A DNA stretch of 64,000 bases, taken from NCBI GenBank assembly GCA_030710605.1, contig CP092876.1, positions 63,674,115-63,738,114 of the forward strand, written 5' to 3'. This document shows positions 1-64,000 of the stretch, in pieces; position 1 is the stretch's first letter; each line of letters opens with the position of its first letter. The position numbers were made by a program, and so were the translations under genes. Origin of the DNA: Cordylochernes scorpioides (lineage: Eukaryota; Arthropoda; Arachnida; Pseudoscorpiones; Chernetidae). The notes beneath the pieces were generated by a model. That model saw only the letters and a program-made list of their open reading frames with translations, searched no databases and was not told the DNA's origin.

Positions 1-108
1 CATGTTCTATAGGTTCTTGTGCCATCTGGATGTATTGTCATCCTTTATAATGTTTTGTTCTAAATCTTGTTATAGTTTTGTCATTTTTCTCTCGGAGTTT
101 ATTTCACA
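1..108 (-). other. Probable downstream remnant of the antisense LINE, split off by the Helitron
   Basis: The minus-strand reading resembles the basic, Trp-containing tail that follows RNase H in I-type LINEs, but stops and frame changes make this weak. It lies on the far side of the Helitron from the LINE RNase H region at 1835-2350, as expected if the Helitron inserted into the LINE between an A and a T. This is an inference. Confidence 0.3.
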
Positions 109-312
109 CTAGATGATGGCCCGGGCAACGCCCGGGTTTTACCCGAGTGCGAATATATTTAAAAAACGTTTTAATTCAAATACTATTCGTTACAATTATA
201 AATTGGCGCCATGGATGTCACTCTTGTGAAACGTCCAGTTCCAAACTGTGTGTTTTTAAAATGTTTTAACTATATATAATATAACGGTATAATAACGGTA
301 TAAAGAAATAAT

Positions 313-385
313 GAGCCTATAGCCTAGTGGTCATGGCATCTGCCCGGTAAGCGGAAGGTCGTGGGTTCGATTCCCATCCCTTGAC
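313..385 (+). pseudogene. tRNA-Thr(GGT)-like pseudogene inside the Helitron
   Basis: The T arm (361-377, loop TTCGATT), anticodon arm (339-355, loop CCGGTAA, anticodon GGT) and a short D stem (322-324/335-337) fold. The 5' acceptor strand does not pair with CCCTTGA at 378-384. A T-run follows as a possible Pol III terminator. It lies antisense to the host Helitron. A second, 5'-truncated copy starts at 466 in the duplicated segment. Confidence 0.5.
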
Positions 386-645
386 ACTTTTTTTATTTTA
401 TCCATTCTGACCAAAATCTATCCGTGAACTTCACATAGACAGAATAAGGCAATTATATAAGTAGACTGCCCGGTAAGCGGAAGGTCGTGTGTTCGATTCC
501 CATCCCTTGACACTTTTTTTATTTTATCCATTCTGACCAAAATCTATCCGTGAACTTCACACAGTGAACTTCACACAGACAGAATAAGGCAATTATATAA
601 GTAGATCTTCATCTTGTCTACACCTTGTATACATCTTGCTTCCTA

Positions 646-1640
646 GGGTTGCCTAGAGTGGCCGCTATAGACAGGGTGGTCTGTATAGACAGGTGGATGT
701 ATCACACAACTGATAACAGGGTTGCCTAGAGTGGCCGCTATAGACAGGGTGGTCTGTATAGACAGGTGGATGTATCACACAGCTGATAACAGGGTTGTCT
801 AGAGTGGTCGCTATAGACAGGGTGGTCTGTATAGACAGGTGTATGTATCACACTGCTGATAACAGGGTTGCCTAAAGTGACCGCTATAGACAGGGTGGTC
901 TGTATAGACAGGTGAATGTAACACACTGATGATAACAGGGTTGCCTAAAGTGACCGCTATAGACAGGGTGGTCTGTATAGACAGGTGGATGTATCACACA
1001 GCTGATAACAGGGTTGTCTAGAGTGGCCGCTATAGGCAGGTGTATGTAACACACTGCTGATAACAGGGGTGCTTAGAGTGGCCGCTATAGACAGGGTGGT
1101 CTGTATAGACAGGTGGATGTAACACACTGCTGATAACAGGGTTGTCTAGAATGGCCGCTATAGACAGGTGTATGTATCACACAGCTGATAACAGGGTTGT
1201 CTAGAGTGGACGTTGTATACAGGGTGGCCTGTATAGACAGGTGGATGTATCACACAGCTGAAAACAGGGTTGTCTAGAGTGGCCGCTATAGACAGAGTGG
1301 TCTGTATAGACAGGTGGATGTATCACTGCTGATAACAGGGTTGCCTAAAGTGACCGCTATAGACAGGGTGGTCTGTATAGACAGGTGAATGTAACAAACT
1401 GATGATAACAGGGTTGCCTAAAGTGACCGCTATAGACAGGGTGGTCTGTATAGACAGGTGGATGTAGCACACTGCTGATAACAGGGGTTTCTAGAGTGGC
1501 CGCTATAGACAGGGTGGTCTGTATAGACAGGTGGAGGTAACACACTGCTGATAACAGGGTTGTCTAGAATGGCCGCTATAGACAGGTGTATGTATCACAC
1601 AGCTGATAACAGGGTTGTCTAGAGGGGGGCAGGGAGGTCA
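646..1640. repeat. 73-bp minisatellite
   Basis: About fourteen imperfect copies of a 73-bp unit that includes the near-palindrome TATAGACAGGGTGGTCTGTA. Some copies lack an internal 20-30 bp. Short ORFs here (738-926, 1357-1545) are by-products of the repetition. The array ends near 1640 in a short GC-rich stretch before the last Helitron 5' block. Confidence 0.95.
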
Positions 1641-1832
1641 CGTGTTCGCCGGCAGCCAATGGGCGCGCATTCTATCCGTGAACTTCAGACAGTGAACTTC
1701 AGGCAGACAGAATAAGGCAATTATATAAGTAGATTTTGATCTTTTCTTATTTTTTGTTTAATTATCTTGTATTTTGCAAAAGCATTAGCGTCAAATAATG
1801 ACATTTGTTCTTTCCTTTGGCTCAACTTTCTG

Positions 1833-2352
1833 GCTTATTTTACAAATTCAACTGCCATTTCATTACCCCCGATCCAAACACTGGCAGGAATCCATTGTAG
1901 AATGCAGTTATTCTCCAATGATATCAGTTGAGTAATTAACGAGTGTATTTTCTTTGTGATTATAGTATTGCCCTTCTGAATTGCTTCTAAATCGGATATG
2001 AAGTCGTTGTACGGTATATTATAATTCCTTCTGCTTGATGCAGGGATGGTTGGTTCAGGCATGCATCAAGAGCTTTCCAGATAGCTGTCAGTTCACAAGT
2101 GAAGTTTGACGAAATCTTTCTTGCTCCTTCTTTGATTTTGATGTAAGTTCCATCTTGCAGTATTATGTTAATTCCAGCCCCTCCATTACTTATGGTAAGG
2201 TCTGATGATCCATCTGTATATGCTGTTAAATAATTTATCTGATCGCATAAACCAATTGTGTCAAGTCCTTTCTTTTTAAGTATGTTTTGTTCTCTTTTTT
2301 TTTTATTGCAGGGTTCATTCAGGTTAAGATTGATTATTACATTTGATGGCAA
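1833..2352 (-). pseudogene. LINE RNase H domain, broken
   Basis: Two overlapping minus-strand pieces make up a type I RNase H. The first (1987-2352) has the TDGS motif with the first catalytic Asp and the CELTAIWKAL segment with the catalytic Glu. The second (1835-2062) has the terminal QWIPASVWIGGNEMA motif, in which the usual His is replaced and the Asp-containing end reads MAVE. A frameshift lies between them. RNase H would remove RNA from the RNA:DNA hybrid during retrotransposition. The domain is non-functional here. Confidence 0.8.
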
Positions 2353-2599
2353 TGGGGTGGGAAATATTGGTTATTATCGAATTTGAAATTCATTATGTTT
2401 CATTTTTATGCTCTTTCTAATATTGTTGTTGTACTGAAGTGTTGAAGATCTTTTGAGCCTTTCTTTTTGTGTCCAGTTTAAATAGGTTCTATGGGATATG
2501 TGTTCGGTTTCTTTAGTTTTTAAGCTATTGGTGAATATTATTGTTTTTAATTGTCTTCTGCTTTCAAGTAGGTCTAGACCACATTCTCTCTGAATTTTC

Positions 2600-4550
2600 T
2601 AATTGTTGGTATTTGAAACAGAACCAATGATTAATTTGGCCGCTTTTGCTTGAACACTGTCTAGTCTTCTTTTTAGTGATGAACTTGAGGGAGCCCAAAC
2701 AGGTGTTGCATATTCCATTATTGGCCTTATTAAGGTGATATATGCTGTTCTGAGAATTTTGGGTTTTGCTCCCCAATTTGTTCCATATAGCCTTCTCAGA
2801 ATGTTTAGGTTTCTGGTAGCTCTATTTGAGGTGCTAATTATGTGTTCTGTAAATCGCAATTCCTCATCAAGTATCACACCTAGGTAATTTGCAGATCAAA
2901 TTTTATCGATTAAATGATTGTTTATGCTTATTTTGGAGTTGAATTCATGCCTTTTTTCCTGTCAGTGAAGGAGACCTATAGGTTTGTGTTTATTGGGTTT
3001 ATCGTCATTTTGAGTTTCATTGCCCACTTCTCCAGTCCTCTCATTGATGTGTTCAGTATTTTTCTGATATTTCTGTACTGCTACTTGTGTGCCATATGGC
3101 TATATAATCTGCATAACAGGCAACTTTTGTGTCTTCAGTGAGGATGGATATTGTTAAGGTTGTGTCGTAATTAGATGTACAACAACTCAAACTTGACCAT
3201 GAGTCTTTTTTAGCTCTTATTCTTTCCGTTTGGCCAACAACAAATGTCCAATTTATATACACCTATATTTTTTACATAATGAGGCTTTAAATAATACGAA
3301 TAATATTCTTCTATTTACATAAACAACAGTTAATATATAGCGAGAAGAGTAGAGGACTGAGCACAGATCCCTGAGGTACACCAGCCCATGTTCTTCGGTC
3401 CTTGGAAAATGTTCCATTGACCCGAACCGTCATCCTTCTTCCCCTTATGAAGTCTGTAATCCAGATTATGGTTTTTTCTCTTACTCTGATGTTGTGCAGC
3501 CTTTCAAATAATTTCTACACTCGATAAAAAGCTGAGGTCTTATCCAGGAATACGGCCGTTGTCTTCTTTGGCGGTTTTTGCTAGAAATCTATTATTGATT
3601 GACAGAAGTAGAACAGTTTATCAGTTGTACAGTGTCTGGATCTTTAGGCAGTTTGGTAGAAGTTTATTTTATTATTTTTAGTGAGCCAGACTATGAGCCT
3701 AGAGTGGATAATTCATTCTGTTATTTTACAAAGTATGCTGGTGAGATCAATTGGCCGATAGTTCTTGTATTCCTTGGCATCTTTGTTTGGTTTCAGTATT
3801 GGCACTATAATTGATATCTTCAAATTCTTTGGTAGTTTACCAGTTCGCCATGAAATGTTCAGCATTTGTAGGAGTTGATTTTTAGCTTTGTCTCCAAAGT
3901 GTTTAATCATTTAACCAAAAATTAGATTATCTCCTGGTGACCTCTTGGATTTAACTTTTCTATTGATGAGTTTAGCTCATTCAGTGTGAAGTCTCTCGAG
4001 TAAATATATTGTTGATGGTAATTTCTTGCTTGTTTAACTAATCAGTTTATATTATTTTTTAGAGTCCTGCCTTCATTTGTATTGCTGAGTCTGGAAGTGC
4101 TTGAAAAATATTCAGCAATTATTTCAGTCATCTGTTTGTTTGTTCTCGCTATTCATATCGGTTAGAGTATTGGAGGATCAGTGTTGGTTTTGATTGTTTT
4201 ATAACACTAATTATATTCCAGTGATGGCTTTCCTTTTTTGGATCCATTTTTTTTCGCAGAATTCTGCCCATTTTTCTCTCTCTCTCTCTTGTTTGAATAT
4301 CCAAATTTCTTGTTCTATTTTGTGACTAATTTCAATGAGTTCCTTTATGATTTCTTCTGTTTTATTTGTTTTAAAAGGTTCATTGATATTGTCTCTCTTT
4401 GCAATCATTGCCTCGATATTGTGGTCCTTCCAGTAAAGTATTCACAGGTCTTTACGTCTACCTCTAGGTATCGATACTTTTGCAGCTTTGGATATGTTCG
4501 AAGAGAATTTTTCCAATTTTTTGTCAATCGTTCTGTAATTTAATTCTTCG
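2600..4550 (-). pseudogene. LINE reverse transcriptase domain, broken
   Basis: Minus-strand fragments match LINE reverse transcriptase: a fingers segment (about 3713-3910, reading KISIIVPILKPNKD then YRPI), the palm catalytic box (about 3090-3110) and the thumb/connection segment (2599-2877, ending RLDSVQAKAAKLI). The catalytic YADD box reads YADY, so one metal-binding aspartate is lost in addition to the frameshifts. The piece lies between the endonuclease and RNase H remnants in the expected order. It is certainly inactive, and the family assignment is firm only to the level of an RNase H-bearing LINE. Confidence 0.8.
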
Positions 4551-4619
4551 TTGCACAGTTCTTCAAGCTTTTCTGTGGATCTTTTCCAGTGTTCTTTTAT
4601 TCTGTTGGAAATTCTCAAT

Positions 4620-5393
4620 TTAGAATTTTAGGGTTGTTAAAATTGGTCTGTGGTCACTGATTGCACTTTTCAGAATTTTCCATTGTGTTGTGGGTGCGAT
4701 GTTGTAATTTATCGCTGTGATGTCTATTGCGGATTCTGTGCCTGTGGACTTGGATAGATAGGTGTTCTTTTCGTTATTTAACGGTGTAAGGTCGAGGTCG
4801 GTTAGCATGTCCTCAACCTGCTGACCTTTGATATCCTGGACAGGTGATCGCCAAATTGGTCTTTCGGCGTTAAAATCACCAAGTATGATTGCGATATCCG
4901 AAGACGCTTCACTTAATGTCTCTATCAGGCCTGTATTGATGCTAGTATTATTGTGGTGATAAACATTTATGATTGGAATTGTTTTATCTGTAAGATAGAT
5001 TTCTATTCACTGAGCTTCTGTCGTGATTTCTCTAGGCTTACTCTGATTATAGGCGATTTTTTAAATTTGATTTCTGAGGTTTTAATCAAAACGGCAAGTC
5101 CTCCTCCGAATTTTCCCGGTCTGTCCTTTCGTAGTGTTGTATAATATTTGATATTGAATCTCAGATTCTGATTCAATTTTGTCTCCTGAGGACAAGAAAT
5201 ATGTACATTGTTGTCACAGAGAAGACAAGTCAGCTCTTTATTTTCCTCTGGGTACCATTTATATTGAGTTGTAGTAGATTGAATTGTGTCCTCGTAGTAG
5301 ATTTCTCATCATGAGCTCGAGTTGCAGCTCCTGACGCGGCGGTTACCCCGGACGCGGTAGCATTACTGGAGATATCAGTTTTGCTCTTCATTT
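4620..5393 (-). pseudogene. LINE endonuclease domain (EEP/AP-like), broken
   Basis: In broken frames the minus strand shows the expected order of endonuclease motifs: QET near the start, a GGG-A-L segment, GDFNA, and SDHRPI near 4640. These are the metal-binding and catalytic signatures of the apurinic-like endonuclease that nicks target DNA for target-primed reverse transcription. A likely pol start (MKSKTDISSN) lies at about 5393. At least three frame changes separate the motifs, so no functional nuclease can be made. The downstream RT remnant continues on the same strand, consistent with a single ancestral ORF2. Confidence 0.8.
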
Positions 5394-5524
5394 GAAAATG
5401 GGTGCCGTTGCAACGTTAGTCATCTTGGAAACGAACCAGAATTTAGTCAAATATTCCAAGGGTCCAGGGGGGACCGCAAAGAGGTGTGGTCGGACTTCTC
5501 CCCTTCCCCCTGGAATGCCGTCAC

Positions 5525-6613
5525 TACAGGATAAAGCACTCTTGGTGAATATTTTAAATTGTGATTCAGAATCTGCCACTGAAGCTTTACGAGCGTTTCG
5601 TTCCTTTAAAGATATTCGAAGCGGTAAAGGACCCATGAGTTGCTACTCTCTAAAGCGATTGATAAAAATTTTAGGAAACTGGATCTCTGGAAGCAAAATC
5701 TCGGAGTGGAAGACCATCGACATGCAAGTCAGTGGCTGTTACGGTTTTTCAGAATGCTGAAGCTATTGAAACGTTATCCACATACGGAGAAGTAAGTGCT
5801 AGACAAGTTTCTCGACAAACAGGGATTTCGTATGGAACAGTTTGGAGAGAACACACATTTAGGAATTTTCTATAAAAATACCCTAACAAAATTCAAAGTT
5901 TTCACGAGTTGAAAGTGTGCGATTTTGAGAAGCGTCAAGAATTCGCTGCATGGGTTTTCCGGCAAATTGATATTGATGAAAACTGGCTGTCAAATGTTCT
6001 AAGAACAGATGATGCTCACTTTTATCTAAAGGAAAATTTAACATTCAAATCTGCCTCATTTCGGCAACAGAAAACCCTAGGATATTTACAGAAATACCAC
6101 TTCATCAGCACAGAGTTACAGTTTTGTGTGAGTTCACTTCTTCTTTTATTATTGAGCCATTTTTCTTTGGAAAAATCAATGGAAGAATTTTAAAAACCGT
6201 TTTTCTAACTGGTGAACGTTATGTTCAACTTTTGAGAGAAAAGGGTATTCCCATATTGCAGGACAGAAAAGCACTAAGCGAAATAACATTCATGAAAGAT
6301 GGAGGACCTCCTCATATCTCCCGCGGTGCCAAACTATTGCTGAAGGATACGTTCGGTGAAATTCGTTGATAAGTCGCCTCTTTATATACCAGTGGCCTCC
6401 AATATCACAAGACTTGACGCCTTACAATTTCGGTTATGGGGGTACATTAACTCGCGTTTTTATCGATGCCCCTCTACCACATTGGCCATGTTGAAGGTTC
6501 TATCAGATGGCACGTTTTATAAATTTCAACTATTCAATTGTGACCATTCTGTCATCTATCGTCTGCAGGCGGTGTTAGAGAATGAAGGGCGCCACATTGA
6601 GCAAGGATTGTGA
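5525..6613 (+). pseudogene. Mariner/IS630-family transposase pseudogene with DUF4817-type N-terminus
   Basis: Broken frames read in order through an N-terminal helix-turn-helix region (5525-5680), a second HTH (about 5750-5850, including GEVSARQVSRQTGISYGTVW) and the DDE/D core. The first catalytic segment reads RTDDAHFYL (about 6005) and the second MKDGGPPHIS (about 6295). The third, about 6410, has Asp replaced by Asn and is frameshifted. The C-terminal piece with RLQAVLENEGRHIE (6560-6600) is typical of this transposase group. A complete enzyme would bind terminal repeats and excise and insert the element. At least four frame breaks and the lost third Asp make it inactive. Confidence 0.8.
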
Positions 6614-7729
6614 CCTAATACAAGAGAGAAGGCAGTTACCTCATGTGTTATATTTTGCAGCTCTTTGTTTTGGGTTATGGGAATAATAAATGCTGTCCTC
6701 ACATCTTGACTCTTTTTTTTTTTCTGTAAACGGGAATTTTTTTGTTTGTCATTTGCCCACATTTTATATTATGTCGTGCAGGCCAAAGTGTTATAACTTC
6801 TCGAATAACACTGGTATACACAATTTTACCCCTTATGTTTAGTTTATCGCTTTTCGCTCATTAGAAGAAATAGCATAAGGAATAATCTCTGTATCCCCCC
6901 AACTTTAGATGTTTTGCGCAAAAAATAATACAAAATGATTTTACTACCACGTTTTTCAACGCAAAAGGTCGATTTAAAAATGATTTTTTTAGGGGATACA
7001 TTTTCAAAATTATGTACAGTATAATAAACAATGATAACATTTGTCAAACCCATAGGATATTTGGAATAAAGTACGACAAATATATTTTGTCACTCCCCTC
7101 TATATTTCATTTTTGGATCATGACAAATATCCAGTTAAATAGTCAAGTGTCGCCAATTAGTCAATAAACTATACATTCCTTATAGCACGAAATCCTATTA
7201 GTAGTGCCATCATAATTTTTGGTACTATATTAACATTTCAAAAATCGTGTATTTATATCAGTAGTTATTTTCAAACATTCAATCTATTTCAAAAAACTCC
7301 ATCTAAAATATAAATAATTTTTGCTACATGTTTTAATTTGCATATACCTATTTTACATATCTCAGATTGTATTTAAAAATCGTCAACCAATTCTTCTAAC
7401 TTTTGGCGAAATGGTGTTTTATTAATTTATCATTTGATATTATTAGGGTTCTTTCCTGGTATTCAAAAAGGAAAAATACGTGTCGTTCAGTTATATTTTT
7501 CAATTTATCAAACAATTTGGCCGCTGAATCTCTGATTCTGGTAGAGCGCCATCTAGCGAATAAAGTTGTAACTAAAATCAATTTCGATTTTTTCAATATT
7601 TGCCATAAAAATCCCATTGCATCCTGAACACAATGGTGTTTACCGCATTGCTCTAGCGCAAATATTCGCGGAGTTATTAATTTTTAAAGTTGTGCGGGAC
7701 TTTTGGATCACCCTGTACTTTCAAGATTT
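5525..7729 (+). mobile_element. Truncated Tc1/mariner-superfamily element (DUF4817-type transposase)
   Basis: The transposase relic at 5525-6613 is followed by about 1.1 kb of AT-rich sequence ending in TTTTGGATCACCCTGTA at about 7727, a terminus seen in many mariner-type elements. No matching inverted terminus is visible on the left, where the element abuts the LINE, so the left end is probably lost. The right boundary is an inference. Confidence 0.55.
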
Positions 7730-7815
7730 TAACTACGACTGCATTAACATGGAATAATCCTCAAGATAATCAAAAAATCAACAGAAATCTCATTTTATTT
7801 ATAATATATATATAT
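7715..7815. repeat. Dispersed repeat ending in (TA)n, copy 1
   Basis: The block ACGACTGCATTAACATGG through the (TA)n at 7805-7818 recurs at 19955-20055 with the same (TA)n at its end. This suggests a repeat family that itself ends in a TA microsatellite. Class unknown. Confidence 0.6.
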
Positions 7816-7912
7816 ATTAAAACTAATGAAGGCACATCCCGACCAAAACCCATTTTCCTTCATTATTTTTAATATCAACACCTGACCTATTTAGTTTTTA
7901 TTTTTTCTCATC
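7806..7912. repeat. Short snapback relative of the 350-bp hammerhead unit
   Basis: After (TA)n the sequence resembles the GGCATATCCTGACC part of the 350-bp unit, then turns round and ends with the reverse complement of GGTCAGGTGTTGAT, another unit motif. Direct and inverted pieces of one unit joined in about 100 bp mirror the larger arrays at 18.6 and 53.8 kb. It contains no hammerhead core. Confidence 0.5.
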
Positions 7913-7925
7913 TATATATATATGG

Positions 7926-8090
7926 AAATTTTTCCGGGAGGAAATTGATCTAAAAAAACATAGGGCTCCTCTCCCGTCAAATTAAACGTCAAAACTAGAC
8001 GCCATCTATTGACCGTCGCCGTAAACTAGCGGCTTCGGGTCGGTGACAAAGCCACAACACCAGCCAGTTACTATCTAATTGTATATATAT
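7926..8090. other. Short unclassified insertion between two (TA)n runs
   Basis: About 155 bp of moderate GC, including GACGCCATCTATTG, lies between (TA)n at 7911-7921 and (TA)n at 8083-8091. The flanks match those of other mobile sequences in the window. No coding potential or hammerhead core is seen. Confidence 0.3.
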
Positions 8091-10168
8091 ATGCAACTTA
8101 TCTCTCGAATCTTTACGTATTTATGCAGTTTCTTAATAAGTAAATATTATGTATATTGAAGAAAATTAAAAATATAATATGTACTTTCAAGTGCACAATT
8201 TAAGGTTTGATTTTGATTATTTTCAAGATGAATACTTCATCAATACGTCATTAAAAGGGTTTCTTCTTTTTAAACAGGGCCACAATAAATCGCCGAAACG
8301 TCAAATAACAATTAACAGTTTATAAAAAGTTTTATGAACTGTTCAACTTGAATTTAAACATCCTAGAATGTTCACCCAGACCTTTCATTCCATAAGTCGG
8401 CAATTTTAAAATCATAATAATAATCGAGCGGGGTATGTGTGATTTTTCATTAGTTAATGATTCAAACTTCATCTTCGTTATTTCCAAGATTTAAGCCACT
8501 GGCTCTGTCGCACTTTTAAACCTTCCCTATAATGTTTTATGTTGCCAAGGTGCTGTTTTTAATTGGCATCTAGCCTCTACCATATTTTATGTTGAAGAGA
8601 TCTCCGAAATCTTATCAAAATGAGCGACAGATGGTGGTAGAAAAGTTGAAAATAACAAAAACAAAGGTTGAAGGGATTCATTATTGATATTTATAAGTAC
8701 AATTCGAAAAATGGTTTTATGTGAATTGAGTTGAGTAATTAATTTGTTATTTATATATGAAACCTAGAGAGCGTTTACACACCAATTGTAGAAGTTAGCC
8801 ATTTGGCCCAATTCGGATATAAAAATGTTAAAGATGTATTTAAAAAGTGGAGGCTAAATACCAATTAGGTATTACAGTTTTGCCCTCAAGGAATAATTAA
8901 AATAATGATCAGCTTTAATTGGCCCGACATCTGGAACAGGGGAATACGGCCAAGGACAATTTGGCGGAAAAATAATTGAAAAAGACAATAAAATAGAAGA
9001 AACCCATTGAACAAAGTATTGGAAGACAAAATTATGTTAGGCTAATGGTAAAATTTGGGTAGAAAACGTAATTGCTTATTGTTCATTCCAAGTTAATAAT
9101 AGAAAGCTGTTTAAATGCATCCCTGTGGGTATCATCAGAGCCTGGAGTGATGTGAGAGCTCATTATGTGATATGGATCAAGCCATAAATGAATGCATAAA
9201 GGAAATTGCAATTAACACCACACAAAAACGCAGCAAAAAATAAAAGAACGCACACATTTTGGAAAATATAATTTAAAATATTTTTTGCGGGGAGATAATG
9301 GAGCTAACAATTATTGGCACCAATTTAAAAATTAGTCATTATCTCCATCACGATTAGACTGTTAAGATTGAACCGGCTTTTTATCGAGGCGCAGTTTAAA
9401 GGAGGCTGATATCTGGGTGACAAATGGCCCTTGATAAAACCTCCAAATCTCTGTGTGCGGCCTTATCGTCGCAGTCATTTCTCTTCGGTGCGCAGGTCGC
9501 AGCCATTACTCCGAGCAGCTAATGCAAATAGATGAGGAGGAGGCAGCGAGTCCTCTGGAGCGCAGAACTTCTTTCACGCACTTGAATTAACGCTCTGTGA
9601 TTAATTCACCGCCATCTCAAGCCCAAGTAACTAACTGTTTATTCGGACAAAATTTCTTAAATGGGTTTTCGAATTATACTTGAATCCGGCATCCATTTTT
9701 ACGATTATATAGCTTTATTCTTAAATGTATTTTGAAATTCTTATCAATATATATGGATATATTTATTTATTTTTATCTTTATAAATCTTTTAATGCCATA
9801 GATCTGCAAATAAAGGATCCTAGATTCACTGGAATGTGTTACAAATGATTTTGACGATAATTCAAATCTATCATTTAAATTAAACTTATTAATTGTTATC
9901 AATTAAATATGGTAAAATATTTTTACAAGTATTGGATTATTCATAATTTTAAGCAGCAAATAAAACATGTCCAGAAAATATTTTCTGATTTCAAATATGT
10001 TTTGTAAAATGGCATTTACTCCTTCACACCTATTTCAGAGGAGAAAATGTATGTATATTTTATAAGGCATGAAATATATATATATCTTTGATTTCTTTGG
10101 TTTTTTAATTGTGTGAAACTTCATTTTTATCATTTCTATATGAACGAACACTTGTACGATAAACTTCA
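8091..10168. other. Gene-free AT-rich stretch with a possible conserved non-coding island
   Basis: No ORF, RNA gene or recognisable repeat. The segment 9290-9660 differs from its surroundings: higher GC, no repeats, and several homeodomain/POU-like sites, including TAATGCAAAT near 9515 and GATTAATTCACC near 9600. A regulatory role is speculation. Confidence 0.35.
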
Positions 10169-11490
10169 CAAAGTTGGGTCAAAAGGTAATGCAATATCAT
10201 CAATCATTTTTTTATTTGAAAATCCATAAAGAAGAAACTTTGTATATATGAATACCTAACTATTAGCTATATATCAGCATCATTCAATATATCCACCTCT
10301 GTACACATTTGGTCCAGCGTTCTTTCCAAATCACAAAAGCACTTTGATAAAATGCTACAAAACATCTTGCTTCTAAACCACTCTCTTACCTCGTGAAGTA
10401 ACATTTCATCATTTTCAAATGTTTTACCGCGTAGAGAATTCTTCAATTTACCAAACATGTAGAAGCCGGAAGGAGCCAGATCAGAACTGTAAGCTAGGTG
10501 AGGCATCTAAGTCCACCCCATATCTGGAAATATGAGCCAATGTCTGTTGTGAGGTATTGTATTGTCTTGATAAAATTTGATTTGACAGTCTTTTAGGCCC
10601 GGCCTTTTTGTTGAAATGGCTTATTTTAGATTTTCTAATGATTTACAATATATTTCCTTGTAGATGGGAGAATCTTTTTAAAACATGAATATGAATATAA
10701 GCCCATCTTGGTTCGAAAAGACCGTGATTATGATTTTGTTATTGGAAAGGGAATGCCTTGTTTTTTTTCTTGACTGGATACATTTTATGGGTCCATTGCA
10801 TTGAATAATGCTTTGAAGAAGGGTCATAATAATAAACCAAAGTCTCATTACACGTTATCACTCCTTTAAAGGCCTCAGAAGCTGGTCCTGGGTAAGATTC
10901 GATGAGGTCTAAACAAATTTCTTTCCGAGTTTGCATCATTTCTCGTGTTAGAGGATTTGGCACCCATTTTGAGCACAATTTTCGATATCCAAGATATGAA
11001 AGAAGTTTAAGAAAACCTCTTTTAGAGATTGAAACTTTTTTCATAATTGATTATCGTTATTGTGCGGTTATTCTTGACAAATTCCTCTCTAAGAGCCAAA
11101 TTTGGGTCTGTTCTGACAGTTGAAGGCTTTCCAGGCCTCTCTTTGCCATGAAGATTAAAATCGCCTTTCTGGAAGCGCTGAACCCATTTCTGTATAGTGT
11201 TTCTATCAAATGTTTCGTTTCCATATACTGGCTGAAATTTTGAGTGAATATTTGTGGCTGAAAAGTTCAACGGACTTGAATAGGAACTCGGTCACCGACC
11301 GTTTTCGGATTCTTGTGTTCACATTAGGCTCCCCATATCTGAAAAAGAAAATACAAAATATAAATTAATTATGATTACAGATATGAAAAGCATAGTTTTT
11401 ATTCACCTGAAAACATGCATTTTATGATAATAAATTATTAATATATTTTGCTAGGATTGATTGTGCATTACACCTATTGAGCCAACCTTG
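10169..11490 (-). mobile_element. Mariner transposon, inactive, with recognisable TIRs
   Basis: The left end (10169-10205, TTGGGTCAAAAGGT then AATGCA) and the right end (11452-11490, minus strand TTGGCTCAATAGGT then GTAATGCA) form terminal inverted repeats. The right end is followed by TA, and the left by CA where TA is expected. Length about 1.3 kb, normal for mariner. The transposase inside is broken. Confidence 0.8.
10261..11285 (-). pseudogene. Mariner (MLE, DD34D-type) transposase pseudogene
   Basis: The minus strand reads in pieces through the N-terminal HTH (11270-11022: TIQKWVQRFQKGD and GKPSTV), then 11044-10739 with LGYRKLCSKWVPNPLT, and the C-terminal third (10506-10267). The first catalytic box, usually TGDETW in mariners, reads TCNETL, so Asp is Asn. 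The second reads FYQDNTIPHN, with Asp kept. The third reads SSDLAPSGFYMFG, with the catalytic Asp replaced by Gly. Stops and frameshifts also separate the blocks. Motif order and wording fit mariner proper rather than Tc1. The enzyme would have cut and pasted this element; it is dead. Confidence 0.85.
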
Positions 11491-11789
11491 TATTTGGCGC
11501 AAGAATATTCTCGAAGGATATCGCATATCTCAAATTTTCTTCATTTGAAAAAAAGAAAATATCTTACAATAAAGATACCTATCTTCAACCCAACTGGAGA
11601 GGTAAAAATAAAGTTTCTACTCGAATGATCTCACAGATGATAAGATGAAAAAAGAATTGCGTTTACCAACTGTGGAAAACGAGAGCGCCGTGTAATTACT
11701 GGGAGAAGGGGAAAAACGTTAATGAAGATCTGGTTGTCACGCAGCGGCTCTTTGGTGCGAGGATGGTGAGATGCTGCGTGGCTCAGCAC

Positions 11790-12290
11790 ATTACCTGGCA
11801 TCTACCTGCTGGGATCTACTGGCGGGCAATGTGCATGGTTTGTGGGTCTCACAGGGATGGATATATTGCAGTTAATGTGCATGTTCAATTGGGTGTTGAG
11901 CATTACAGGGCTGGATCTTTTGCAGCTAATATGCATTTTCGATTGATTTGTTGACTTTACAGGGCTGAATCTATTGCAGCTAATGTGCATGTTCAATTGG
12001 TTGGTTAGCTTCACAGGGATGGATTTTTTAAGCTAATGTGTATGTTCGATTTGTTGGTGAGGATCACAGGGATGGATCTATTTCAGCTATTGTGTATGTT
12101 AAATGGATTTTGTGGGACACACAGGACTTGATCTATTGCACTTAATGCGCATGTTCGATTGGCTTGTGGGCCTTACAAGGATAGTTCTATTGCATCTAAT
12201 GTGCATGTCCGATTGGTTTGTAGGTCTTACTGGGCTGGATCTATTGCAGTTAATGTGCGATTTCGAAATATATGAATTCCATAAGAATTG
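11790..12290. repeat. 53-56-bp minisatellite
   Basis: About nine degenerate copies of a unit containing CACAGGGATGGATCTATTG, CAGCTAATGTGCATGTTCGA and a TTGGTTTGT segment. The ORFs at 11763-11954, 11802-12014 and 12103-12291 merely read through it. Confidence 0.85.
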
Positions 12291-13100
12291 ATCTATTGTA
12301 GATGATATATTTTTCTTGTAGGGAAATAGACACGGGAAATCGTTTGTGTGTGTCTCTCGTAGAGATTGATCTATTGATGGTTAATATGAATCCTATGTAA
12401 CTTTTGTAATTATAATTATTCTTGTGAAATTTGGTTTTTTAAGCTTCTGCTGTGGCTCATTAATGTTATATCTTGAAGTAATTTGTGGATTTGATTAGGT
12501 TGAAGCCCTCATGAATATGTGCCAGTGATAGGGTTTGTGGAATTCTCATATGGCCTTCTACTGTTTACCATTGCTGCTATTTGTAGTTCTCATGTGCTGG
12601 TTATACTTTTGAATGTAGTTGTTTATATGGCAGATTCCACCGCTAAAAGCATTCTCTATGTTTTATAGTTATCATATGGCTAATGTGTTACGGTTAGATA
12701 TATTTTCTTTGATGTACAATTCTCAATGGCTGGTTCTGCTGATAAAAGTAGTTGATGTTTTTTTTTTAACTTCTCATAGGGCTTTTTTTTCGGGTGTATG
12801 TAGTTGCTATATGTCTTTAGTTATTCTCATATATGTTTGGTTTAATTTTCAATATAATATATTCTTTATATGAGTAATTTTCGATGGCTGGTTATACTGA
12901 TAAGCATGTTCGATATTTTTGTACCTCTCTTTGGGCTGATTTTTCTTATCAATTTAATCGTTTGTTTTGTGGTTATCATAGGGTTTTTCTATTGTTGATC
13001 TTTGTTGCTATTTTCAAGGCTTTTCTATGGCTTGTTGTATTGTTGAATGCGTTCGCTATGTTATTAAGTTCTGAGAGAGTTGATTCGAGTGTTTAACTTG
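12291..13100. repeat. T-rich, strongly decayed continuation of tandem sequence
   Basis: Loosely repeated phrases such as GGCTGGTTATACT, TTCTCATATGG and TCAATGGCTGGTT recur at irregular spacing. This suggests an old tandem array. I cannot define a unit, and the ORFs here look accidental. Confidence 0.35.
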
Positions 13101-16100
13101 GGTTCTATTTCTTTGGTTCTTATGACGGGTATTTATTGACGGTCAATGTTCAGTAATGTTCGAATCACCCAAACCTGAACAGAATATCTGTCAAATGCTG
13201 AAGCCGTAGAGCTAATATTAAGCTCAAACACTTTATAATTTTGCGCATATTAATTTATAATTTTGGCATGATGTGGATATTTACAGAAAGATGACACACA
13301 TTTCTTTATAAAAAAGTACAAAAATAGGCATATTAATACAGTTTAGAATAGGAGAGGTTCCTTGTTAGTAAATGAATATACTTTTTTTCTTGCTTACTCT
13401 TGCTCTTTATATATCCATGAAAAACATAGCTTTTAAACTCTCAAAACGCCTTCTCACCGACATGCAAGATGATATTTTTATAGAAAAATGTAGCATATAT
13501 ATTTATATATTGAATATATAGAGTGAATTTTTAAAGTTTACATTCACTCCATTAAAATAATTACAATTTATATTGTACCTATTTTTTTAAATGTACAATT
13601 ATTGAAAAGAGTTAATGCCTCATATAACCCTTCACACTCCTAAGAATTTTGTTTAGAAATTTTAAGTTTATAAGACATTTCAGCGTGTTCATTTTACAGA
13701 ATCCTTTGACGTCTTGGTTGACAGATTCATTGTGGTTTGTCATCTTTGAACTTGTTGTCGTTGGAAAATTCATCTTCTATAAATGGTCATCTTGGCAATT
13801 TAAAGATTATTGGCGGACCTAAAGGAAGAATCGAACATTTTGCTTCATGCCCCGTCAAAGATATTTTGATCTTAACATTCCTGCTTTTACAATAAATAAA
13901 TATATCGTTTTTATTTTGTGATCTATTGATTCATATTTATATTCATATATGTATATCCTAAATAACGATTATTGTTATTAACATGTATAATAAATTGACA
14001 TTTATAAGATTTTTGCAAGAAAAATAAAATCGTTTTATTTTTTCAATTTTCAATGTAACGGTGCTTTTTATCATCCTGATTATATTTGGTAACTTCAGAG
14101 GTGTCAAAAGAGCTCCAGCAGCCTTCGTCTGACATACGCTGGCCCTTCCATCACCAAGTTTTAATTTAAAAAATCTCACCTCGAGAGCGCCCAACTTTCT
14201 AATTTTTCACCACCCGCGTTAAATTAATAAAGCAATTTTAGCAAGGACGCTAACACGCAATTATTCATGGTAATAAATGATGTCTTATTTAGTCATTTTT
14301 AAAGTCTTAAAAATTGATTTTAATTTTTAACCTTATTTTGGTATAATTTATTATGAAATAATTTTCAAACTTTATATAGACCCCGTCAGGTCGATGTAGA
14401 AGTCCATTATTCAGACTCTGCAACAATAGATTTTCCTCGCTCTGAAACAGTCTTCTTCGAGCCCAGACCTCAGCCATTTTAACACTCAATTAATAGGTTA
14501 AATTTATACTTCGTGCAAATATTAGCATATGCATATTCAAATAGCTTTAGCTTTACTCGTATCACATAACTAAATTTCAACCTTCCTTACATATGCATCC
14601 TGTTTTATTATAAAATAAAGGCTTAAAAGATTTTGCGATTTGAACGGTAATTTATTTTCTGGCTTTTGTTTTGTTTCCATGAATTATATTTTCAAAAATA
14701 TATTACCATGACAATTTATTATTTCAATGTTTTAATATCATATTTACTTCGTCTTAGCTTTTGATAATAATCAAACACAACACTTTAATTACATATATAT
14801 GTTTAAGATTTAGATTTTTAATGACAAAACTATTGTTAACCATGCGCTGTATGGGATTGACAATGAAAACGCGAGAAGAATCTCTGCTCTGGTGTATTTA
14901 AGAAGACAAACAATTACTTAACGTATAAAAAATCAGAAAATACGAACACGTCAGTTTACGCTAGACAGACGACCTAACCGACTGCCCAAGTTGGCTTACG
15001 GTAGGTGCGTCCGTGCTTTCTGATTTGTTGTACTTCCCCTGCCCATCTGGATACCAACGATGTCGTCTGGGACGTATCGCTCCTTTTTGGCTTCGAAGTA
15101 ACTACATTATGACATAGAAAATGTGGAAATAAACCCCTGATATTATAATTGCAATTTATTTTATTACAAAATCATTTTTAAAACACAAGAGAGACAATGA
15201 GTGAATATCAAAATTAATATATTCTTAGAATAACAAATATTATATTACAATATATTCAAAATGATTCTACCTACTCTTCAAGTTACTCATGGAACTATGG
15301 ATAGCCTACGTTTATGTAAAGAATTTTCTCAAACTCAGATATATCTGTCTTATTTTTTATTTTACGCAAAAGCAACAAAACTAACTACTGCGGGAGAGGA
15401 ATGTCTTTCCTTTTTACATACCACGTACAATAAGATTTATATAAATTGTTCAGAAACCCGTAATCAACCTCACAGTCTTCAAGTCACGGTATATGCCAAT
15501 TCATGTGCATGGATTAATTCTTAAATGAATCGAATGCATTTGTATCTTTTTTTATTTTTACAAAAGAGATGTGTGGCAACCACAGTATGCTTCTCAGACT
15601 ATCTTTCTTGTGTTTGAAGAAATAATAAAATACATTCTTTCATGAAACAAGTCGTTATTCCAAACATTTTTTTATTGAAATTAATCCTATGCTTTATTGT
15701 ATAAAATTCATTTGCTAGTTTAGAGTTTGTTCTGTAAAATATAGATCCTTCACCGTTTTTTATTTGTTTTTAAAATGGTACAAAAGTGATTATGTACTGG
15801 GATCAAGTGGATATATTAAGAAATAAGGCATCTCCTGATTGTGTAACTAAAATTTGATGATGACTTGCCTTTTTCTTTTTCATTATTTAGTCGTTTATTT
15901 TTCCACGACGTTTTTCGTCGACTCACTGTTATCCTCCGCAGGAAAATATTATTGAACTCTAGAACATATTTAGAATCTTAAATCTAAGAACTACATACCC
16001 TGAGGGGGTAGACATTGATTTACTAATGTGATAATATCTTAGAAAAATATTATTCCTATAACTGTGGGTGTGACATAATTATTCTAACTTCAGGCGTCAT

Positions 16101-16795
16101 ATGTTGAAGATTAACTATGAATATAGAACCGAAAATTTATAACTAAGCAGAATCTACACAGAGAATAATCCTTCTCTATTTATTCTTTCAATATTGATAA
16201 AACTCAAATGGAACATACGCCAATAGTGATGGAATATTTTTATCACTTTTAGATAACTTTGAAGCCTCTACTTGTTGTATCCATCTAAGTGTCCTACTTC
16301 CACGGTAGGAAGCTCAGGCCTCCGGGCTGATGGAAGACATGTTTTTTTACCTCGCTAGGTGGAGTGGATCGCTCCAGGCGCCGAATTATTCCGGACGAGT
16401 TTCCTCGCGCCTGATTGGCTGCCAACTTGTGTTAGCAAATTAAATTCTCGAGCATCCTCTCTGAGCACGTACCTTGCTGTGCTAACTGGTTCGAGAGGCG
16501 AGGGTTGAAATGATCTTTTTCAAAAGCATTAGTCTATAAGAATTCTGAATAAGTGTCGACAATAGTACCCCGCGATATAAGCAAATAAGTTTCCTTACTG
16601 AGAATTATATTTAACCTACCTATTGTAATTAAAGGCGGATCTTACTGTTTCAATATTTATAGACTCCAATTTAGCCGATAATGAAGGGATATACAATCAA
16701 GAAAGGTTACCTGTACTGCTAATAGAGATAGTGAAAATATGTGTGTTTCACTTTCTTTAGAATCTAACAGACACCTTTGGGATCTAACAGATATA
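13101..16795. other. AT-rich stretch without recognisable genes
   Basis: No protein family, RNA gene or clear repeat recognised. The ORF at 15261-15524 (87 codons) has no recognisable motif. A GC-richer patch at 16300-16520, containing CTGATTGGCTGCC, could be a promoter or LTR remnant, but no partner copy is in the window. Confidence 0.4.
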
Positions 16796-16799
16796 TTCT

Positions 16800-16970
16800 G
16801 ACTAACTTATAAATTTCGAAAAGAAAGCTTTTTCGAGCTGTTGACCCTCATCAGCGTAGTTGATGCAGTATGTACCTCAATGACCAAATTTCGGTTTGAA
16901 GGTTTTCCGAGAAATCAAGAAATGGGGGTATTGAGACCTAATTTCTGTAAATACGCTATTCATATAAAAG
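16800..16970 (-). repeat. Ancient diverged relative of the 350-bp hammerhead unit
   Basis: The plus-strand segment with CCTCATCAGCGTAG, then AATCAAGAAATGGG, then GTAAATACGC follows the same order and spacing as in the 350-bp units. On the minus strand CTGATGA (16854-16848), a 4-bp stem with CAACA loop, and GAAA (16834-16831) are retained. Stem I no longer pairs. Confidence 0.5.
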
Positions 16971-17109
16971 AATTGTTTATCTCTTCCAACTTGAGAAAAG
17001 TTAGCAGCAATTCTTAAATGCATTATTTAAAAACATACATGGGACAAAAAAGGATCATATGTAATAACTGGATTTGTTTATAAATACAATTTGATATTCT
17101 GAAATTATT

Positions 17110-17990
17110 CTTTAATTTCAGTTCTTTTGAATTACTTTGTTTCTCTTGATAAATGAAATAAATTTCCTGCAGTAACCTGCTAGATACAAAAGTTGCCTTA
17201 CTTGTTTCACTGAATTAGGCTGAGAAAACTCGTTAATTTCTTTTTTAAAGGTCAGGTTCAATCTTGTTGCGTCTCATGATTGCTCTTAAAATATTATTTC
17301 TCGTTATAAGTACGATAAAATAATATTTCTTCAACTTTAGTTTGAAATTGTTTTTATATGCTTATCGAATATTTTTTGGAATTAGGATATGTTCTTGAAG
17401 AGTACTGCGGTAAATAGTAATATCATCTTGAAAATTACAAACACCGTTCCGTAGAAGATTTCCGATTATGCGCTGAATAATCCGCTTAAAAGTACTTGGA
17501 GCATTTTTTCAGCCCGAATGGCATCTCTAAAAATTCATAATGTTCGGCATTTGTAGTGAAAGTAGTTTTCTCAACATAATCTGGGTTTATTTCGACATGC
17601 CAATAGTTCTATTGGATGTCAAGTGCTGTGAAGTATTCCGCATTATTTAAGCGATCAAACATGTTTTGGATGAGGGAAAGAGGCTGCTTGTAATCATCTA
17701 ACTATAATTGCATTTGTCTTCCGGTAGTCAATGCACATCCTATTCGAAGCGTCCATTTTTGAAACTAACACAACGAGGAATGCCCAAAGAGTATGATTAT
17801 ACTATTAGTGCTTTTTGAATGAATTCTTCAATTGGTCTTTTCATTCTATTATATTCAGTAAGTTGTATTCTACACAAGTAGTATATGGTCTACAACTGAT
17901 TAGTGAATCTTTATTTGTATGGATTTTATGTTGAACAGCAATTCTTCCTATTTCGGTTTCATGCTGGATAAACAATAAACTTGGATATTT
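17110..17990 (-). pseudogene. Ty3/Gypsy pol (reverse transcriptase) remnant
   Basis: Read on the minus strand with frame changes, the segment follows Gypsy RT in order. It has a linker and fingers part (about 17990-17700, with RMCIDYRK), the first catalytic Asp in FTALDIQ (about 17630), the MPFGL segment (about 17520), the catalytic FQDD box (about 17425), and the thumb with SVKQVRQLLYLAGYCRKFI (about 17210). Stops and indels are frequent. No flanking LTRs were identified, so this is an isolated old piece, probably of a different lineage from the element at 22-28 kb. Confidence 0.75.
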
Positions 17991-18557
17991 TCAAAATATT
18001 GATTAAACTCTTTATTTTTATTTATTATTGATTTTTTAAACTATGAATCTAAAGTTGTTGCAAAATACTTTCTAACGAATTAATTTTTACTTATATTTGT
18101 TATTATAAAATAATTTGCTTTAAAACTGACCAACGCATTAATGAAATAGTGAAGCTAGAGAGTATCAATAAAATATGAAAAATAAATATTATCGAGTTAA
18201 ACCTAACATTAACAGATTTATAATAAAGTTGGTATTATGAGGTAGTGTTTTGAGGTAGTAATTGCAGTCATATTAAAAGCCATCGTTTTAATTCTTTGTT
18301 GTTTTAATATTTGATTATTGTTTGTTATGTCTCCATATGGCGCGCGCGCGCAAAATGTATTGAGGCATGGATGATGAGAGGGATACTAGACTGTTACAAA
18401 ATAATTTTTCCATTCTGATGGTAACCCATTTGTTAACATTTGTTGTATTTTCCCTATATTTGTTGCTTGTTTGATTCAAAAGTTCAATTTTCTTCCTATA
18501 ATTATCTTCATCGGATTTTTCTATTTAATATTTATTTTTTTCTTTTTCCCCACAATA
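17991..18557. other. AT-rich spacer
   Basis: No gene seen. A short (GC)n tract lies at 18340-18351 and (TA)n at 18556-18567, immediately before the tandem array. Confidence 0.5.
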
Positions 18558-18769
18558 TATATATATATTAAAAAACGAAAGAAAAAAAAAAAAGATAAAA
18601 AGATCAGGTGTTGAAATCAATATTAAAAATGGCATATCCTGACCAGGAGCACATGTGCTTTTCAGAAGGCAGAGCGCCATCTGGTGGAACAGAAATCAAC
18701 TATTCATTGATTTAGACTGTTCCCTGATATTTGGCCAACCCAATTTCTTGATAAATCAAGAAAAGCCAT

Positions 18770-18809
18770 CCACGAACGCGTTTCGCGCTTTTGGCGCTCG
18801 TCAGCGTGG
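18770..18809 (-). ncRNA. Type I hammerhead ribozyme, unit 1
   Basis: Minus strand, 5' to 3': stem I CCACG (18809-18805), core CTGACGA, stem II GCGC-CAAAA-GCGC, core GAAA (18784-18781), stem III CGCG closed by A15.1-U16.1, then U17 and stem I CGTGG (18774-18770). Every conserved core position is present. The predicted cut is between 18775 and 18774. Stem III is only 2 bp with a 2-nt loop, as in retrozymes, where two tandem copies are thought to cleave as a dimer. Confidence 0.88.
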
Positions 18810-19119
18810 AGTAGGCTGAACCATTGCGACCAAAAAATAATTTTTGATCCCAATGGCTTCCTGAAAAACCAAGAAATGGGTATTTAAGGCCAAACTTGCG
18901 TAAATACGCTTAGCACATTAAAAAACGAAAGAAAAAAATAAAAGATAAAAAGATCAGGTGTTGAAATCAATATTAAAAATGGCATATCCTGACCAGGAGC
19001 ACATGTGCTTTTCAGAAGGCAGAGCGCCATCTGGTGGAACAGAAATCAACTATTCATTGATTTAGACTGTTCCCTGATATTTGGCCAACCCAATTTCTTG
19101 ATAAATCAAGAAAAGCCAT

Positions 19120-19159
19120 CCACGAACGCGTTTCGCGCTTTTGGCGCTCGTCAGCGTGG
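19120..19159 (-). ncRNA. Type I hammerhead ribozyme, unit 2
   Basis: Same 40-nt motif as in unit 1, exactly 350 bp away; all core bases and stems I-III are conserved. Cleavage here and at unit 1 would release a 350-nt monomer from a minus-strand transcript. Confidence 0.88.
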
Positions 19160-19470
19160 AGTAGGCTGAACCATTGCGACCAAAAAATAATTTTTGATCC
19201 CAATGGCTTCCTGAAAAACCAAGAAATGGGTATTTAAGGCCAAACTTGCGTAAATACGCTTAGCACATTAAAAAACGAAAGAAAAAAAATAAAAGATAAA
19301 AAGATCAGGTGTTGAAATCAATATTAAAAATGGCATATCCTGACCAGGAGCACATGTGCTTTTCAGAAGGCAGAGCGCCATCTGGTGGAACAGAAATCAA
19401 CTATTCATTGATTTAGACTGTTCCCTGATATTTGGCCAACCCAATTTCTTGATAAATCAAGAAAAGCCAT

Positions 19471-19510
19471 CCACGAACGCGTTTCGCGCTTTTGGCGCTC
19501 GTCAGCGTGG
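19471..19510 (-). ncRNA. Type I hammerhead ribozyme, unit 3
   Basis: Same motif; spacing from unit 2 is 351 bp because of one extra A in the A-rich part. Core and stems are intact. The unit is cut short about 30 bp further on, where the inverted tail begins. Confidence 0.88.
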
Positions 19511-19675
19511 AGTAGGCTGAACCATTGCGACCAAAAAATAATGGGTTGGCCAAATATCAGGGAACAGTCTAAATCAATGAATAGTTGATTTCTGTTCCAC
19601 CAGATGGCGCTCTGCCTTCTGAAAAGCACATGTGCTCCTGGTCAGGATATGCCATTTTTAATATATATATATGTT

Positions 19676-20788
19676 ATATTAAAATACTATTTTCTTTAAA
19701 AATATATATATTTCATAGATTCAAATACTCTGCTAAATCGACCGCCAGAAATCATTACCCCCTATAAAAACTCATTTTTGTTATTCCCGATGGCCGGCTC
19801 AAACCGTTTGTACATTGTGTAAATAATATTTTGGTTTCCTTGTTCTACTCGCCTTAAGCCAGGCAGTACTTTTATCAAATTATGTTTTTTATATATATAT
19901 AGTCCTTAAGCTCAATTAAAGAAATCTCTGATCAAAACTCTTTTTATTATGATTACTTTAAAGATTTTTGCCACGACTGCATTGCCATAGCATAATCCTC
20001 AGGATAATTACAATCAACAAATCTCTTATTTTTTTATAATATATATATATATCAGATTTTATTTTTATAACCGCAATCGCTTTAATAATTTATATTTTAC
20101 AGAGTCCCCTTTTAAATTAGATAGATTGCTTAATATGTATATTAATCATAAACTTACTCTAAAGCTTCGCACGCTTGATAAATAGTAAACAAGACTATTG
20201 AATATCATTTTCGTCTAACTTGAAATTCTGATTCAAATAGTTAATGCTTGATTTTTTCAAACAGAATAGATCATTTTTTTGCCGCTGAATATATCTAATT
20301 TGTGTACATAATTTGACATTGTACTTACCTTTTATTACGTCGTAGACTGATGCATTGAGTCCTTTCGTAACTGCGGCAAAATATTATGTAGGGTTTTGTC
20401 TCAAATGTTACCGAAAAAATGTGTATTTTGTTTGTTCTTAGTATAAATTTATTTCGTTTTTTTAAAATAATAATCGAAATACAAATATCATTGTTGTTTA
20501 TTTTATTATTCTTGAACAATTTATGAAAAAATAATTGAAATAATTGTCTTCAGTTATTTTAAAATGTCATTGGAACATTAAATAAAAATAATTACAAATT
20601 TCACCAACGTGGCAATATATTGGTAGATATAAAACTCGACAAACTTAGCTGCTAAGTTTTTAATGGCGAACGTTTCATGACCCACTGTGAACATTTTCAT
20701 AGTAAAGCGATCTATCTTGAAATAGTGACAGTATAATCACTGAAATATTATTCAATGAAATACACTACATGAGAATACAAGTATTATA
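19676..20788. other. AT-rich spacer holding one dispersed repeat
   Basis: No gene recognised. 19955-20055 is the second copy of the (TA)n-ended repeat found at 7715-7815. The rest is single-copy AT-rich sequence up to the TA target site of the DD41D transposon. Confidence 0.5.
19955..20055. repeat. Dispersed repeat ending in (TA)n, copy 2
   Basis: CACGACTGCATTGCCATAGC, then AATCCTCAGGATAAT and a (TA)n end, in the same order as at 7721-7815. On the minus strand it contains CTGAGGA, but no GAAA box follows at the right place, so I do not call a hammerhead. Confidence 0.6.
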
Positions 20789-20820
20789 CGGAGGGTGTTT
20801 CCTTTCAAATGAAACGATTT
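20789..20820 (+). repeat. Left TIR of the DD41D transposon
   Basis: CGGAGGGTGTTTCC followed by TTTCAAATGAAACGATTT; pairs with 22035-22066 with one mismatch. Confidence 0.92.
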
Positions 20821-20911
20821 TCGAGCGCTCGCGTTTTGCACGACACTGGTTCCAATAGATCTAGAATCTTCTGGAGAATTCATTTTCATCAGGTATCATG
20901 ATTTTTGCAAC

Positions 20912-22024
20912 ATGGGGGGAGAGAGACTAACGCTCCAAGTCGAACAAACAATTCGGACCCTTTCCAAAGAAGGAAACAGTTATAGCGTCATAGTGAAAAA
21001 TCTAAAAGCAGAAGGATTAGATGTTGGCAAAGCTACAATATGTAGGGTAGTAAATGGCATCGGAAAGAAAAGGGAAGCTGAATCCAATGGGCAAAAATTT
21101 CAAGTCGATCGACCACGTCCGGTGCGGACCCCCGCCACGGTTTCCAAGGTAAAGCGGCTAGCAACTACTGAAAATCCACCATCTCAGCGCCAACTTTCCA
21201 GAATGTGTGGAACATCGCTAAAAACGATAAATAACATCATTCACAAAGATTTGGAACTGGATACCCGACGAAAAGGCAAGGTTCACAAGCTCACCCCTTT
21301 CCACATGAAAAACCGTGCAACGAATGCCCGGAAGCTCTACGAGGAACACCTGGCCGGTTCCAGATCGGAATATACTGCAACATTGGACGAAGCATGGATG
21401 TATGTGACGTATTGCAATGGAATCCGGAAGATCTGTTACATCAAAAGAGGCAATCAGGTCCTGGATAATTGGGTTCACCAATGCTCCGAAACTTTCCCTA
21501 AAGGTTTCATGGTTGTCGGGGTAATGACTGGCCGTGGAGTCCTTCCGCTCATAAAGGTTCCATCGAAGGTGAAGGTGAACTCAGAATTCTATATAGAATG
21601 CGTTCTGAAACCTGTCATCGAACAACTGAAGGACCTTTACCCAGGGGAAATGGACAAAGTGTTCCTTCATCACGACAAAGCCTCTTCCCATACCTCCAAC
21701 AAAACCCAACAGTTCCTACAAGAAATGAAGGACACCCTAGGCCTAAATTTTATCAGGAACTCGGACATTCCAGTGAAGTCTCCCGACGCCAGCCCACTGG
21801 ATTTTTACGGGTTCGGTATGTTGAAACAACGGCTCTTCAACCGACGTCCCAAAACTGAGGCCGGACTTTGGAAAGCCGCACAAGAGGAGTGGTCGAATGT
21901 TTCGCTCTCCAAAGTCAAGGAAGTGTTCGCAGCTTGGAAAGTCCGATGCAGGGAGATAGCCAAGAAGAAGGGGAAGCACATAGAACACATGAAAAAAATT
22001 CACGTTCGAAAAATAAAGTTCTAA
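20912..22024 (+). CDS. Transposase, Tc1/mariner superfamily, DD41D, 370 aa
   Basis: Cut-and-paste DNA transposase acting on the TIRs that flank it. Residues 8-52 look like a first helix-turn-helix and about 85-125 a second (RQLSRMCGTSLKTINNII), linked by a basic RPRP segment at 67-70: the usual paired-type DNA-binding half. The catalytic triad is D159 (TLDEAWMY), D255 (FLHHDKASSH) and D297 (SPLDFYGFG). There are 41 residues between the second and third Asp, the DD41D arrangement known from the rosa/Visitor-type groups. The tail is strongly basic. The start is the first in-frame ATG, 91 bp inside the left TIR; an ATG at 20898 is out of frame. No stop or frameshift, and length is normal for the superfamily. 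No exact match to a named element can be claimed without a search. Confidence 0.93.
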   Translation: MGGERLTLQVEQTIRTLSKEGNSYSVIVKNLKAEGLDVGKATICRVVNGIGKKREAESNGQKFQVDRPRPVRTPATVSKVKRLATTENPPSQRQLSRMCGTSLKTINNIIHKDLELDTRRKGKVHKLTPFHMKNRATNARKLYEEHLAGSRSEYTATLDEAWMYVTYCNGIRKICYIKRGNQVLDNWVHQCSETFPKGFMVVGVMTGRGVLPLIKVPSKVKVNSEFYIECVLKPVIEQLKDLYPGEMDKVFLHHDKASSHTSNKTQQFLQEMKDTLGLNFIRNSDIPVKSPDASPLDFYGFGMLKQRLFNRRPKTEAGLWKAAQEEWSNVSLSKVKEVFAAWKVRCREIAKKKGKHIEHMKKIHVRKIKF

Positions 22025-22034
22025 CGGACGTTTG

Positions 22035-22066
22035 AAATCGTTTCATTTGAAAGGAAACACCCTCTG
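22035..22066 (-). repeat. Right TIR of the DD41D transposon
   Basis: Inverted copy of 20789-20820 (AAATCGTTTCATTTGAAAGG, then AAACACCCTCTG). It starts ten bases after the transposase stop codon and is followed by TA. Confidence 0.92.
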
Positions 22067-22140
22067 TATTTACCAATATAAAATTGTACTGGGTAGACTG
22101 TAAATATCTATGTGAATATATATAAATAAATATATATATG

Positions 22141-22911
22141 TGATAAGGTCCTGTCGACTTATCTGTGATGAGGTATCCTGTCGACTCTCGCTATAGCTGT
22201 GGTAACCGAGGGTCAAACCTGTAGTAACCGAGAGGGACAGTCAGGGCGTGGAGAGTTTTCCAGTACCTCTCTGCACCTTGTAGGACCTTTAACAGTTCTC
22301 ACAGAGTACAGGCAGTCGTGGTCGAGGCAGAGTGGAAAGCTTGGGAATGTCCACACACAAAAAACGAAGAGACACAGTTGTAGTAGGCAAGTTCCATGAA
22401 CAGATAAAAGTCGAGCTAAGAGCAGGATGGAGTTAAAGAATATTTCTTACTGTTTTACATGGTCGATGAGGTGGACCTGGCTAAAACCAACAAGGGCTCA
22501 CGCCGACAGTGAAGTGTGACTCTCTAAGTAGGGCTAAAACCGAGGTTTTGTATATACCATTCCCGAGGAGAGGGGGGGGGGGAGACATGTGAGAATTTGA
22601 ACTTTGAACGTCTGCGGCATTCTGCACCCTTTGACCTTGATGGCAACGACTCGCCAAATTCTCTTTAGGATTGTTGGATTTCTCTCTCGATTTTAGACGT
22701 TTTTGAACTTCTCAATCTTGCTTTACTCAGCTCTTAATCTATTACATAGTTTTATTTATTTATCCTCAGTTTGTACAAAGTACATTACATATGGTGATGC
22801 AATGAAACATGTCAATCATGCGTATAATTATTTATAAATGTGTCTCTATATACAACATGACAATCTTGTTATAAGTAGTATACAATATAGGGTTGTTGGC
22901 TTAAATTACCA
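22141..22911 (-). repeat. 3' LTR of the Gypsy element
   Basis: About 771 bp, TG...CA bounded (plus strand TGATAAGG...AATTACCA). It contains two GTCGAC palindromes in CCTGTCGAC contexts near its outer end and a long G run at about 22572. Paired with 27215-27983. Confidence 0.9.
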
Positions 22912-25000
22912 TAGATGAGCCCCGAGAGTGAAAGGGTTTATCCGGGTTTAAACGGGTAAAGCCTCTCTAACACAGGTAACTAATTAAAATTTCTTTTAAT
23001 TAATTTAAACTGTGAGGTTAAAAAGGGCTATGACAAGATGTTTTGTTTGGATATATCTGAAAATTATAAAAAATAAAACTTATGTTTAATTTAAAAGTTA
23101 TGATATTCATTATAAAAGAGAAATTTAGATAAAACCTTTGTTTGATAAAAAAAAATAATGATGATAAAAAATAAAATTATGTTCTAAGAGATTGTCGGCG
23201 GGCGTTGAAAAGGGTTAGGGGTTAAAGAATAAGCAATTGTAAGTATTACACCTGCAACCAAATACTTAGATCCAGGTGCAAAGCGAGGATATTGACTTGA
23301 TCGTCTTCCTAGGCAATGTTTCACTTGTGATCCTGTTTAAGTTACAGTGCTTTGTCACAATTGTAGAGTTATTGGGTTGAAAAGTTGTTGAAGTAAAAGT
23401 TGTTCATTAATATGATTGAAAGGGGTGAAATGGAGAACCATGCTATAAGTAGAATTGTTGTATCGACAGTAGGTGATCTGACTTGACTTAAAATCAAAGG
23501 TTGATTGTGGTCCGCTAGAGCTAAAAAAATTGTGAGTGTGAACGCTTTGTGCATGCGTTGGTGTTTGTGCTCTGTGGATGATTGAAGTGAACCTTTGAAG
23601 CGTGTTCAAGCCAGAAGTTGGGATTTTTAAATGTGGGGAACTGTGTTCAAAGAGTTTGTTGAAATTACGAAATAAAAAAAAAATGTCAAGCAGTACTGTC
23701 GTTTTTCTACGTTGATGTGAGTAATGGCGGAGAAATAGATTGTAGTGTAAAGTACACTGAAGTGGTTAGAGAAATAGATTGTTGTATACAATTGATGTAT
23801 GCCCGATAGTTGATGATTAACATGGTCATATTATATAATGTATAAAAACAAATATAAAATGAATAAAAGTATAGCAATGTGATTGTGGTTGAATAAAGTT
23901 TAAGTAGACAAAATCAAAGATGTAATATATAAAAGTGATAATAATGAAAATTAAAGTGATTTTTGAAAACAAATAAATGTTTTGTAATACTAAAATAATA
24001 TTATGAAAAATAAAAGTATTTTTTTAAAAATAATATTGGATTAGAAACTTGTGATTATATAATTTAAAGGTAAAAAATAAAAAAATAAAATATATATAAT
24101 ATTTTATACAAAAACAGAATATAATTAAAGATTATTACAATGAGTAGATGAAGGTTTAGTATTTCTTCTAAAAAGAAGTTACAAATGTGGTGTGTAGGTT
24201 TTATAAATCTGAAATTGAGAAGCGCAATTTATTGCTTGGATTGGTTACTAAAATGTTGTGTATTGTGATCTCAATTCAACATGTAAAATGTTTGATATGT
24301 AGAAAAAAATAGAGATTTACACAGGATTGAAATATCAAAATGTTCAATTTAAGGTAGGTCTTGTTCAAATTTAAATATCTAAATGCTTAAAAGTTAGGTT
24401 AAGATATCGACTGCTAATGTAAAAGGTGTGGAATTAAAAGGAATGCGGGACACGCTCCAAATTTTCTGGAGGCGAGTAAGGGGGAAGTGTGGCAATGGAT
24501 TTATTGATGCGGGAATGGTGTCTCGAGATATTTAGTTTATCGTTACTAGGGCCTCTGGTAGGTTAACTAGCGGTGTCCATTTTTACGATCGGGGTGCGAT
24601 GTGTATTGTTTTTGAAGGGGGAGAAATGTGGGTTGTCTACAGCGCACGAACGTTAAATTCTTTCTCTCCTAGTTTGGATCTGGTGGGTTCAAAGAAATCT
24701 TCATATTGTGTGAAATAGAGTAAGTAATACAGATCCAAATGGGTTGGTGTAATGTAGATAGAATAGGATTTTGAATTTAACGGGAAATTTTCTGGTCGCT
24801 ACTTGAGGTTTGTTTTAAAACGATCGATGTTAAATAAATCTGGATTTAAATGTAGGAATGGCTGGGAAGTTTGAGGCGGTATAATTCGGTATAGTTGCGT
24901 CTCGAAGCTATCTGGAGTCAAATGATTGAATTCATTGAGATATACATCTTGAGACATTCGCTGTGGGTTTTGAACGAATCGGGTTTGTGGAGGTGTGATG
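22912..25000 (-). other. Interior of the Gypsy element downstream of integrase, no ORF
   Basis: AT-rich sequence between the integrase end and the 3' LTR, with no env or other recognisable protein. Blocks near 23200-23640 are shared with the second LTR element at 49.4-49.9 kb. Confidence 0.6.
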
Positions 25001-25690
25001 TACAGAACATTCTCTGTGTAATATTTTAATTTATTGACATGTATAGTGTCACTGTCTCTATCGAGAGGTTGATTGGGGCGATCTATTCGAACGACATTGG
25101 GTGAGATTATTTCAATTATTGTGTATGGTTCAGTAAAATATGGTGCTAATTTACCTGTGTCGGGATGTCTATGATTTTTGACCTAAACAAGATCATTCAC
25201 TTCGAAATGTGGTATTCTGTGCTGCTTATAAAATGTTTCTTTATCTTTTTATGCTTATTCTGGGTACGAGAGCGTGCTATCTCTCTAGCTCTAGTTATTT
25301 CGGGGTATGGATTAAGATGAATTTTAGATCTGGGGGAATAAAATTGAACATTAAATAGGTGGGTGGAAAACTTGTGACAGAATGGGGTGTGTTATTATAC
25401 GTCTGAGTGACGCGTTTAACTATTTGAGTCCAGAAAGTTTTTGGATTTTCTAGATAAGCCAGTCTGAGCTTGTCTGTAATGGTCGCATTTAAGCGTTCTA
25501 TTAAACGTTTTCTTGTGGGTTATTGCTTGTGGTGAGTAGGGTTGTATACCATGTGTTATTAGAAATTTACGGAATTTTTCTGAGGTAAAAGTGGGCGCTC
25601 TGTCAGATAACAGACGTTTTGGAAATCCTTGTTCTAGTACAGTGTTGAGGGTTTGAATGTACGTTAGGGTATTGATTTACTGGTTAAACT
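25000..25690 (-). pseudogene. Integrase remnant of the Gypsy element
   Basis: In broken minus-strand frames: the second catalytic Asp in LSDRAPTFTSEKF (about 25610-25580), the catalytic Glu in ERLNATITDK (about 25505), a TYNNTPHS segment (about 25395), then a C-terminal DNA-binding part with EVNDLV (about 25195) and TGKLAPYF (about 25150), ending HVNKLKYY near 25025. The N-terminal zinc domain and first Asp are not seen. Integrase inserts the cDNA into host DNA; this copy has several frameshifts and an in-frame stop. The wording fits Ty3/Gypsy rather than Copia or BEL. Confidence 0.8.
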
Positions 25691-25699
25691 CTCTTTGAG

Positions 25700-26880
25700 A
25701 GTGGTGAAAGCTTGTTGGCAGTTTTATGGTCTATTTGTAAGATGTAGTTTTCTCGGTGTTCGTAAGTGTTGTGTTTCGACGTTGTTGCGGACTTAGTAAA
25801 AATTGTTATTCAATGATGTCAGGTTTAGATGTGAGTAAAAGTGCGACTTTCGACGTGGACACGCTTTGGGTTGAGATGCGTCACAGGCATGAAGGCGTCT
25901 TTGTGGCCTGTTAAGTGAGAAAAATTGTTGTGATGCGCTGTGTGACACGAGTGAGTGATTTGAATGGAAAGGTGTCACGTGAAGTCTTTGTTTTTTGGTA
26001 CAGCATCTAACTTGTTTCACCAAGAATAACAAATTTACTAGTCATGGGTGGTGGTTGTACAAAACACATCGAGATATTTTGGCTGTTAGTGGATGTGGCA
26101 CGTTTAGTGGCGACGATATGGAGCTTGTGTGGCTCGAGATTGGTTTGTTGCTAAGTCGCGCGCTAATAGATGGTGGCCAATTGGAGAAAGTGAGGGGAGT
26201 ATGTTGTAGTTTGTTGAGAGAGATGTGTGGATGATTAATAATTATGCATGTGAAAAGAAAGGACGAGGGAGTGAAACTATGTTGGATTTTTAACTTGTTT
26301 TTGGAAAGGACAGTTACTTTTATAGTTGTGATTTTGAAGATATTGTATCTTTTGATTTTTGGAATTAAAAAAAAAGCGTTTCCTATGTTTATTAAAATTT
26401 GAATATATTTTTAAATCGTTGATTATGGTGGTGCGAAAATTATCCTTGTAAAAGGGCATTGGTGTGAATGTGACTTATAATTTGAATGGGGCGTTTACAT
26501 AAAATAGTGAACATAACCATGATTTCTGCAAAGTTTTGAGTATTTGATTGAGAAATTGGTGTTTTGGTATAAAAATAAGATATAAAAAAAAACACACACA
26601 CAAATAAGTTTAGAATTATCATTCAAGTTATTAAATAATAATTTTTTTTTCTTATGTAAAATTGAGAGTAAAATACATTAAAATTTATAAGTTGCTTAAA
26701 ATAAAGTAAAAATTGATAAATGAGGGTGTACAAGATTTAAAATTTGAATTGAAATGATATAAAAAGGGTAAAAATTGATTTTAAAATGATTACAGTGAAA
26801 ATAAACATTAAATTTATGGAGAATCAAGTTGTGAGCATGAGGAGAGAGTTAGGTAGATTTTTTAAAAACTCACAGTTTTT
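25700..26880 (-). other. Gypsy element interior between gag start and integrase, no recognisable pol
   Basis: About 1.2 kb of AT-rich DNA where protease and RT should lie, but with no RT motif. The piece at 25750-26040 (TTGCGGACTTAGTAAAAAT to CACCAAGAATAACAAATTTA) is conserved at 51240-51515 in the second element, suggesting a shared non-autonomous backbone. Confidence 0.55.
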
Positions 26881-26892
26881 ATGATTGTTCAG

Positions 26893-27126
26893 TCAGGAGA
26901 CTTGGTCTTTGGTTGTTGTCCTGATGACGTGGAAGGCGTCCCAGGTAGAGCTTGTAGAAGCTTGTGGATTCTGTTTGGCGATGGTGGCATGTCGCCTGGA
27001 AGATGGTTGCGTTGCATGGTCGAAGGTGGGGAACTTCTCACCGGCTTGTTTTGCGCGATTTTCGGCTGTGTCGTTGGGGGAAGATTGCTTGGTCGTTTCA
27101 TTGGACTGGCGGGCTTGTTCCTCCAT
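26893..27126 (-). CDS. Gag N-terminal fragment of the Gypsy element (77 aa)
   Basis: A minus-strand ORF starting MEEQARQSNETTK about 90 bp inside the 5' LTR, where gag should begin. It is hydrophilic and Ser/Thr/Gln-rich, without zinc knuckle, and stops after 77 codons. The partner element carries an ORF at the same place (52524-52931) with a similar ME...E start. Gag would form the particle; this piece is too short to do so. Overlapping plus-strand ORFs (26881-27270) are shadows. Confidence 0.5.
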   Translation of the reverse strand: MEEQARQSNETTKQSSPNDTAENRAKQAGEKFPTFDHATQPSSRRHATIAKQNPQASTSSTWDAFHVIRTTTKDQVS

Positions 27127-27214
27127 CTTTGCTCTTTGTCGCTTCTATCTGGACAGGCTTCTTACCTTCTTCGTTGTGGTGTCCTTCGTTGTGGTCATCC
27201 TGTCGGCTTTTCTT

Positions 27215-27983
27215 TGATAGGGTCCTGTCGACTTATCTGTGATGAGGTATCCTGTCGACTCTCGCTATAGCTGTGGTAACCGAGGGTCAAACCTGTAGTA
27301 ACCGAGAGGGACAGTCAGGGCGTGGAAAGTTTTCCAGTACCTCTCTGCACCTTGTAGGACCTTTAACAGTTCTCACAGAGTACAGGCAGTCGTGGTCGAG
27401 GCAGAGTGGAAAGCTTGGGAATATCCACACACAAAAAACGAAGAGACACAGTTGTAGTAGGCAAGTTCCATGAACAGATAAAAGTCGAGCTAAGAGCAAG
27501 ATGGAGTTAAAGAATATTTCTTACTGCTTTACATGGTCGATGAGGTGGACCTGGCTACAACCAACAAGGGCTCACGCCGACAGTGAAGTGTGACTCTCTA
27601 AGTAGGGCTAAAACTGTAGTTTTGAATATACCATTCCCGAGGAGGGGGGGGGGAGACATGTGAGAATTTGAACTTTGAACGTCTGCGGCATTCTGCACCC
27701 TTTGACCTTGATGGCAACGACTCGCCAAATTCTCTTTAGGGTTGTTGGATTTCTCTCTCGATTTTAGACGTTTTTGAACTTCTCAATCTTGATTTAACTC
27801 AGCTCTTAATCTATTACACCTTTTTATTTATTTATCCTCAGTTTGTACAAAGTACATTACATATGGTGATGCAATGAAACATGTCAATCATGCGTATAAT
27901 TATTTATAGATGTGTCTCTATATACAACATGACAATCTTGTTATAAGTAGTATACAATATAGGATTGTTGGCTTAAATTACCA
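27215..27983 (-). repeat. 5' LTR of the Gypsy element
   Basis: About 769 bp; the U3 side is at 27983. On the minus strand GGTATATTCAAAAC (around 27628) is a TATA-like candidate. The two palindromic GTCGAC sites lie at the U5 end next to the leader. Paired with 22141-22911. Confidence 0.88.
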
Positions 27984-28160
27984 TATATATATATATATAT
28001 ATATAATGTTAAAATAAAAAAAGACATATCCTGACCAGGCTCACATGAACATTTAGATTGCAGAGCGCCATCTAGTGAAACAGCAATCAACTAAACGTTG
28101 ATTTAGCCTGTTTCCTGATATTTGGCCAATAAAAAATAATAAAAAAGTCAGGTGTTCGTA
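27984..28160 (+). repeat. Solo fragment related to the 350-bp hammerhead unit
   Basis: Directly after (TA)n the sequence follows the 350-bp unit from its GGCATATCCTGACC side: ACATATCCTGACCAGG, then GAGCGCCATCTAGTG, then CCTGATATTTGGCCAA. It then jumps to GTCAGGTGTT. The hammerhead part is missing. The left end falls at the same unit position as the outer ends of both arrays. Confidence 0.65.
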
Positions 28161-28184
28161 ATAAAATCGATTGTTTGAAAATTA

Positions 28185-28690
28185 TATATATTTTTTAATT
28201 ATTTTTTCACATATATGATGTTATTTATGTGTGAGAAATTTTGGAGAGTGGGAAAAATTGTTTGCTCGTGTTTGTCTAGGAAATTATAAAGTTTATAATT
28301 GTGTATATACGCTAAACATGTGTAAAAATAATAAAAAAAGTGTTTGTTATTAAAATAAATAAAAATATATTATTATTTTATTTTTTTATTATTTTTCACA
28401 TAAATGATGTTGTTTATGTGTGAGAGAGATTGGAGAGTGAGAAAAATTGTTTGCTCGTGTTTGTCTAGTAAATTATAAAGTTTATCATTGTGTATATACG
28501 CTAAACATGTGTTGAAATAATAAGAAAAAGGTCAGGTGTTTGTTATTAAAATAAAAATAAAAACATTTTTATCATTATTATTTATTTTTCCCCCCCATTT
28601 ATGATGTTGTCTATGTGAGAGAGAGATTGAGGAAAAAATAGTTTGCCCGTGTTTGCTCAGTAAATTATAAAGTTTATCATTGTGGCAGCC
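28185..28690. repeat. Three ~190-bp tandem repeats
   Basis: Units at about 28190, 28375 and 28570 share GATGTTGTTTATGTGTGAGA, TTTGCTCGTGTTTGTC and TATATACGCTAAACATGTGT. The last phrase and the GGTCAGGTGTT that follows resemble the junction of the 350-bp units. No hammerhead core is seen. Confidence 0.75.
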
Positions 28691-28815
28691 TGGCAGGGAA
28701 TTGATGGGACCAGAGTCCAACTGATGGATGTGTGCTCCAGTCCTATTAGCCCCGGGCGGCCTGTGGTATATCTCGTGGCTCTTCCACGTCAGACCTTTTC
28801 CCAATTTAGATTTCT
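28690..28815 (-). other. Unclassified GC-richer fragment, possibly a LINE end
   Basis: A 125-bp island whose minus strand reads GKGLTWKSHEIYHRPPG. It looks like part of a dispersed element, but I cannot name the family. Confidence 0.25.
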
Positions 28816-29352
28816 TATATTTTTATAACTCCCTCTCCTTTTTTTATTACTTTTTTTTTCAAAATTCGTGTGAAAACTCTCCTGTAGCGATATTTTGTTT
28901 ATACTTTTATTACTCTTATTCGAAAGTAAGTAAATTAAAATGTTTATGGAAATAGAATATTGTCCATATTATAAATATATATATCAGTTTTTTTTCTCCC
29001 CATTGAATATAACAAAATATTTTTAAAACCTAATTCTGTTGACGTTATGTGGCGCTGAGTTTGTTGTTGACACACATTAAATATGTTATAACACTTTGAT
29101 AAAGGTTGGCGTTTAGCCAACTGAACCAATTTTGCCTTTTTAATTAAATATATTTGTGTGTTAAAAGAAAATAATATGATTCATTAGCATGCCATCTGTT
29201 ATCAAAATTCGAAACTATTATATACGCGTAGAAATTGTTTAATTTCAAAAAGAATCATACACGTCTATAATAGTTTCGAATTTTCATAAGAGAATATATC
29301 TCTAAAGATAATGTTCCTCTCTCAGTAAAATTAACATAAAGACTATGAACTA
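28816..29352. other. AT-rich spacer
   Basis: No gene recognised. A local inverted repeat (29207-29225 and 29262-29283, AAAATTCGAAACTATTATA type) could fold into a hairpin. Confidence 0.4.
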
Positions 29353-29575
29353 TTTCTTAAAATTAAAGATACTTCGACCAGTAAGTGTTTTTATTATCTC
29401 GACGTTTCGACAAAAATATTTTGTTCTCGTCAGGAATAAATAATAATTAAACCATTGGCGAAACGCCTTGCGCAAATGCTTTAAATTTAATTTTTATTTT
29501 TAAGAATTTTGTCGAAACGTCGAGATAATTGAAGATTTACTGGCCGAAGTAACTTTAATTTTAAGAAAATATGAA
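29353..29575. repeat. Inverted-repeat element with hammerhead-like arm
   Basis: The left arm (29356-29440: TTAAAATTAAAGATACTTCG, then CCAGTAA) and right arm (29505-29575: TTACTGGCCGAAGTAA, then CTTTAATTTTAAG) are inverted copies. Both contain GTCGAAACGTCGAGATAAT. The left arm, on the minus strand, also carries CTGACGAG. Confidence 0.65.
29388..29444 (-). ncRNA. Hammerhead-like motif (GAAACGTC family)
   Basis: Minus strand: CTGACGA (29433-29427), a bulged stem II of about 7 bp, GAAA (29408-29405), two bases, U16.1 and C17, then GAGATAAT. All core bases are present, but stem I has mismatches and stem III is a single pair. Relics of this kind are common in Penelope-like repeats; activity is doubtful. 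Confidence 0.4.
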
Positions 29576-30165
29576 AGCCGGCCAAGCGTAGCCTCTATAA
29601 TTACGATATGAACTATTTAATGTTCATATTTCAAATAGAAAAGCTGAAGTTCTTGGCATAGCCACATCACCAGCTTTGGTAACTTCATAACGGCGACCTT
29701 TCTGGCAATGACCTTCGTTAGCCCAGGGTGGTCTTCGATTTTATAAATTCAACAAGGGATTCACGAAATATTAATAATTTGCCTATTAATTTATGGAAGA
29801 ATGATAAAAAAAAGCTGGTTTAGATAGTTTCGCTAAAAGCTAATGTGTTAATTAGTTGGTTAAGTCACTTGATCAATTCTTGTGTGAATTCATACATATG
29901 TGAATTGAAATTTTGCCGATATAAAATTGCATTTTCAAAATAAAAAGGCTAACCTTCCAGTTAAAATTGAAACAGAAACTATGTACTATCTAAAATATCT
30001 AAAGAGATCTACAGGCGCTAGTTATAGTGTATTTGCAATTGTAGAGAGTACAATAGATGTGAATCTCCTGGATATTAATATATACAGTTATCAGCGTCAT
30101 AATCAATTCTGTCACCGTTTGCTTTGTGAATGGAATAAATACCCAAATATGGTCATTTCTCATAA
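29576..30165. other. AT-rich spacer
   Basis: An 82-codon ORF at 29927-30175 runs into the tRNA-like gene and shows no known motif. No other feature was recognised. The 5' end of the Helitron that ends at 30383 may lie here, but I could not find its TC start. Confidence 0.35.
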
Positions 30166-30236
30166 CCATCGGTGATTCAGTTGTAGAATGCTCGCCTGCC
30201 TCGCGGGAGGCCTGGGTTCGATTCCCGGCCGATGCA
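30166..30236 (+). tRNA. tRNA-Gly(GCC)-like gene
   Basis: A full cloverleaf folds: acceptor CCATCGG with CCGATGC (only the first pair mismatched), D stem ATTC/GAAT, anticodon stem CTCGC/GCGGG with loop CTGCCTC (anticodon GCC), T arm CTGGG-TTCGATT-CCCGG, discriminator A. A run of thirteen T follows, a strong Pol III terminator. Base 37 is T instead of the usual A. It sits about 145 bp before a Helitron 3' end, so it may be a captured or SINE-like copy rather than a working gene. Confidence 0.7.
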
Positions 30237-30383
30237 TTTTTTTTTTTTTACAATTTTTAAAACTCATTTATATATTATACAAGAATGACATCCACGGCGC
30301 CAATTTATAATTGTAACAAATAGTATTTGAATAAAATCATTTAATCGGGTAAAACCCGGGCATTGCCCGGGTCATTCGGCTAG
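30237..30383 (+). mobile_element. Helitron 3' end (same family as 109-1733)
   Basis: The body with GGCGCCAATTTATAATTG and AATAGTATTTGAAT matches the minus strand of the first Helitron. It ends in hairpin CCCGGG-CATTG-CCCGGG-like sequence (30355-30371), TCATTCGG, CTAG (30380-30383) and a flanking T. The 5' end was not identified. Confidence 0.7.
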
Positions 30384-30390
30384 TTAAATA

Positions 30391-31243
30391 ATACATACAA
30401 AAATTGTTTAAATTGTCAAACAAATATTTGTCTACATCTATTAAATAATGCAGAAGGTGTCTGGAGATGAGCTTCTTTTAATTTTATTATTGAAATCTCT
30501 ATATTTCGAGCATTTTTCCGCCTTTCTACCGGAGTACAAAATGAACAATAATGAACGCTGTTTGATACTATATGGTATTCTAAATACACACATGGTACCA
30601 TATATATTTTTTAAAAGATTCATATATTGAATTTATAATTAATTTATTGTTCCAATATTTCGAGAGGCAACTCGCCTCTCTTTATCGTGAATGTTTGTGT
30701 TTTTCACTAAATCATGCGCGCACGCGTACACCACTCTCGTTCTACAAGGCCAATGAAAGAATTGTATCTCTGATTTAAATATTACATTCAGTATATATAC
30801 AGCTAAATATTATATATAATATTACAGATCAATACCATTATTATTATTTTGTCCACACATTGTGCTTGAAATAGAGATTTATATACATAATTGTAACCGT
30901 AAATAATCGTGTGCATACATATTAATTCTAAATTAATGATAAAATTTTGAAGGAAAATAAATGAGTAAATTAAAAGTATATATATAGTTATTCACAAAAA
31001 AATTAGGATATGAATTATTTATATATTTCTGGAAAATCAATTTTTCTGTTTATACTTTGTTTATTTTTGTCCAACTGTGTTCATTATTTTTCATTCCGTA
31101 CTCCTTTAGAAGGGCGGATATGCCAGGAAGCTTGAGAATGCAATAATAAAATGAAAATAAGCTCATCTCCAGAAGACTGTTCCATCATTTAATAGATGTA
31201 GACAATTATTTGTTTGACAATTTAAACAATTTTTTGTATTATA
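30391..31243. mobile_element. Non-autonomous DNA element with ~170-bp terminal inverted repeats
   Basis: The left arm (about 30391-30565) and right arm (about 31075-31243) are inverted copies: AAATTGTTTAAATTGTCAAA, GTCTACATCTATTAAAT, TCTGGAGATGAGCTT and GGAGTACNAAATGAA occur in both. The centre is AT-rich and non-coding. The left end begins eight bases after the Helitron CTAG. Length and long arms suggest a MITE-like or foldback element; superfamily unknown. ORFs of about 60 codons in the arms are not supported as genes. Confidence 0.7.
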
Positions 31244-31384
31244 AAAAAAAAAACAATGTTATTGATTCTTCTAATCCATTGTTACAGAAATAAAAATTAA
31301 TATCAAATAGAAGATAATATATAATAAAGGAGTAAATAAAGTGTAGGTAAAATGTAGGGGAATACACATAGTTTTATATGTACA

Positions 31385-31575
31385 AATTTCTTCAGCAAGG
31401 GAGCCCCCACCCTGAGAGAGTTCTCCTCCAGACAAGGTCTTCACTCCTCAGTTCCACGCCGAGGAAGTACTTATAGATGTGTGTCTTGGTAGACGTCAGG
31501 ATGGCGTCAGCATCCAGGCTTTCGTCCGATTTAATAAATTTCGAGAATATTGAAAAGATAGAATAATATAACATA
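31385..31575 (-). pseudogene. LINE C-terminal fragment
   Basis: The minus strand reads DADAILTSTKTHIYKYFLG then WRRTLSGWGLP. This matches in layout the last 50 residues of the large LINE ORF at 61-64 kb (DALSILASAKLRIYRYF and WSRTLQRRGFLPP). A short, 5'-truncated copy of a related LINE. Confidence 0.6.
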
Positions 31576-32130
31576 AGCGATCAAACTTGAAACAAACATG
31601 TTACGAATATCAATGGAAGTTTCAAGGCAATTCAAAGAGGTCAGCCCTTTCTAATGTTAAAAATCGATAATGACAAATCGATCAAAAAAACAGCGATTGT
31701 TGTGTTGGGCAATTCCTAGCCTGATCAATCTTAAAAAAAAAACATATTCCGATCGGATATTCAAAGAGTGGGTCATCAAAATGCAAAAAAGATTAATCGT
31801 TTTAAAGGAAACCTATTGCTATGCTATGCTATGGCCACTATCAGAATGCGACAGTAAGAAAATAACAGTTCAATGATATTTCTAGATGTCATTTAAGATT
31901 AAATCGACATTAAAAATATACATTTAATATTCTAAATGATCTTCCTTGGCAACCTTTGCAAAATTAGTTACTTTAAGCGTTTCCCATTCCTACCTGAAGA
32001 AGAGTTCGAAAAGTTCATATTAACTAAAATGTCAAAAGCTTAAGAATCCTATTATCAGCCAGTAAATATTTAACTTGCTTTCATTGTATGTCCAAAAATC
32101 TTGTAATTTTTTTAATACACTTATTGAGCA
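31576..32130. other. AT-rich spacer
   Basis: No recognisable gene; the 68-codon ORF at 31670-31876 has no known motif. Confidence 0.4.
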
Positions 32131-32134
32131 CTAG

Positions 32135-32810
32135 CATGGATGGACAGGCTGTGCTACGAGGAAATCGCCAGGAAGGACAGGCTATGCTGTAAAGACATCG
32201 TTACAATATGCGCAATTTGCTGTGAAGACATCGTTAGAATATGCGCAATGTGCTGTTAGGACATCGTCAAGATGGGTAGGCTGTGTTGTAAGGACATCGC
32301 TAAAATATACCAACTGCACTGTAAGGATATGGCTAGGATGGAAAGGCTGTGCTGTAAAATTATTGTCAGGATGGAAAGGCTGTGCTGTAAAATTATTGTC
32401 AGGATGGAAAGGCTGTGCTGTAAAAACATGGCTAGAATCGACCGGGTGTGCTGTAAGGACATCGCCAGGATGGACATGCTGTTTTGTAAGGACATTGCCA
32501 GAATAGGCAGACTAGGCTATGAGGATAGCGCTAGAATCGGTGAGCAATGCTTTAAGGACATCGCCATGGATGGGCAGGCTGTACTGTATGGGCATCCCGG
32601 GAATAAGCAGGTTATTCTGTAAGGACATCACCAAGATGGACAGACTATGCTGTAAGGACATTGCCAGGATGGGCAGTCTTTTCTATAAGGACATGGCTAG
32701 AATAGCACGCTGTGCTCTGAGATATCACCAATATGGACAGAAGGTGCTGTATATAATAGCCACAATGTGCTCTAAGACATCGCCAGGATGGACAGGATAG
32801 CAGAAAATAT
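32135..32810. repeat. 33-bp minisatellite
   Basis: About twenty imperfect copies of AGGATGGAAAGGCTGTGCTG followed by TAAAATTATTGTC (variant AAGGACATCGCC). Because 33 is divisible by three, reading frames stay open (for example 32222-32506 and 32272-32622); I do not consider them genes. Confidence 0.95.
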
Positions 32811-32839
32811 ATCACCATCGGCGAATTCAGAAAATAACC

Positions 32840-33450
32840 AAAGGCCGAGGTTAGAACATGACCAAAGACTCAGGTTGAACATGGCCCAAGGGAGAGGTTG
32901 AAACATGGCCAAAGACTGTGGTTGGAACATGGCCAAAGGATGAGGTTGGAACATGGCCAAAGGATGAGGTTGACACATGACCTAAGGGTGAGGTTGGAAC
33001 GTTGACAATGGATGAGGTTGGAACATAGCCAAAAGATGAGGTTGTAACATGACCTAAGGATGAGGTTGGAACATGGCCAAAGGATGATGTTGACACATGA
33101 CCTAAGGGTGAGGTTGGAAAGTTGACAAAGGATAAGGTTGGAACATAGCCAAAAGATGAGGTTGGAACATGACCTAAGGATGAGTTTGGAACATGACCCG
33201 AGGATGAGGTTGGAACATGGCCGAAGAATGAGGTTGGAACATGGCCGAAGAATGAGGTTGGAACATGGCCGAAGAATGAGGTTGGAACATGACCTAAGGA
33301 TGAGGTTGGAACATGGCCGAAGAATGAGGTTGGAACATGGCCAAAGGATGAGGTTGACACATGACCTAAGGGTGAGGTTGGAACGTTGACAAAGGATGAA
33401 GTTGGAACATAGCCAAAGGATGAGGTTGTAACATGACCTAAGATTGGATG
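32840..33450. repeat. 24-bp minisatellite
   Basis: About twenty-five copies of AGGTTGGAACATGGCCAAAG plus GATG. The 216-codon minus-strand ORF 32851-33501 (octapeptide GHVPTSSF-like) and the plus-strand ORF 33138-33389 are products of the 24-bp periodicity. Confidence 0.95.
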
Positions 33451-34009
33451 AGAGAGCGGACGGCGATGCAGGACAAGTAGTGATATTATTGAGAGCGACA
33501 AAGCACTGGAACCTTAATCAATACAGACAGGCTGACTCATGGTTGGATGCCCCAGGTGAGGTGAGGCGGGCAAGGACAGCCATAAAGCAATAAGCAATGC
33601 CGCTGCATTGCCTTCCGAAAGAGAAGCGCTGGAGATACCATGAGATGTGACAAGCGGCGAAGCGGGACGCGCAGTGCGTTGTCATATGCACAGGAACCGC
33701 TAGGCGGTCCTCCGCAACATCACGGCCTTCTTCAAGGTCCTCTCTTGTTGACAGAATGCTAAAAGAATAGTTGCATCATCGCAGGTTATACTCGTCAGCC
33801 TGGTGATGGTCTACAGAGCAGGACCCTCCAGGTCACGGATACTAACTACTACACACTTTGGCGTCGCCAGGAACCTACGAATGCCGATGAATGGCAGGTT
33901 CAGTAGAGTGGGAATGTGCCCTGCCTGGAAGAACAGGTCTAGAATGAAGGAGGCCTACTCTTACAGCTAAAGCAGCCAAAAGCGACGGTGTAGCAGTGAG
34001 GAACCAGAA
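33451..34009. other. Non-repetitive spacer between minisatellites
   Basis: GC-moderate single-copy sequence. The minus-strand 153-codon ORF 33875-34336 runs from this spacer into the 41-bp array and has no recognisable domain. Confidence 0.4.
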
Positions 34010-36300
34010 GACATAGAGAGAGAGAGAATGTGACACGGGGTAAATCGAAGTATCTAACGACAAGAGAACGTTGAACGGGATGAATAGGTGAATATAACAA
34101 CAGAGAGAACGTTTTAGGTGTGTATCGAAGTGTCTAAAGACAGAAAGAACCATATCCGGGGTAATAAAAGTATCTAACGACAGATAAAACACTATACGGG
34201 TTAAATCGAAGTATCTATAGAGACAAAGAGAACGGTATACGTGGTGAATAGAATTATTTAACACAGAGAAAACGTTGAATGGAGTAAATAGAAATAGATA
34301 AAGAGAACGGTGCACGAGGTAAATAGAATTATACAACGACAGCTAAAACGTTATAAGGGAGGAAAAGAATAATCTAACGACAGATATATCGTTATACAAT
34401 GTGAATTAAATAATCTGGCAAATGCTGTACGTGTGAAATAGAAGCATCTAACGACGGCAAAAACGTTGTACGAGGTGATTAGAAGTATCTAACGACAGAG
34501 AAAACGTTGTACGAGGTATATAGAAGTACCTAACGACAGAGAGAAGGTTGTAGGAAGTAAATATAAGTACATACCGACGGGAAGAACGTTGTACGAGGTA
34601 AATAGAAGTATCTATCGACGGGGAGAACGTTGTACGAGGTAAATAGAAGTATCTACTGACGGGGAGAACGTTGTACGAGGTAAATAGAAGTATCTACTGA
34701 CGGGGAGAACGTTGTACGAGGTAAATAGAAGTATCTATCGACGGGGAGAACGTTGTACGAGGCAAATAGAAGTATCTACTGACGGGGAGAACGTTGTACG
34801 AGGTAAATAGAAGTATCTAACGACGGGGAGAACGTTGCACGAGGTAAATAGAAGTATCTATCGACGGGGAGAACGTTGTACGAGGTAAATAGAAGTATCT
34901 ACTGACGGGGAGAACGTTGTACGAGGTAAATAGAAGTATCTAACGACAGAAAGAACGTTATACGAGGAAAATAGAAGTATCTATCGACGGGGAGAACGTT
35001 GTACGAGGTAAATAGAAGTATCTATCGACGGGGAGAACGTTGTACGAGGTAAATAGAAGTATATATCGACGGGGAGAACGTTGTACGAGGTAAATAGAAG
35101 TATCTATCGACGTGGAGAACGTTGTGCGAGGTAAATAGAAGTATCTACTGACGGGGAGAACGTTGTACGAGGTAAATAGAAGTATCTATCGACGGGGAGA
35201 ACGTTGTACGAGGTAAATAGAAGTATCTATCGACGGGGAGAACGTTGTACGAGGTAAATAGAAGTATCTAACGACAGATTTAACGTTGTACGAGGTAAAT
35301 AGAAGTATCTAACGACATATATAGCGTTGTACGGGGTGAATAGAAGTATCTAACGACAGATATAACGTTGTACGGGGTAAATAGAAGTATCTAACGACAA
35401 ATATAACGTTGTACGAGGTAAATAGAAGTATCTAACGAGAGATATAACGTTGTACGAGGTAAATAGAAGTATCTAACGACATATATAGCGTTGTACGGGG
35501 TGAATAGAAGTATCTAACGACAGATATAACGTTGTACGGGGTAAATAGAAGTATCTAACGACAAATATAACGTTGTACGAGGTAAATAGAAGTATCTAAC
35601 GACATATATAGCGTTGTACGAGGTAAATAGAAGTATCTAACGACAGATATAACGTTGTACGAGGTAAATAGAAGTATCTAACGAGAGATATAACGTTGTA
35701 CGAGGTAAATAGAAGTATCTAACGACAGATATAACGTTGTACGGGGTAAATAGAAGTATCTAACGACAGATATAACGTTGTACGGGGTAAATAGAAGTAT
35801 CTAACGAGAGATATAACGTTGTACGAGGTAAATAGAAGTATCTAACGACAGATATAACGTTGTACGAGGTAAATAGAAGTATATAACGACATATATAGCG
35901 TTGTACGGGGTAAATAGAAGTATCTAACGACAGATATAACGTTGTACGAGGTAAATAGAAGTATCTAACGACAGATATAACGTTGTACGAGGTAAATAGA
36001 AGTATCTAACGACAGATATAACGTTGTACGAGGTAAATAGAAGTATCTAACGACAGATATATCGTTGTACGAGGTAAATAGAAGTATCTAACGACATATA
36101 TAGCGTTGTACGAGGTAAATAGAAGTATCTAACGACAGATATAACGTTGTACGGGGTAAATAGAAGTATCTAACGACAGAAAGAGGTAAATAGAAGTGTC
36201 TAACGACAGAAAGAACGTTATAGACGTAAATAGAAGTATCTAGCTACAGAGAGAACGTTATACGATGTGAATATAAATATCTAACAGCGGAGAGAGAGAA
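34010..36300. repeat. 41-bp minisatellite
   Basis: About 54 copies of GTATCTAACGACAGATATAA plus CGTTGTACGAGGTAAATAGAA. The left half (about 34570-35270) is dominated by a variant with CGACGGGGAGAACG, the right half by CGACAGATATAACG, with ACATATATAGCG variants interspersed. This indicates block-wise homogenisation. The edges are degenerate. Confidence 0.96.
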
Positions 36301-36359
36301 CGTGACTCAGGGTAAATAGAAGATATCTAACTACGACAGTGTGGAAGTATCTAACGACC

Positions 36360-36500
36360 TCACCATAAATCTGGCATTGTTTCCCGGCCTCATTAGAGGG
36401 GGGGGGGGGGGGGGCGGCCTTTGTGCCCGAGGACCTCATTACCCGCCGCCCCGCGGGTAGGGAACCAACCTCGCCGGGTAACGGAAGATTTACACCCGCG
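36360..36500. other. GC-rich island with 17-G run
   Basis: An uninterrupted run of 17 G at 36398-36414, then GC-rich non-repetitive sequence containing CCGCCGCCCCGCGGG. It has G-quadruplex potential. No gene is supported. Confidence 0.5.
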
Positions 36501-36823
36501 GAATGTACGTCTTCAACATTTGCATAACTACCCACTCCGGATATTTAAATTCAAGATCCGGAAATAGAATGGGCGACAAAAATGTTTACGTTTATCTGGC
36601 AAGACATATAGCTTTTAAGATTTCAACTTTTATTGTGTTGAAAATGGGTTTATTTATTTACCCGCTCTGTCACCTTTTCAACCACAGGATACATTTTAAG
36701 AAATTTCGAAGTAACTTTTCGATTACAATTTTTTTATTAAACAGCATTGTAATTTCTAAAAATATTACACAAAATTCATTATGTGTAACACTAGAGTTGT
36801 CTGGAAAAGTAGTATTTGGTAGA

Positions 36824-37030
36824 CAATTTAACAATTAAAATAATTTTATTGACATCTTGTCCATACATTTAAAGTGCACAGTCTGTACTATTTTATAAAA
36901 AAGATAAAAATGGATTATATTAACTATGTACAATGAATATAGCGCCTCTGCCAGCGCTGCAGAGTTTGGTGGAGAATCGCCAGTGGGTCTCCAGCGACAT
37001 CACGCATTTCGCGATCTACGTATTTGGTAG
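36824..37030 (-). pseudogene. LINE 3' end fragment (C-terminus plus 3' UTR)
   Basis: The minus strand carries a C-terminal reading with DPLAILHQTLQRW, comparable to DPLIAWSRTLQRR at the end of the 61-64 kb LINE. It is followed by an AT-rich 3' tail ending AATTGTTAAATTGTC. The same tail occurs at 42186-42265 and a related one at 61090-61140. Confidence 0.55.
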
Positions 37031-37239
37031 AGGATCTAAACAGATTTAAAAAAGCGATAAAAATAATTTATATTGTCATAATCCAGTCCCATATGCGGTT
37101 TGCTGGAATTCTCTCAGTCCCATATAAATAAATAGTATAAATAGTCTAATTATAATTCTAATATGTAATCAACAATACATTTATACAAAAATACCTTCTT
37201 ATATAGATAATATTTATATAAATAGTAATATTTACGCTT

Positions 37240-37400
37240 TTTTAACAGGGATGCTCTTGCCATCCTCGCCGCAGCGAAATACAAGATCTACGGCTTCTTT
37301 GTAGGGATGGAGATGGAAGGTGTCAGGGACGAGCTGACAATGTCAAACACATCCCTCCGCAGGTGGTGGAGGCCCCCTGATTCTGATTCTAAATTTTCTT
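37240..37400 (+). pseudogene. LINE C-terminal fragment, plus strand
   Basis: Plus-strand reading DALAILAAAKYKIYGFFVGM then SLRRWWRPP corresponds to the end of the 61-64 kb LINE protein. Upstream is AT-rich sequence, so the copy is 5'-truncated. Confidence 0.6.
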
Positions 37401-38370
37401 TTCCCTCAATCTCTCTAAGCTACAGAGGTTTGAATAAAATTTGTTGTTGTTGTACACTTTTAATATATTCTCATATACAACTATTATATCTAAAAATATG
37501 TTTATCATTTTTTTGCCCACTATAGAAAGTTCTTAAGAAAGATGAACGTGCAGCTCGACGAAATATTGGAATAAAATAATGGTCACATTGATTAAATTGC
37601 AATTGTTTTATTGAAAATTTAGTTGATGAACAGGTTCATTGTTATATGAATTATTTACAATTTATAGATAAACTAGGAAGAAAGTACTTTATTACCAGCA
37701 TAGGAGCAAGCAATGGTTGGCGGAAGCAAAAATCGCATTGGGAAAATCCCCAGAAAAATTCGCTATTTCCGCCCCATTTGTGGATAAAGATTGATGCACA
37801 TAGATGCTTGAATTTCTTTCATTTTCCCCGTGTTCCTCAGGAACAAATAAGTTTCGGTGCCATTGCTCTTTAGGAAATATTTTCATCACCATCTCGGTAT
37901 AAACTCCAACACAATGAATACAAGGTGAAGTGGCATTAAACATTCTATATTAGTAAAAACCTAAAAATGTTTTAAAAGAAAACTATATTTATTTATAAGT
38001 TCTTTCACAGGAATATGTTAGATTACACAAAATTAAAAATACATTTCACTATAAATTTGGCGTCAAAGTGGAGTTAATTCTACTTTTTATTAAAAAATAA
38101 TAGAAAGGCAACCTCTTTCCTATCAAAAATGTAAAAAAACGTTAAAATATTAGGCATAATTTTCTATAAGTTAACAGTCTTATTTTTTTCTTAATTTTCT
38201 TTCTGTATAAATGTTTTTTTGGCCATTCATATATGGATGATCCTATTGATATCATAGTTCAATTTGTCCTTCAACAATTTCTTGAATTGCTGAAGTTCAC
38301 ATTTTACCAAAAGCTCGTGTTGCAAAAGATTCAATATAAAATACCTTCTCTCTATAAATCCTTTTGTTTC
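37401..38370. other. AT-rich spacer
   Basis: Contains overlapping ORFs on both strands at 37646-37943 without recognisable motif. No gene supported. Confidence 0.35.
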
Positions 38371-38399
38371 AATGAAAATATATCAATATTATATTATCA

Positions 38400-38635
38400 T
38401 TTTATCAAAAATTGGAGCGTTTGAAGTCTCTAGCTGTCATTGTGGCAACGAATTCCAGGACTCGAGACACCTCCTGCTGGAATGCCCACTCTTCTTCACC
38501 GCTAGACAACAGACAATAAATAATGTTGTATATCTATATCAATTTGTAAATAGCAGAGAGAATTATCATAGATTTAACTATTTTTGTAAATATATTTATG
38601 ATTTTCTTTCAAACCTGAAAGGCTCAGGTTCCTAA
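38400..38635 (+). pseudogene. LINE C-terminal zinc-knuckle fragment
   Basis: The plus strand reads SCHCGNEFQDSRHLLLECPL, the Cys-Cys-His-Cys motif that follows RNase H in many I/Jockey-type LINEs. It is preceded by AT-rich sequence and followed by a short tail to the stop at 38635. An isolated 3' piece. Confidence 0.6.
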
Positions 38636-39590
38636 TATATATTATTGTTTCTCTTTTTATTTCGATTACTTTTTCTTGTATAATATGTTTATAACTGTTT
38701 CTGTTTTAAAAAATGTAAATCGACGCAATTATCCCTAGCCGAGATATCGCGTTTCGTGTGTTGAAATAAAATAAAATTTAAAAAATGAAATAACAAAATT
38801 TTGTAATTCATTTCCACGTTTTGACGACCTTCAAACCCTCTTTCCAAGAAAAAAAACTATTCTGTCAATGCTTATTTGAAGTAAATCAGTGTAAACACAT
38901 TTAAAACCTGCCTAAAAACTGTATTTTTCACAATATAGTACATTATAAATTTCTATCAATGTCATGGTCATCTTGAAGAGAACTGGGAAGTTTTGATATA
39001 CAGATTATAATAGTAGAGATCTTTATTTCAAGAATTTTACTCCAAAAAATAAAAAAATAAAATGTTTAACAACGAAACAAATTTAATTATACTCTTATGT
39101 ACCTATTTTTTCGTTCAAACTCAAAAATACATTTGTGTTAACTCCCCGATATTTAGATATTAATATGAACGCCCTAAATTATATTTATACAATAACGCGT
39201 TATTATATATGAATATCTAATTGTTGGATCGGTGGTTCAATCAAATTGAGAATAGATTGAAATATATAGGTTTTAATATATCACGAGATTATGCAAGCAG
39301 GTAGTACAAGGGAAGACATAACAGGAAGTGAAAAAGGAGGGTACAGCGCCTCTAGTGGTGATGGTCGGAAGCTCCTCGAATGCCACGTCATCTTGTGACG
39401 TAGGCGCGCTGTATTTTGAAGTAGCACGCGGTTCAGCACTAATTAAAATAGAAAATGTTATATCAAAAGTTGCACTTCTCTCTTTAAAAATACATTAAAA
39501 CAATATATTTCAAGCTATCACAAGAGTACAAAACGTAGAGTTGGTTATAACGAATGAACACAACACCAGTGTCAGCAAAATCAAACACCA
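38636..39590. other. AT-rich spacer
   Basis: No gene recognised. A GC-richer patch at 39340-39435, with GTGACGTAGGCGCGC, is not assignable. Confidence 0.4.
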
Positions 39591-39591
39591 A

Positions 39592-39635
39592 CCTGTATAC
39601 CTTTGGTTTCAGGTTTCGGCCCTCATCAGTACAGG
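39592..39635 (-). ncRNA. Hammerhead ribozyme motif (second family)
   Basis: Minus strand: stem I CCTGTA (39635-39630), CTGATGA, a 1-bp stem II with GGC loop, GAAA (39617-39614), stem III CC...GG with a 10-nt loop closed by A15.1-U16.1, A17, and stem I TACAGG (39597-39592), a perfect 6-bp match. All core bases are present. The very short stem II (GGGCC) suggests a deletion that may weaken activity. Flanks match a second, more decayed copy at 41997-42039. Confidence 0.6.
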
Positions 39636-41210
39636 GGCGGCCTCGATTTCATTACAACCTACTTGTGATTTATTCGTTAACACCAACTTTACGTTTTATA
39701 ATTGGGCGATAACTTAAAATGCATTTTTAAAATACATTTTTAAAGGCAGTTGGGTCACTTTTGGTACATTAACTTCATTCTACTGAACAACTATACATTG
39801 TATATATATTTTTATATATTTGAAGGTGTTATAAAATTACAAAACTATTTTAGATTGAAAATAGAGTATAATATTATGATCATAAATATAGTTTACCTCA
39901 ATATATTAAAAATTTAGAAGCGTAGTTTTCAGAAAAAATATATTCTTAAATTGTAATATATATTTCTATACATAGAAACTAATGAAAAAACAATAGAAAA
40001 AATAAAAGATAAGTGGGTCAGGTGTTGATATTTAAAACTATATAGAAACTAATGTGACATAGAAAGCGAATATTTTATATTTCAGATCGCTAAGCAAATC
40101 TTAAAGGAAATTTCAATATATCATAATTATGTGAAGGGTGGTATTATTAACTATTTGTCTAACTATTAAAATTAGTTCTAACTCTTAAACCAACTTCTTT
40201 TCAAATTGACACTCGGAACGAGAGAAACAACATGCCCGGCTGTCCAATTAATTCTTGCCTTCGAGTCAAATTAAGCCATGACAAATGGATTCCTCGGTGA
40301 AAATTTAATGGCCGACTTAAAAAGTGGCGTTCATTCAATTAAATGTTCGTCTCAGATTGTTGCTAGGATTGAATTAAGTTTTTCTGTCGCCCAGAGATTG
40401 GCTTAGAGTTGCTTTAATACCATATATAGAGAATTGTACACCTTTCTTAACTCGGGTATTAAAACAGCCACTCTGATTGAAATGGTATTAACAAACGCAA
40501 ATTTGTAGGAAATTAGTCATGTGATTAGTTTGGCAAACATTTATTGGTTGATTATTTTTCTTGTTAAGCGTGCGCGACCATCCAAATTAGATTTTCCATT
40601 CCAATCAGAAAAGGATTGCCTAGCTTTACATACTGGCTGAAGGATTAGAGTAGCTGGAAGGGAATATTAAGTTGAGAATTCTAAAGGTTTTACATTTTTT
40701 TGGTCTGAAAGGATTCCTTTTACATTCTAGTGAATAGGTTCCTAGAAAAGTGGTATAATAGGTACTTGATTAAAATATTCTATTTGCCCGCCCAACAATC
40801 TATCTGATATTTAATTAAGAAATTAAAATAATAAACAGACTTCATTTTTGCCACACAATGCCGATACAATATATGAATTAGGTAAATATATTTCTATAGT
40901 CTATAGAGCATATTTACATATTTCACTTAAAATGTACCCCTCTACTGAATTCTATAACAAATTCACACACAGGTTATATAGGAAATTTCGTCTAACACAA
41001 TATCAGAAAGAAATATAGGGATTAAACTGACGAAACTAATGAAAGGGTTTACCACAGATGCCCTCCCTCTTACTATTTTTATTCATTGTAGTATAGGGCC
41101 TGTGTAGGTGGAATAATCTTTCATTAATTATTTATAATTTAAAGATATAGATGGTACTAAGTTGAGGTGATTATATATGGTATTTTGATATATATTAATA
41201 AAAATAAAAA
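39636..41210. other. AT-rich stretch with a unit relic and a possible conserved island
   Basis: 39990-40060 repeats the AAAATAAAAGATAAG...GTCAGGTGTTGAT part of the 350-bp unit. 40200-40620 is non-repetitive, of higher GC, and has four AATTAA-type sites (for example CCAATTAATTC and CAATTAAATG). No genes. Confidence 0.4.
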
Positions 41211-41217
41211 TATATAT

Positions 41218-41853
41218 ATCATATTGCAAAGGATCCTGTCGACTTTCTGTCATATTGAAAATGATCCTGTCGACAAACGGGTTTACTATTGTAACATTGA
41301 GTAAGTCGATGTATGAATAAACTGGCAGTCGTAGTGGTGAGGCGAAGACAGAGAAGCAACGGCAGGGCTAAATGTTAGCACTGAGCGGATCGGAGACATC
41401 CCACGGGACAGAGGTGGAGGCCATGATACAAACCTGGATGCCTGACACCGAGACAAGGAGCGAGAGCCAGAAGCGGCCTGCATAGTTAGACACACTGTAT
41501 CAGACTCTGCGAGCTGACACTGTTGTTTTGACCCCAGGCGGGGTCGCCTATAAAAAGCCCCGGGGGTCGGCTATGTCCTTTTACTTTACCTCATAACTGT
41601 CCCCAGATCCACTGTTTTGATGTTTTTATTTTGCCGTCATTATTTTGAGTTTAATACAAATAAGGATTACACAGGTTATTTTAATAAAGATATAGCATAT
41701 CATACAAAATATGGGGGGTGGTAGCAAATAGGAGCAGTGTATATTTTAATAGGAGGGTATCATTTTAAACTATTTTGACTCTAACTTAACTAATTAGAAG
41801 ATATGTGAACTATACTAACAGTGTTATTATATTCAAATTTAAAATATACTACA
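41218..41853 (-). repeat. Probable solo LTR
   Basis: Flanked by TA-rich sequence on both sides. Two CCTGTCGAC motifs lie at the left end (41228 and 41269), as at the U5 end of the Gypsy LTR on the minus strand. A GC-rich block at 41520-41570 contains CCTATAAAAAGCC on the plus strand, which could be a TATA box but in the other direction. Boundaries and strand are uncertain. Confidence 0.4.
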
Positions 41854-41996
41854 TATATATAGAAATATTTTTCTGGAATATGATATTCATGTACTGAAAG
41901 AAGCATTTCTCTCTTAATCTGTGCATAAGAATGATGCACTGTGCATTATCCTAGTATAAAGAGCCTACAGTTTTGGCAATTCAGATTGAAACTCAA

Positions 41997-42039
41997 CCTG
42001 TATACCATGGTTTCGTGCTTTGGCCATCATCGGTAGAGG
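41997..42039 (-). ncRNA. Decayed hammerhead, relative of 39592-39635
   Basis: Shares CCTGTATACC at one end, GAAA (42014-42011) and GATGA, but the core reads CCGATGA (U4 to C), stem I has one mismatch and stem II does not pair well. Predicted inactive. Confidence 0.4.
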
Positions 42040-42185
42040 AGCGGCTTCGATTTCATAGCCTGCTACGAGAGGGGTTATGAAATCGGTCGAATTTACCAAA
42101 CAGATGTTTGAGCTGGTGAATTGGCAAAGACTGATTTTAAGGCTAGAATACAACAGAAAGGTGAGGGGGGATTTTATACATGTAC

Positions 42186-42265
42186 CTAGACAATTGACAA
42201 TTAAAATAATTTGATTGATATCTTGTCAATACATGCAAAAGTGAACAGTCTGCACTATTTTATTA
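42186..42265 (-). repeat. LINE 3' tail fragment
   Basis: The tail of about 80 bp is nearly the same as at 36824-36900, starting GACAATTGACAATTAAAATA. It is a heavily 5'-truncated insertion of the same LINE family. Confidence 0.55.
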
Positions 42266-43290
42266 ATATAAATATTTAAGTAACTATATAGGTACCCCTA
42301 ACATAATTATGCATGTACATAGAGAGATATCTTTCTCTTGTATAATGCATCAGAACGATATATTATGATAATCATCATAATACCATGATATCTCTTTCCA
42401 CTAACCGGACAAATTTTGAATTTGTAAATTATGTAGATTATTTTTTCGTTCTGGGCCATCTTTTCTGATCCAACTATATGGAATCTCTTTTCGAATCGTC
42501 AACTTATGAGTAATTGATATATTTACTTGTACTACTTTATACTCCATATTTGTGCCCTTCTGGAGCTTTCATCACGTGAATTATATATGTATATGAAATA
42601 CAATATATACTTATTTTGATCGATAACAATTAAAAAATTGGTGTGGTTTCGTCTGATGTGAAATTTCAAAACTCTATTGCATATAATGTTAGAACGTAAC
42701 ATGGCTATTCACGAGCCAGTTGCAATTTCACTCCGCCCAGAATACACTTTAGAACAAATTTCTTTATTTATAAAGGATAATCTAATCACCAAATTCTTAC
42801 TACCTTCAAGTTGGGGAATTGTTTGGTTAAAGAGAGATCACGTCGTCTGGAATAACATCGAAACGAATTGGAGCCAAACTACTAAATCATTAAAATAAAC
42901 TTTCGAATGTTTTCTTTCCTAATTGCTTCGACCAAATTCAAAGTCGGTCGATTCTACAAATTAAAGAGATCCTGGCAGCACAAGACCTTTCACTATCTCG
43001 CTGACGTTAAGGACTTTTTTTTTGCACTAAACCTTTTTGTTTTACTCATCCTGCTTTTATAGAAAAGTATTCAAATTATAACAACATAACATTTTGAAAG
43101 CTATTTCACGAATATTTAAAAATATATTTTATATTAAATACATAATGCACAATTTTCTTTAAATACTTAAGGCTTTAAGAGAATTTATTATTTTTATTCC
43201 TTGTCTCCTTAAAAAAATACATACTATGTAATTAGTTCTCTGAACAAAATTTCACTATTTTGATTCAGACATTCACAATTTTCTTCAAAT
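42266..43290. other. AT-rich spacer
   Basis: The 73-codon ORF at 42677-42898 shows no recognisable motif. No repeat recognised. Confidence 0.35.
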
Positions 43291-43298
43291 ATATATGA

Positions 43299-44184
43299 CT
43301 AGCGGACCCGCCCGGCTTCGCCCGGGTTTTACCCGAGTAAAAGTTTGTCTAACGAATCTCTCGATAAAGTGAACATTTTTTTCCCGGTCCCTTGAAAAAT
43401 ACTCGATAAGTTGAATAAAATCAATATTAATTGGTTCCCTCGGTAATTGGAAGTTAAAGGAATAGTATCTTGCCTTGGAATTGTATCATTATTCTTGTAT
43501 GGATGTACCCGGCTTCGCCCGGGTTTTACCCGAGTAAAGGTTTGTTTAACGAATATCTCGATAAAGTGAACATTTTTTCCCGGTCCCTTGAAAAATACTC
43601 GATAAGTTGAATAAAATCAATATTAATTGGTTCCCTCGGTAATTGGAAGTTAAAGGAATAGTATCTTGCCTTGGAATTGTATCATTATTCTTGTATGGAT
43701 GTACCCGGCTTCGCCCGGGTTTTACCCGAGTAAAGGTTTGTTTAACGAATCTCTCGATAAAGTGAACATTTTTTCCCGGTCCCTTGAAAAAATACTCGAT
43801 AAGTAGAATAAAATCAATATTAATTGGTTCCCTCGGTAATTGGAAGTTAAAGGAATAGTATCTTGCCTTTGAATTGTATCATTATTCTTGTCTCAAATAA
43901 ATTGCCGTGTCATCCTGAATTTTGTCTTTCCTAATTTTCTACATTACAAAATCATCGTATCATCATGATAATATTTAGAGCAGATTGTTGAATTATAACA
44001 GATAAATTAGAATAATTATCTTGATTATTTCTAGGCGAAAAGTTATTTCAAAAATTTTATTTGCTAGAAACCTTCCCAGTACTATACTAAATAACTTCCC
44101 AAAGTTTCATGGCGATCCAATGAGTGGTTTGGTCAGGCATAAAGGACAAACAAACAGACATACATTCATTTTTATATATATAGA
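43299..44184 (-). mobile_element. Helitron-like non-autonomous element with triplicated 3' end
   Basis: Minus strand: 5' A|TC at 44184, continuing TCTATATATATAAAAATG; 3' end with hairpin CCCGGGCGAAGCCGGG, GCGGGTCCG and CTAG|T at 43302-43299. The 3' terminal ~197-bp segment, hairpin included, is present three times (hairpins at about 43311, 43508 and 43704). Nothing is coded; the 66-codon ORF at 44021-44221 crosses the 5' end. Its termini fit arthropod Helitrons, and repeated 3' ends are what rolling-circle read-through would produce. Confidence 0.75.
43303..43895. repeat. ~197-bp tandem triplication of the Helitron 3' end
   Basis: Three near-identical copies from CCCGGCTTCGCCCGGG to ATTGTATCATTATTCTTG; periods 197 and 196 bp. 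Confidence 0.9.
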
Positions 44185-44295
44185 TAAACGTATGTTCGCT
44201 TTAACACACACACATATATGACAAAGGCTGAAATAAATTAGTGATACTATACTCTGGATAGAAAAAAATGGTTTATATAATAATATATATATATA

Positions 44296-44951
44296 TGTGA
44301 TAGTCTGTATATAGGATTATGTACCCTCACCACAATCTATGTATAATGTATCGTCTAAAGTTTTAATAAAAGTTAGGCCTCGCGAGATGGGAAGAAACAA
44401 TGTACAGGTATGCATCATCAAGGAAGTAAAGGTCACTGCCCTGGACCCATAAAACTTAAGTTCAAAGGCCTTTTTCTTCCTGGAGGATTACAATCATTGC
44501 GACAATAGAGGTGCTGAGCCAATCACCTTTAAGTATGACAAATTAATAGCGAATCAACAGAGAGCACGTGTAAGGTCCTCAACAAATGAGAAGTCAAGAG
44601 AGTCGATGACGATTATCTCGGACAAGAAACAAAAAAAAAAGGTAGTTGTCCTTGCTACGAGCTAGGTGTGCTCAACATAGGCTCCAACCAAGGTAGTGTA
44701 CGCTCCACCATGTGAAAGGCCAGCCACCTCCGCCGAACTTTCTCGCAATCGCAGGTCCTATTCTACCCTATTCAGGTGTATTCGTTCTTCCCCTGTGGAA
44801 CCCTTGTGACCCGACCAAGACTGCGCCACCACAACCACCAACCCACCAATCCAACCATCCATCTACCCAACCACACAATTCGACAGAGAATCGACAGCAT
44901 TCCCACAGTGAGTCGACACCCAATTCGACAGTGAGTCGACAGGATTCGACA
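44296..44951 (+). repeat. Probable solo LTR with TCGACA repeats
   Basis: TGTGATAGTC...GGATTCGACA, TG...CA bounded, between (TA)n tracts. The right end contains five or so TCGACA motifs, including GAGTCGACAGGATTCG, like the U5 end of the other LTRs. The Pro/Thr-rich 88-codon ORF at 44712-44978 runs off the element and is not supported. Confidence 0.5.
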
Positions 44952-45299
44952 TATATATTACATCAAAAAATACAATGATTGATATATACTTTTATAAATA
45001 AATATTATTTTATTGATATCAATGATTCAAAATTAGTTATTTTCTCGTCCTTTTCTGAATAAACGACTTTTATATCTATTTAAGAATTAATGTTCGAAAA
45101 ACCTGGCTAACTATTCAAATTTTCCTACATCATAATTTTTTAAAATGAATTTTCTGATGAGAAAAATACGTCATTAAAAGATACCACTCCCATTTTACCA
45201 CTCTTATATTTGTTACCTATATTTCGATTGTAAAAGCGTTTATTTAAATAATATATCACCTTTGTTTATATGCATTTTATGCTTATAATCAAGAGTGAA

Positions 45300-45840
45300 T
45301 TTATCTTTATGTCAATTTATAAAATTGTAGAGAAGTTGTATACGGCGTTTATTATCGGCAGCCTCGAAGGAAAAAATGCTTCAATAGCCCTCTGATCTTG
45401 AAAAGGTTCAATTCCACCAGTGAGTGTAAGTAACCAAACTAGGCTAAGGCCCCATTGGATGTACATGGTAAAACCGCTTTCTTCATGGGAACACATTTTT
45501 ACACTTGCAGAAAAAGCAGTCACTTACTAGCAACCATGTTTATCATGGCCTGTAACTCGTGTAATAGAGGTTTAAAAAACGGTAAATGTGGCAATGTTTG
45601 TTGGGTGAAATTATGATCGTTTCTGCTGGATACGAACTCTTTTCTGAAAGCGTATCGATCATGGTTAGAATATGTTGGCCGATAGCTCCGAAGTCCATTG
45701 TCCCAGGCTCTATTCAGTAGTGGAAGGGACTCTGTGATTCTACCATGAACAAACTGTTTAGATCTGCTATGTTCTGTTTCTGAACAGTAGAATATAGGTC
45801 GTGTCAACACCTTCACATTACTGATCCTCATCAAGTCTCT
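45300..45840 (-). repeat. Unclassified dispersed element, copy 1
   Basis: Two overlapping minus-strand ORFs (45834-45520 and 45523-45317) lie here. The downstream part, with GTTTGGTTACTTACACTC, recurs on the plus strand at 55955-56170, so it is a dispersed repeat. A once-coding LINE 3' part is possible; I do not recognise the protein. Confidence 0.45.
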
Positions 45841-46500
45841 GTTTGTTTTACATTTGGCATGGAGAGAACAAGTCTCTCAAAAATCGTTTGTTAAAGGTAA
45901 ACCTATAACACCTATGCTTAATTAAAGTCATATTAGAGGGAGAAGCATTTCAAAATTAGTACTATTTAATTATTATTTGACCCTTTTCTGTTAATGTATT
46001 CAAAACCACACACACACACACAAACATCTTAAAACATATCGTCGCGTTAGAAGAATAGTTTCCGAAAGAGGGAAGTACAGATAAAGCTTTATTCTACGGT
46101 ACCAACAAAACAGTCTACTACCCTAAAATTAAGAATACACGATTTAAATAGCAAATACAATTCAAACCAATCTATACAAATTAACCAAACAAATTCTGCA
46201 AATTAAAATTATGTAAATAAATACAAATAAAAACAACGCTACAATTCATTATAGTGAATTATCTTAATATAAATATTAGTATTATATTTCATATGTTTAT
46301 TATATTATAGCGAAGATATCAAGTCTTAGAATATCTTAAGATGTAAAAGTAATTATTGATGACGTCTGTATGACTTGTTGACAATTAACAATAAAATCTC
46401 AACCAAACTATTTACAGCTAGATAATATTGAACAGCAAGCTAAGGGGGGAATATTTATGATGATTTCACAAATACAGAATAATATATATTTATGTTTACA
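45841..46500. other. AT-rich spacer
   Basis: No gene recognised. A (CA)n microsatellite lies at 46007-46022. Confidence 0.45.
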
Positions 46501-46502
46501 GG

Positions 46503-46560
46503 GTTAGAATCCCCGAAGAAGATAGGCGAACAACCTAATCGAAATATTGGAATTTGAAAT
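46503..46560 (+). ncRNA. Decayed hammerhead-like motif (GAAATATTGG family)
   Basis: CCGAAGA at 46513-46519 (U4 to C), an imperfect stem II (GATAGG...CCTAATC), GAAATATTGGAAT and partial stem I pairing (TCC/GGA). Same family as 57608-57656. Predicted inactive. Confidence 0.35.
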
Positions 46561-47506
46561 ATATAATTTGATCCAAAATAAGCGTAAATCATTCAATATA
46601 TATATAATCTGTTGAGTATTTACATTAATTAAAATAAATATTAAAAAATGAATATTATTTCTTCGCCACAATATATATGTATTTATATATATTTCTCTAA
46701 AAATATTCTCCCTATATCTAAATATATAATATTAAAATAGATATTCCAGATCATTCAATATAAATACGAACTGAAAAATATTCGGAATCTCTGAAAACTC
46801 CCTTTTTTCCAATAAAAAAAGAATATAAAGTTTTTATCGTGGAAAGTTGCGAGGATAAAATTGAAGCTAGGTCCGATCCATCGACCAATCCATGGGAGGT
46901 CCACAGTCCATCTAATTGAAATGCTGATTAGAGCCGTGGGAAATTAGTTTTAATTCCCTTCTGTCTCCATAATCCAATTATCGAGGTGCCAAAGGTTTTA
47001 AATTATTCACCGTTTCTTTTTCTTACAATCATTATTCACAATTACTACTGGAACTTATGATTGCCTTCAAATAGCTCATCTCTTGGAACACCTGATTTGT
47101 CATAATAAACCTGTCATTTGGTCAAAAGGTAGCTTCATTTTTAAAAGCTTCTTTTCCCATTTCTCCAATTGGATACCGTTCTATTCTAATTTCATAAAGT
47201 ATGAAAACTTAAATATTTATTTTACTTATGAAATATTTCATTTTTTATTTGATAGAACTATTTTTAAGGCTTAGTTAGAAATTTATATTGCCACGTGGAA
47301 ATTTAGGGAAGACCAACTTCGGGATCAGATAACAATTTATTCAAGGCAAGAACAAACTATGAATAATAAACAAAATATAAGCAACGTGGGAAGTTTACAG
47401 AATATAGCAAAATATAAACATAGAAAATGATACTCTGTTAATACTTGTGTAAAAGAATAAATGCTTGTAAAATGATGAAAACTTTGCTACAATGAATATA
47501 TATATA
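46561..47506. other. AT-rich spacer with possible conserved island
   Basis: 46850-47030 is non-repetitive, of higher GC, and dense in homeodomain-like sites (TCTAATTGAA, GCTGATTAG, ATCCAATTATC). The 63-codon ORF at 47083-47274 is not supported. Confidence 0.35.
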
Positions 47507-48314
47507 TGGTAATTTAAGCCAACAAACCTATATTGTATATAACTTATAACAAGATTTTAATGTTGTATAATAGAAACACATCTGTAAATGGTTATATGCA
47601 TGATTGACATGTGTCTTTATATCATCATATATAATGTAATTTGTACAAACTGAGGATAAATAAATAAAACTCTGTAATAGATTAAGAGTTGAGCTAAGCA
47701 AGAGATAGAAGTCATAATGTCAAAATCGAGATAGATTTAGAATTCCCACAACAAGGTCTAAAAATAGACCAGACCACCCACACTCTTCACATCTGGTGGA
47801 ATGCAAAGCCCCCTCTCACATCTGGTGACATGCAAAGCCCCCTTTCTCAGAAACGGCCCCTGTCGCATAAGGCCCCCGTCTTAACCTATAAATACAGTCA
47901 CTTGACAGTTAGTGCAGCATCTGTGCGAGCCCACGTCGGTTGTACCTCAGATCCATCTCATCCATCATGTAGATCAGTAAGAAACTTCTATCTCCCCATC
48001 TTTCGCTCCTAGCTCAACTTTTATCTGTTCACGGAACTTTCTTAGTCCACTGTGTCTTCGTTTTTTGTGTGAACATTCCCAGGCTTTCCACTCTGCCTCG
48101 TCCACGACTGCCTGTACTTTGTGAGAACTGTAAAAGGTCTTCCAAGGTGCAGAGAGGTACTGGAAAACTCCCCATCCTGACTGTTCCTCTCGGTCAACAC
48201 AGTATAGCGAGAGTCAACACTTCATCATCATAAAGTTAGTCGACAGGATTCTACAAGAGGCTACCAGACCTCACCTTATTACAGATAGTCGACAGGATTT
48301 CATCTCATTACACA
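47507..48314 (+). repeat. Solo LTR related to the 22-28 kb Gypsy element
   Basis: TGGTAATTTAAGCC...CATTACACA. Aligned in sense orientation with the Gypsy LTR it shares the start, a middle AGGTACTGGAAAACTC block and two GTCGACAGGAT motifs at the 3' end, but it is clearly diverged. A promoter-like CCTATAAATACAG lies at about 47885 on the plus strand. No internal region follows: next comes (TA)n, then another element. Confidence 0.7.
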
Positions 48315-48324
48315 TATATATATA

Positions 48325-49137
48325 TGTGATATCTTGGGACCTCTGGGACCAGTGTTACCTGATGCTAGACGAACCTCGATGTCAACTCTACCGTGCAGTC
48401 GTGGTGGAAGGCGACACAGCTGGGCCAAAGGTGAAATAAACAAACAGAGATTCCACTAAAAGCGTCTGACGTCAAGAAGGAATGGGATGAGGAGAGAGGG
48501 ATCTTAAGAGCAAGTGTTACCGTTGGAATCCAAGCGAAGACTGACTATTCTAGGGCCTCGATTTAACACCACGACCTTGCTGCTTTTTAATTGGCTGACC
48601 TATTTAGGTGATTCTTTCCTAATTGGTGGGACTTTTTCACGTGGTAGTGGGCTATTGGTTGACCTACTTAGGTATTGTCTTCTGATTGGGCCGGGCTTAT
48701 CTCTTTGACGGAAGAATACGTCCGGTCTTGTTCCGGAAATTCGGGGCGTTTCTCAAACTTTTATAACTTCTGGTCACAAGATACATCCTGTCTTGTCCGG
48801 AAATATTGGTTTAAACTTAGCTCGCAGGGTGTCCGGGGTCAGAAGGTTAACTGTGGCGTTATTAATAATTATGTTCTCTTCTAGGCCTACCTCTTAGGTT
48901 TGACTTCTACGATCCTCTAAGCCTGATTTGTTTTAACCTTAACTTTCTCCTGTCTCTCTCCATTCCTTCTATCTGTACAGTTGCAATACTTTATTAGATT
49001 CTTACGCGGTACAGATTGATGTTAGTTGAGGCTTTCTATGTGCAGTACATAAGAAGTTATATACAGTCATGGGGTGGAACATGTGGTAGTGGATATCTAG
49101 ACTATTTACAACAATTCCATGGTCTTAAATCATCACA
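48325..49137 (-). repeat. 3' LTR of the young LTR element
   Basis: TGTGATATCTTGGG...TTAAATCATCACA; the ends are short inverted repeats TGTGAT/ATCACA. Same length and, by eye, same sequence as 53013-53825. Confidence 0.93.
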
Positions 49138-52100
49138 GATGGCCCCGGATGTGAGAGGGTTCATATGGAGGGATTTAAGAGAGCGGAATAGGAAGACTGT
49201 TATTAAGGAAGTAATTTTTTTAGAAATTAATTAAAGTGAGTTGGTATATAACATGGGGTTGATTTCGGTATATCCATAAGAGAGAATAAAGCATAAACAA
49301 CTAATATTAAACATACAAGTAAAAATAAAAATATGAATAAAATATTTAATAGAGAACATATAATGATTATTGGTAAAAATATAAATGATTGGATGGGAAA
49401 ATCATGATCTCTTCGTGATGGGCGTTAGAAAGGGTTGAGGGGTTAGTTATTACTTGGTTGAGGCAATGTCACTTTGACTCAAGTCCCAAACCATTTAATG
49501 TGCACGGCGCGGAAAACCTAGGCCATGTTTCACATGTAAATTTAAGGACCTAATAAAGTTACAGTACCACAATCGAAAAGTAAGATAAGGGGATTGTTAT
49601 GGGTTTTAGTAATTAGTCGTTAAGACGTACGCATGCAGGATAAAGAGGGCGAAGATCAGTGACCAGAAATCAAAGTTTTAATTAGAGTCGTCAGGGGTTT
49701 AGCGAGAAAAAGAGAAAAATAAAAAAAAAATGTGCCAGCGTGTGGCATGAGAGTGCCCTGGAATAAAAAAAAATACAATTTGCACGTATCCAAGCCAGAA
49801 GTTGGGAGAAGGTAAATCTGGGGGACGATGTGTCAAGATTGTTAATTACGAAATCAAAGGAGGTCAAGTCTAGCCTGCGAAGGAGTTAAAAGTTCCTGCG
49901 GAAAAGGAATGTTAGTAATTCTTAAGAAGTGACCTTTAAAGTGGTTGTTTAAGAGGTTATTGAAGATTGCCCTGTTTTTAGATCATGAGTTTTAGTTTGA
50001 TTATAAAAGAATATATCATTGAGATGTGAAATTGCGAAATTAAGGCTTTGCATATAGCGTTAAAGGATTTGAAAAATCGAAAATAGAATTGCGAAGTTAA
50101 ATGCAAAGTAATCTTAAAAAAAAAATAAAAATAGTGATGATATGATACAAAGATTTACACACTACAGCAGTATATAAGGGGTAATAGAAAGTGAAAATAT
50201 TAAATGAAAAAAAAAAAATAATGAGCAATAATATACTCGATAGCATTGACATGGTAGCGGAAGGTGAAACAATGTAAATAATATCTAATTTATAAAGTGA
50301 GAGAAAATATAAAATGATAAATGCAAATTAGTGATATAAACATGAAATATAAACTTGAGATTATTAGATACGAAAGATTAAATATAAAGTTGATTATAGA
50401 ATAGAGTCATAAAGCAAAAGTAAATAAGTTTTGGTAAAGAAAAATAAAATAAAATGACACTAATCTAAACTGATTGGTGAGGTAAATAAAATATAAGAGC
50501 TATATAATGATTATATACAAGATATTAAAATGAAAAAAAAATGTTCATCGAGAAAGAAGAGCAAGTAAGATTATAAATAGAAATTATATATTGGGAAAGA
50601 ATGTAAAGTTGTAGGCCAAATGAATGTTCCTGTTTTTTTAGGATGGGTAGAAAGAGCTTTAAATTGTCCTCGATTGATATCTTTGGTCTTGTTGGCCTAA
50701 GTTTTTCTAACTTATCGAATTTGTTTTAAGTTTGGTGCGACTCGTGGATCACATTGTTTCTAACTGTGAAACTCACTGAGTCCTAATGTTGTCGTTTTTT
50801 TAAACTTATGTGGGTGTGTGTGATTTTTGTAGGTAAAGTGTTGTCTTTGGCACGCACTAATATTTAATTTAATAGGTGGCGAAAGTTCATTAGAGAACAC
50901 GGGGTGGCGACGGATGTAACAAGATGTCGGCTGTTTGTTTGCTCGGGGGGGCGAGGGGGAGCGAAGCTATTTTTAATGCGATTCCGGATGTAGGTCAGAG
51001 GGGAGCGAGGGGGCTTGCTTTCTTTCAACTTATTGGAAGTTAATTCAAACTACGTTCGGAGATATTATTTCTATAATTGTAAACGCAAAAGCGTTTTGAT
51101 TTGTCACTTTTGGTGAAAAGCGTTATGGGATTGATATAGGGAGATACAGAGGTTGAATTATTCCGTGTGTTCAATCATTTGTTAGATTTGTGTTTGTATT
51201 TCGAGAATTCGGATATTGTATCTGTTGATATTAAATCGATTGGTTGTTGTGTTTCGATATTTTGCGGACTTAGTAAAAATGTTATTCATGGATATCGGGT
51301 TAGAATTGAATGAAATTGCGACTATCTACGTGGACAATGTGTGATTAAAGGTGTCACAGGCGTGATGAAGGCGTCTTTGGCCTGAAAATTGAAAGAGTTT
51401 AGTGGTGTGGTGCTGTGACACGAAGCGAAAAAATTGTAAATGAAAAGGTATCACGTGAAGTCTTTGTTTTGTACAAAATCTAACCTGTTACACTAAGAAT
51501 AACAAATTTACTAAAGTCATGGTTGTTGGTTGTACGAACATATCGATAATTTTTATATTGTTAGTGGATATGACACGTTTAATGTGATTTTTTTTTTTTG
51601 TGTGTGTGTTTAGTAGGGCGACGTAATAAAGCTTGTGTGGCTCGAAATTAGATTTGGGTGTGAAGTCGCGCATTAAAAATTTGTTAATTAGAAAAAGTGA
51701 TGTGAGAGGGTGTTGTATATTTTGTTGAGAGTGATTTGTCGATATTTAACTATGCGTGTAAAAGGAAGGAGTGTAGTTATGTGGGAATTTAACGATTGGA
51801 ATAGTTTTGGAAGGCTGTGATTTAAGTTACTTCTGTCCAAAGATATGAAAGAAAAGGACATAGGGGCGTTGAAAATGGGATTAGGAACATTATAATGAGG
51901 TTAAATAAGAGTGTTGGAGTTCACCACGTGTGAGCAACCTGTTCCAGGAGGGAAACATTTAGTAAATGGGACAGTTGTATTAACCTGTCCATGGGACACG
52001 TGTTGCTTGCACGAGGTGAATTTGTACAAGGTAGTTGGTAGAGGTACATTATATTGATACAGGAGTAGCTGAGAACAGTTTATAATTAGTAGAAATCGTT

Positions 52101-52520
52101 TTATAGAGTTAAGGGATAATATGATAAAAGGCAAGGGGGTATCTATAATATGGAATTTTAGATTCTGCGTTATGTTAACTATTTTTACGTTTAAAAAGAT
52201 ATAACCTATGGTGAAAACATTGTTAGATATGGCGTTAATAGTTAAGTTAAATGGATGGACAGGTATTTTTCTTTTACAAACTGATTTCTATTATTTTAAA
52301 AGTTTTCTGCCTAATTATAGCGATAGATGCTCCTGTATAAAGTAGTAGAGGTAGGTTTACATTATTGGACAGTTCAGTTCGAACGAGAAATTGTTCAATA
52401 AAAATTATAGAAGGAGGAACCTACTGTGGTGCTGTCTTGTATGTCGGGACAGGCCTGGTCTGTTGTCATAGTTGGAGGTTCCTTGGGACAGTTAGAGTTC
52501 ATTGTCTTCGCTGGGCTCGT
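49138..52520 (-). other. Non-coding interior of the young LTR element
   Basis: AT-rich, with no ORF above about 90 codons and no RT, protease or integrase motif. 51240-51515 and 49420-49900 match parts of the 22-28 kb element. Confidence 0.65.
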
Positions 52521-52523
52521 GGT

Positions 52524-52931
52524 TTAGAGATGGTCGGGGGAGCAGGTAACATACGCTCGCGTGTTGGTAACTCGGAGGGGCGCTTGCAGGAGGTTTGGTG
52601 GCTTTCTCAGTCTTGTAGAGTATTGTAGTTGGACCCGATCTGCTTGGGCGTCGTAGTTGGTGAAGAAGCTCTGCGCCTCGTACGAACCATCGTAGCGATT
52701 CCACCTCTCGCGATGTCCGGTCACGGCAGAAAGCTGATGTAGCGTCGTCGTCAACCTCCCTAGGACATCTGACACCGGCGGCGGGGGTGTGACGTCTTCC
52801 TGGCCGGGGGGAACTTCCTGCGTCCTACCGAGAGTGTTTTCTTTCTTCGGAAAAGTGGGGCTTCCGCCACTTTCGGAGTCGGGATCGGACTCCATTGGTT
52901 CCTTTGGATTCTCCTCTCTTCCCTGTTCCAT
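52524..52931 (-). CDS. Gag-like N-terminal ORF of the young LTR element (135 aa)
   Basis: Starts MEQGREENPKEPMES about 80 bp inside the 5' LTR. The first 65 residues are acidic and Pro/Glu-rich, followed by a more structured part with YDGSYEAQSFFTNYDAQAD, the type of segment that opens the capsid region in Gypsy gag proteins. It stops at 135 codons, without major homology region or zinc knuckle, so it is truncated. It would contribute to particle assembly only as a fragment, or may act as a leader that helps packaging by a relative's Gag. Plus-strand ORFs over the same stretch are shadows. Confidence 0.55.
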   Translation of the reverse strand: MEQGREENPKEPMESDPDSESGGSPTFPKKENTLGRTQEVPPGQEDVTPPPPVSDVLGRLTTTLHQLSAVTGHRERWNRYDGSYEAQSFFTNYDAQADRVQLQYSTRLRKPPNLLQAPLRVTNTRAYVTCSPDHL

Positions 52932-53012
52932 CTTTCTGTACAGACAGTGGTCTATTTGCTTACTTGTACCTTGGCGTCCACTATCCTGTCGACTCTTCGT
53001 TACGGGGGAGTC

Positions 53013-53825
53013 TGTGATATCTTGGGACCTCTGGGACCAGTGTTACCTGATGCTAGACGAACCTCGATGTCAACTCTACCGTGCAGTCGTGGTGGAAGGC
53101 GACACAGCTGGGCCAAAGGTGAAATAAACAAACAGAGATTCCACTAAAAGCGTCTGACGTCAAGAAGGAATGGGATGAGGAGAGAGGGATCTTAAGAGCA
53201 AGTGTTACCGTTGGAATCCAAGCGAAGACTGACTATTCTAGGGCCTCGATTTAACACCACGACCTTGCTGCTTTTTAATTGGCTGACCTATTTAGGTGAT
53301 TCTTTCCTAATTGGTGGGACTTTTTCACGTGGTAGTGGGCTATTGGTTGACCTACTTAGGTATTGTCTTCTGATTGGGCCGGGCTTATCTCTTTGACGGA
53401 AGAATACGTCCGGTCTTGTTCCGGAAATTCGGGGCGTTTCTCAAACTTTTATAACTTCTGGTCACAAGATACATCCTGTCTTGTCCGGAAATATTGGTTT
53501 AAACTTAGCTCGCAGGGTGTCCGGGGTCAGAAGGTTAACTGTGGCGTTATTAATAATTATGTTCTCTTCTAGGCCTACCTCTTAGGTTTGACTTCTACGA
53601 TCCTCTAAGCCTGATTTGTTTTAACCTTAACTTTCTCCTGTCTCTCTCCATTCCTTCTATCTGTACAGTTGCAATACTTTATTAGATTCTTACGCGGTAC
53701 AGATTGATGTTAGTTGAGGCTTTCTATGTGCAGTACATAAGAAGTTATATACAGTCATGGGGTGGAACATGTGGTAGTGGATATCTAGACTATTTACAAC
53801 AATTCCATGGTCTTAAATCATCACA
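53013..53825 (-). repeat. 5' LTR of the young LTR element
   Basis: Identical-looking partner of 48325-49137. On the minus strand GTTATAAAAGTTTG (about 53446-53459) is a good TATA box and TAATAAAG (about 53678-53685) a poly(A)-signal candidate. The leader beyond it contains GAGTCGACAGGAT (about 52985). Confidence 0.93.
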
Positions 53826-54039
53826 TATATATATATATTAAAAAACAAAAGAAAAAAATAAAAGATAAAAAGATCAGGTGTTGAAATCAATATTAAAAAT
53901 GGCATATCCTGACCAGGAGCACATGTGCTTTTCAGAAGGCAGAGCGCCATCTGGTGGAACAGAAATCAACTATTCATTGATTTAGCCTGTTCCCTGATAT
54001 TTGGCCAACCCAATTTCTTGATAAATCAAGAAAAGCCAT

Positions 54040-54079
54040 CCACGAACGCGTTTCGCGCTTTTGGCGCTCGTCAGCGTGG
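54040..54079 (-). ncRNA. Type I hammerhead ribozyme, array 2 unit 1
   Basis: Identical in core, stem I (CCACG/CGTGG), stem II (GCGC-CAAAA-GCGC) and stem III to the motif at 18770-18809. Confidence 0.88.
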
Positions 54080-54389
54080 AGTAGGCTGAACCATTGCGAC
54101 CAAAAAATAATTTTTGATCCCAATGGCTTCCTGAAAAACCAAGAAATGGGTATTTAAGGCCAAACTTGCGTAAATACGCTTAGCACATTAAAAAACAAAA
54201 GAAAAAAATAAAAGATAAAAAGATCAGGTGTTGAAATCAATATTAAAAATGGCATATCCTGACCAGGAGCACATGTGCTTTTCAGAAGGCAGAGCGCCAT
54301 CTGGTGGAACAGAAATCAACTATTCATTGATTTAGCCTGTTCCCTGATATTTGGCCAACCCAATTTCTTGATAAATCAAGAAAAGCCAT

Positions 54390-54429
54390 CCACGAACGCG
54401 TTTCGCGCTTTTGGCGCTCGTCAGCGTGG
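54390..54429 (-). ncRNA. Type I hammerhead ribozyme, array 2 unit 2
   Basis: Same 40-nt motif, exactly 350 bp from the previous one. Confidence 0.88.
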
Positions 54430-54739
54430 AGTAGGCTGAACCATTGCGACCAAAAAATAATTTTTGATCCCAATGGCTTCCTGAAAAACCAAGAAATGGG
54501 TATTTAAGGCCAAACTTGCGTAAATACGCTTAGCACATTAAAAAACAAAAGAAAAAAATAAAAGATAAAAAGATCAGGTGTTGAAATCAATATTAAAAAT
54601 GGCATATCCTGACCAGGAGCACATGTGCTTTTCAGAAGGCAGAGCGCCATCTGGTGGAACAGAAATCAACTATTCATTGATTTAGCCTGTTCCCTGATAT
54701 TTGGCAAACCCAATTTCTTGATAAATCAAGAAAAGCCAT

Positions 54740-54770
54740 CCACGAACGCGTTTCGCGCTCGTCAGCGTGG
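54740..54770 (-). ncRNA. Hammerhead with deleted stem II, array 2 unit 3
   Basis: A 9-bp deletion removes the loop and one strand of stem II, leaving CTGACGA-GCGC-GAAA. Stem II cannot form, so self-cleavage should be lost or weak. The deletion accounts for the 341-bp period of this unit. Confidence 0.7.
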
Positions 54771-55080
54771 AGTAGGCTGAACCATTGCGACCAAAAAATA
54801 ATTTTTGATCCCAATGGCTTCCTGAAAAACCAAGAAATGGGTATTTAAGGCCAAACTTGCGTAAATACGCTTAGCACATTAAAAAACAAAAGAAAAAAAT
54901 AAAAGATAAAAAGATCAGGTGTTGAAATCAATATTAAAAATGGCATATCCTGACCAGGAGCACATGTGCTTTTCAGAAGGCAGAGCGCCATCTGGTGGAA
55001 CAGAAATCAACTATTCATTGATTTAGCCTGTTCCCTGATATTTGGCCAACCCAATTTCTTGATAAATCAAGAAAAGCCAT

Positions 55081-55120
55081 CCACGAACGCGTTTCGCGCT
55101 TTTGGCGCTCGTCAGCGTGG
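55081..55120 (-). ncRNA. Type I hammerhead ribozyme, array 2 unit 4
   Basis: Intact 40-nt motif as in unit 1. Unit 5 ends before its hammerhead. Confidence 0.88.
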
Positions 55121-55736
55121 AGTAGGCTGAACCATTGCGACCAAAAAATAATTTTTGATCCCAATGGCTTCCTGAAAAACCAAGAAATGGGTATTTAAGG
55201 CCAAACTTGCGTAAATACGCTTAGCACATTAAAAAACAAAAGAAAAAAATAAAAGATAAAAAGATCAGGTGTTCAAATCAATATTAAAAATGGCATATCC
55301 TGACCAGGAGCACATGTGCTTTTTAGAAGGCAGAGCGCCATCTGGTGGAACAGAAATCAACTATTCATTGATTTAGCCTGTTCCCTGATATTTGGCCAAC
55401 CCAATTTCTTGATAAATCAAGAATTCTTGATAAATCTTGATTTATCAAGAAATTGGGTTGGCCAAATATCAGGGAACAGGCTAAATCAATGAATAGTTGA
55501 TTTCTGTTCCACCAGATGGCGCTCTGCCTTCTGAAAAGCACATGTGCTCCTGGTCAGGATATGCCATTTTTAATATTGATTTCAACACCTGATCTTTTTA
55601 TCTTTTATTTTTTTCTTTTGTTTTTTAATGTGCTAAGCGTATTTACGCAAGTTTGGCCTTAAATACCCATTTCTTGGTTTTTCAGGAAGCCATTGGGATC
55701 AAAAATTATTTTTTGGTCGCAATGGTTCAGCCTACT

Positions 55737-55776
55737 CCACGCTGAAGAGCGCCAAAAGCGCGAAACGCGTTCGTGG
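55737..55776 (+). ncRNA. Type I hammerhead ribozyme in the inverted tail
   Basis: Plus-strand copy: CCACG, CTGAAGA, GCGC-CAAAA-GCGC, GAAA, CGCG, TT, CGTGG. The only change is the variable position 7 (C to A), which the hammerhead consensus CUGANGA tolerates. Confidence 0.85.
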
Positions 55777-55954
55777 ATGGCTTTTCTTGATTTATCAAGA
55801 AATTGGGTTGGCCAAATATCAGGGAACAGGCTAAATCAATGAATAGTTGATTTCTGTTCCACCAGATGGCGCTCTGCCTTCTGAAAAGCACATGTGCTCC
55901 TGGTCAGGATATGCCATTTTTAATATATATATATATATATATATATTTGCTTAT

Positions 55955-56170
55955 CCCTAGTACACGTGGTACAGGCCATGATAATCATGGTGGGTAGAAG
56001 TAGGCGACTGCTTTTAATGTAAATGCACCACATGTCTACACATGGGAAAGCAGTTCAACTATGCACTTACAAATGTGCAAGGGCCCCGTTTGGTTACTTA
56101 CACTCTTTGGTGGGGTTGGACCTTTGCAAGTATCGTAGGCCATTGGAGCATTTCTTTAGAAATTTTCATG
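55955..56170 (+). repeat. Unclassified dispersed element, copy 2
   Basis: Follows the minus strand of 45360-45570 in order: ACAGGCCATGATAA, GCGACTGCTTTT, GTTTGGTTACTTACACTC, CATTGGAGCATTTCT. The ORF at 56042-56329 crosses this repeat and has no recognised motif. Confidence 0.55.
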
Positions 56171-57110
56171 TTTTTAAGAAGCAATTCTAGATATTCAACT
56201 TTAACAAAACACGCCTACACGCTAAGGACACTGACACCAAATGAAAAAATAGTTAATAGAGAAAAATTATTTATATTATATAGCTCCATATATCCAAACA
56301 AATTATATAAGAAATTACACTATCTTTAATATAGGTTTATTTTAAGCGCATATACCAATTTCAATTGGAACTTAAACCAAAATAATAAAACTAAATATTT
56401 CTGAAGATTATTTTTTAGTTGAAAGTTGATTTAGAAAAATTATAGCCATGTCATCCAATAAGTTATGACATTTCATCTCATGACATTTCTACTTTCTACA
56501 TTCTACATCTCTACATTCTACTTATATACATACACGATATATGTATTTTAGAAAATTGTGTAGGTATAGAACTAGAATTCAAAATAACCATTCCTCTGAG
56601 AAAATTGCCAGTGGGTCACTGAAGCGACGGGAGTTAAATAAATTATTGGTTGATGTGGCTGTTTTCTCCAAATATAGCACAAATAACGGTATATACTGTT
56701 GTGACCGTTGTTTTGTCAATAATCCACTCTGAGTCGTCGGAGTTCCCTTGGTACCGGTTTTATTTATAACCAGTGCCGGAACATAAGGAGAACACCACAC
56801 CCAGCCAGACGCGGAGATACTTCCCTCTCGCAGCCAAAACCGAAACCAAACCGCCGGGTTCCAGTCTCGGCCGGTTTCCACCGCCACACTGGCGCCGCCA
56901 GGCGCCAAGTGGCGTGAGGATTCTCGCCTGAACCCTCAACATATACCAAGCTATATCTAAGTTCGTTCCCAAAGCGTAAGAGAGCCCAATATAAAATTAA
57001 TATATTCAAATATATATCCTAAATATAAAAATAAAGTTAAAATAAATAAATATTGGGCACACGGTCGATGATCGTGCCCACGTTATTGAAATAATGTAAT
57101 AGGGTTTAGA
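56171..57110. other. AT-rich spacer with a GC-rich island
   Basis: 56745-56960 is markedly GC-rich (CACTGGCGCCGCCAGGCGCC palindrome at about 56885). Overlapping ORFs on the minus strand share no known motif. It may be an unrecognised element or promoter; nothing else is seen. Confidence 0.35.
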
Positions 57111-57215
57111 ATCGGGAAAAAGCCGTGGTTGGCTTTATCAAGAATATAGGTTGGCCAAATATCAGGGAACAGGCTAAATCAACGTTTAGCTGATTTCTGT
57201 TCCACTATATTATAA
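57110..57215 (+). repeat. Fragment of the 350-bp hammerhead unit
   Basis: AAAAAGCCGTGG, GGTTGGCCAAATATCAGGGA, then TGATTTCTGTTCCA, in the order of the inverted tail of the arrays. The ribozyme core is lost. Confidence 0.6.
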
Positions 57216-57600
57216 TCTAAAATACAATTATTTTATTTTTTAAAAACATATATTCTATTTTCATTCATTGACTGTTTTTGCATATTTGACCATAGATGCA
57301 GAACATAACACTTTAATTATTATTGTTGTATATATGTATAGTTAACCCTACCTTATCTAATGAATATCACGAATATAGAATTCATTTTATAAATTTTATA
57401 TTACTGTGATAAAAATAATTTTATGTTTAATTTTTTCAAGTGATTAAAAATAAAAATCTGCTTGAAAGGTAAATAATTATTTTTACTTTTTACGACTGCA
57501 CCTCTTTTCTACAATAAAACACAAAAATAATTCTAACACAATATATATATATATTAATTGAATAGCATATTTTGGATCAAAAATAAAATAAACATTTTAT
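57216..57600. other. AT-rich spacer
   Basis: No gene or clear repeat apart from (TA)n at 57542-57554. Confidence 0.45.
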
Positions 57601-57607
57601 TTAATAT

Positions 57608-57656
57608 AAATGCCAATATTTCAATAGGCTATACGCCTAACTTCGTCAGGGCTTTT
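57608..57656 (-). ncRNA. Hammerhead-like motif (GAAATATTGG family)
   Basis: Minus strand: GCC, CTGACGA (57649-57643), stem II TAGGC-GTATA-GCCTA with non-canonical outer pairs, GAAA (57622-57619), UA loop, U16.1, U17, GGC. Stem I is GCC/GGC, then one mismatch, then AAA/TTT. All core bases are present, but stem III is a single pair and stem II is offset. Related to 46503-46560. Confidence 0.45.
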
Positions 57657-57660
57657 CTTG

Positions 57661-58431
57661 TTTTTGAACTGCTTTGGTTCATCACGTGATGCCTTCACGC
57701 GACGATATATAAATTATCCATATATACATAATTATATATATATTTAAAACAATAAAAATATAATATTGAAAATGAAAAGAAATTGGTTCATCTCACTGAT
57801 GTGATTCATGTTCTCCATCTTTCAATATTTTTTTCATTAAAACAATAGTGTTTGTATGAATAAGTGACTAATGAATATTTTTATGTATTTTAAATGTATT
57901 GAGAATAGCGTTAAAATCTTGTGAATTAAAATTCCAATTTGGAAACCAGGACCATGATATTGTGTCCATCGGACAAGTTGAAGCAGCAAAACTACTTTGA
58001 AAAGAATATCATTTTATGAATATCTCGAAACAGAAATTTAAAATTTCTCAATGCTATAAGTTGTATATTTCTCAAATACAACATATGATACTCAAAATCC
58101 TAGATCAATTATAAAATATATATTATATTCTGAAATAAAAAAGGTTTACACTTTAAGATCTACTCTTTGCACAGGAAATGATTATTATTGATATAAAACA
58201 ATACAATAGGGACAGTGATTTGATAGATTGAATTGGCGAAATAGCTGGGAAGATCTACTTGAGAGATCAAGCCTTTCCAATCCTTTTGTTTTCAGTATAA
58301 TAATTGTAGCAATTCATCATTTACGATTAAGAAAACACTCATGATCAAAACTTAAGGACTTATAACTTTTAGCATATATATCGGGATTCAGACAATGTTA
58401 TTGTTGTCGTGTTCAATAAAAATCCTCATCA
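57661..58431. other. AT-rich spacer
   Basis: No gene recognised. Confidence 0.45.
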
Positions 58432-58435
58432 TTGG

Positions 58436-58495
58436 AAAATGGGTGCCTTTGCCACGTTAGTCACCTTGGAAACGAACCAGAATTTGGTCGGATTT
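58436..58495 (-). repeat. Fragment of the LINE segment upstream of pol
   Basis: AAAATGGGTGCC...ACGTTAGTCA...CTTGGAAACGAACCAGAATTT matches 5395-5450, the LINE part just upstream of its endonuclease ORF. Confidence 0.6.
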
Positions 58496-58631
58496 AGACA
58501 ATAACTCGGAAGATATTTGATACAAGTGACCTTAATTGATAACCATGTATGACCAAGATTGCATCTGTTTTCTTTATGAAAACAATGATTTCGACTTCAA
58601 ATACCTTCCACTTACTTAAGTTTTGTCAATG

Positions 58632-59050
58632 ATTGTAAATAACGGAGCAAATTTCCATCCTCAATGTAACAATGAAAATGGTCTCAACGCAGATGAATCA
58701 ACCTTTTTAAAACTTAAAATGTGAAAGGTTACCAGTAGTCACTGTAGGATTCATCAAAATACATATCCATAAAATACCCATAATATTTGTTATTTAAATT
58801 TATTTCTATATTCAAATAATAGTTCAAAAGTGTCCATTGTAAATAACGAAGCAAATTTCCATCCTCAATGTAACAATGAAAATGGTCTCAACGCAGATGA
58901 ATCAACCTTTTTAAAACTTAAAATGTAAAAGGTTACCAGTAGTCACTGTAGGATTCATAAAAATACATATCCATAAAATACCCATAATATTTGTATTTAA
59001 ATTTATTTCTATATATATAATTCAAATAATAGTTCAAAAGTGTCCATTAA
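58632..59050. repeat. ~205-bp tandem duplication
   Basis: Two copies from GTAAATAACG(G/A)AGCAAAT to AGTTCAAAAGTGTCCATT. Nearly identical by eye. Confidence 0.9.
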
Positions 59051-59149
59051 TAAAACACGTGTTTCATATATTAATATAAAAATTTATAAAAAAACGAACC
59101 CCAAAAATTTAGAAAAAGGTTTCTCAGTTTTGAGAATTTCTATTTAATA

Positions 59150-60130
59150 ACGGTTGAAGGAGTGCGGGACACGTCTAATCATATTTACACACTTCACAAA
59201 ATTCTCATCTTCTGGCACAGATCCAGCTCAGTTGTCGATATTTTTACCAGGTACTGCCACCCTCTTGTATATTCCACTTTCCTTTAAACCGAATTCATTA
59301 ATTTTCATTGAAGCCACAATACACAAACCTATAATTTATCATTTATACTTTTGTAACTGATTATTTTTATATTTCTTTTTTAATGTGTTTTTTACATTCT
59401 TTGAATAAATAAATGCATTTTTATTATTGTTTCTTGGTTCTGTTCCTGAATAAATTTATTAAATACAGCTTAAAAATAGGGATGCGGGATTCAATCCTGG
59501 TTCATGGCTGTCTGAAACCGACGGCTTTCACTTCCTTCTAAACCGAATTAATTAATTTTCATTGAAACCACAATACACAACCTATAGTGTTTCATTTATA
59601 CCTTTTTAACTGATTCTTTCAATATCACATTTTTTAATATATTACTACATTTTGAATAAATAAATACATTTTTATTATTGTTACCTGTCTCTGTTCCTAA
59701 ATAACTTTATAAGGTACTGATAAAAAATAGCAACCCCTAACTTATGTTATTTACAATAAAAAATATGAACAGGTTATTCACATAAAAAAAGTGTCCAATG
59801 CGGGATTCAATCCTGGTTCATGGCTGTCTGAAACCGACGGTTTCCACTTCCCTCTAAACCAAATTCATAAATTTTCATTAAAGCCACACAATGCACAAAC
59901 TTATAGTTTATCATTCATACCTTTGTAACCGATTATTTTTATATTACTTTTTTTAATATATTACCACATTTTGTTAATAAACAAATACATTTTTATTGTT
60001 TCATGTTACTGAATACCTTTATTAGATACCGTTCAAAAATAGCAACCTTATGTTATTTACAAAGAATAATATGAACAGGTTCTTCTAAAAAAAGTGTCCA
60101 ATGATGAATTCGATCCGCTTCATGGCTGTC
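59150..60130. repeat. ~302-316-bp tandem repeat, about three to four copies
   Basis: Copies begin at about 59150 (diverged), 59483, 59799 and 60101 (start only). Shared phrases are TGCGGGATTCAATCCTGG, TTCATGGCTGTCTGAAACCG and ATAAATACATTTTTATTATT. GGATTCAATCC resembles a Pol III B box. Confidence 0.85.
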
Positions 60131-60760
60131 TGAATCCAACGGTTCATACCGCCGGCCACCGACTTTTTTATTGTTTGAAAACAACTTTTCTTTCTAATTT
60201 TCCCAAAAGTCCTTATGTGTTTGAAAAGTTTCTGTCACATCTATGTAAAAACACTTTTTTATATATTATTATACTGGTTTTTCACAAAATACTGATTCAA
60301 TATATGTAATAATAACTTTTAAATATATTTTAATATGTAAAACCATTGTTTTATTGTCTTGATTATCCAAATGAAATAAAATTTACATAATATACATTGA
60401 TACTTGAAAATTTCTTTAGAAAACTACATATATATTAAAACAAAGCAGATCGCGTGAATGTGACGGGAATTTCAAAAATAATTTAACAATAATGGATTTT
60501 CTGTGTATTTAAAATATAAATAATAATATTGTTCGAATATATATATTTCATAAATTGTACAAAATAGTATATAAATCAGTTTACTATATGTTACAAAGCG
60601 AAAATAATATTACATCTCTATTAATATAGTTAAGCAGAGAGTTTGACAGCACATTCTATTTTCTTATTTTTTTGTCATTTTTTTTTAAATTTGCATAATT
60701 TAATTTGCATTTATGCGTTTGATTATTTGAGTTACCATTTTTACATAGATGTCATCTTAT
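60131..60760. other. AT-rich spacer
   Basis: No gene or repeat recognised. Confidence 0.45.
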
Positions 60761-60769
60761 CTATTTCAT

Positions 60770-60867
60770 TATAAATACCATAATCCTTGTTGTTTAGTAT
60801 TATCCAGTAGACAGTAGTTACCTGACAACCTTTGTTCTCTCCATGCTTCTTCGTGACCCTCCAGAAC
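60770..60867 (+). promoter_or_regulatory. Possible Pol II core promoter and first exon
   Basis: TATAAATA (60770-60777) is followed 24 bp later by an arthropod-like initiator TTAGT (60794-60798). An ATG at 60843 opens a short frame (MLLRDPPE), and a perfect donor GTAAGT starts at 60868. The layout fits a TATA promoter with a short first exon, but there is no downstream exon in view before the LINE. It could equally be chance or an LTR remnant. Confidence 0.3.
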
Positions 60868-61072
60868 GTAAGTAACATTTCAATTATTATATTTTTGTAT
60901 AAATATAGTTTGTACATGTGCTACACGACTTTTCAGAACTTATAGTATGATAAGGTGCGACAGGATAAGAAAGAAAAAAAGTTTGCAACCCTTCCATTTC
61001 TCTCCTACCTTTTAAATAATGAAAAAACCTTTTTTTTTCAAATTTAGATTATACCGTGAACAAAAAGCGTCG

Positions 61073-61097
61073 TGTGTGTGTGTGTGTGTGTGTGTAT
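61073..61097. repeat. (GT)n microsatellite at the LINE tail
   Basis: About eleven GT repeats directly beyond the LINE 3' terminus. On the element strand this is a (CA)n tail. Confidence 0.85.
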
Positions 61098-64000
61098 GAC
61101 AATTGACAATTAAAAAATATTTATTGTCATCTTAGACAATATTACATATTTTCAATCATAGGGAGAGAAAAAGAAAATAAGAAGAGAGAAGAGAAGAGAA
61201 AATATAAACATATATGAAACAAATTTTACAAGATGGTGATGGGAGATGGAGGAAGAAAACCTCGGCGCTGGAGGGTCCTGGACCAGGCGATGAGCGGGTC
61301 TTCCACTGCTTCTCCGAGCCCAACCTGTACAAAGTAGCGATAAATTCGCAACTTTGCCGACGCCAAGATGGAAAGGGCGTCGTCCTCAAGGCCGGACCCG
61401 CCGAAGATCCAAGCCTGCAGGTCAGGGGGCCGCCCTATGATGTTGAAGGCCTCTCTGATGAGAGGCCTGATGGAACGGCAGCACCAGTAACGGTGGCCGA
61501 GGGAGCGGTCGATGGACCCGCAGGCAGGACAGGAGGGGCCGACCGAGGCAGGATGGGCCGGATGGGGCAGGGCGTGGAGGGCCAACTTGAGGGCCGCGTC
61601 GGCCTCGTGGCCCGAGTAGGCGCAGCGCCGCAGCGAGGCCCAGTCGATCCTAGATGGAAGTGGACCGATGGTGGGCGACCATCTCGAGGTGAACCTTGAG
61701 ATGGGCGTGGCGGCGAGGCGCGGGCGATCCAGGGCCCGTCGGGCCGAGCGGGTCGTGAGGCCGTTGAGGAACGGCGTAGCCGTCCCTCGCAGCACCACGG
61801 CCGCAGCTAAAGAGCTAGATGAGGGTGCAGACTCCGCCCCGAAGCCCACGGCGTTCTCGGAGGTCAGCCTCCGACAGAAGGCGCCCAGGGCCGCGGCGTC
61901 AGCCAGGGCCGAGCGCGTAGGTCGGGCGGTGAGGTGGCCCTCCGCAAGAAGGTCCCGGACTCGGGCTCCGCGCCAGCGGGCAGGGGCCAGGAGGTCGGGA
62001 GGGCGGAGGAACCGGCAGCCGCCGATGATGTTGAGGTCCAGTAGCTGAGCCGTGGGGACCGCCCGATGGTTGAGGCCCAGGATGTTGGAGGCCTCCTCCC
62101 ACAGCTTCAGCAGCCGGAGACGGCGGGGCTGGAGACGGGTGCGGTCCGGTGGAGGGTGGATCCAGGCCTCACCGCTTTCTACCAGCCAGCTGAAGGCATT
62201 TCTGCCCCCGCGGAGCGCGACCTGCACCCCCTTGAGGCAGGCGAGCTGGAGCTGGGTCGCGAGGTCGAGGAGGCCGAGGCCTCCGATGGCAACTGGCCTC
62301 GCCATGACATCGGCGGGAAGCCACGCCGTGTGGTCCTGTCCCCAGACGAATCTCGCCAGTCGGGCCTGCAGCTTGGCGATGGTTGGGGGTGATGGTAGGT
62401 AGCCATGCAGGTGGTGCTGGATGACAGAGCCCACCAGCGTGTTCGCCGCTCTTGCTCGCCCGACGAGGGAGAGGCCGCGGGTGAAGGGCGTCCATTTGCG
62501 GCATGCATTCTCCAGGAGGGCCAGGAGATGCTGCTCCCGGTGGGCGACGGTGCTCCTGGGGGCGATGTCGAGCCCGAGGACCCTGATGGAGGTGGTCGAC
62601 CAGGAGGCGCCGAGAGGGGAGTCGCCGCGGTTGCGCCAGGCGCCGCACCAGAGGCCAGCGCTTTTCCGGAGGTTCACGCCAACTCCGGAGGCCTGCTTGT
62701 ATTCTTCGAAGACGGTCGCCACCCGTTCGAAGTCTCCGTCGCGATGAAATAGGAGGACGATGTCGTCGGCGTAAGCGATGACATTGCCCACGCCGAGGGT
62801 CAACTCCAGGCGACGTAGCAGCGGCCCCGTGGCGATGCTGAAGAGTGCGGCGCTTACGGCGCAACCCTGCCTGAGGCCGTTGAGAAGGGGGAAGGCTGTT
62901 GTATGAAAGCCTCCGGCCCGGATGGTGGCGTCCGCCCCGGCGTAGAGGATGTTGATCCAGGCCATGAAGGCCGGCGGGAGGCGGAGGGATGTTAGCAGGG
63001 ACTCCAGGAAGCCGCGGTCCAATGAGTCAAAGGCGGACTCTAGGTCGACGCCCATGACGGCCAGCGGCGAGCCCAGGGCGGTGGCCTCCTCGATGGCGTC
63101 CGTCACCATGGCGATGTTCCATGACGGGGACCTCCCGGGGACGGCGTATGTTTGGCATTCCGGCACCAGGGTCCGCAGGTGGGGCTTGAGGCGCCGGTGA
63201 AGGATGGCGGCCAGGACCCTGTAGTCGGCCGAGGGCAGCGCGACAGGCCTGTAGCCATCAAGGCCGCGACCTCCGCGGGCCTTGGGCACGAGGCAGATGG
63301 AGCTGCGCCGCGTCGACGGAGGTAGTGCACCGCGGAGCCGTGAAGCCGCGAACACCCGGGCCAGAGCTTCCGCGAAGAAGTCCTCGTTGAAGGCGACGAG
63401 GAGCTCACACGGCAAGCCGTCCCAGCCGGGGGCCTTTCCGCGAGGGAGGTGCTCGATGGCGTGGGCTATCTCGCTAGGGCTGATGTCTGGCCGGTGGAGC
63501 GGGTCCTCCTCACTCAGCTCGCGGGTGGTGGTGGTGGTGGGCGCGCTGCTGGCGATGAAGGCAGCTCCCGCAGCTGGATCGCTGATGGGACGGGCGAAGC
63601 GGGGCTGGAAGGTCGCGAACGCCCTCCGCCGAAGCTCTGAGCCCTCGATGACGTTGTCCTCCTCGTCCCTGATGACGCTGACCGGGCGACGGAGGCGGAT
63701 GGCGCGTGCCAGGTCCGGCAGCGATGGGTAGTCTGCCCGGATGGAGGAGGCCTCGAGCTGCGCCGCGATGTAACGTCTCGCCCTGTAGACGTAGCTGTCG
63801 CTGGCAGCGTGGCGCGGGTCGTGCAGGGATCTGGCCTCCGCCAGCAGCCCCGCCTTGATGGAGGTCCACCTATCCCAGAAGGTCCCGTCGTCGTCATCGT
63901 GCGCTGTGTCTTCCTCCAACTCCCGGATGTAGCCAGCCAGATGTTCGAGCGCAAGGCCCGAGCGGAGCATCGCGGCCAAGCGAGGCTGGGTGGGGGAGGA
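61098..64000 (-). mobile_element. GC-rich LINE, 3' part; 5' part beyond the window
   Basis: The minus-strand ORF to 61226 is followed by a short AT-rich 3' UTR with AATAAA (about 61115-61120) and terminal ATTGTCAATTGTC, then (CA)n. Related 3' tails lie at 36824 and 42186, and related C-terminal pieces at 31385 and 37240, so the family has several truncated copies here. The frame is open to base 64000. Confidence 0.85.
61226..64000 (-). CDS. LINE reverse transcriptase polyprotein, C-terminal ~925 codons (5'-partial)
   Basis: Open from the window edge to its stop, without frameshift. The visible part begins upstream of the RT; an endonuclease should lie beyond 64000. RT motifs in order, numbering from 63979: GKAPGWDGLPCELL (about 170-185), YRPVAL (about 245), VDLESAFDSL with the first catalytic Asp (about 313), GLRQGCAVSAALFS (about 370), YADD (about 405) and LGLDI (about 470). 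Near residue 815 a Cys-Cys-His-Cys knuckle reads CPACGSIDRSLGHRYWCC. No RNase H is seen. RT would copy the element RNA at a nicked target site. Codons end mostly in G or C, unlike all neighbours. The intact frame suggests recent activity. The clade is uncertain (Tx1/R-type wording). All other ORFs at 61214-63954 are shadows. Confidence 0.88.
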   Translation of the reverse strand, partial: SSPTQPRLAAMLRSGLALEHLAGYIRELEEDTAHDDDDGTFWDRWTSIKAGLLAEARSLHDPRHAASDSYVYRARRYIAAQLEASSIRADYPSLPDLARAIRLRRPVSVIRDEEDNVIEGSELRRRAFATFQPRFARPISDPAAGAAFIASSAPTTTTTRELSEEDPLHRPDISPSEIAHAIEHLPRGKAPGWDGLPCELLVAFNEDFFAEALARVFAASRLRGALPPSTRRSSICLVPKARGGRGLDGYRPVALPSADYRVLAAILHRRLKPHLRTLVPECQTYAVPGRSPSWNIAMVTDAIEEATALGSPLAVMGVDLESAFDSLDRGFLESLLTSLRLPPAFMAWINILYAGADATIRAGGFHTTAFPLLNGLRQGCAVSAALFSIATGPLLRRLELTLGVGNVIAYADDIVLLFHRDGDFERVATVFEEYKQASGVGVNLRKSAGLWCGAWRNRGDSPLGASWSTTSIRVLGLDIAPRSTVAHREQHLLALLENACRKWTPFTRGLSLVGRARAANTLVGSVIQHHLHGYLPSPPTIAKLQARLARFVWGQDHTAWLPADVMARPVAIGGLGLLDLATQLQLACLKGVQVALRGGRNAFSWLVESGEAWIHPPPDRTRLQPRRLRLLKLWEEASNILGLNHRAVPTAQLLDLNIIGGCRFLRPPDLLAPARWRGARVRDLLAEGHLTARPTRSALADAAALGAFCRRLTSENAVGFGAESAPSSSSLAAAVVLRGTATPFLNGLTTRSARRALDRPRLAATPISRFTSRWSPTIGPLPSRIDWASLRRCAYSGHEADAALKLALHALPHPAHPASVGPSCPACGSIDRSLGHRYWCCRSIRPLIREAFNIIGRPPDLQAWIFGGSGLEDDALSILASAKLRIYRYFVQVGLGEAVEDPLIAWSRTLQRRGFLPPSPITIL

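Follow-up and report, generated by a model that had tools for sequence, protein, structure and literature searches.

The 64,000-nt stretch of Cordylochernes scorpioides DNA analysed here (the window) contains two arrays of a 350-nt hammerhead-bearing repeat. The repeat is a non-autonomous metazoan non-LTR retrozyme, a known kind of element, whose insertion architecture appears to be new, with two fixed starts and one of each per insertion. Comparison of the copies makes it probable that an enzyme of the Penelope-like element (PLE) type cut both strands of the target and that both ends primed on one circular RNA. The literature covered, which lay mostly outside subscription papers and preprints, contained no mention of retrozymes with inverted arms, with paired start sites or with arms that share alleles.

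Array 1 comprised a long minus-strand arm (18567..19542) of 2.8 head-to-tail 350-nt units (Tandem Repeats Finder: period 350, 99% matches) and an inverted short arm on the plus strand (19535..19664; 130 nt, unit positions ~167-297), which was 98% complementary to the long arm and overlapped it by a few bases at the junction. Units are numbered on the RNA strand from GTGCTAAGCG, with CUGACGA beginning at position 113. The RNA 3' end of the long arm (18566/18567, minus strand), termed the outer start (unit position 350), was fused to (TA)n, and so was that of the short arm, termed the inner start (~297). The initial annotation had placed three direct 350-bp units, each with a minus-strand type I hammerhead, in the interval 18558..19675. 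Tandem Repeats Finder, the motif and the Rfam model RF02275 all agreed on these units, and the reading of the interval as tandem units held, except that the 130-nt inverted partial copy inside it (19535-19664) had been overlooked. Array 2 (53837-55926) had the same plan of direct units followed by inverted units: a long minus-strand arm of 4.6 units (53837..55423) with its outer start fused to (TA)n, and an inverted plus-strand arm of 495 nt or 1.4 units (55432..55926) with its inner start fused to (TA)n. This array, the closing inverted arms of both arrays and the genome copy number were additional to the earlier finding. MicroRNA matches at 55349-55508 were dismissed as the palindromic arm junction of array 2.

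Several smaller copies were also found in the window. A short, divergent two-armed insertion of the retrozyme kind was recognised by eye at 7815..7913, with the inner end on the left, the outer end on the right and TA-rich flanks. A minimal minus-strand insertion (39972..40054) contained little beyond the tail, from the outer start to about the inner start, and was bracketed by copies of ATAGAAACTAATG at 39972-39984 and 40042-40054. Diverged fragments lay at 28011..28129 (minus strand; unit positions 179-298, 83%, with one end close to the inner start) and 57134..57205 (plus strand; positions 162-233, 89%). Two further minus-strand fragments, at 15772..15868 (79%) and 16831..16888 (81%; decayed, including the hammerhead core), belonged to a second family, B.

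The unit had a G+C content of 39%, and the longest stop-free stretch of array 1 spanned 78 aa and that of array 2 65 aa; neither array carried a reverse transcriptase gene. The monomer folded as a circle reached -111.8 kcal/mol (z -7.3 against 100 shuffles) and was highly self-paired. The unit size and G+C content were within the range used for metazoan retrozymes (~150-450 bp in tandem, low G+C). The earlier reading as a retrozyme fits the testable features, whereas its grouping with PLE terminal repeats was not upheld for a unit without a long open frame.

On the minus strand, each unit of array 1 carried the motif CCACG-CUGACGA-GCGC-CAAAA-GCGC-GAAA-CGCG-UU|CGUGG. The hammerheads were located at 18755..18820 (expected cut 18775/18774), 19105..19170 (19125/19124) and 19456..19521 (19476/19475). 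The predicted cut after unit position 142 maps to 18775/18774 in the first unit, the site that the initial annotation had given. All three units matched RF02275 (Hammerhead_HH9) at 31.3 bits, with E-values of 1.6e-5 for a 1.5-kb search and 6.8e-4 for the whole window. These matches came from permissive scans and lie below the gathering score of 52, and for this reason a default Rfam scan at the gathering threshold listed no hammerhead in the window. The comparison with Rfam hammerhead models proposed earlier was thus borne out in permissive scans and not above the gathering threshold. In array 2, the whole-window RF02275 scan located minus-strand hammerheads at 54025..54090, 54375..54440 and 55066..55131. 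The hammerhead of the third unit (54725..54781, minus strand) had a 9-nt deletion, which reduced the unit spacing to 341, and had no RF02275 match; the deletion takes away one strand of stem II together with the loop, and this copy is probably dead. It was the only one of the eight hammerheads in the two arrays without part of stem II. The plus-strand hammerhead of the inverted arm (55726..55791) read CUGAAGA, a change at variable position 7.

The folding energy of the 66-nt hammerhead stretch was unremarkable (z -1.36 against shuffles), and its lowest-energy fold paired part of the core. Folding energy was uninformative here; the evidence for the hammerhead comes from the motif, from its repetition and from comparisons among copies. 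Across about 50 insertions, the core varied in 7 of 615 insertion-by-site cells vs 756 of 16454 in the rest of the unit (Fisher p 3.5e-6); in the hammerhead outside the core, 34 of 1277 cells varied. A motif pattern allowing at most five substitutions, which is biased towards intact cores, picked 133 hammerheads including overlapping loci, or 42 distinct rows without repeats. In these 42, the stem II pair was C-G in 25, G-C in 11 and another combination in six, and 37 were paired when G-U was counted. Family B, a retrozyme of 341 nt that is ~75% like family A, differed from A by matched changes in stem II (C-G to G-C) and outer stem I (C-G to U-A). In a four-row A/B alignment, 60 of 60 cells paired and two pairs were changed on both sides, vs none when partners were slid. 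The number of matched changes was itself unexceptional (2 vs a shuffled mean of 1.7; reached in 343 of 500 shuffles), because A and B differ once each; the cells paired together with the covariation score stood out (12 of 500 shuffles). Judged from the conserved core and the matched stem I and II pairs that distinguish the two families, the hammerhead is real. An exact search of IMG/VR with the two-family hammerhead pattern returned zero matches.

Stem III consisted of an A-U and a C-G pair around two bases, in the palindrome ACGCGU, which amounts to one or two pairs and no full helix; the A-U pair was kept in 42 of 42 distinct hammerheads. The initial annotation had called each hammerhead complete. 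A type I motif was indeed present in every unit, but a hammerhead complete on its own was not, given that stem III closes poorly. The stem III of axolotl HHR_Amex1 is described as weak alone and efficient as a dimer (PMC7229834, in the text available). Because stem III closes poorly here and resembles that stem, the hammerhead probably cleaves as a dimer.

The genome (2.62 Gb, 24 contigs) contained 2058 exact copies of TATATATTAAAAATGGCATATCC, the inner insertion end fused to TATATATT, and 811 exact copies of the outer end of one subtype, vs 0 for the reversed patterns. We estimate about two thousand or more retrozyme copies. Family B adjoined several A copies (L012 at 2610-3546, L021 at 900-1400, L055 and L056). 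Its ends, ...GCCTTTTTCTTAA and ...TTTTTTCACAT, lay ~50 nt apart; the outer one, TTTTTTCACAT, was found fused to TATATAT 612 times in the genome. In the few fetched copies on which the pairing of B ends is based, the end sequences were unlike those of A and their spacing was close to that of A.

Fifty-nine genomic loci were fetched for comparison, 39 of them best matches, with a bias towards long recent arrays, and 20 on C1 (L054-L073). The latter were the first 20 of 100 listed among the 2058 inner ends, and all were chosen for an inner end. BLAST segments below 84-85% identity were removed before counting, and apparent duplicated insertions were present (L016/L017/L020, L032/L034 and L055/L056). 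The copies followed a common plan, in which a left arm of minus sense ran from unit position 350 or ~297 and a right arm of plus sense ran to 297 or 350. The arms met head-to-head, with the RNA 3' ends of both pointing outward. Both insertion ends were reverse-transcription-type starts fused to TA-rich target, the outer at 350 and the inner at ~295-297, ~50-55 nt inside. Both ends could be classified in 33 of 66 clusters (61 sequences), and all 33 had one inner and one outer end, with 0 inner-inner and 0 outer-outer combinations; 26 clusters had one classifiable end and seven had none. Three loci (L030, L044 and L072) carried, by eye, a short second arm that BLAST missed and would bring the count to 36 of 36; about a dozen insertions looked one-armed. 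Coordinates on C1 alone gave 17 inner-facing-outer pairs within 4 kb among the 100 inner and 37 outer ends listed, and no inner-facing-inner or outer-facing-outer pairs among these ends. Several of the 17 were also counted among the 33, and one, L039, which was left out of the arm list, had a second outer end.

Arm lengths and the unit positions at which arms met varied. Forty-one of 90 arms were longer than one unit, the longest reaching 2455 nt (seven units), and most outer arms extended past the inner start. At the junctions of 37 two-armed clusters, 20 had 0-4 shared bases, six had more than four and 11 had 1-39 extra nt. Unassigned sequence between the arms was at most 14 nt in 36 of the 37 and 39 nt in the other; clusters were built with gaps below 60 nt, so that longer foreign inserts between arms would escape detection. 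Ten of 90 arms ended at 160-167 (L055 and L056 among them probably represent one event), coinciding with the hairpin TTCTTGATTTATCAAGAA (unit positions 155-172; window 18745-18762 in unit 1), which was also kept in family B and at which reverse transcription may pause. Five of 90 arms ended at the hammerhead cut (139-145, a range set after seeing the data); this weak excess was set aside as a sign of a linear template.

The target was AT-rich, and the primer 3' ends were mostly ...AT. Exact target duplications of 12-14 bp with flanks other than pure (TA)n were present at seven loci (L010, L022, L026, L033, L042, L059 and L071), five of which had duplications beginning and ending in AT. A duplication of at least 12 bp, with one mismatch allowed, was found in 23 of 31 insertions vs 30% when flanks of different insertions were paired, with many calls ambiguous at (TA)n targets; two of the 33 (L029 and L038) had been dropped for want of a scorable junction. 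Among 14 insertions with non-repeat left flanks, nine had a duplication of at least 10 bp (control 22%) and five had none. The script scored no duplication for L040, where a 12-bp repeat is visible by eye.

The sequences within an insertion were compared with each other. Units differed by a median of 4.9% between insertions vs a mean of 0-0.8% within ten of the 36 multi-copy insertions, and these ten homogeneous insertions are taken, from sequence, as young. Some of the 36 insertions with at least two copies differed by 5-13% internally, which we ascribe to the age of the insertion. Scored at 26 diagnostic sites, 18 recent insertions of our own choice showed differences between their arms in 0 of 184 comparisons, vs 16.7% for shuffled arms and 5.7% in the lowest of 2000 shuffles. 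Over all 36 loci with copies on both strands, the arms differed at 23 of 384 vs 30.7% when shuffled. One monomer circle would be the simplest template for both arms. Copying by the reverse transcriptase of another element, as the initial annotation had suggested, is supported by the homogeneous multi-unit arms, the one-monomer arms of recent insertions and the PLE-style ends.

PLE sequences were abundant in the genome. A first look gave 17015 GIY-YIG (PF01541) candidates, and 146 of the 150 scored were matches. The listing included open frames of 828 aa (C1:8987892) and 768 aa (C4:92407184), candidates for a full-length PLE. Eleven close opposite-strand GIY-YIG pairs were seen by eye among the matches listed, and all 11 were minus-then-plus, i.e., head-to-head. 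Both arms were readable in three of the 12 fetched PLE loci (L075, L077 and L084), hammerhead-bearing copies in which, by eye, one arm had a ~30-nt tail and the other did not. In the window, a PLE fragment at ~29180-29440 carried a PLE-type minimal hammerhead, CUGACGAGAACAAAAUAUUUUUGUCGAAACGUCGAGA (29405-29433, minus strand), like those of L075, L078 and L084. The open frame of L079 found a protein with PF00078 and PF01541. L074, L079 and their relatives L076 and L080-L083 were PLEs whose open frame has GIY-YIG close to its beginning, which sets them apart from canonical Penelope. Against the 12 PLE loci, which cover few PLE families, the retrozyme unit showed no similarity at E <0.01, and none of the PLE copies examined carried the start sequences of the retrozyme. 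Their end sequences were different, their tail was ~30 nt vs 50-55 nt in the retrozyme, and the hammerhead lay ~50-55 nt from the nearer end (by eye) vs 155 and 208 nt from the two starts in the retrozyme. Because a matching partner PLE is missing, the tail lengths differ and the hammerhead is farther from the starts, we only infer the PLE enzyme.

In the text available, the purified anole PLE enzyme cuts ATT on both strands and initiates reverse transcription at two internal positions, which delimit the genomic 'tail' (PMC11167929). A typical rotifer Penelope is described as having an inverted pLTR, a 31-bp tail on one inverted pLTR and a 9-bp duplication (PMC3846280). PLEs have been called 'a strong candidate' for moving retrozymes on the basis of co-occurrence, tandem arrangement and the shared hammerhead (PMC7229834). 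The idea that circles serve as the template has had the same basis.

In the mechanism that we propose, a minus-strand array transcript would cleave itself at each hammerhead, probably as hammerhead dimers, and the 350-nt monomers would be closed into circles. Circular monomers have been shown for retrozymes of mussel, coral and axolotl. A Penelope-type protein with GIY-YIG endonuclease and reverse transcriptase would cut AT-rich DNA with a stagger of ~12-14 bp and expose two 3' ends, mostly ...AT. Both would prime on a single RNA circle, the outer start (~350) being used by one of them and the inner start (~295-297) by the other, and both cDNAs would travel around the RNA for anything from a few dozen nt up to seven turns. 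The cDNA 3' ends would then anneal through a few shared bases and be filled in. The outcome would be two arms of random length that meet head-to-head and have their RNA 3' ends outermost, together with a ~55-nt tail on only one arm and a target duplication. The end pairs, the variants shared in recent insertions, the multi-unit arms, the partial target duplications and the matched stem changes are read from the sequences, and we infer the circular template, the PLE enzyme and cleavage as dimers.

Two alternatives retain the PLE-type reaction and change the template. The template might have been a linear multimeric array transcript instead of a circle, with two-strand priming otherwise unchanged, which we regard as unlikely. 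Tandem source arrays do exist in the window, a homogeneous source array could likewise yield identical units, and for the anole PLE the dominant substrate is reported to be unprocessed RNA, with hammerhead mutants leaving insertion unchanged (PMC11167929, in the text available). However, the arms and units of a recent insertion are nearly one monomer sequence, though older arrays are internally diverse, and no copied flank of a source array was seen (at most 14 nt unassigned in 36 of 37 clusters, with cluster gaps below 60 nt). It is also rather improbable that the arms came from two separate identical RNAs, one for each subunit of a PLE dimer. Such a dimer is predicted for the anole enzyme (PMC11167929, again in the text available), and outer arms that pass the inner start, as most do, would be simple to obtain with two RNAs. 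The two RNAs would nevertheless have to match at 184 of 184 diagnostic comparisons despite variants that differ between insertions, and two RNAs alone leave unexplained why the two start sites are never identical.

The other alternatives dispense with a PLE-type enzyme. Ordinary target-primed reverse transcription by a LINE-type enzyme, with inversions formed by L1-like twin priming, seems very unlikely. Twin priming also yields 5' inversions and microhomology junctions, with a second primer that lands at variable sites. The window does contain LINE-type fragments (endonuclease, RNase H), and 15-bp duplications at Nematostella retrozymes have been likened to those of LINEs (PMC4918200, in the text available). 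In the present copies, in contrast to the varied sites of twin priming, all 33 two-ended insertions had a second arm beginning at the same fixed internal site; moreover, exact ends were abundant (2058 inner and 811 outer), no poly(A) tail lay beyond the unit sequence in which the arms began, and the rule of one tail per insertion is the PLE rule. If the element were a plain satellite or a MITE-like or foldback DNA transposon and the hammerhead incidental, target duplications, tandem units and two ends that both read TATATATTAAAAA inward would be accounted for. Such an origin is scarcely credible for elements whose arm lengths and junction positions vary, which lack fixed terminal inverted repeats around a constant interior, whose ends are two different internal sites of one unit, and whose hammerhead core is conserved while its stems change in pairs; unequal exchange does not produce head-to-head arms with fixed ends.

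Under the reading that we prefer, with PLE-type cutting of both strands and one circular RNA primed from both ends, the insertion anatomy gives in vivo evidence that a PLE-type machine is at work and that a single monomer templates the two arms. A broader proposal, to which we give about even chances, is that Penelope-type integration is an obligately asymmetric two-primer reaction. One complex would hold one RNA circle with docking sites 50-55 nt apart (~30 in PLEs), both strands would be cut, and two reverse transcriptases would chase each other round the circle; retrozymes would be to PLEs what SINEs are to LINEs, and their copies would record dual rolling-circle target-primed reverse transcription. 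The priming of two strands at two different places is a possible reason for the optional 'tail' of Penelope. Since two start sites are predicted, the claim is testable with one purified protein and one circular RNA.

The window also contained other repeats and mobile element fragments. A 196-bp repeat in three copies (43311-43891; 97% matches, Tandem Repeats Finder) had a unit beginning with CCCGGCTTCGCCCGGG, a hairpin-like palindrome, and a 41-bp repeat was present in ~45 copies at 34021-36285. Additional tandem arrays had periods of ~73 bp (645-1586), ~54 bp (11836-12266), ~189 bp (28181-28684), ~24-33 bp (32185-33442) and ~204 bp (58632-59048). A 403-aa plus-strand open frame (20813-22024) had no Pfam match at 1e-3; by eye it resembles a Tc1/mariner-type transposase. 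Retroelement fragments on the minus strand lay at 1987-2370, 4620-5003 and 24799-25182; they comprised RNase H, a LINE-type endonuclease and a frame like an integrase end, the last with matches below curated cut-offs. Two tRNA matches exceeded the Rfam gathering score, at 30166-30236 and at 320-377, the latter covering the model in part.

Among known systems, plant LTR retrozymes are likewise non-autonomous, with a hammerhead-processed circular RNA copied by another element, but they have type III hammerheads in LTRs, a PBS and PPT and 4-bp duplications, and probably use Gypsy machinery (PMC4918200 and PMC7229834, in the text available); the pseudoscorpion element has a type I hammerhead and no LTR structure. 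By description, its stem III resembles that of the amphibian (newt/axolotl HHR_Amex1) retrozymes, which have a single-pair stem III with a palindromic tetraloop and act as dimers (PMC7229834); their host and unit are, as far as seen, unrelated to those studied here. Metazoan non-LTR retrozymes in Mytilus galloprovincialis (350-390 bp), Acropora millepora and axolotl (330/350 bp) are likewise short AT-rich tandem repeats with type I hammerheads, arranged as dimers to multimers, gene-less, with a highly self-paired predicted circle and thousands of copies in genomes that also contain PLEs; the available text of PMC7229834 gives tandem repeats and target duplications, without inverted arms, a pair of fixed reverse-transcription starts or ends combined one of each. 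Canonical Penelope/Poseidon PLEs differ in having a reverse transcriptase/GIY-YIG gene, a minimal hammerhead and a tail of 30-40 nt, vs a gene-less unit in the retrozyme, whose hammerhead is fuller, with an internal loop in stem I, and whose tail measures 50-55 nt. As described in the available text of PMC3846280 and PMC11167929, these PLEs share with the retrozyme tandem and inverted head-to-head copies, a tail on one arm, a target duplication, an AT-rich target and two internal reverse-transcription starts downstream of the hammerhead.
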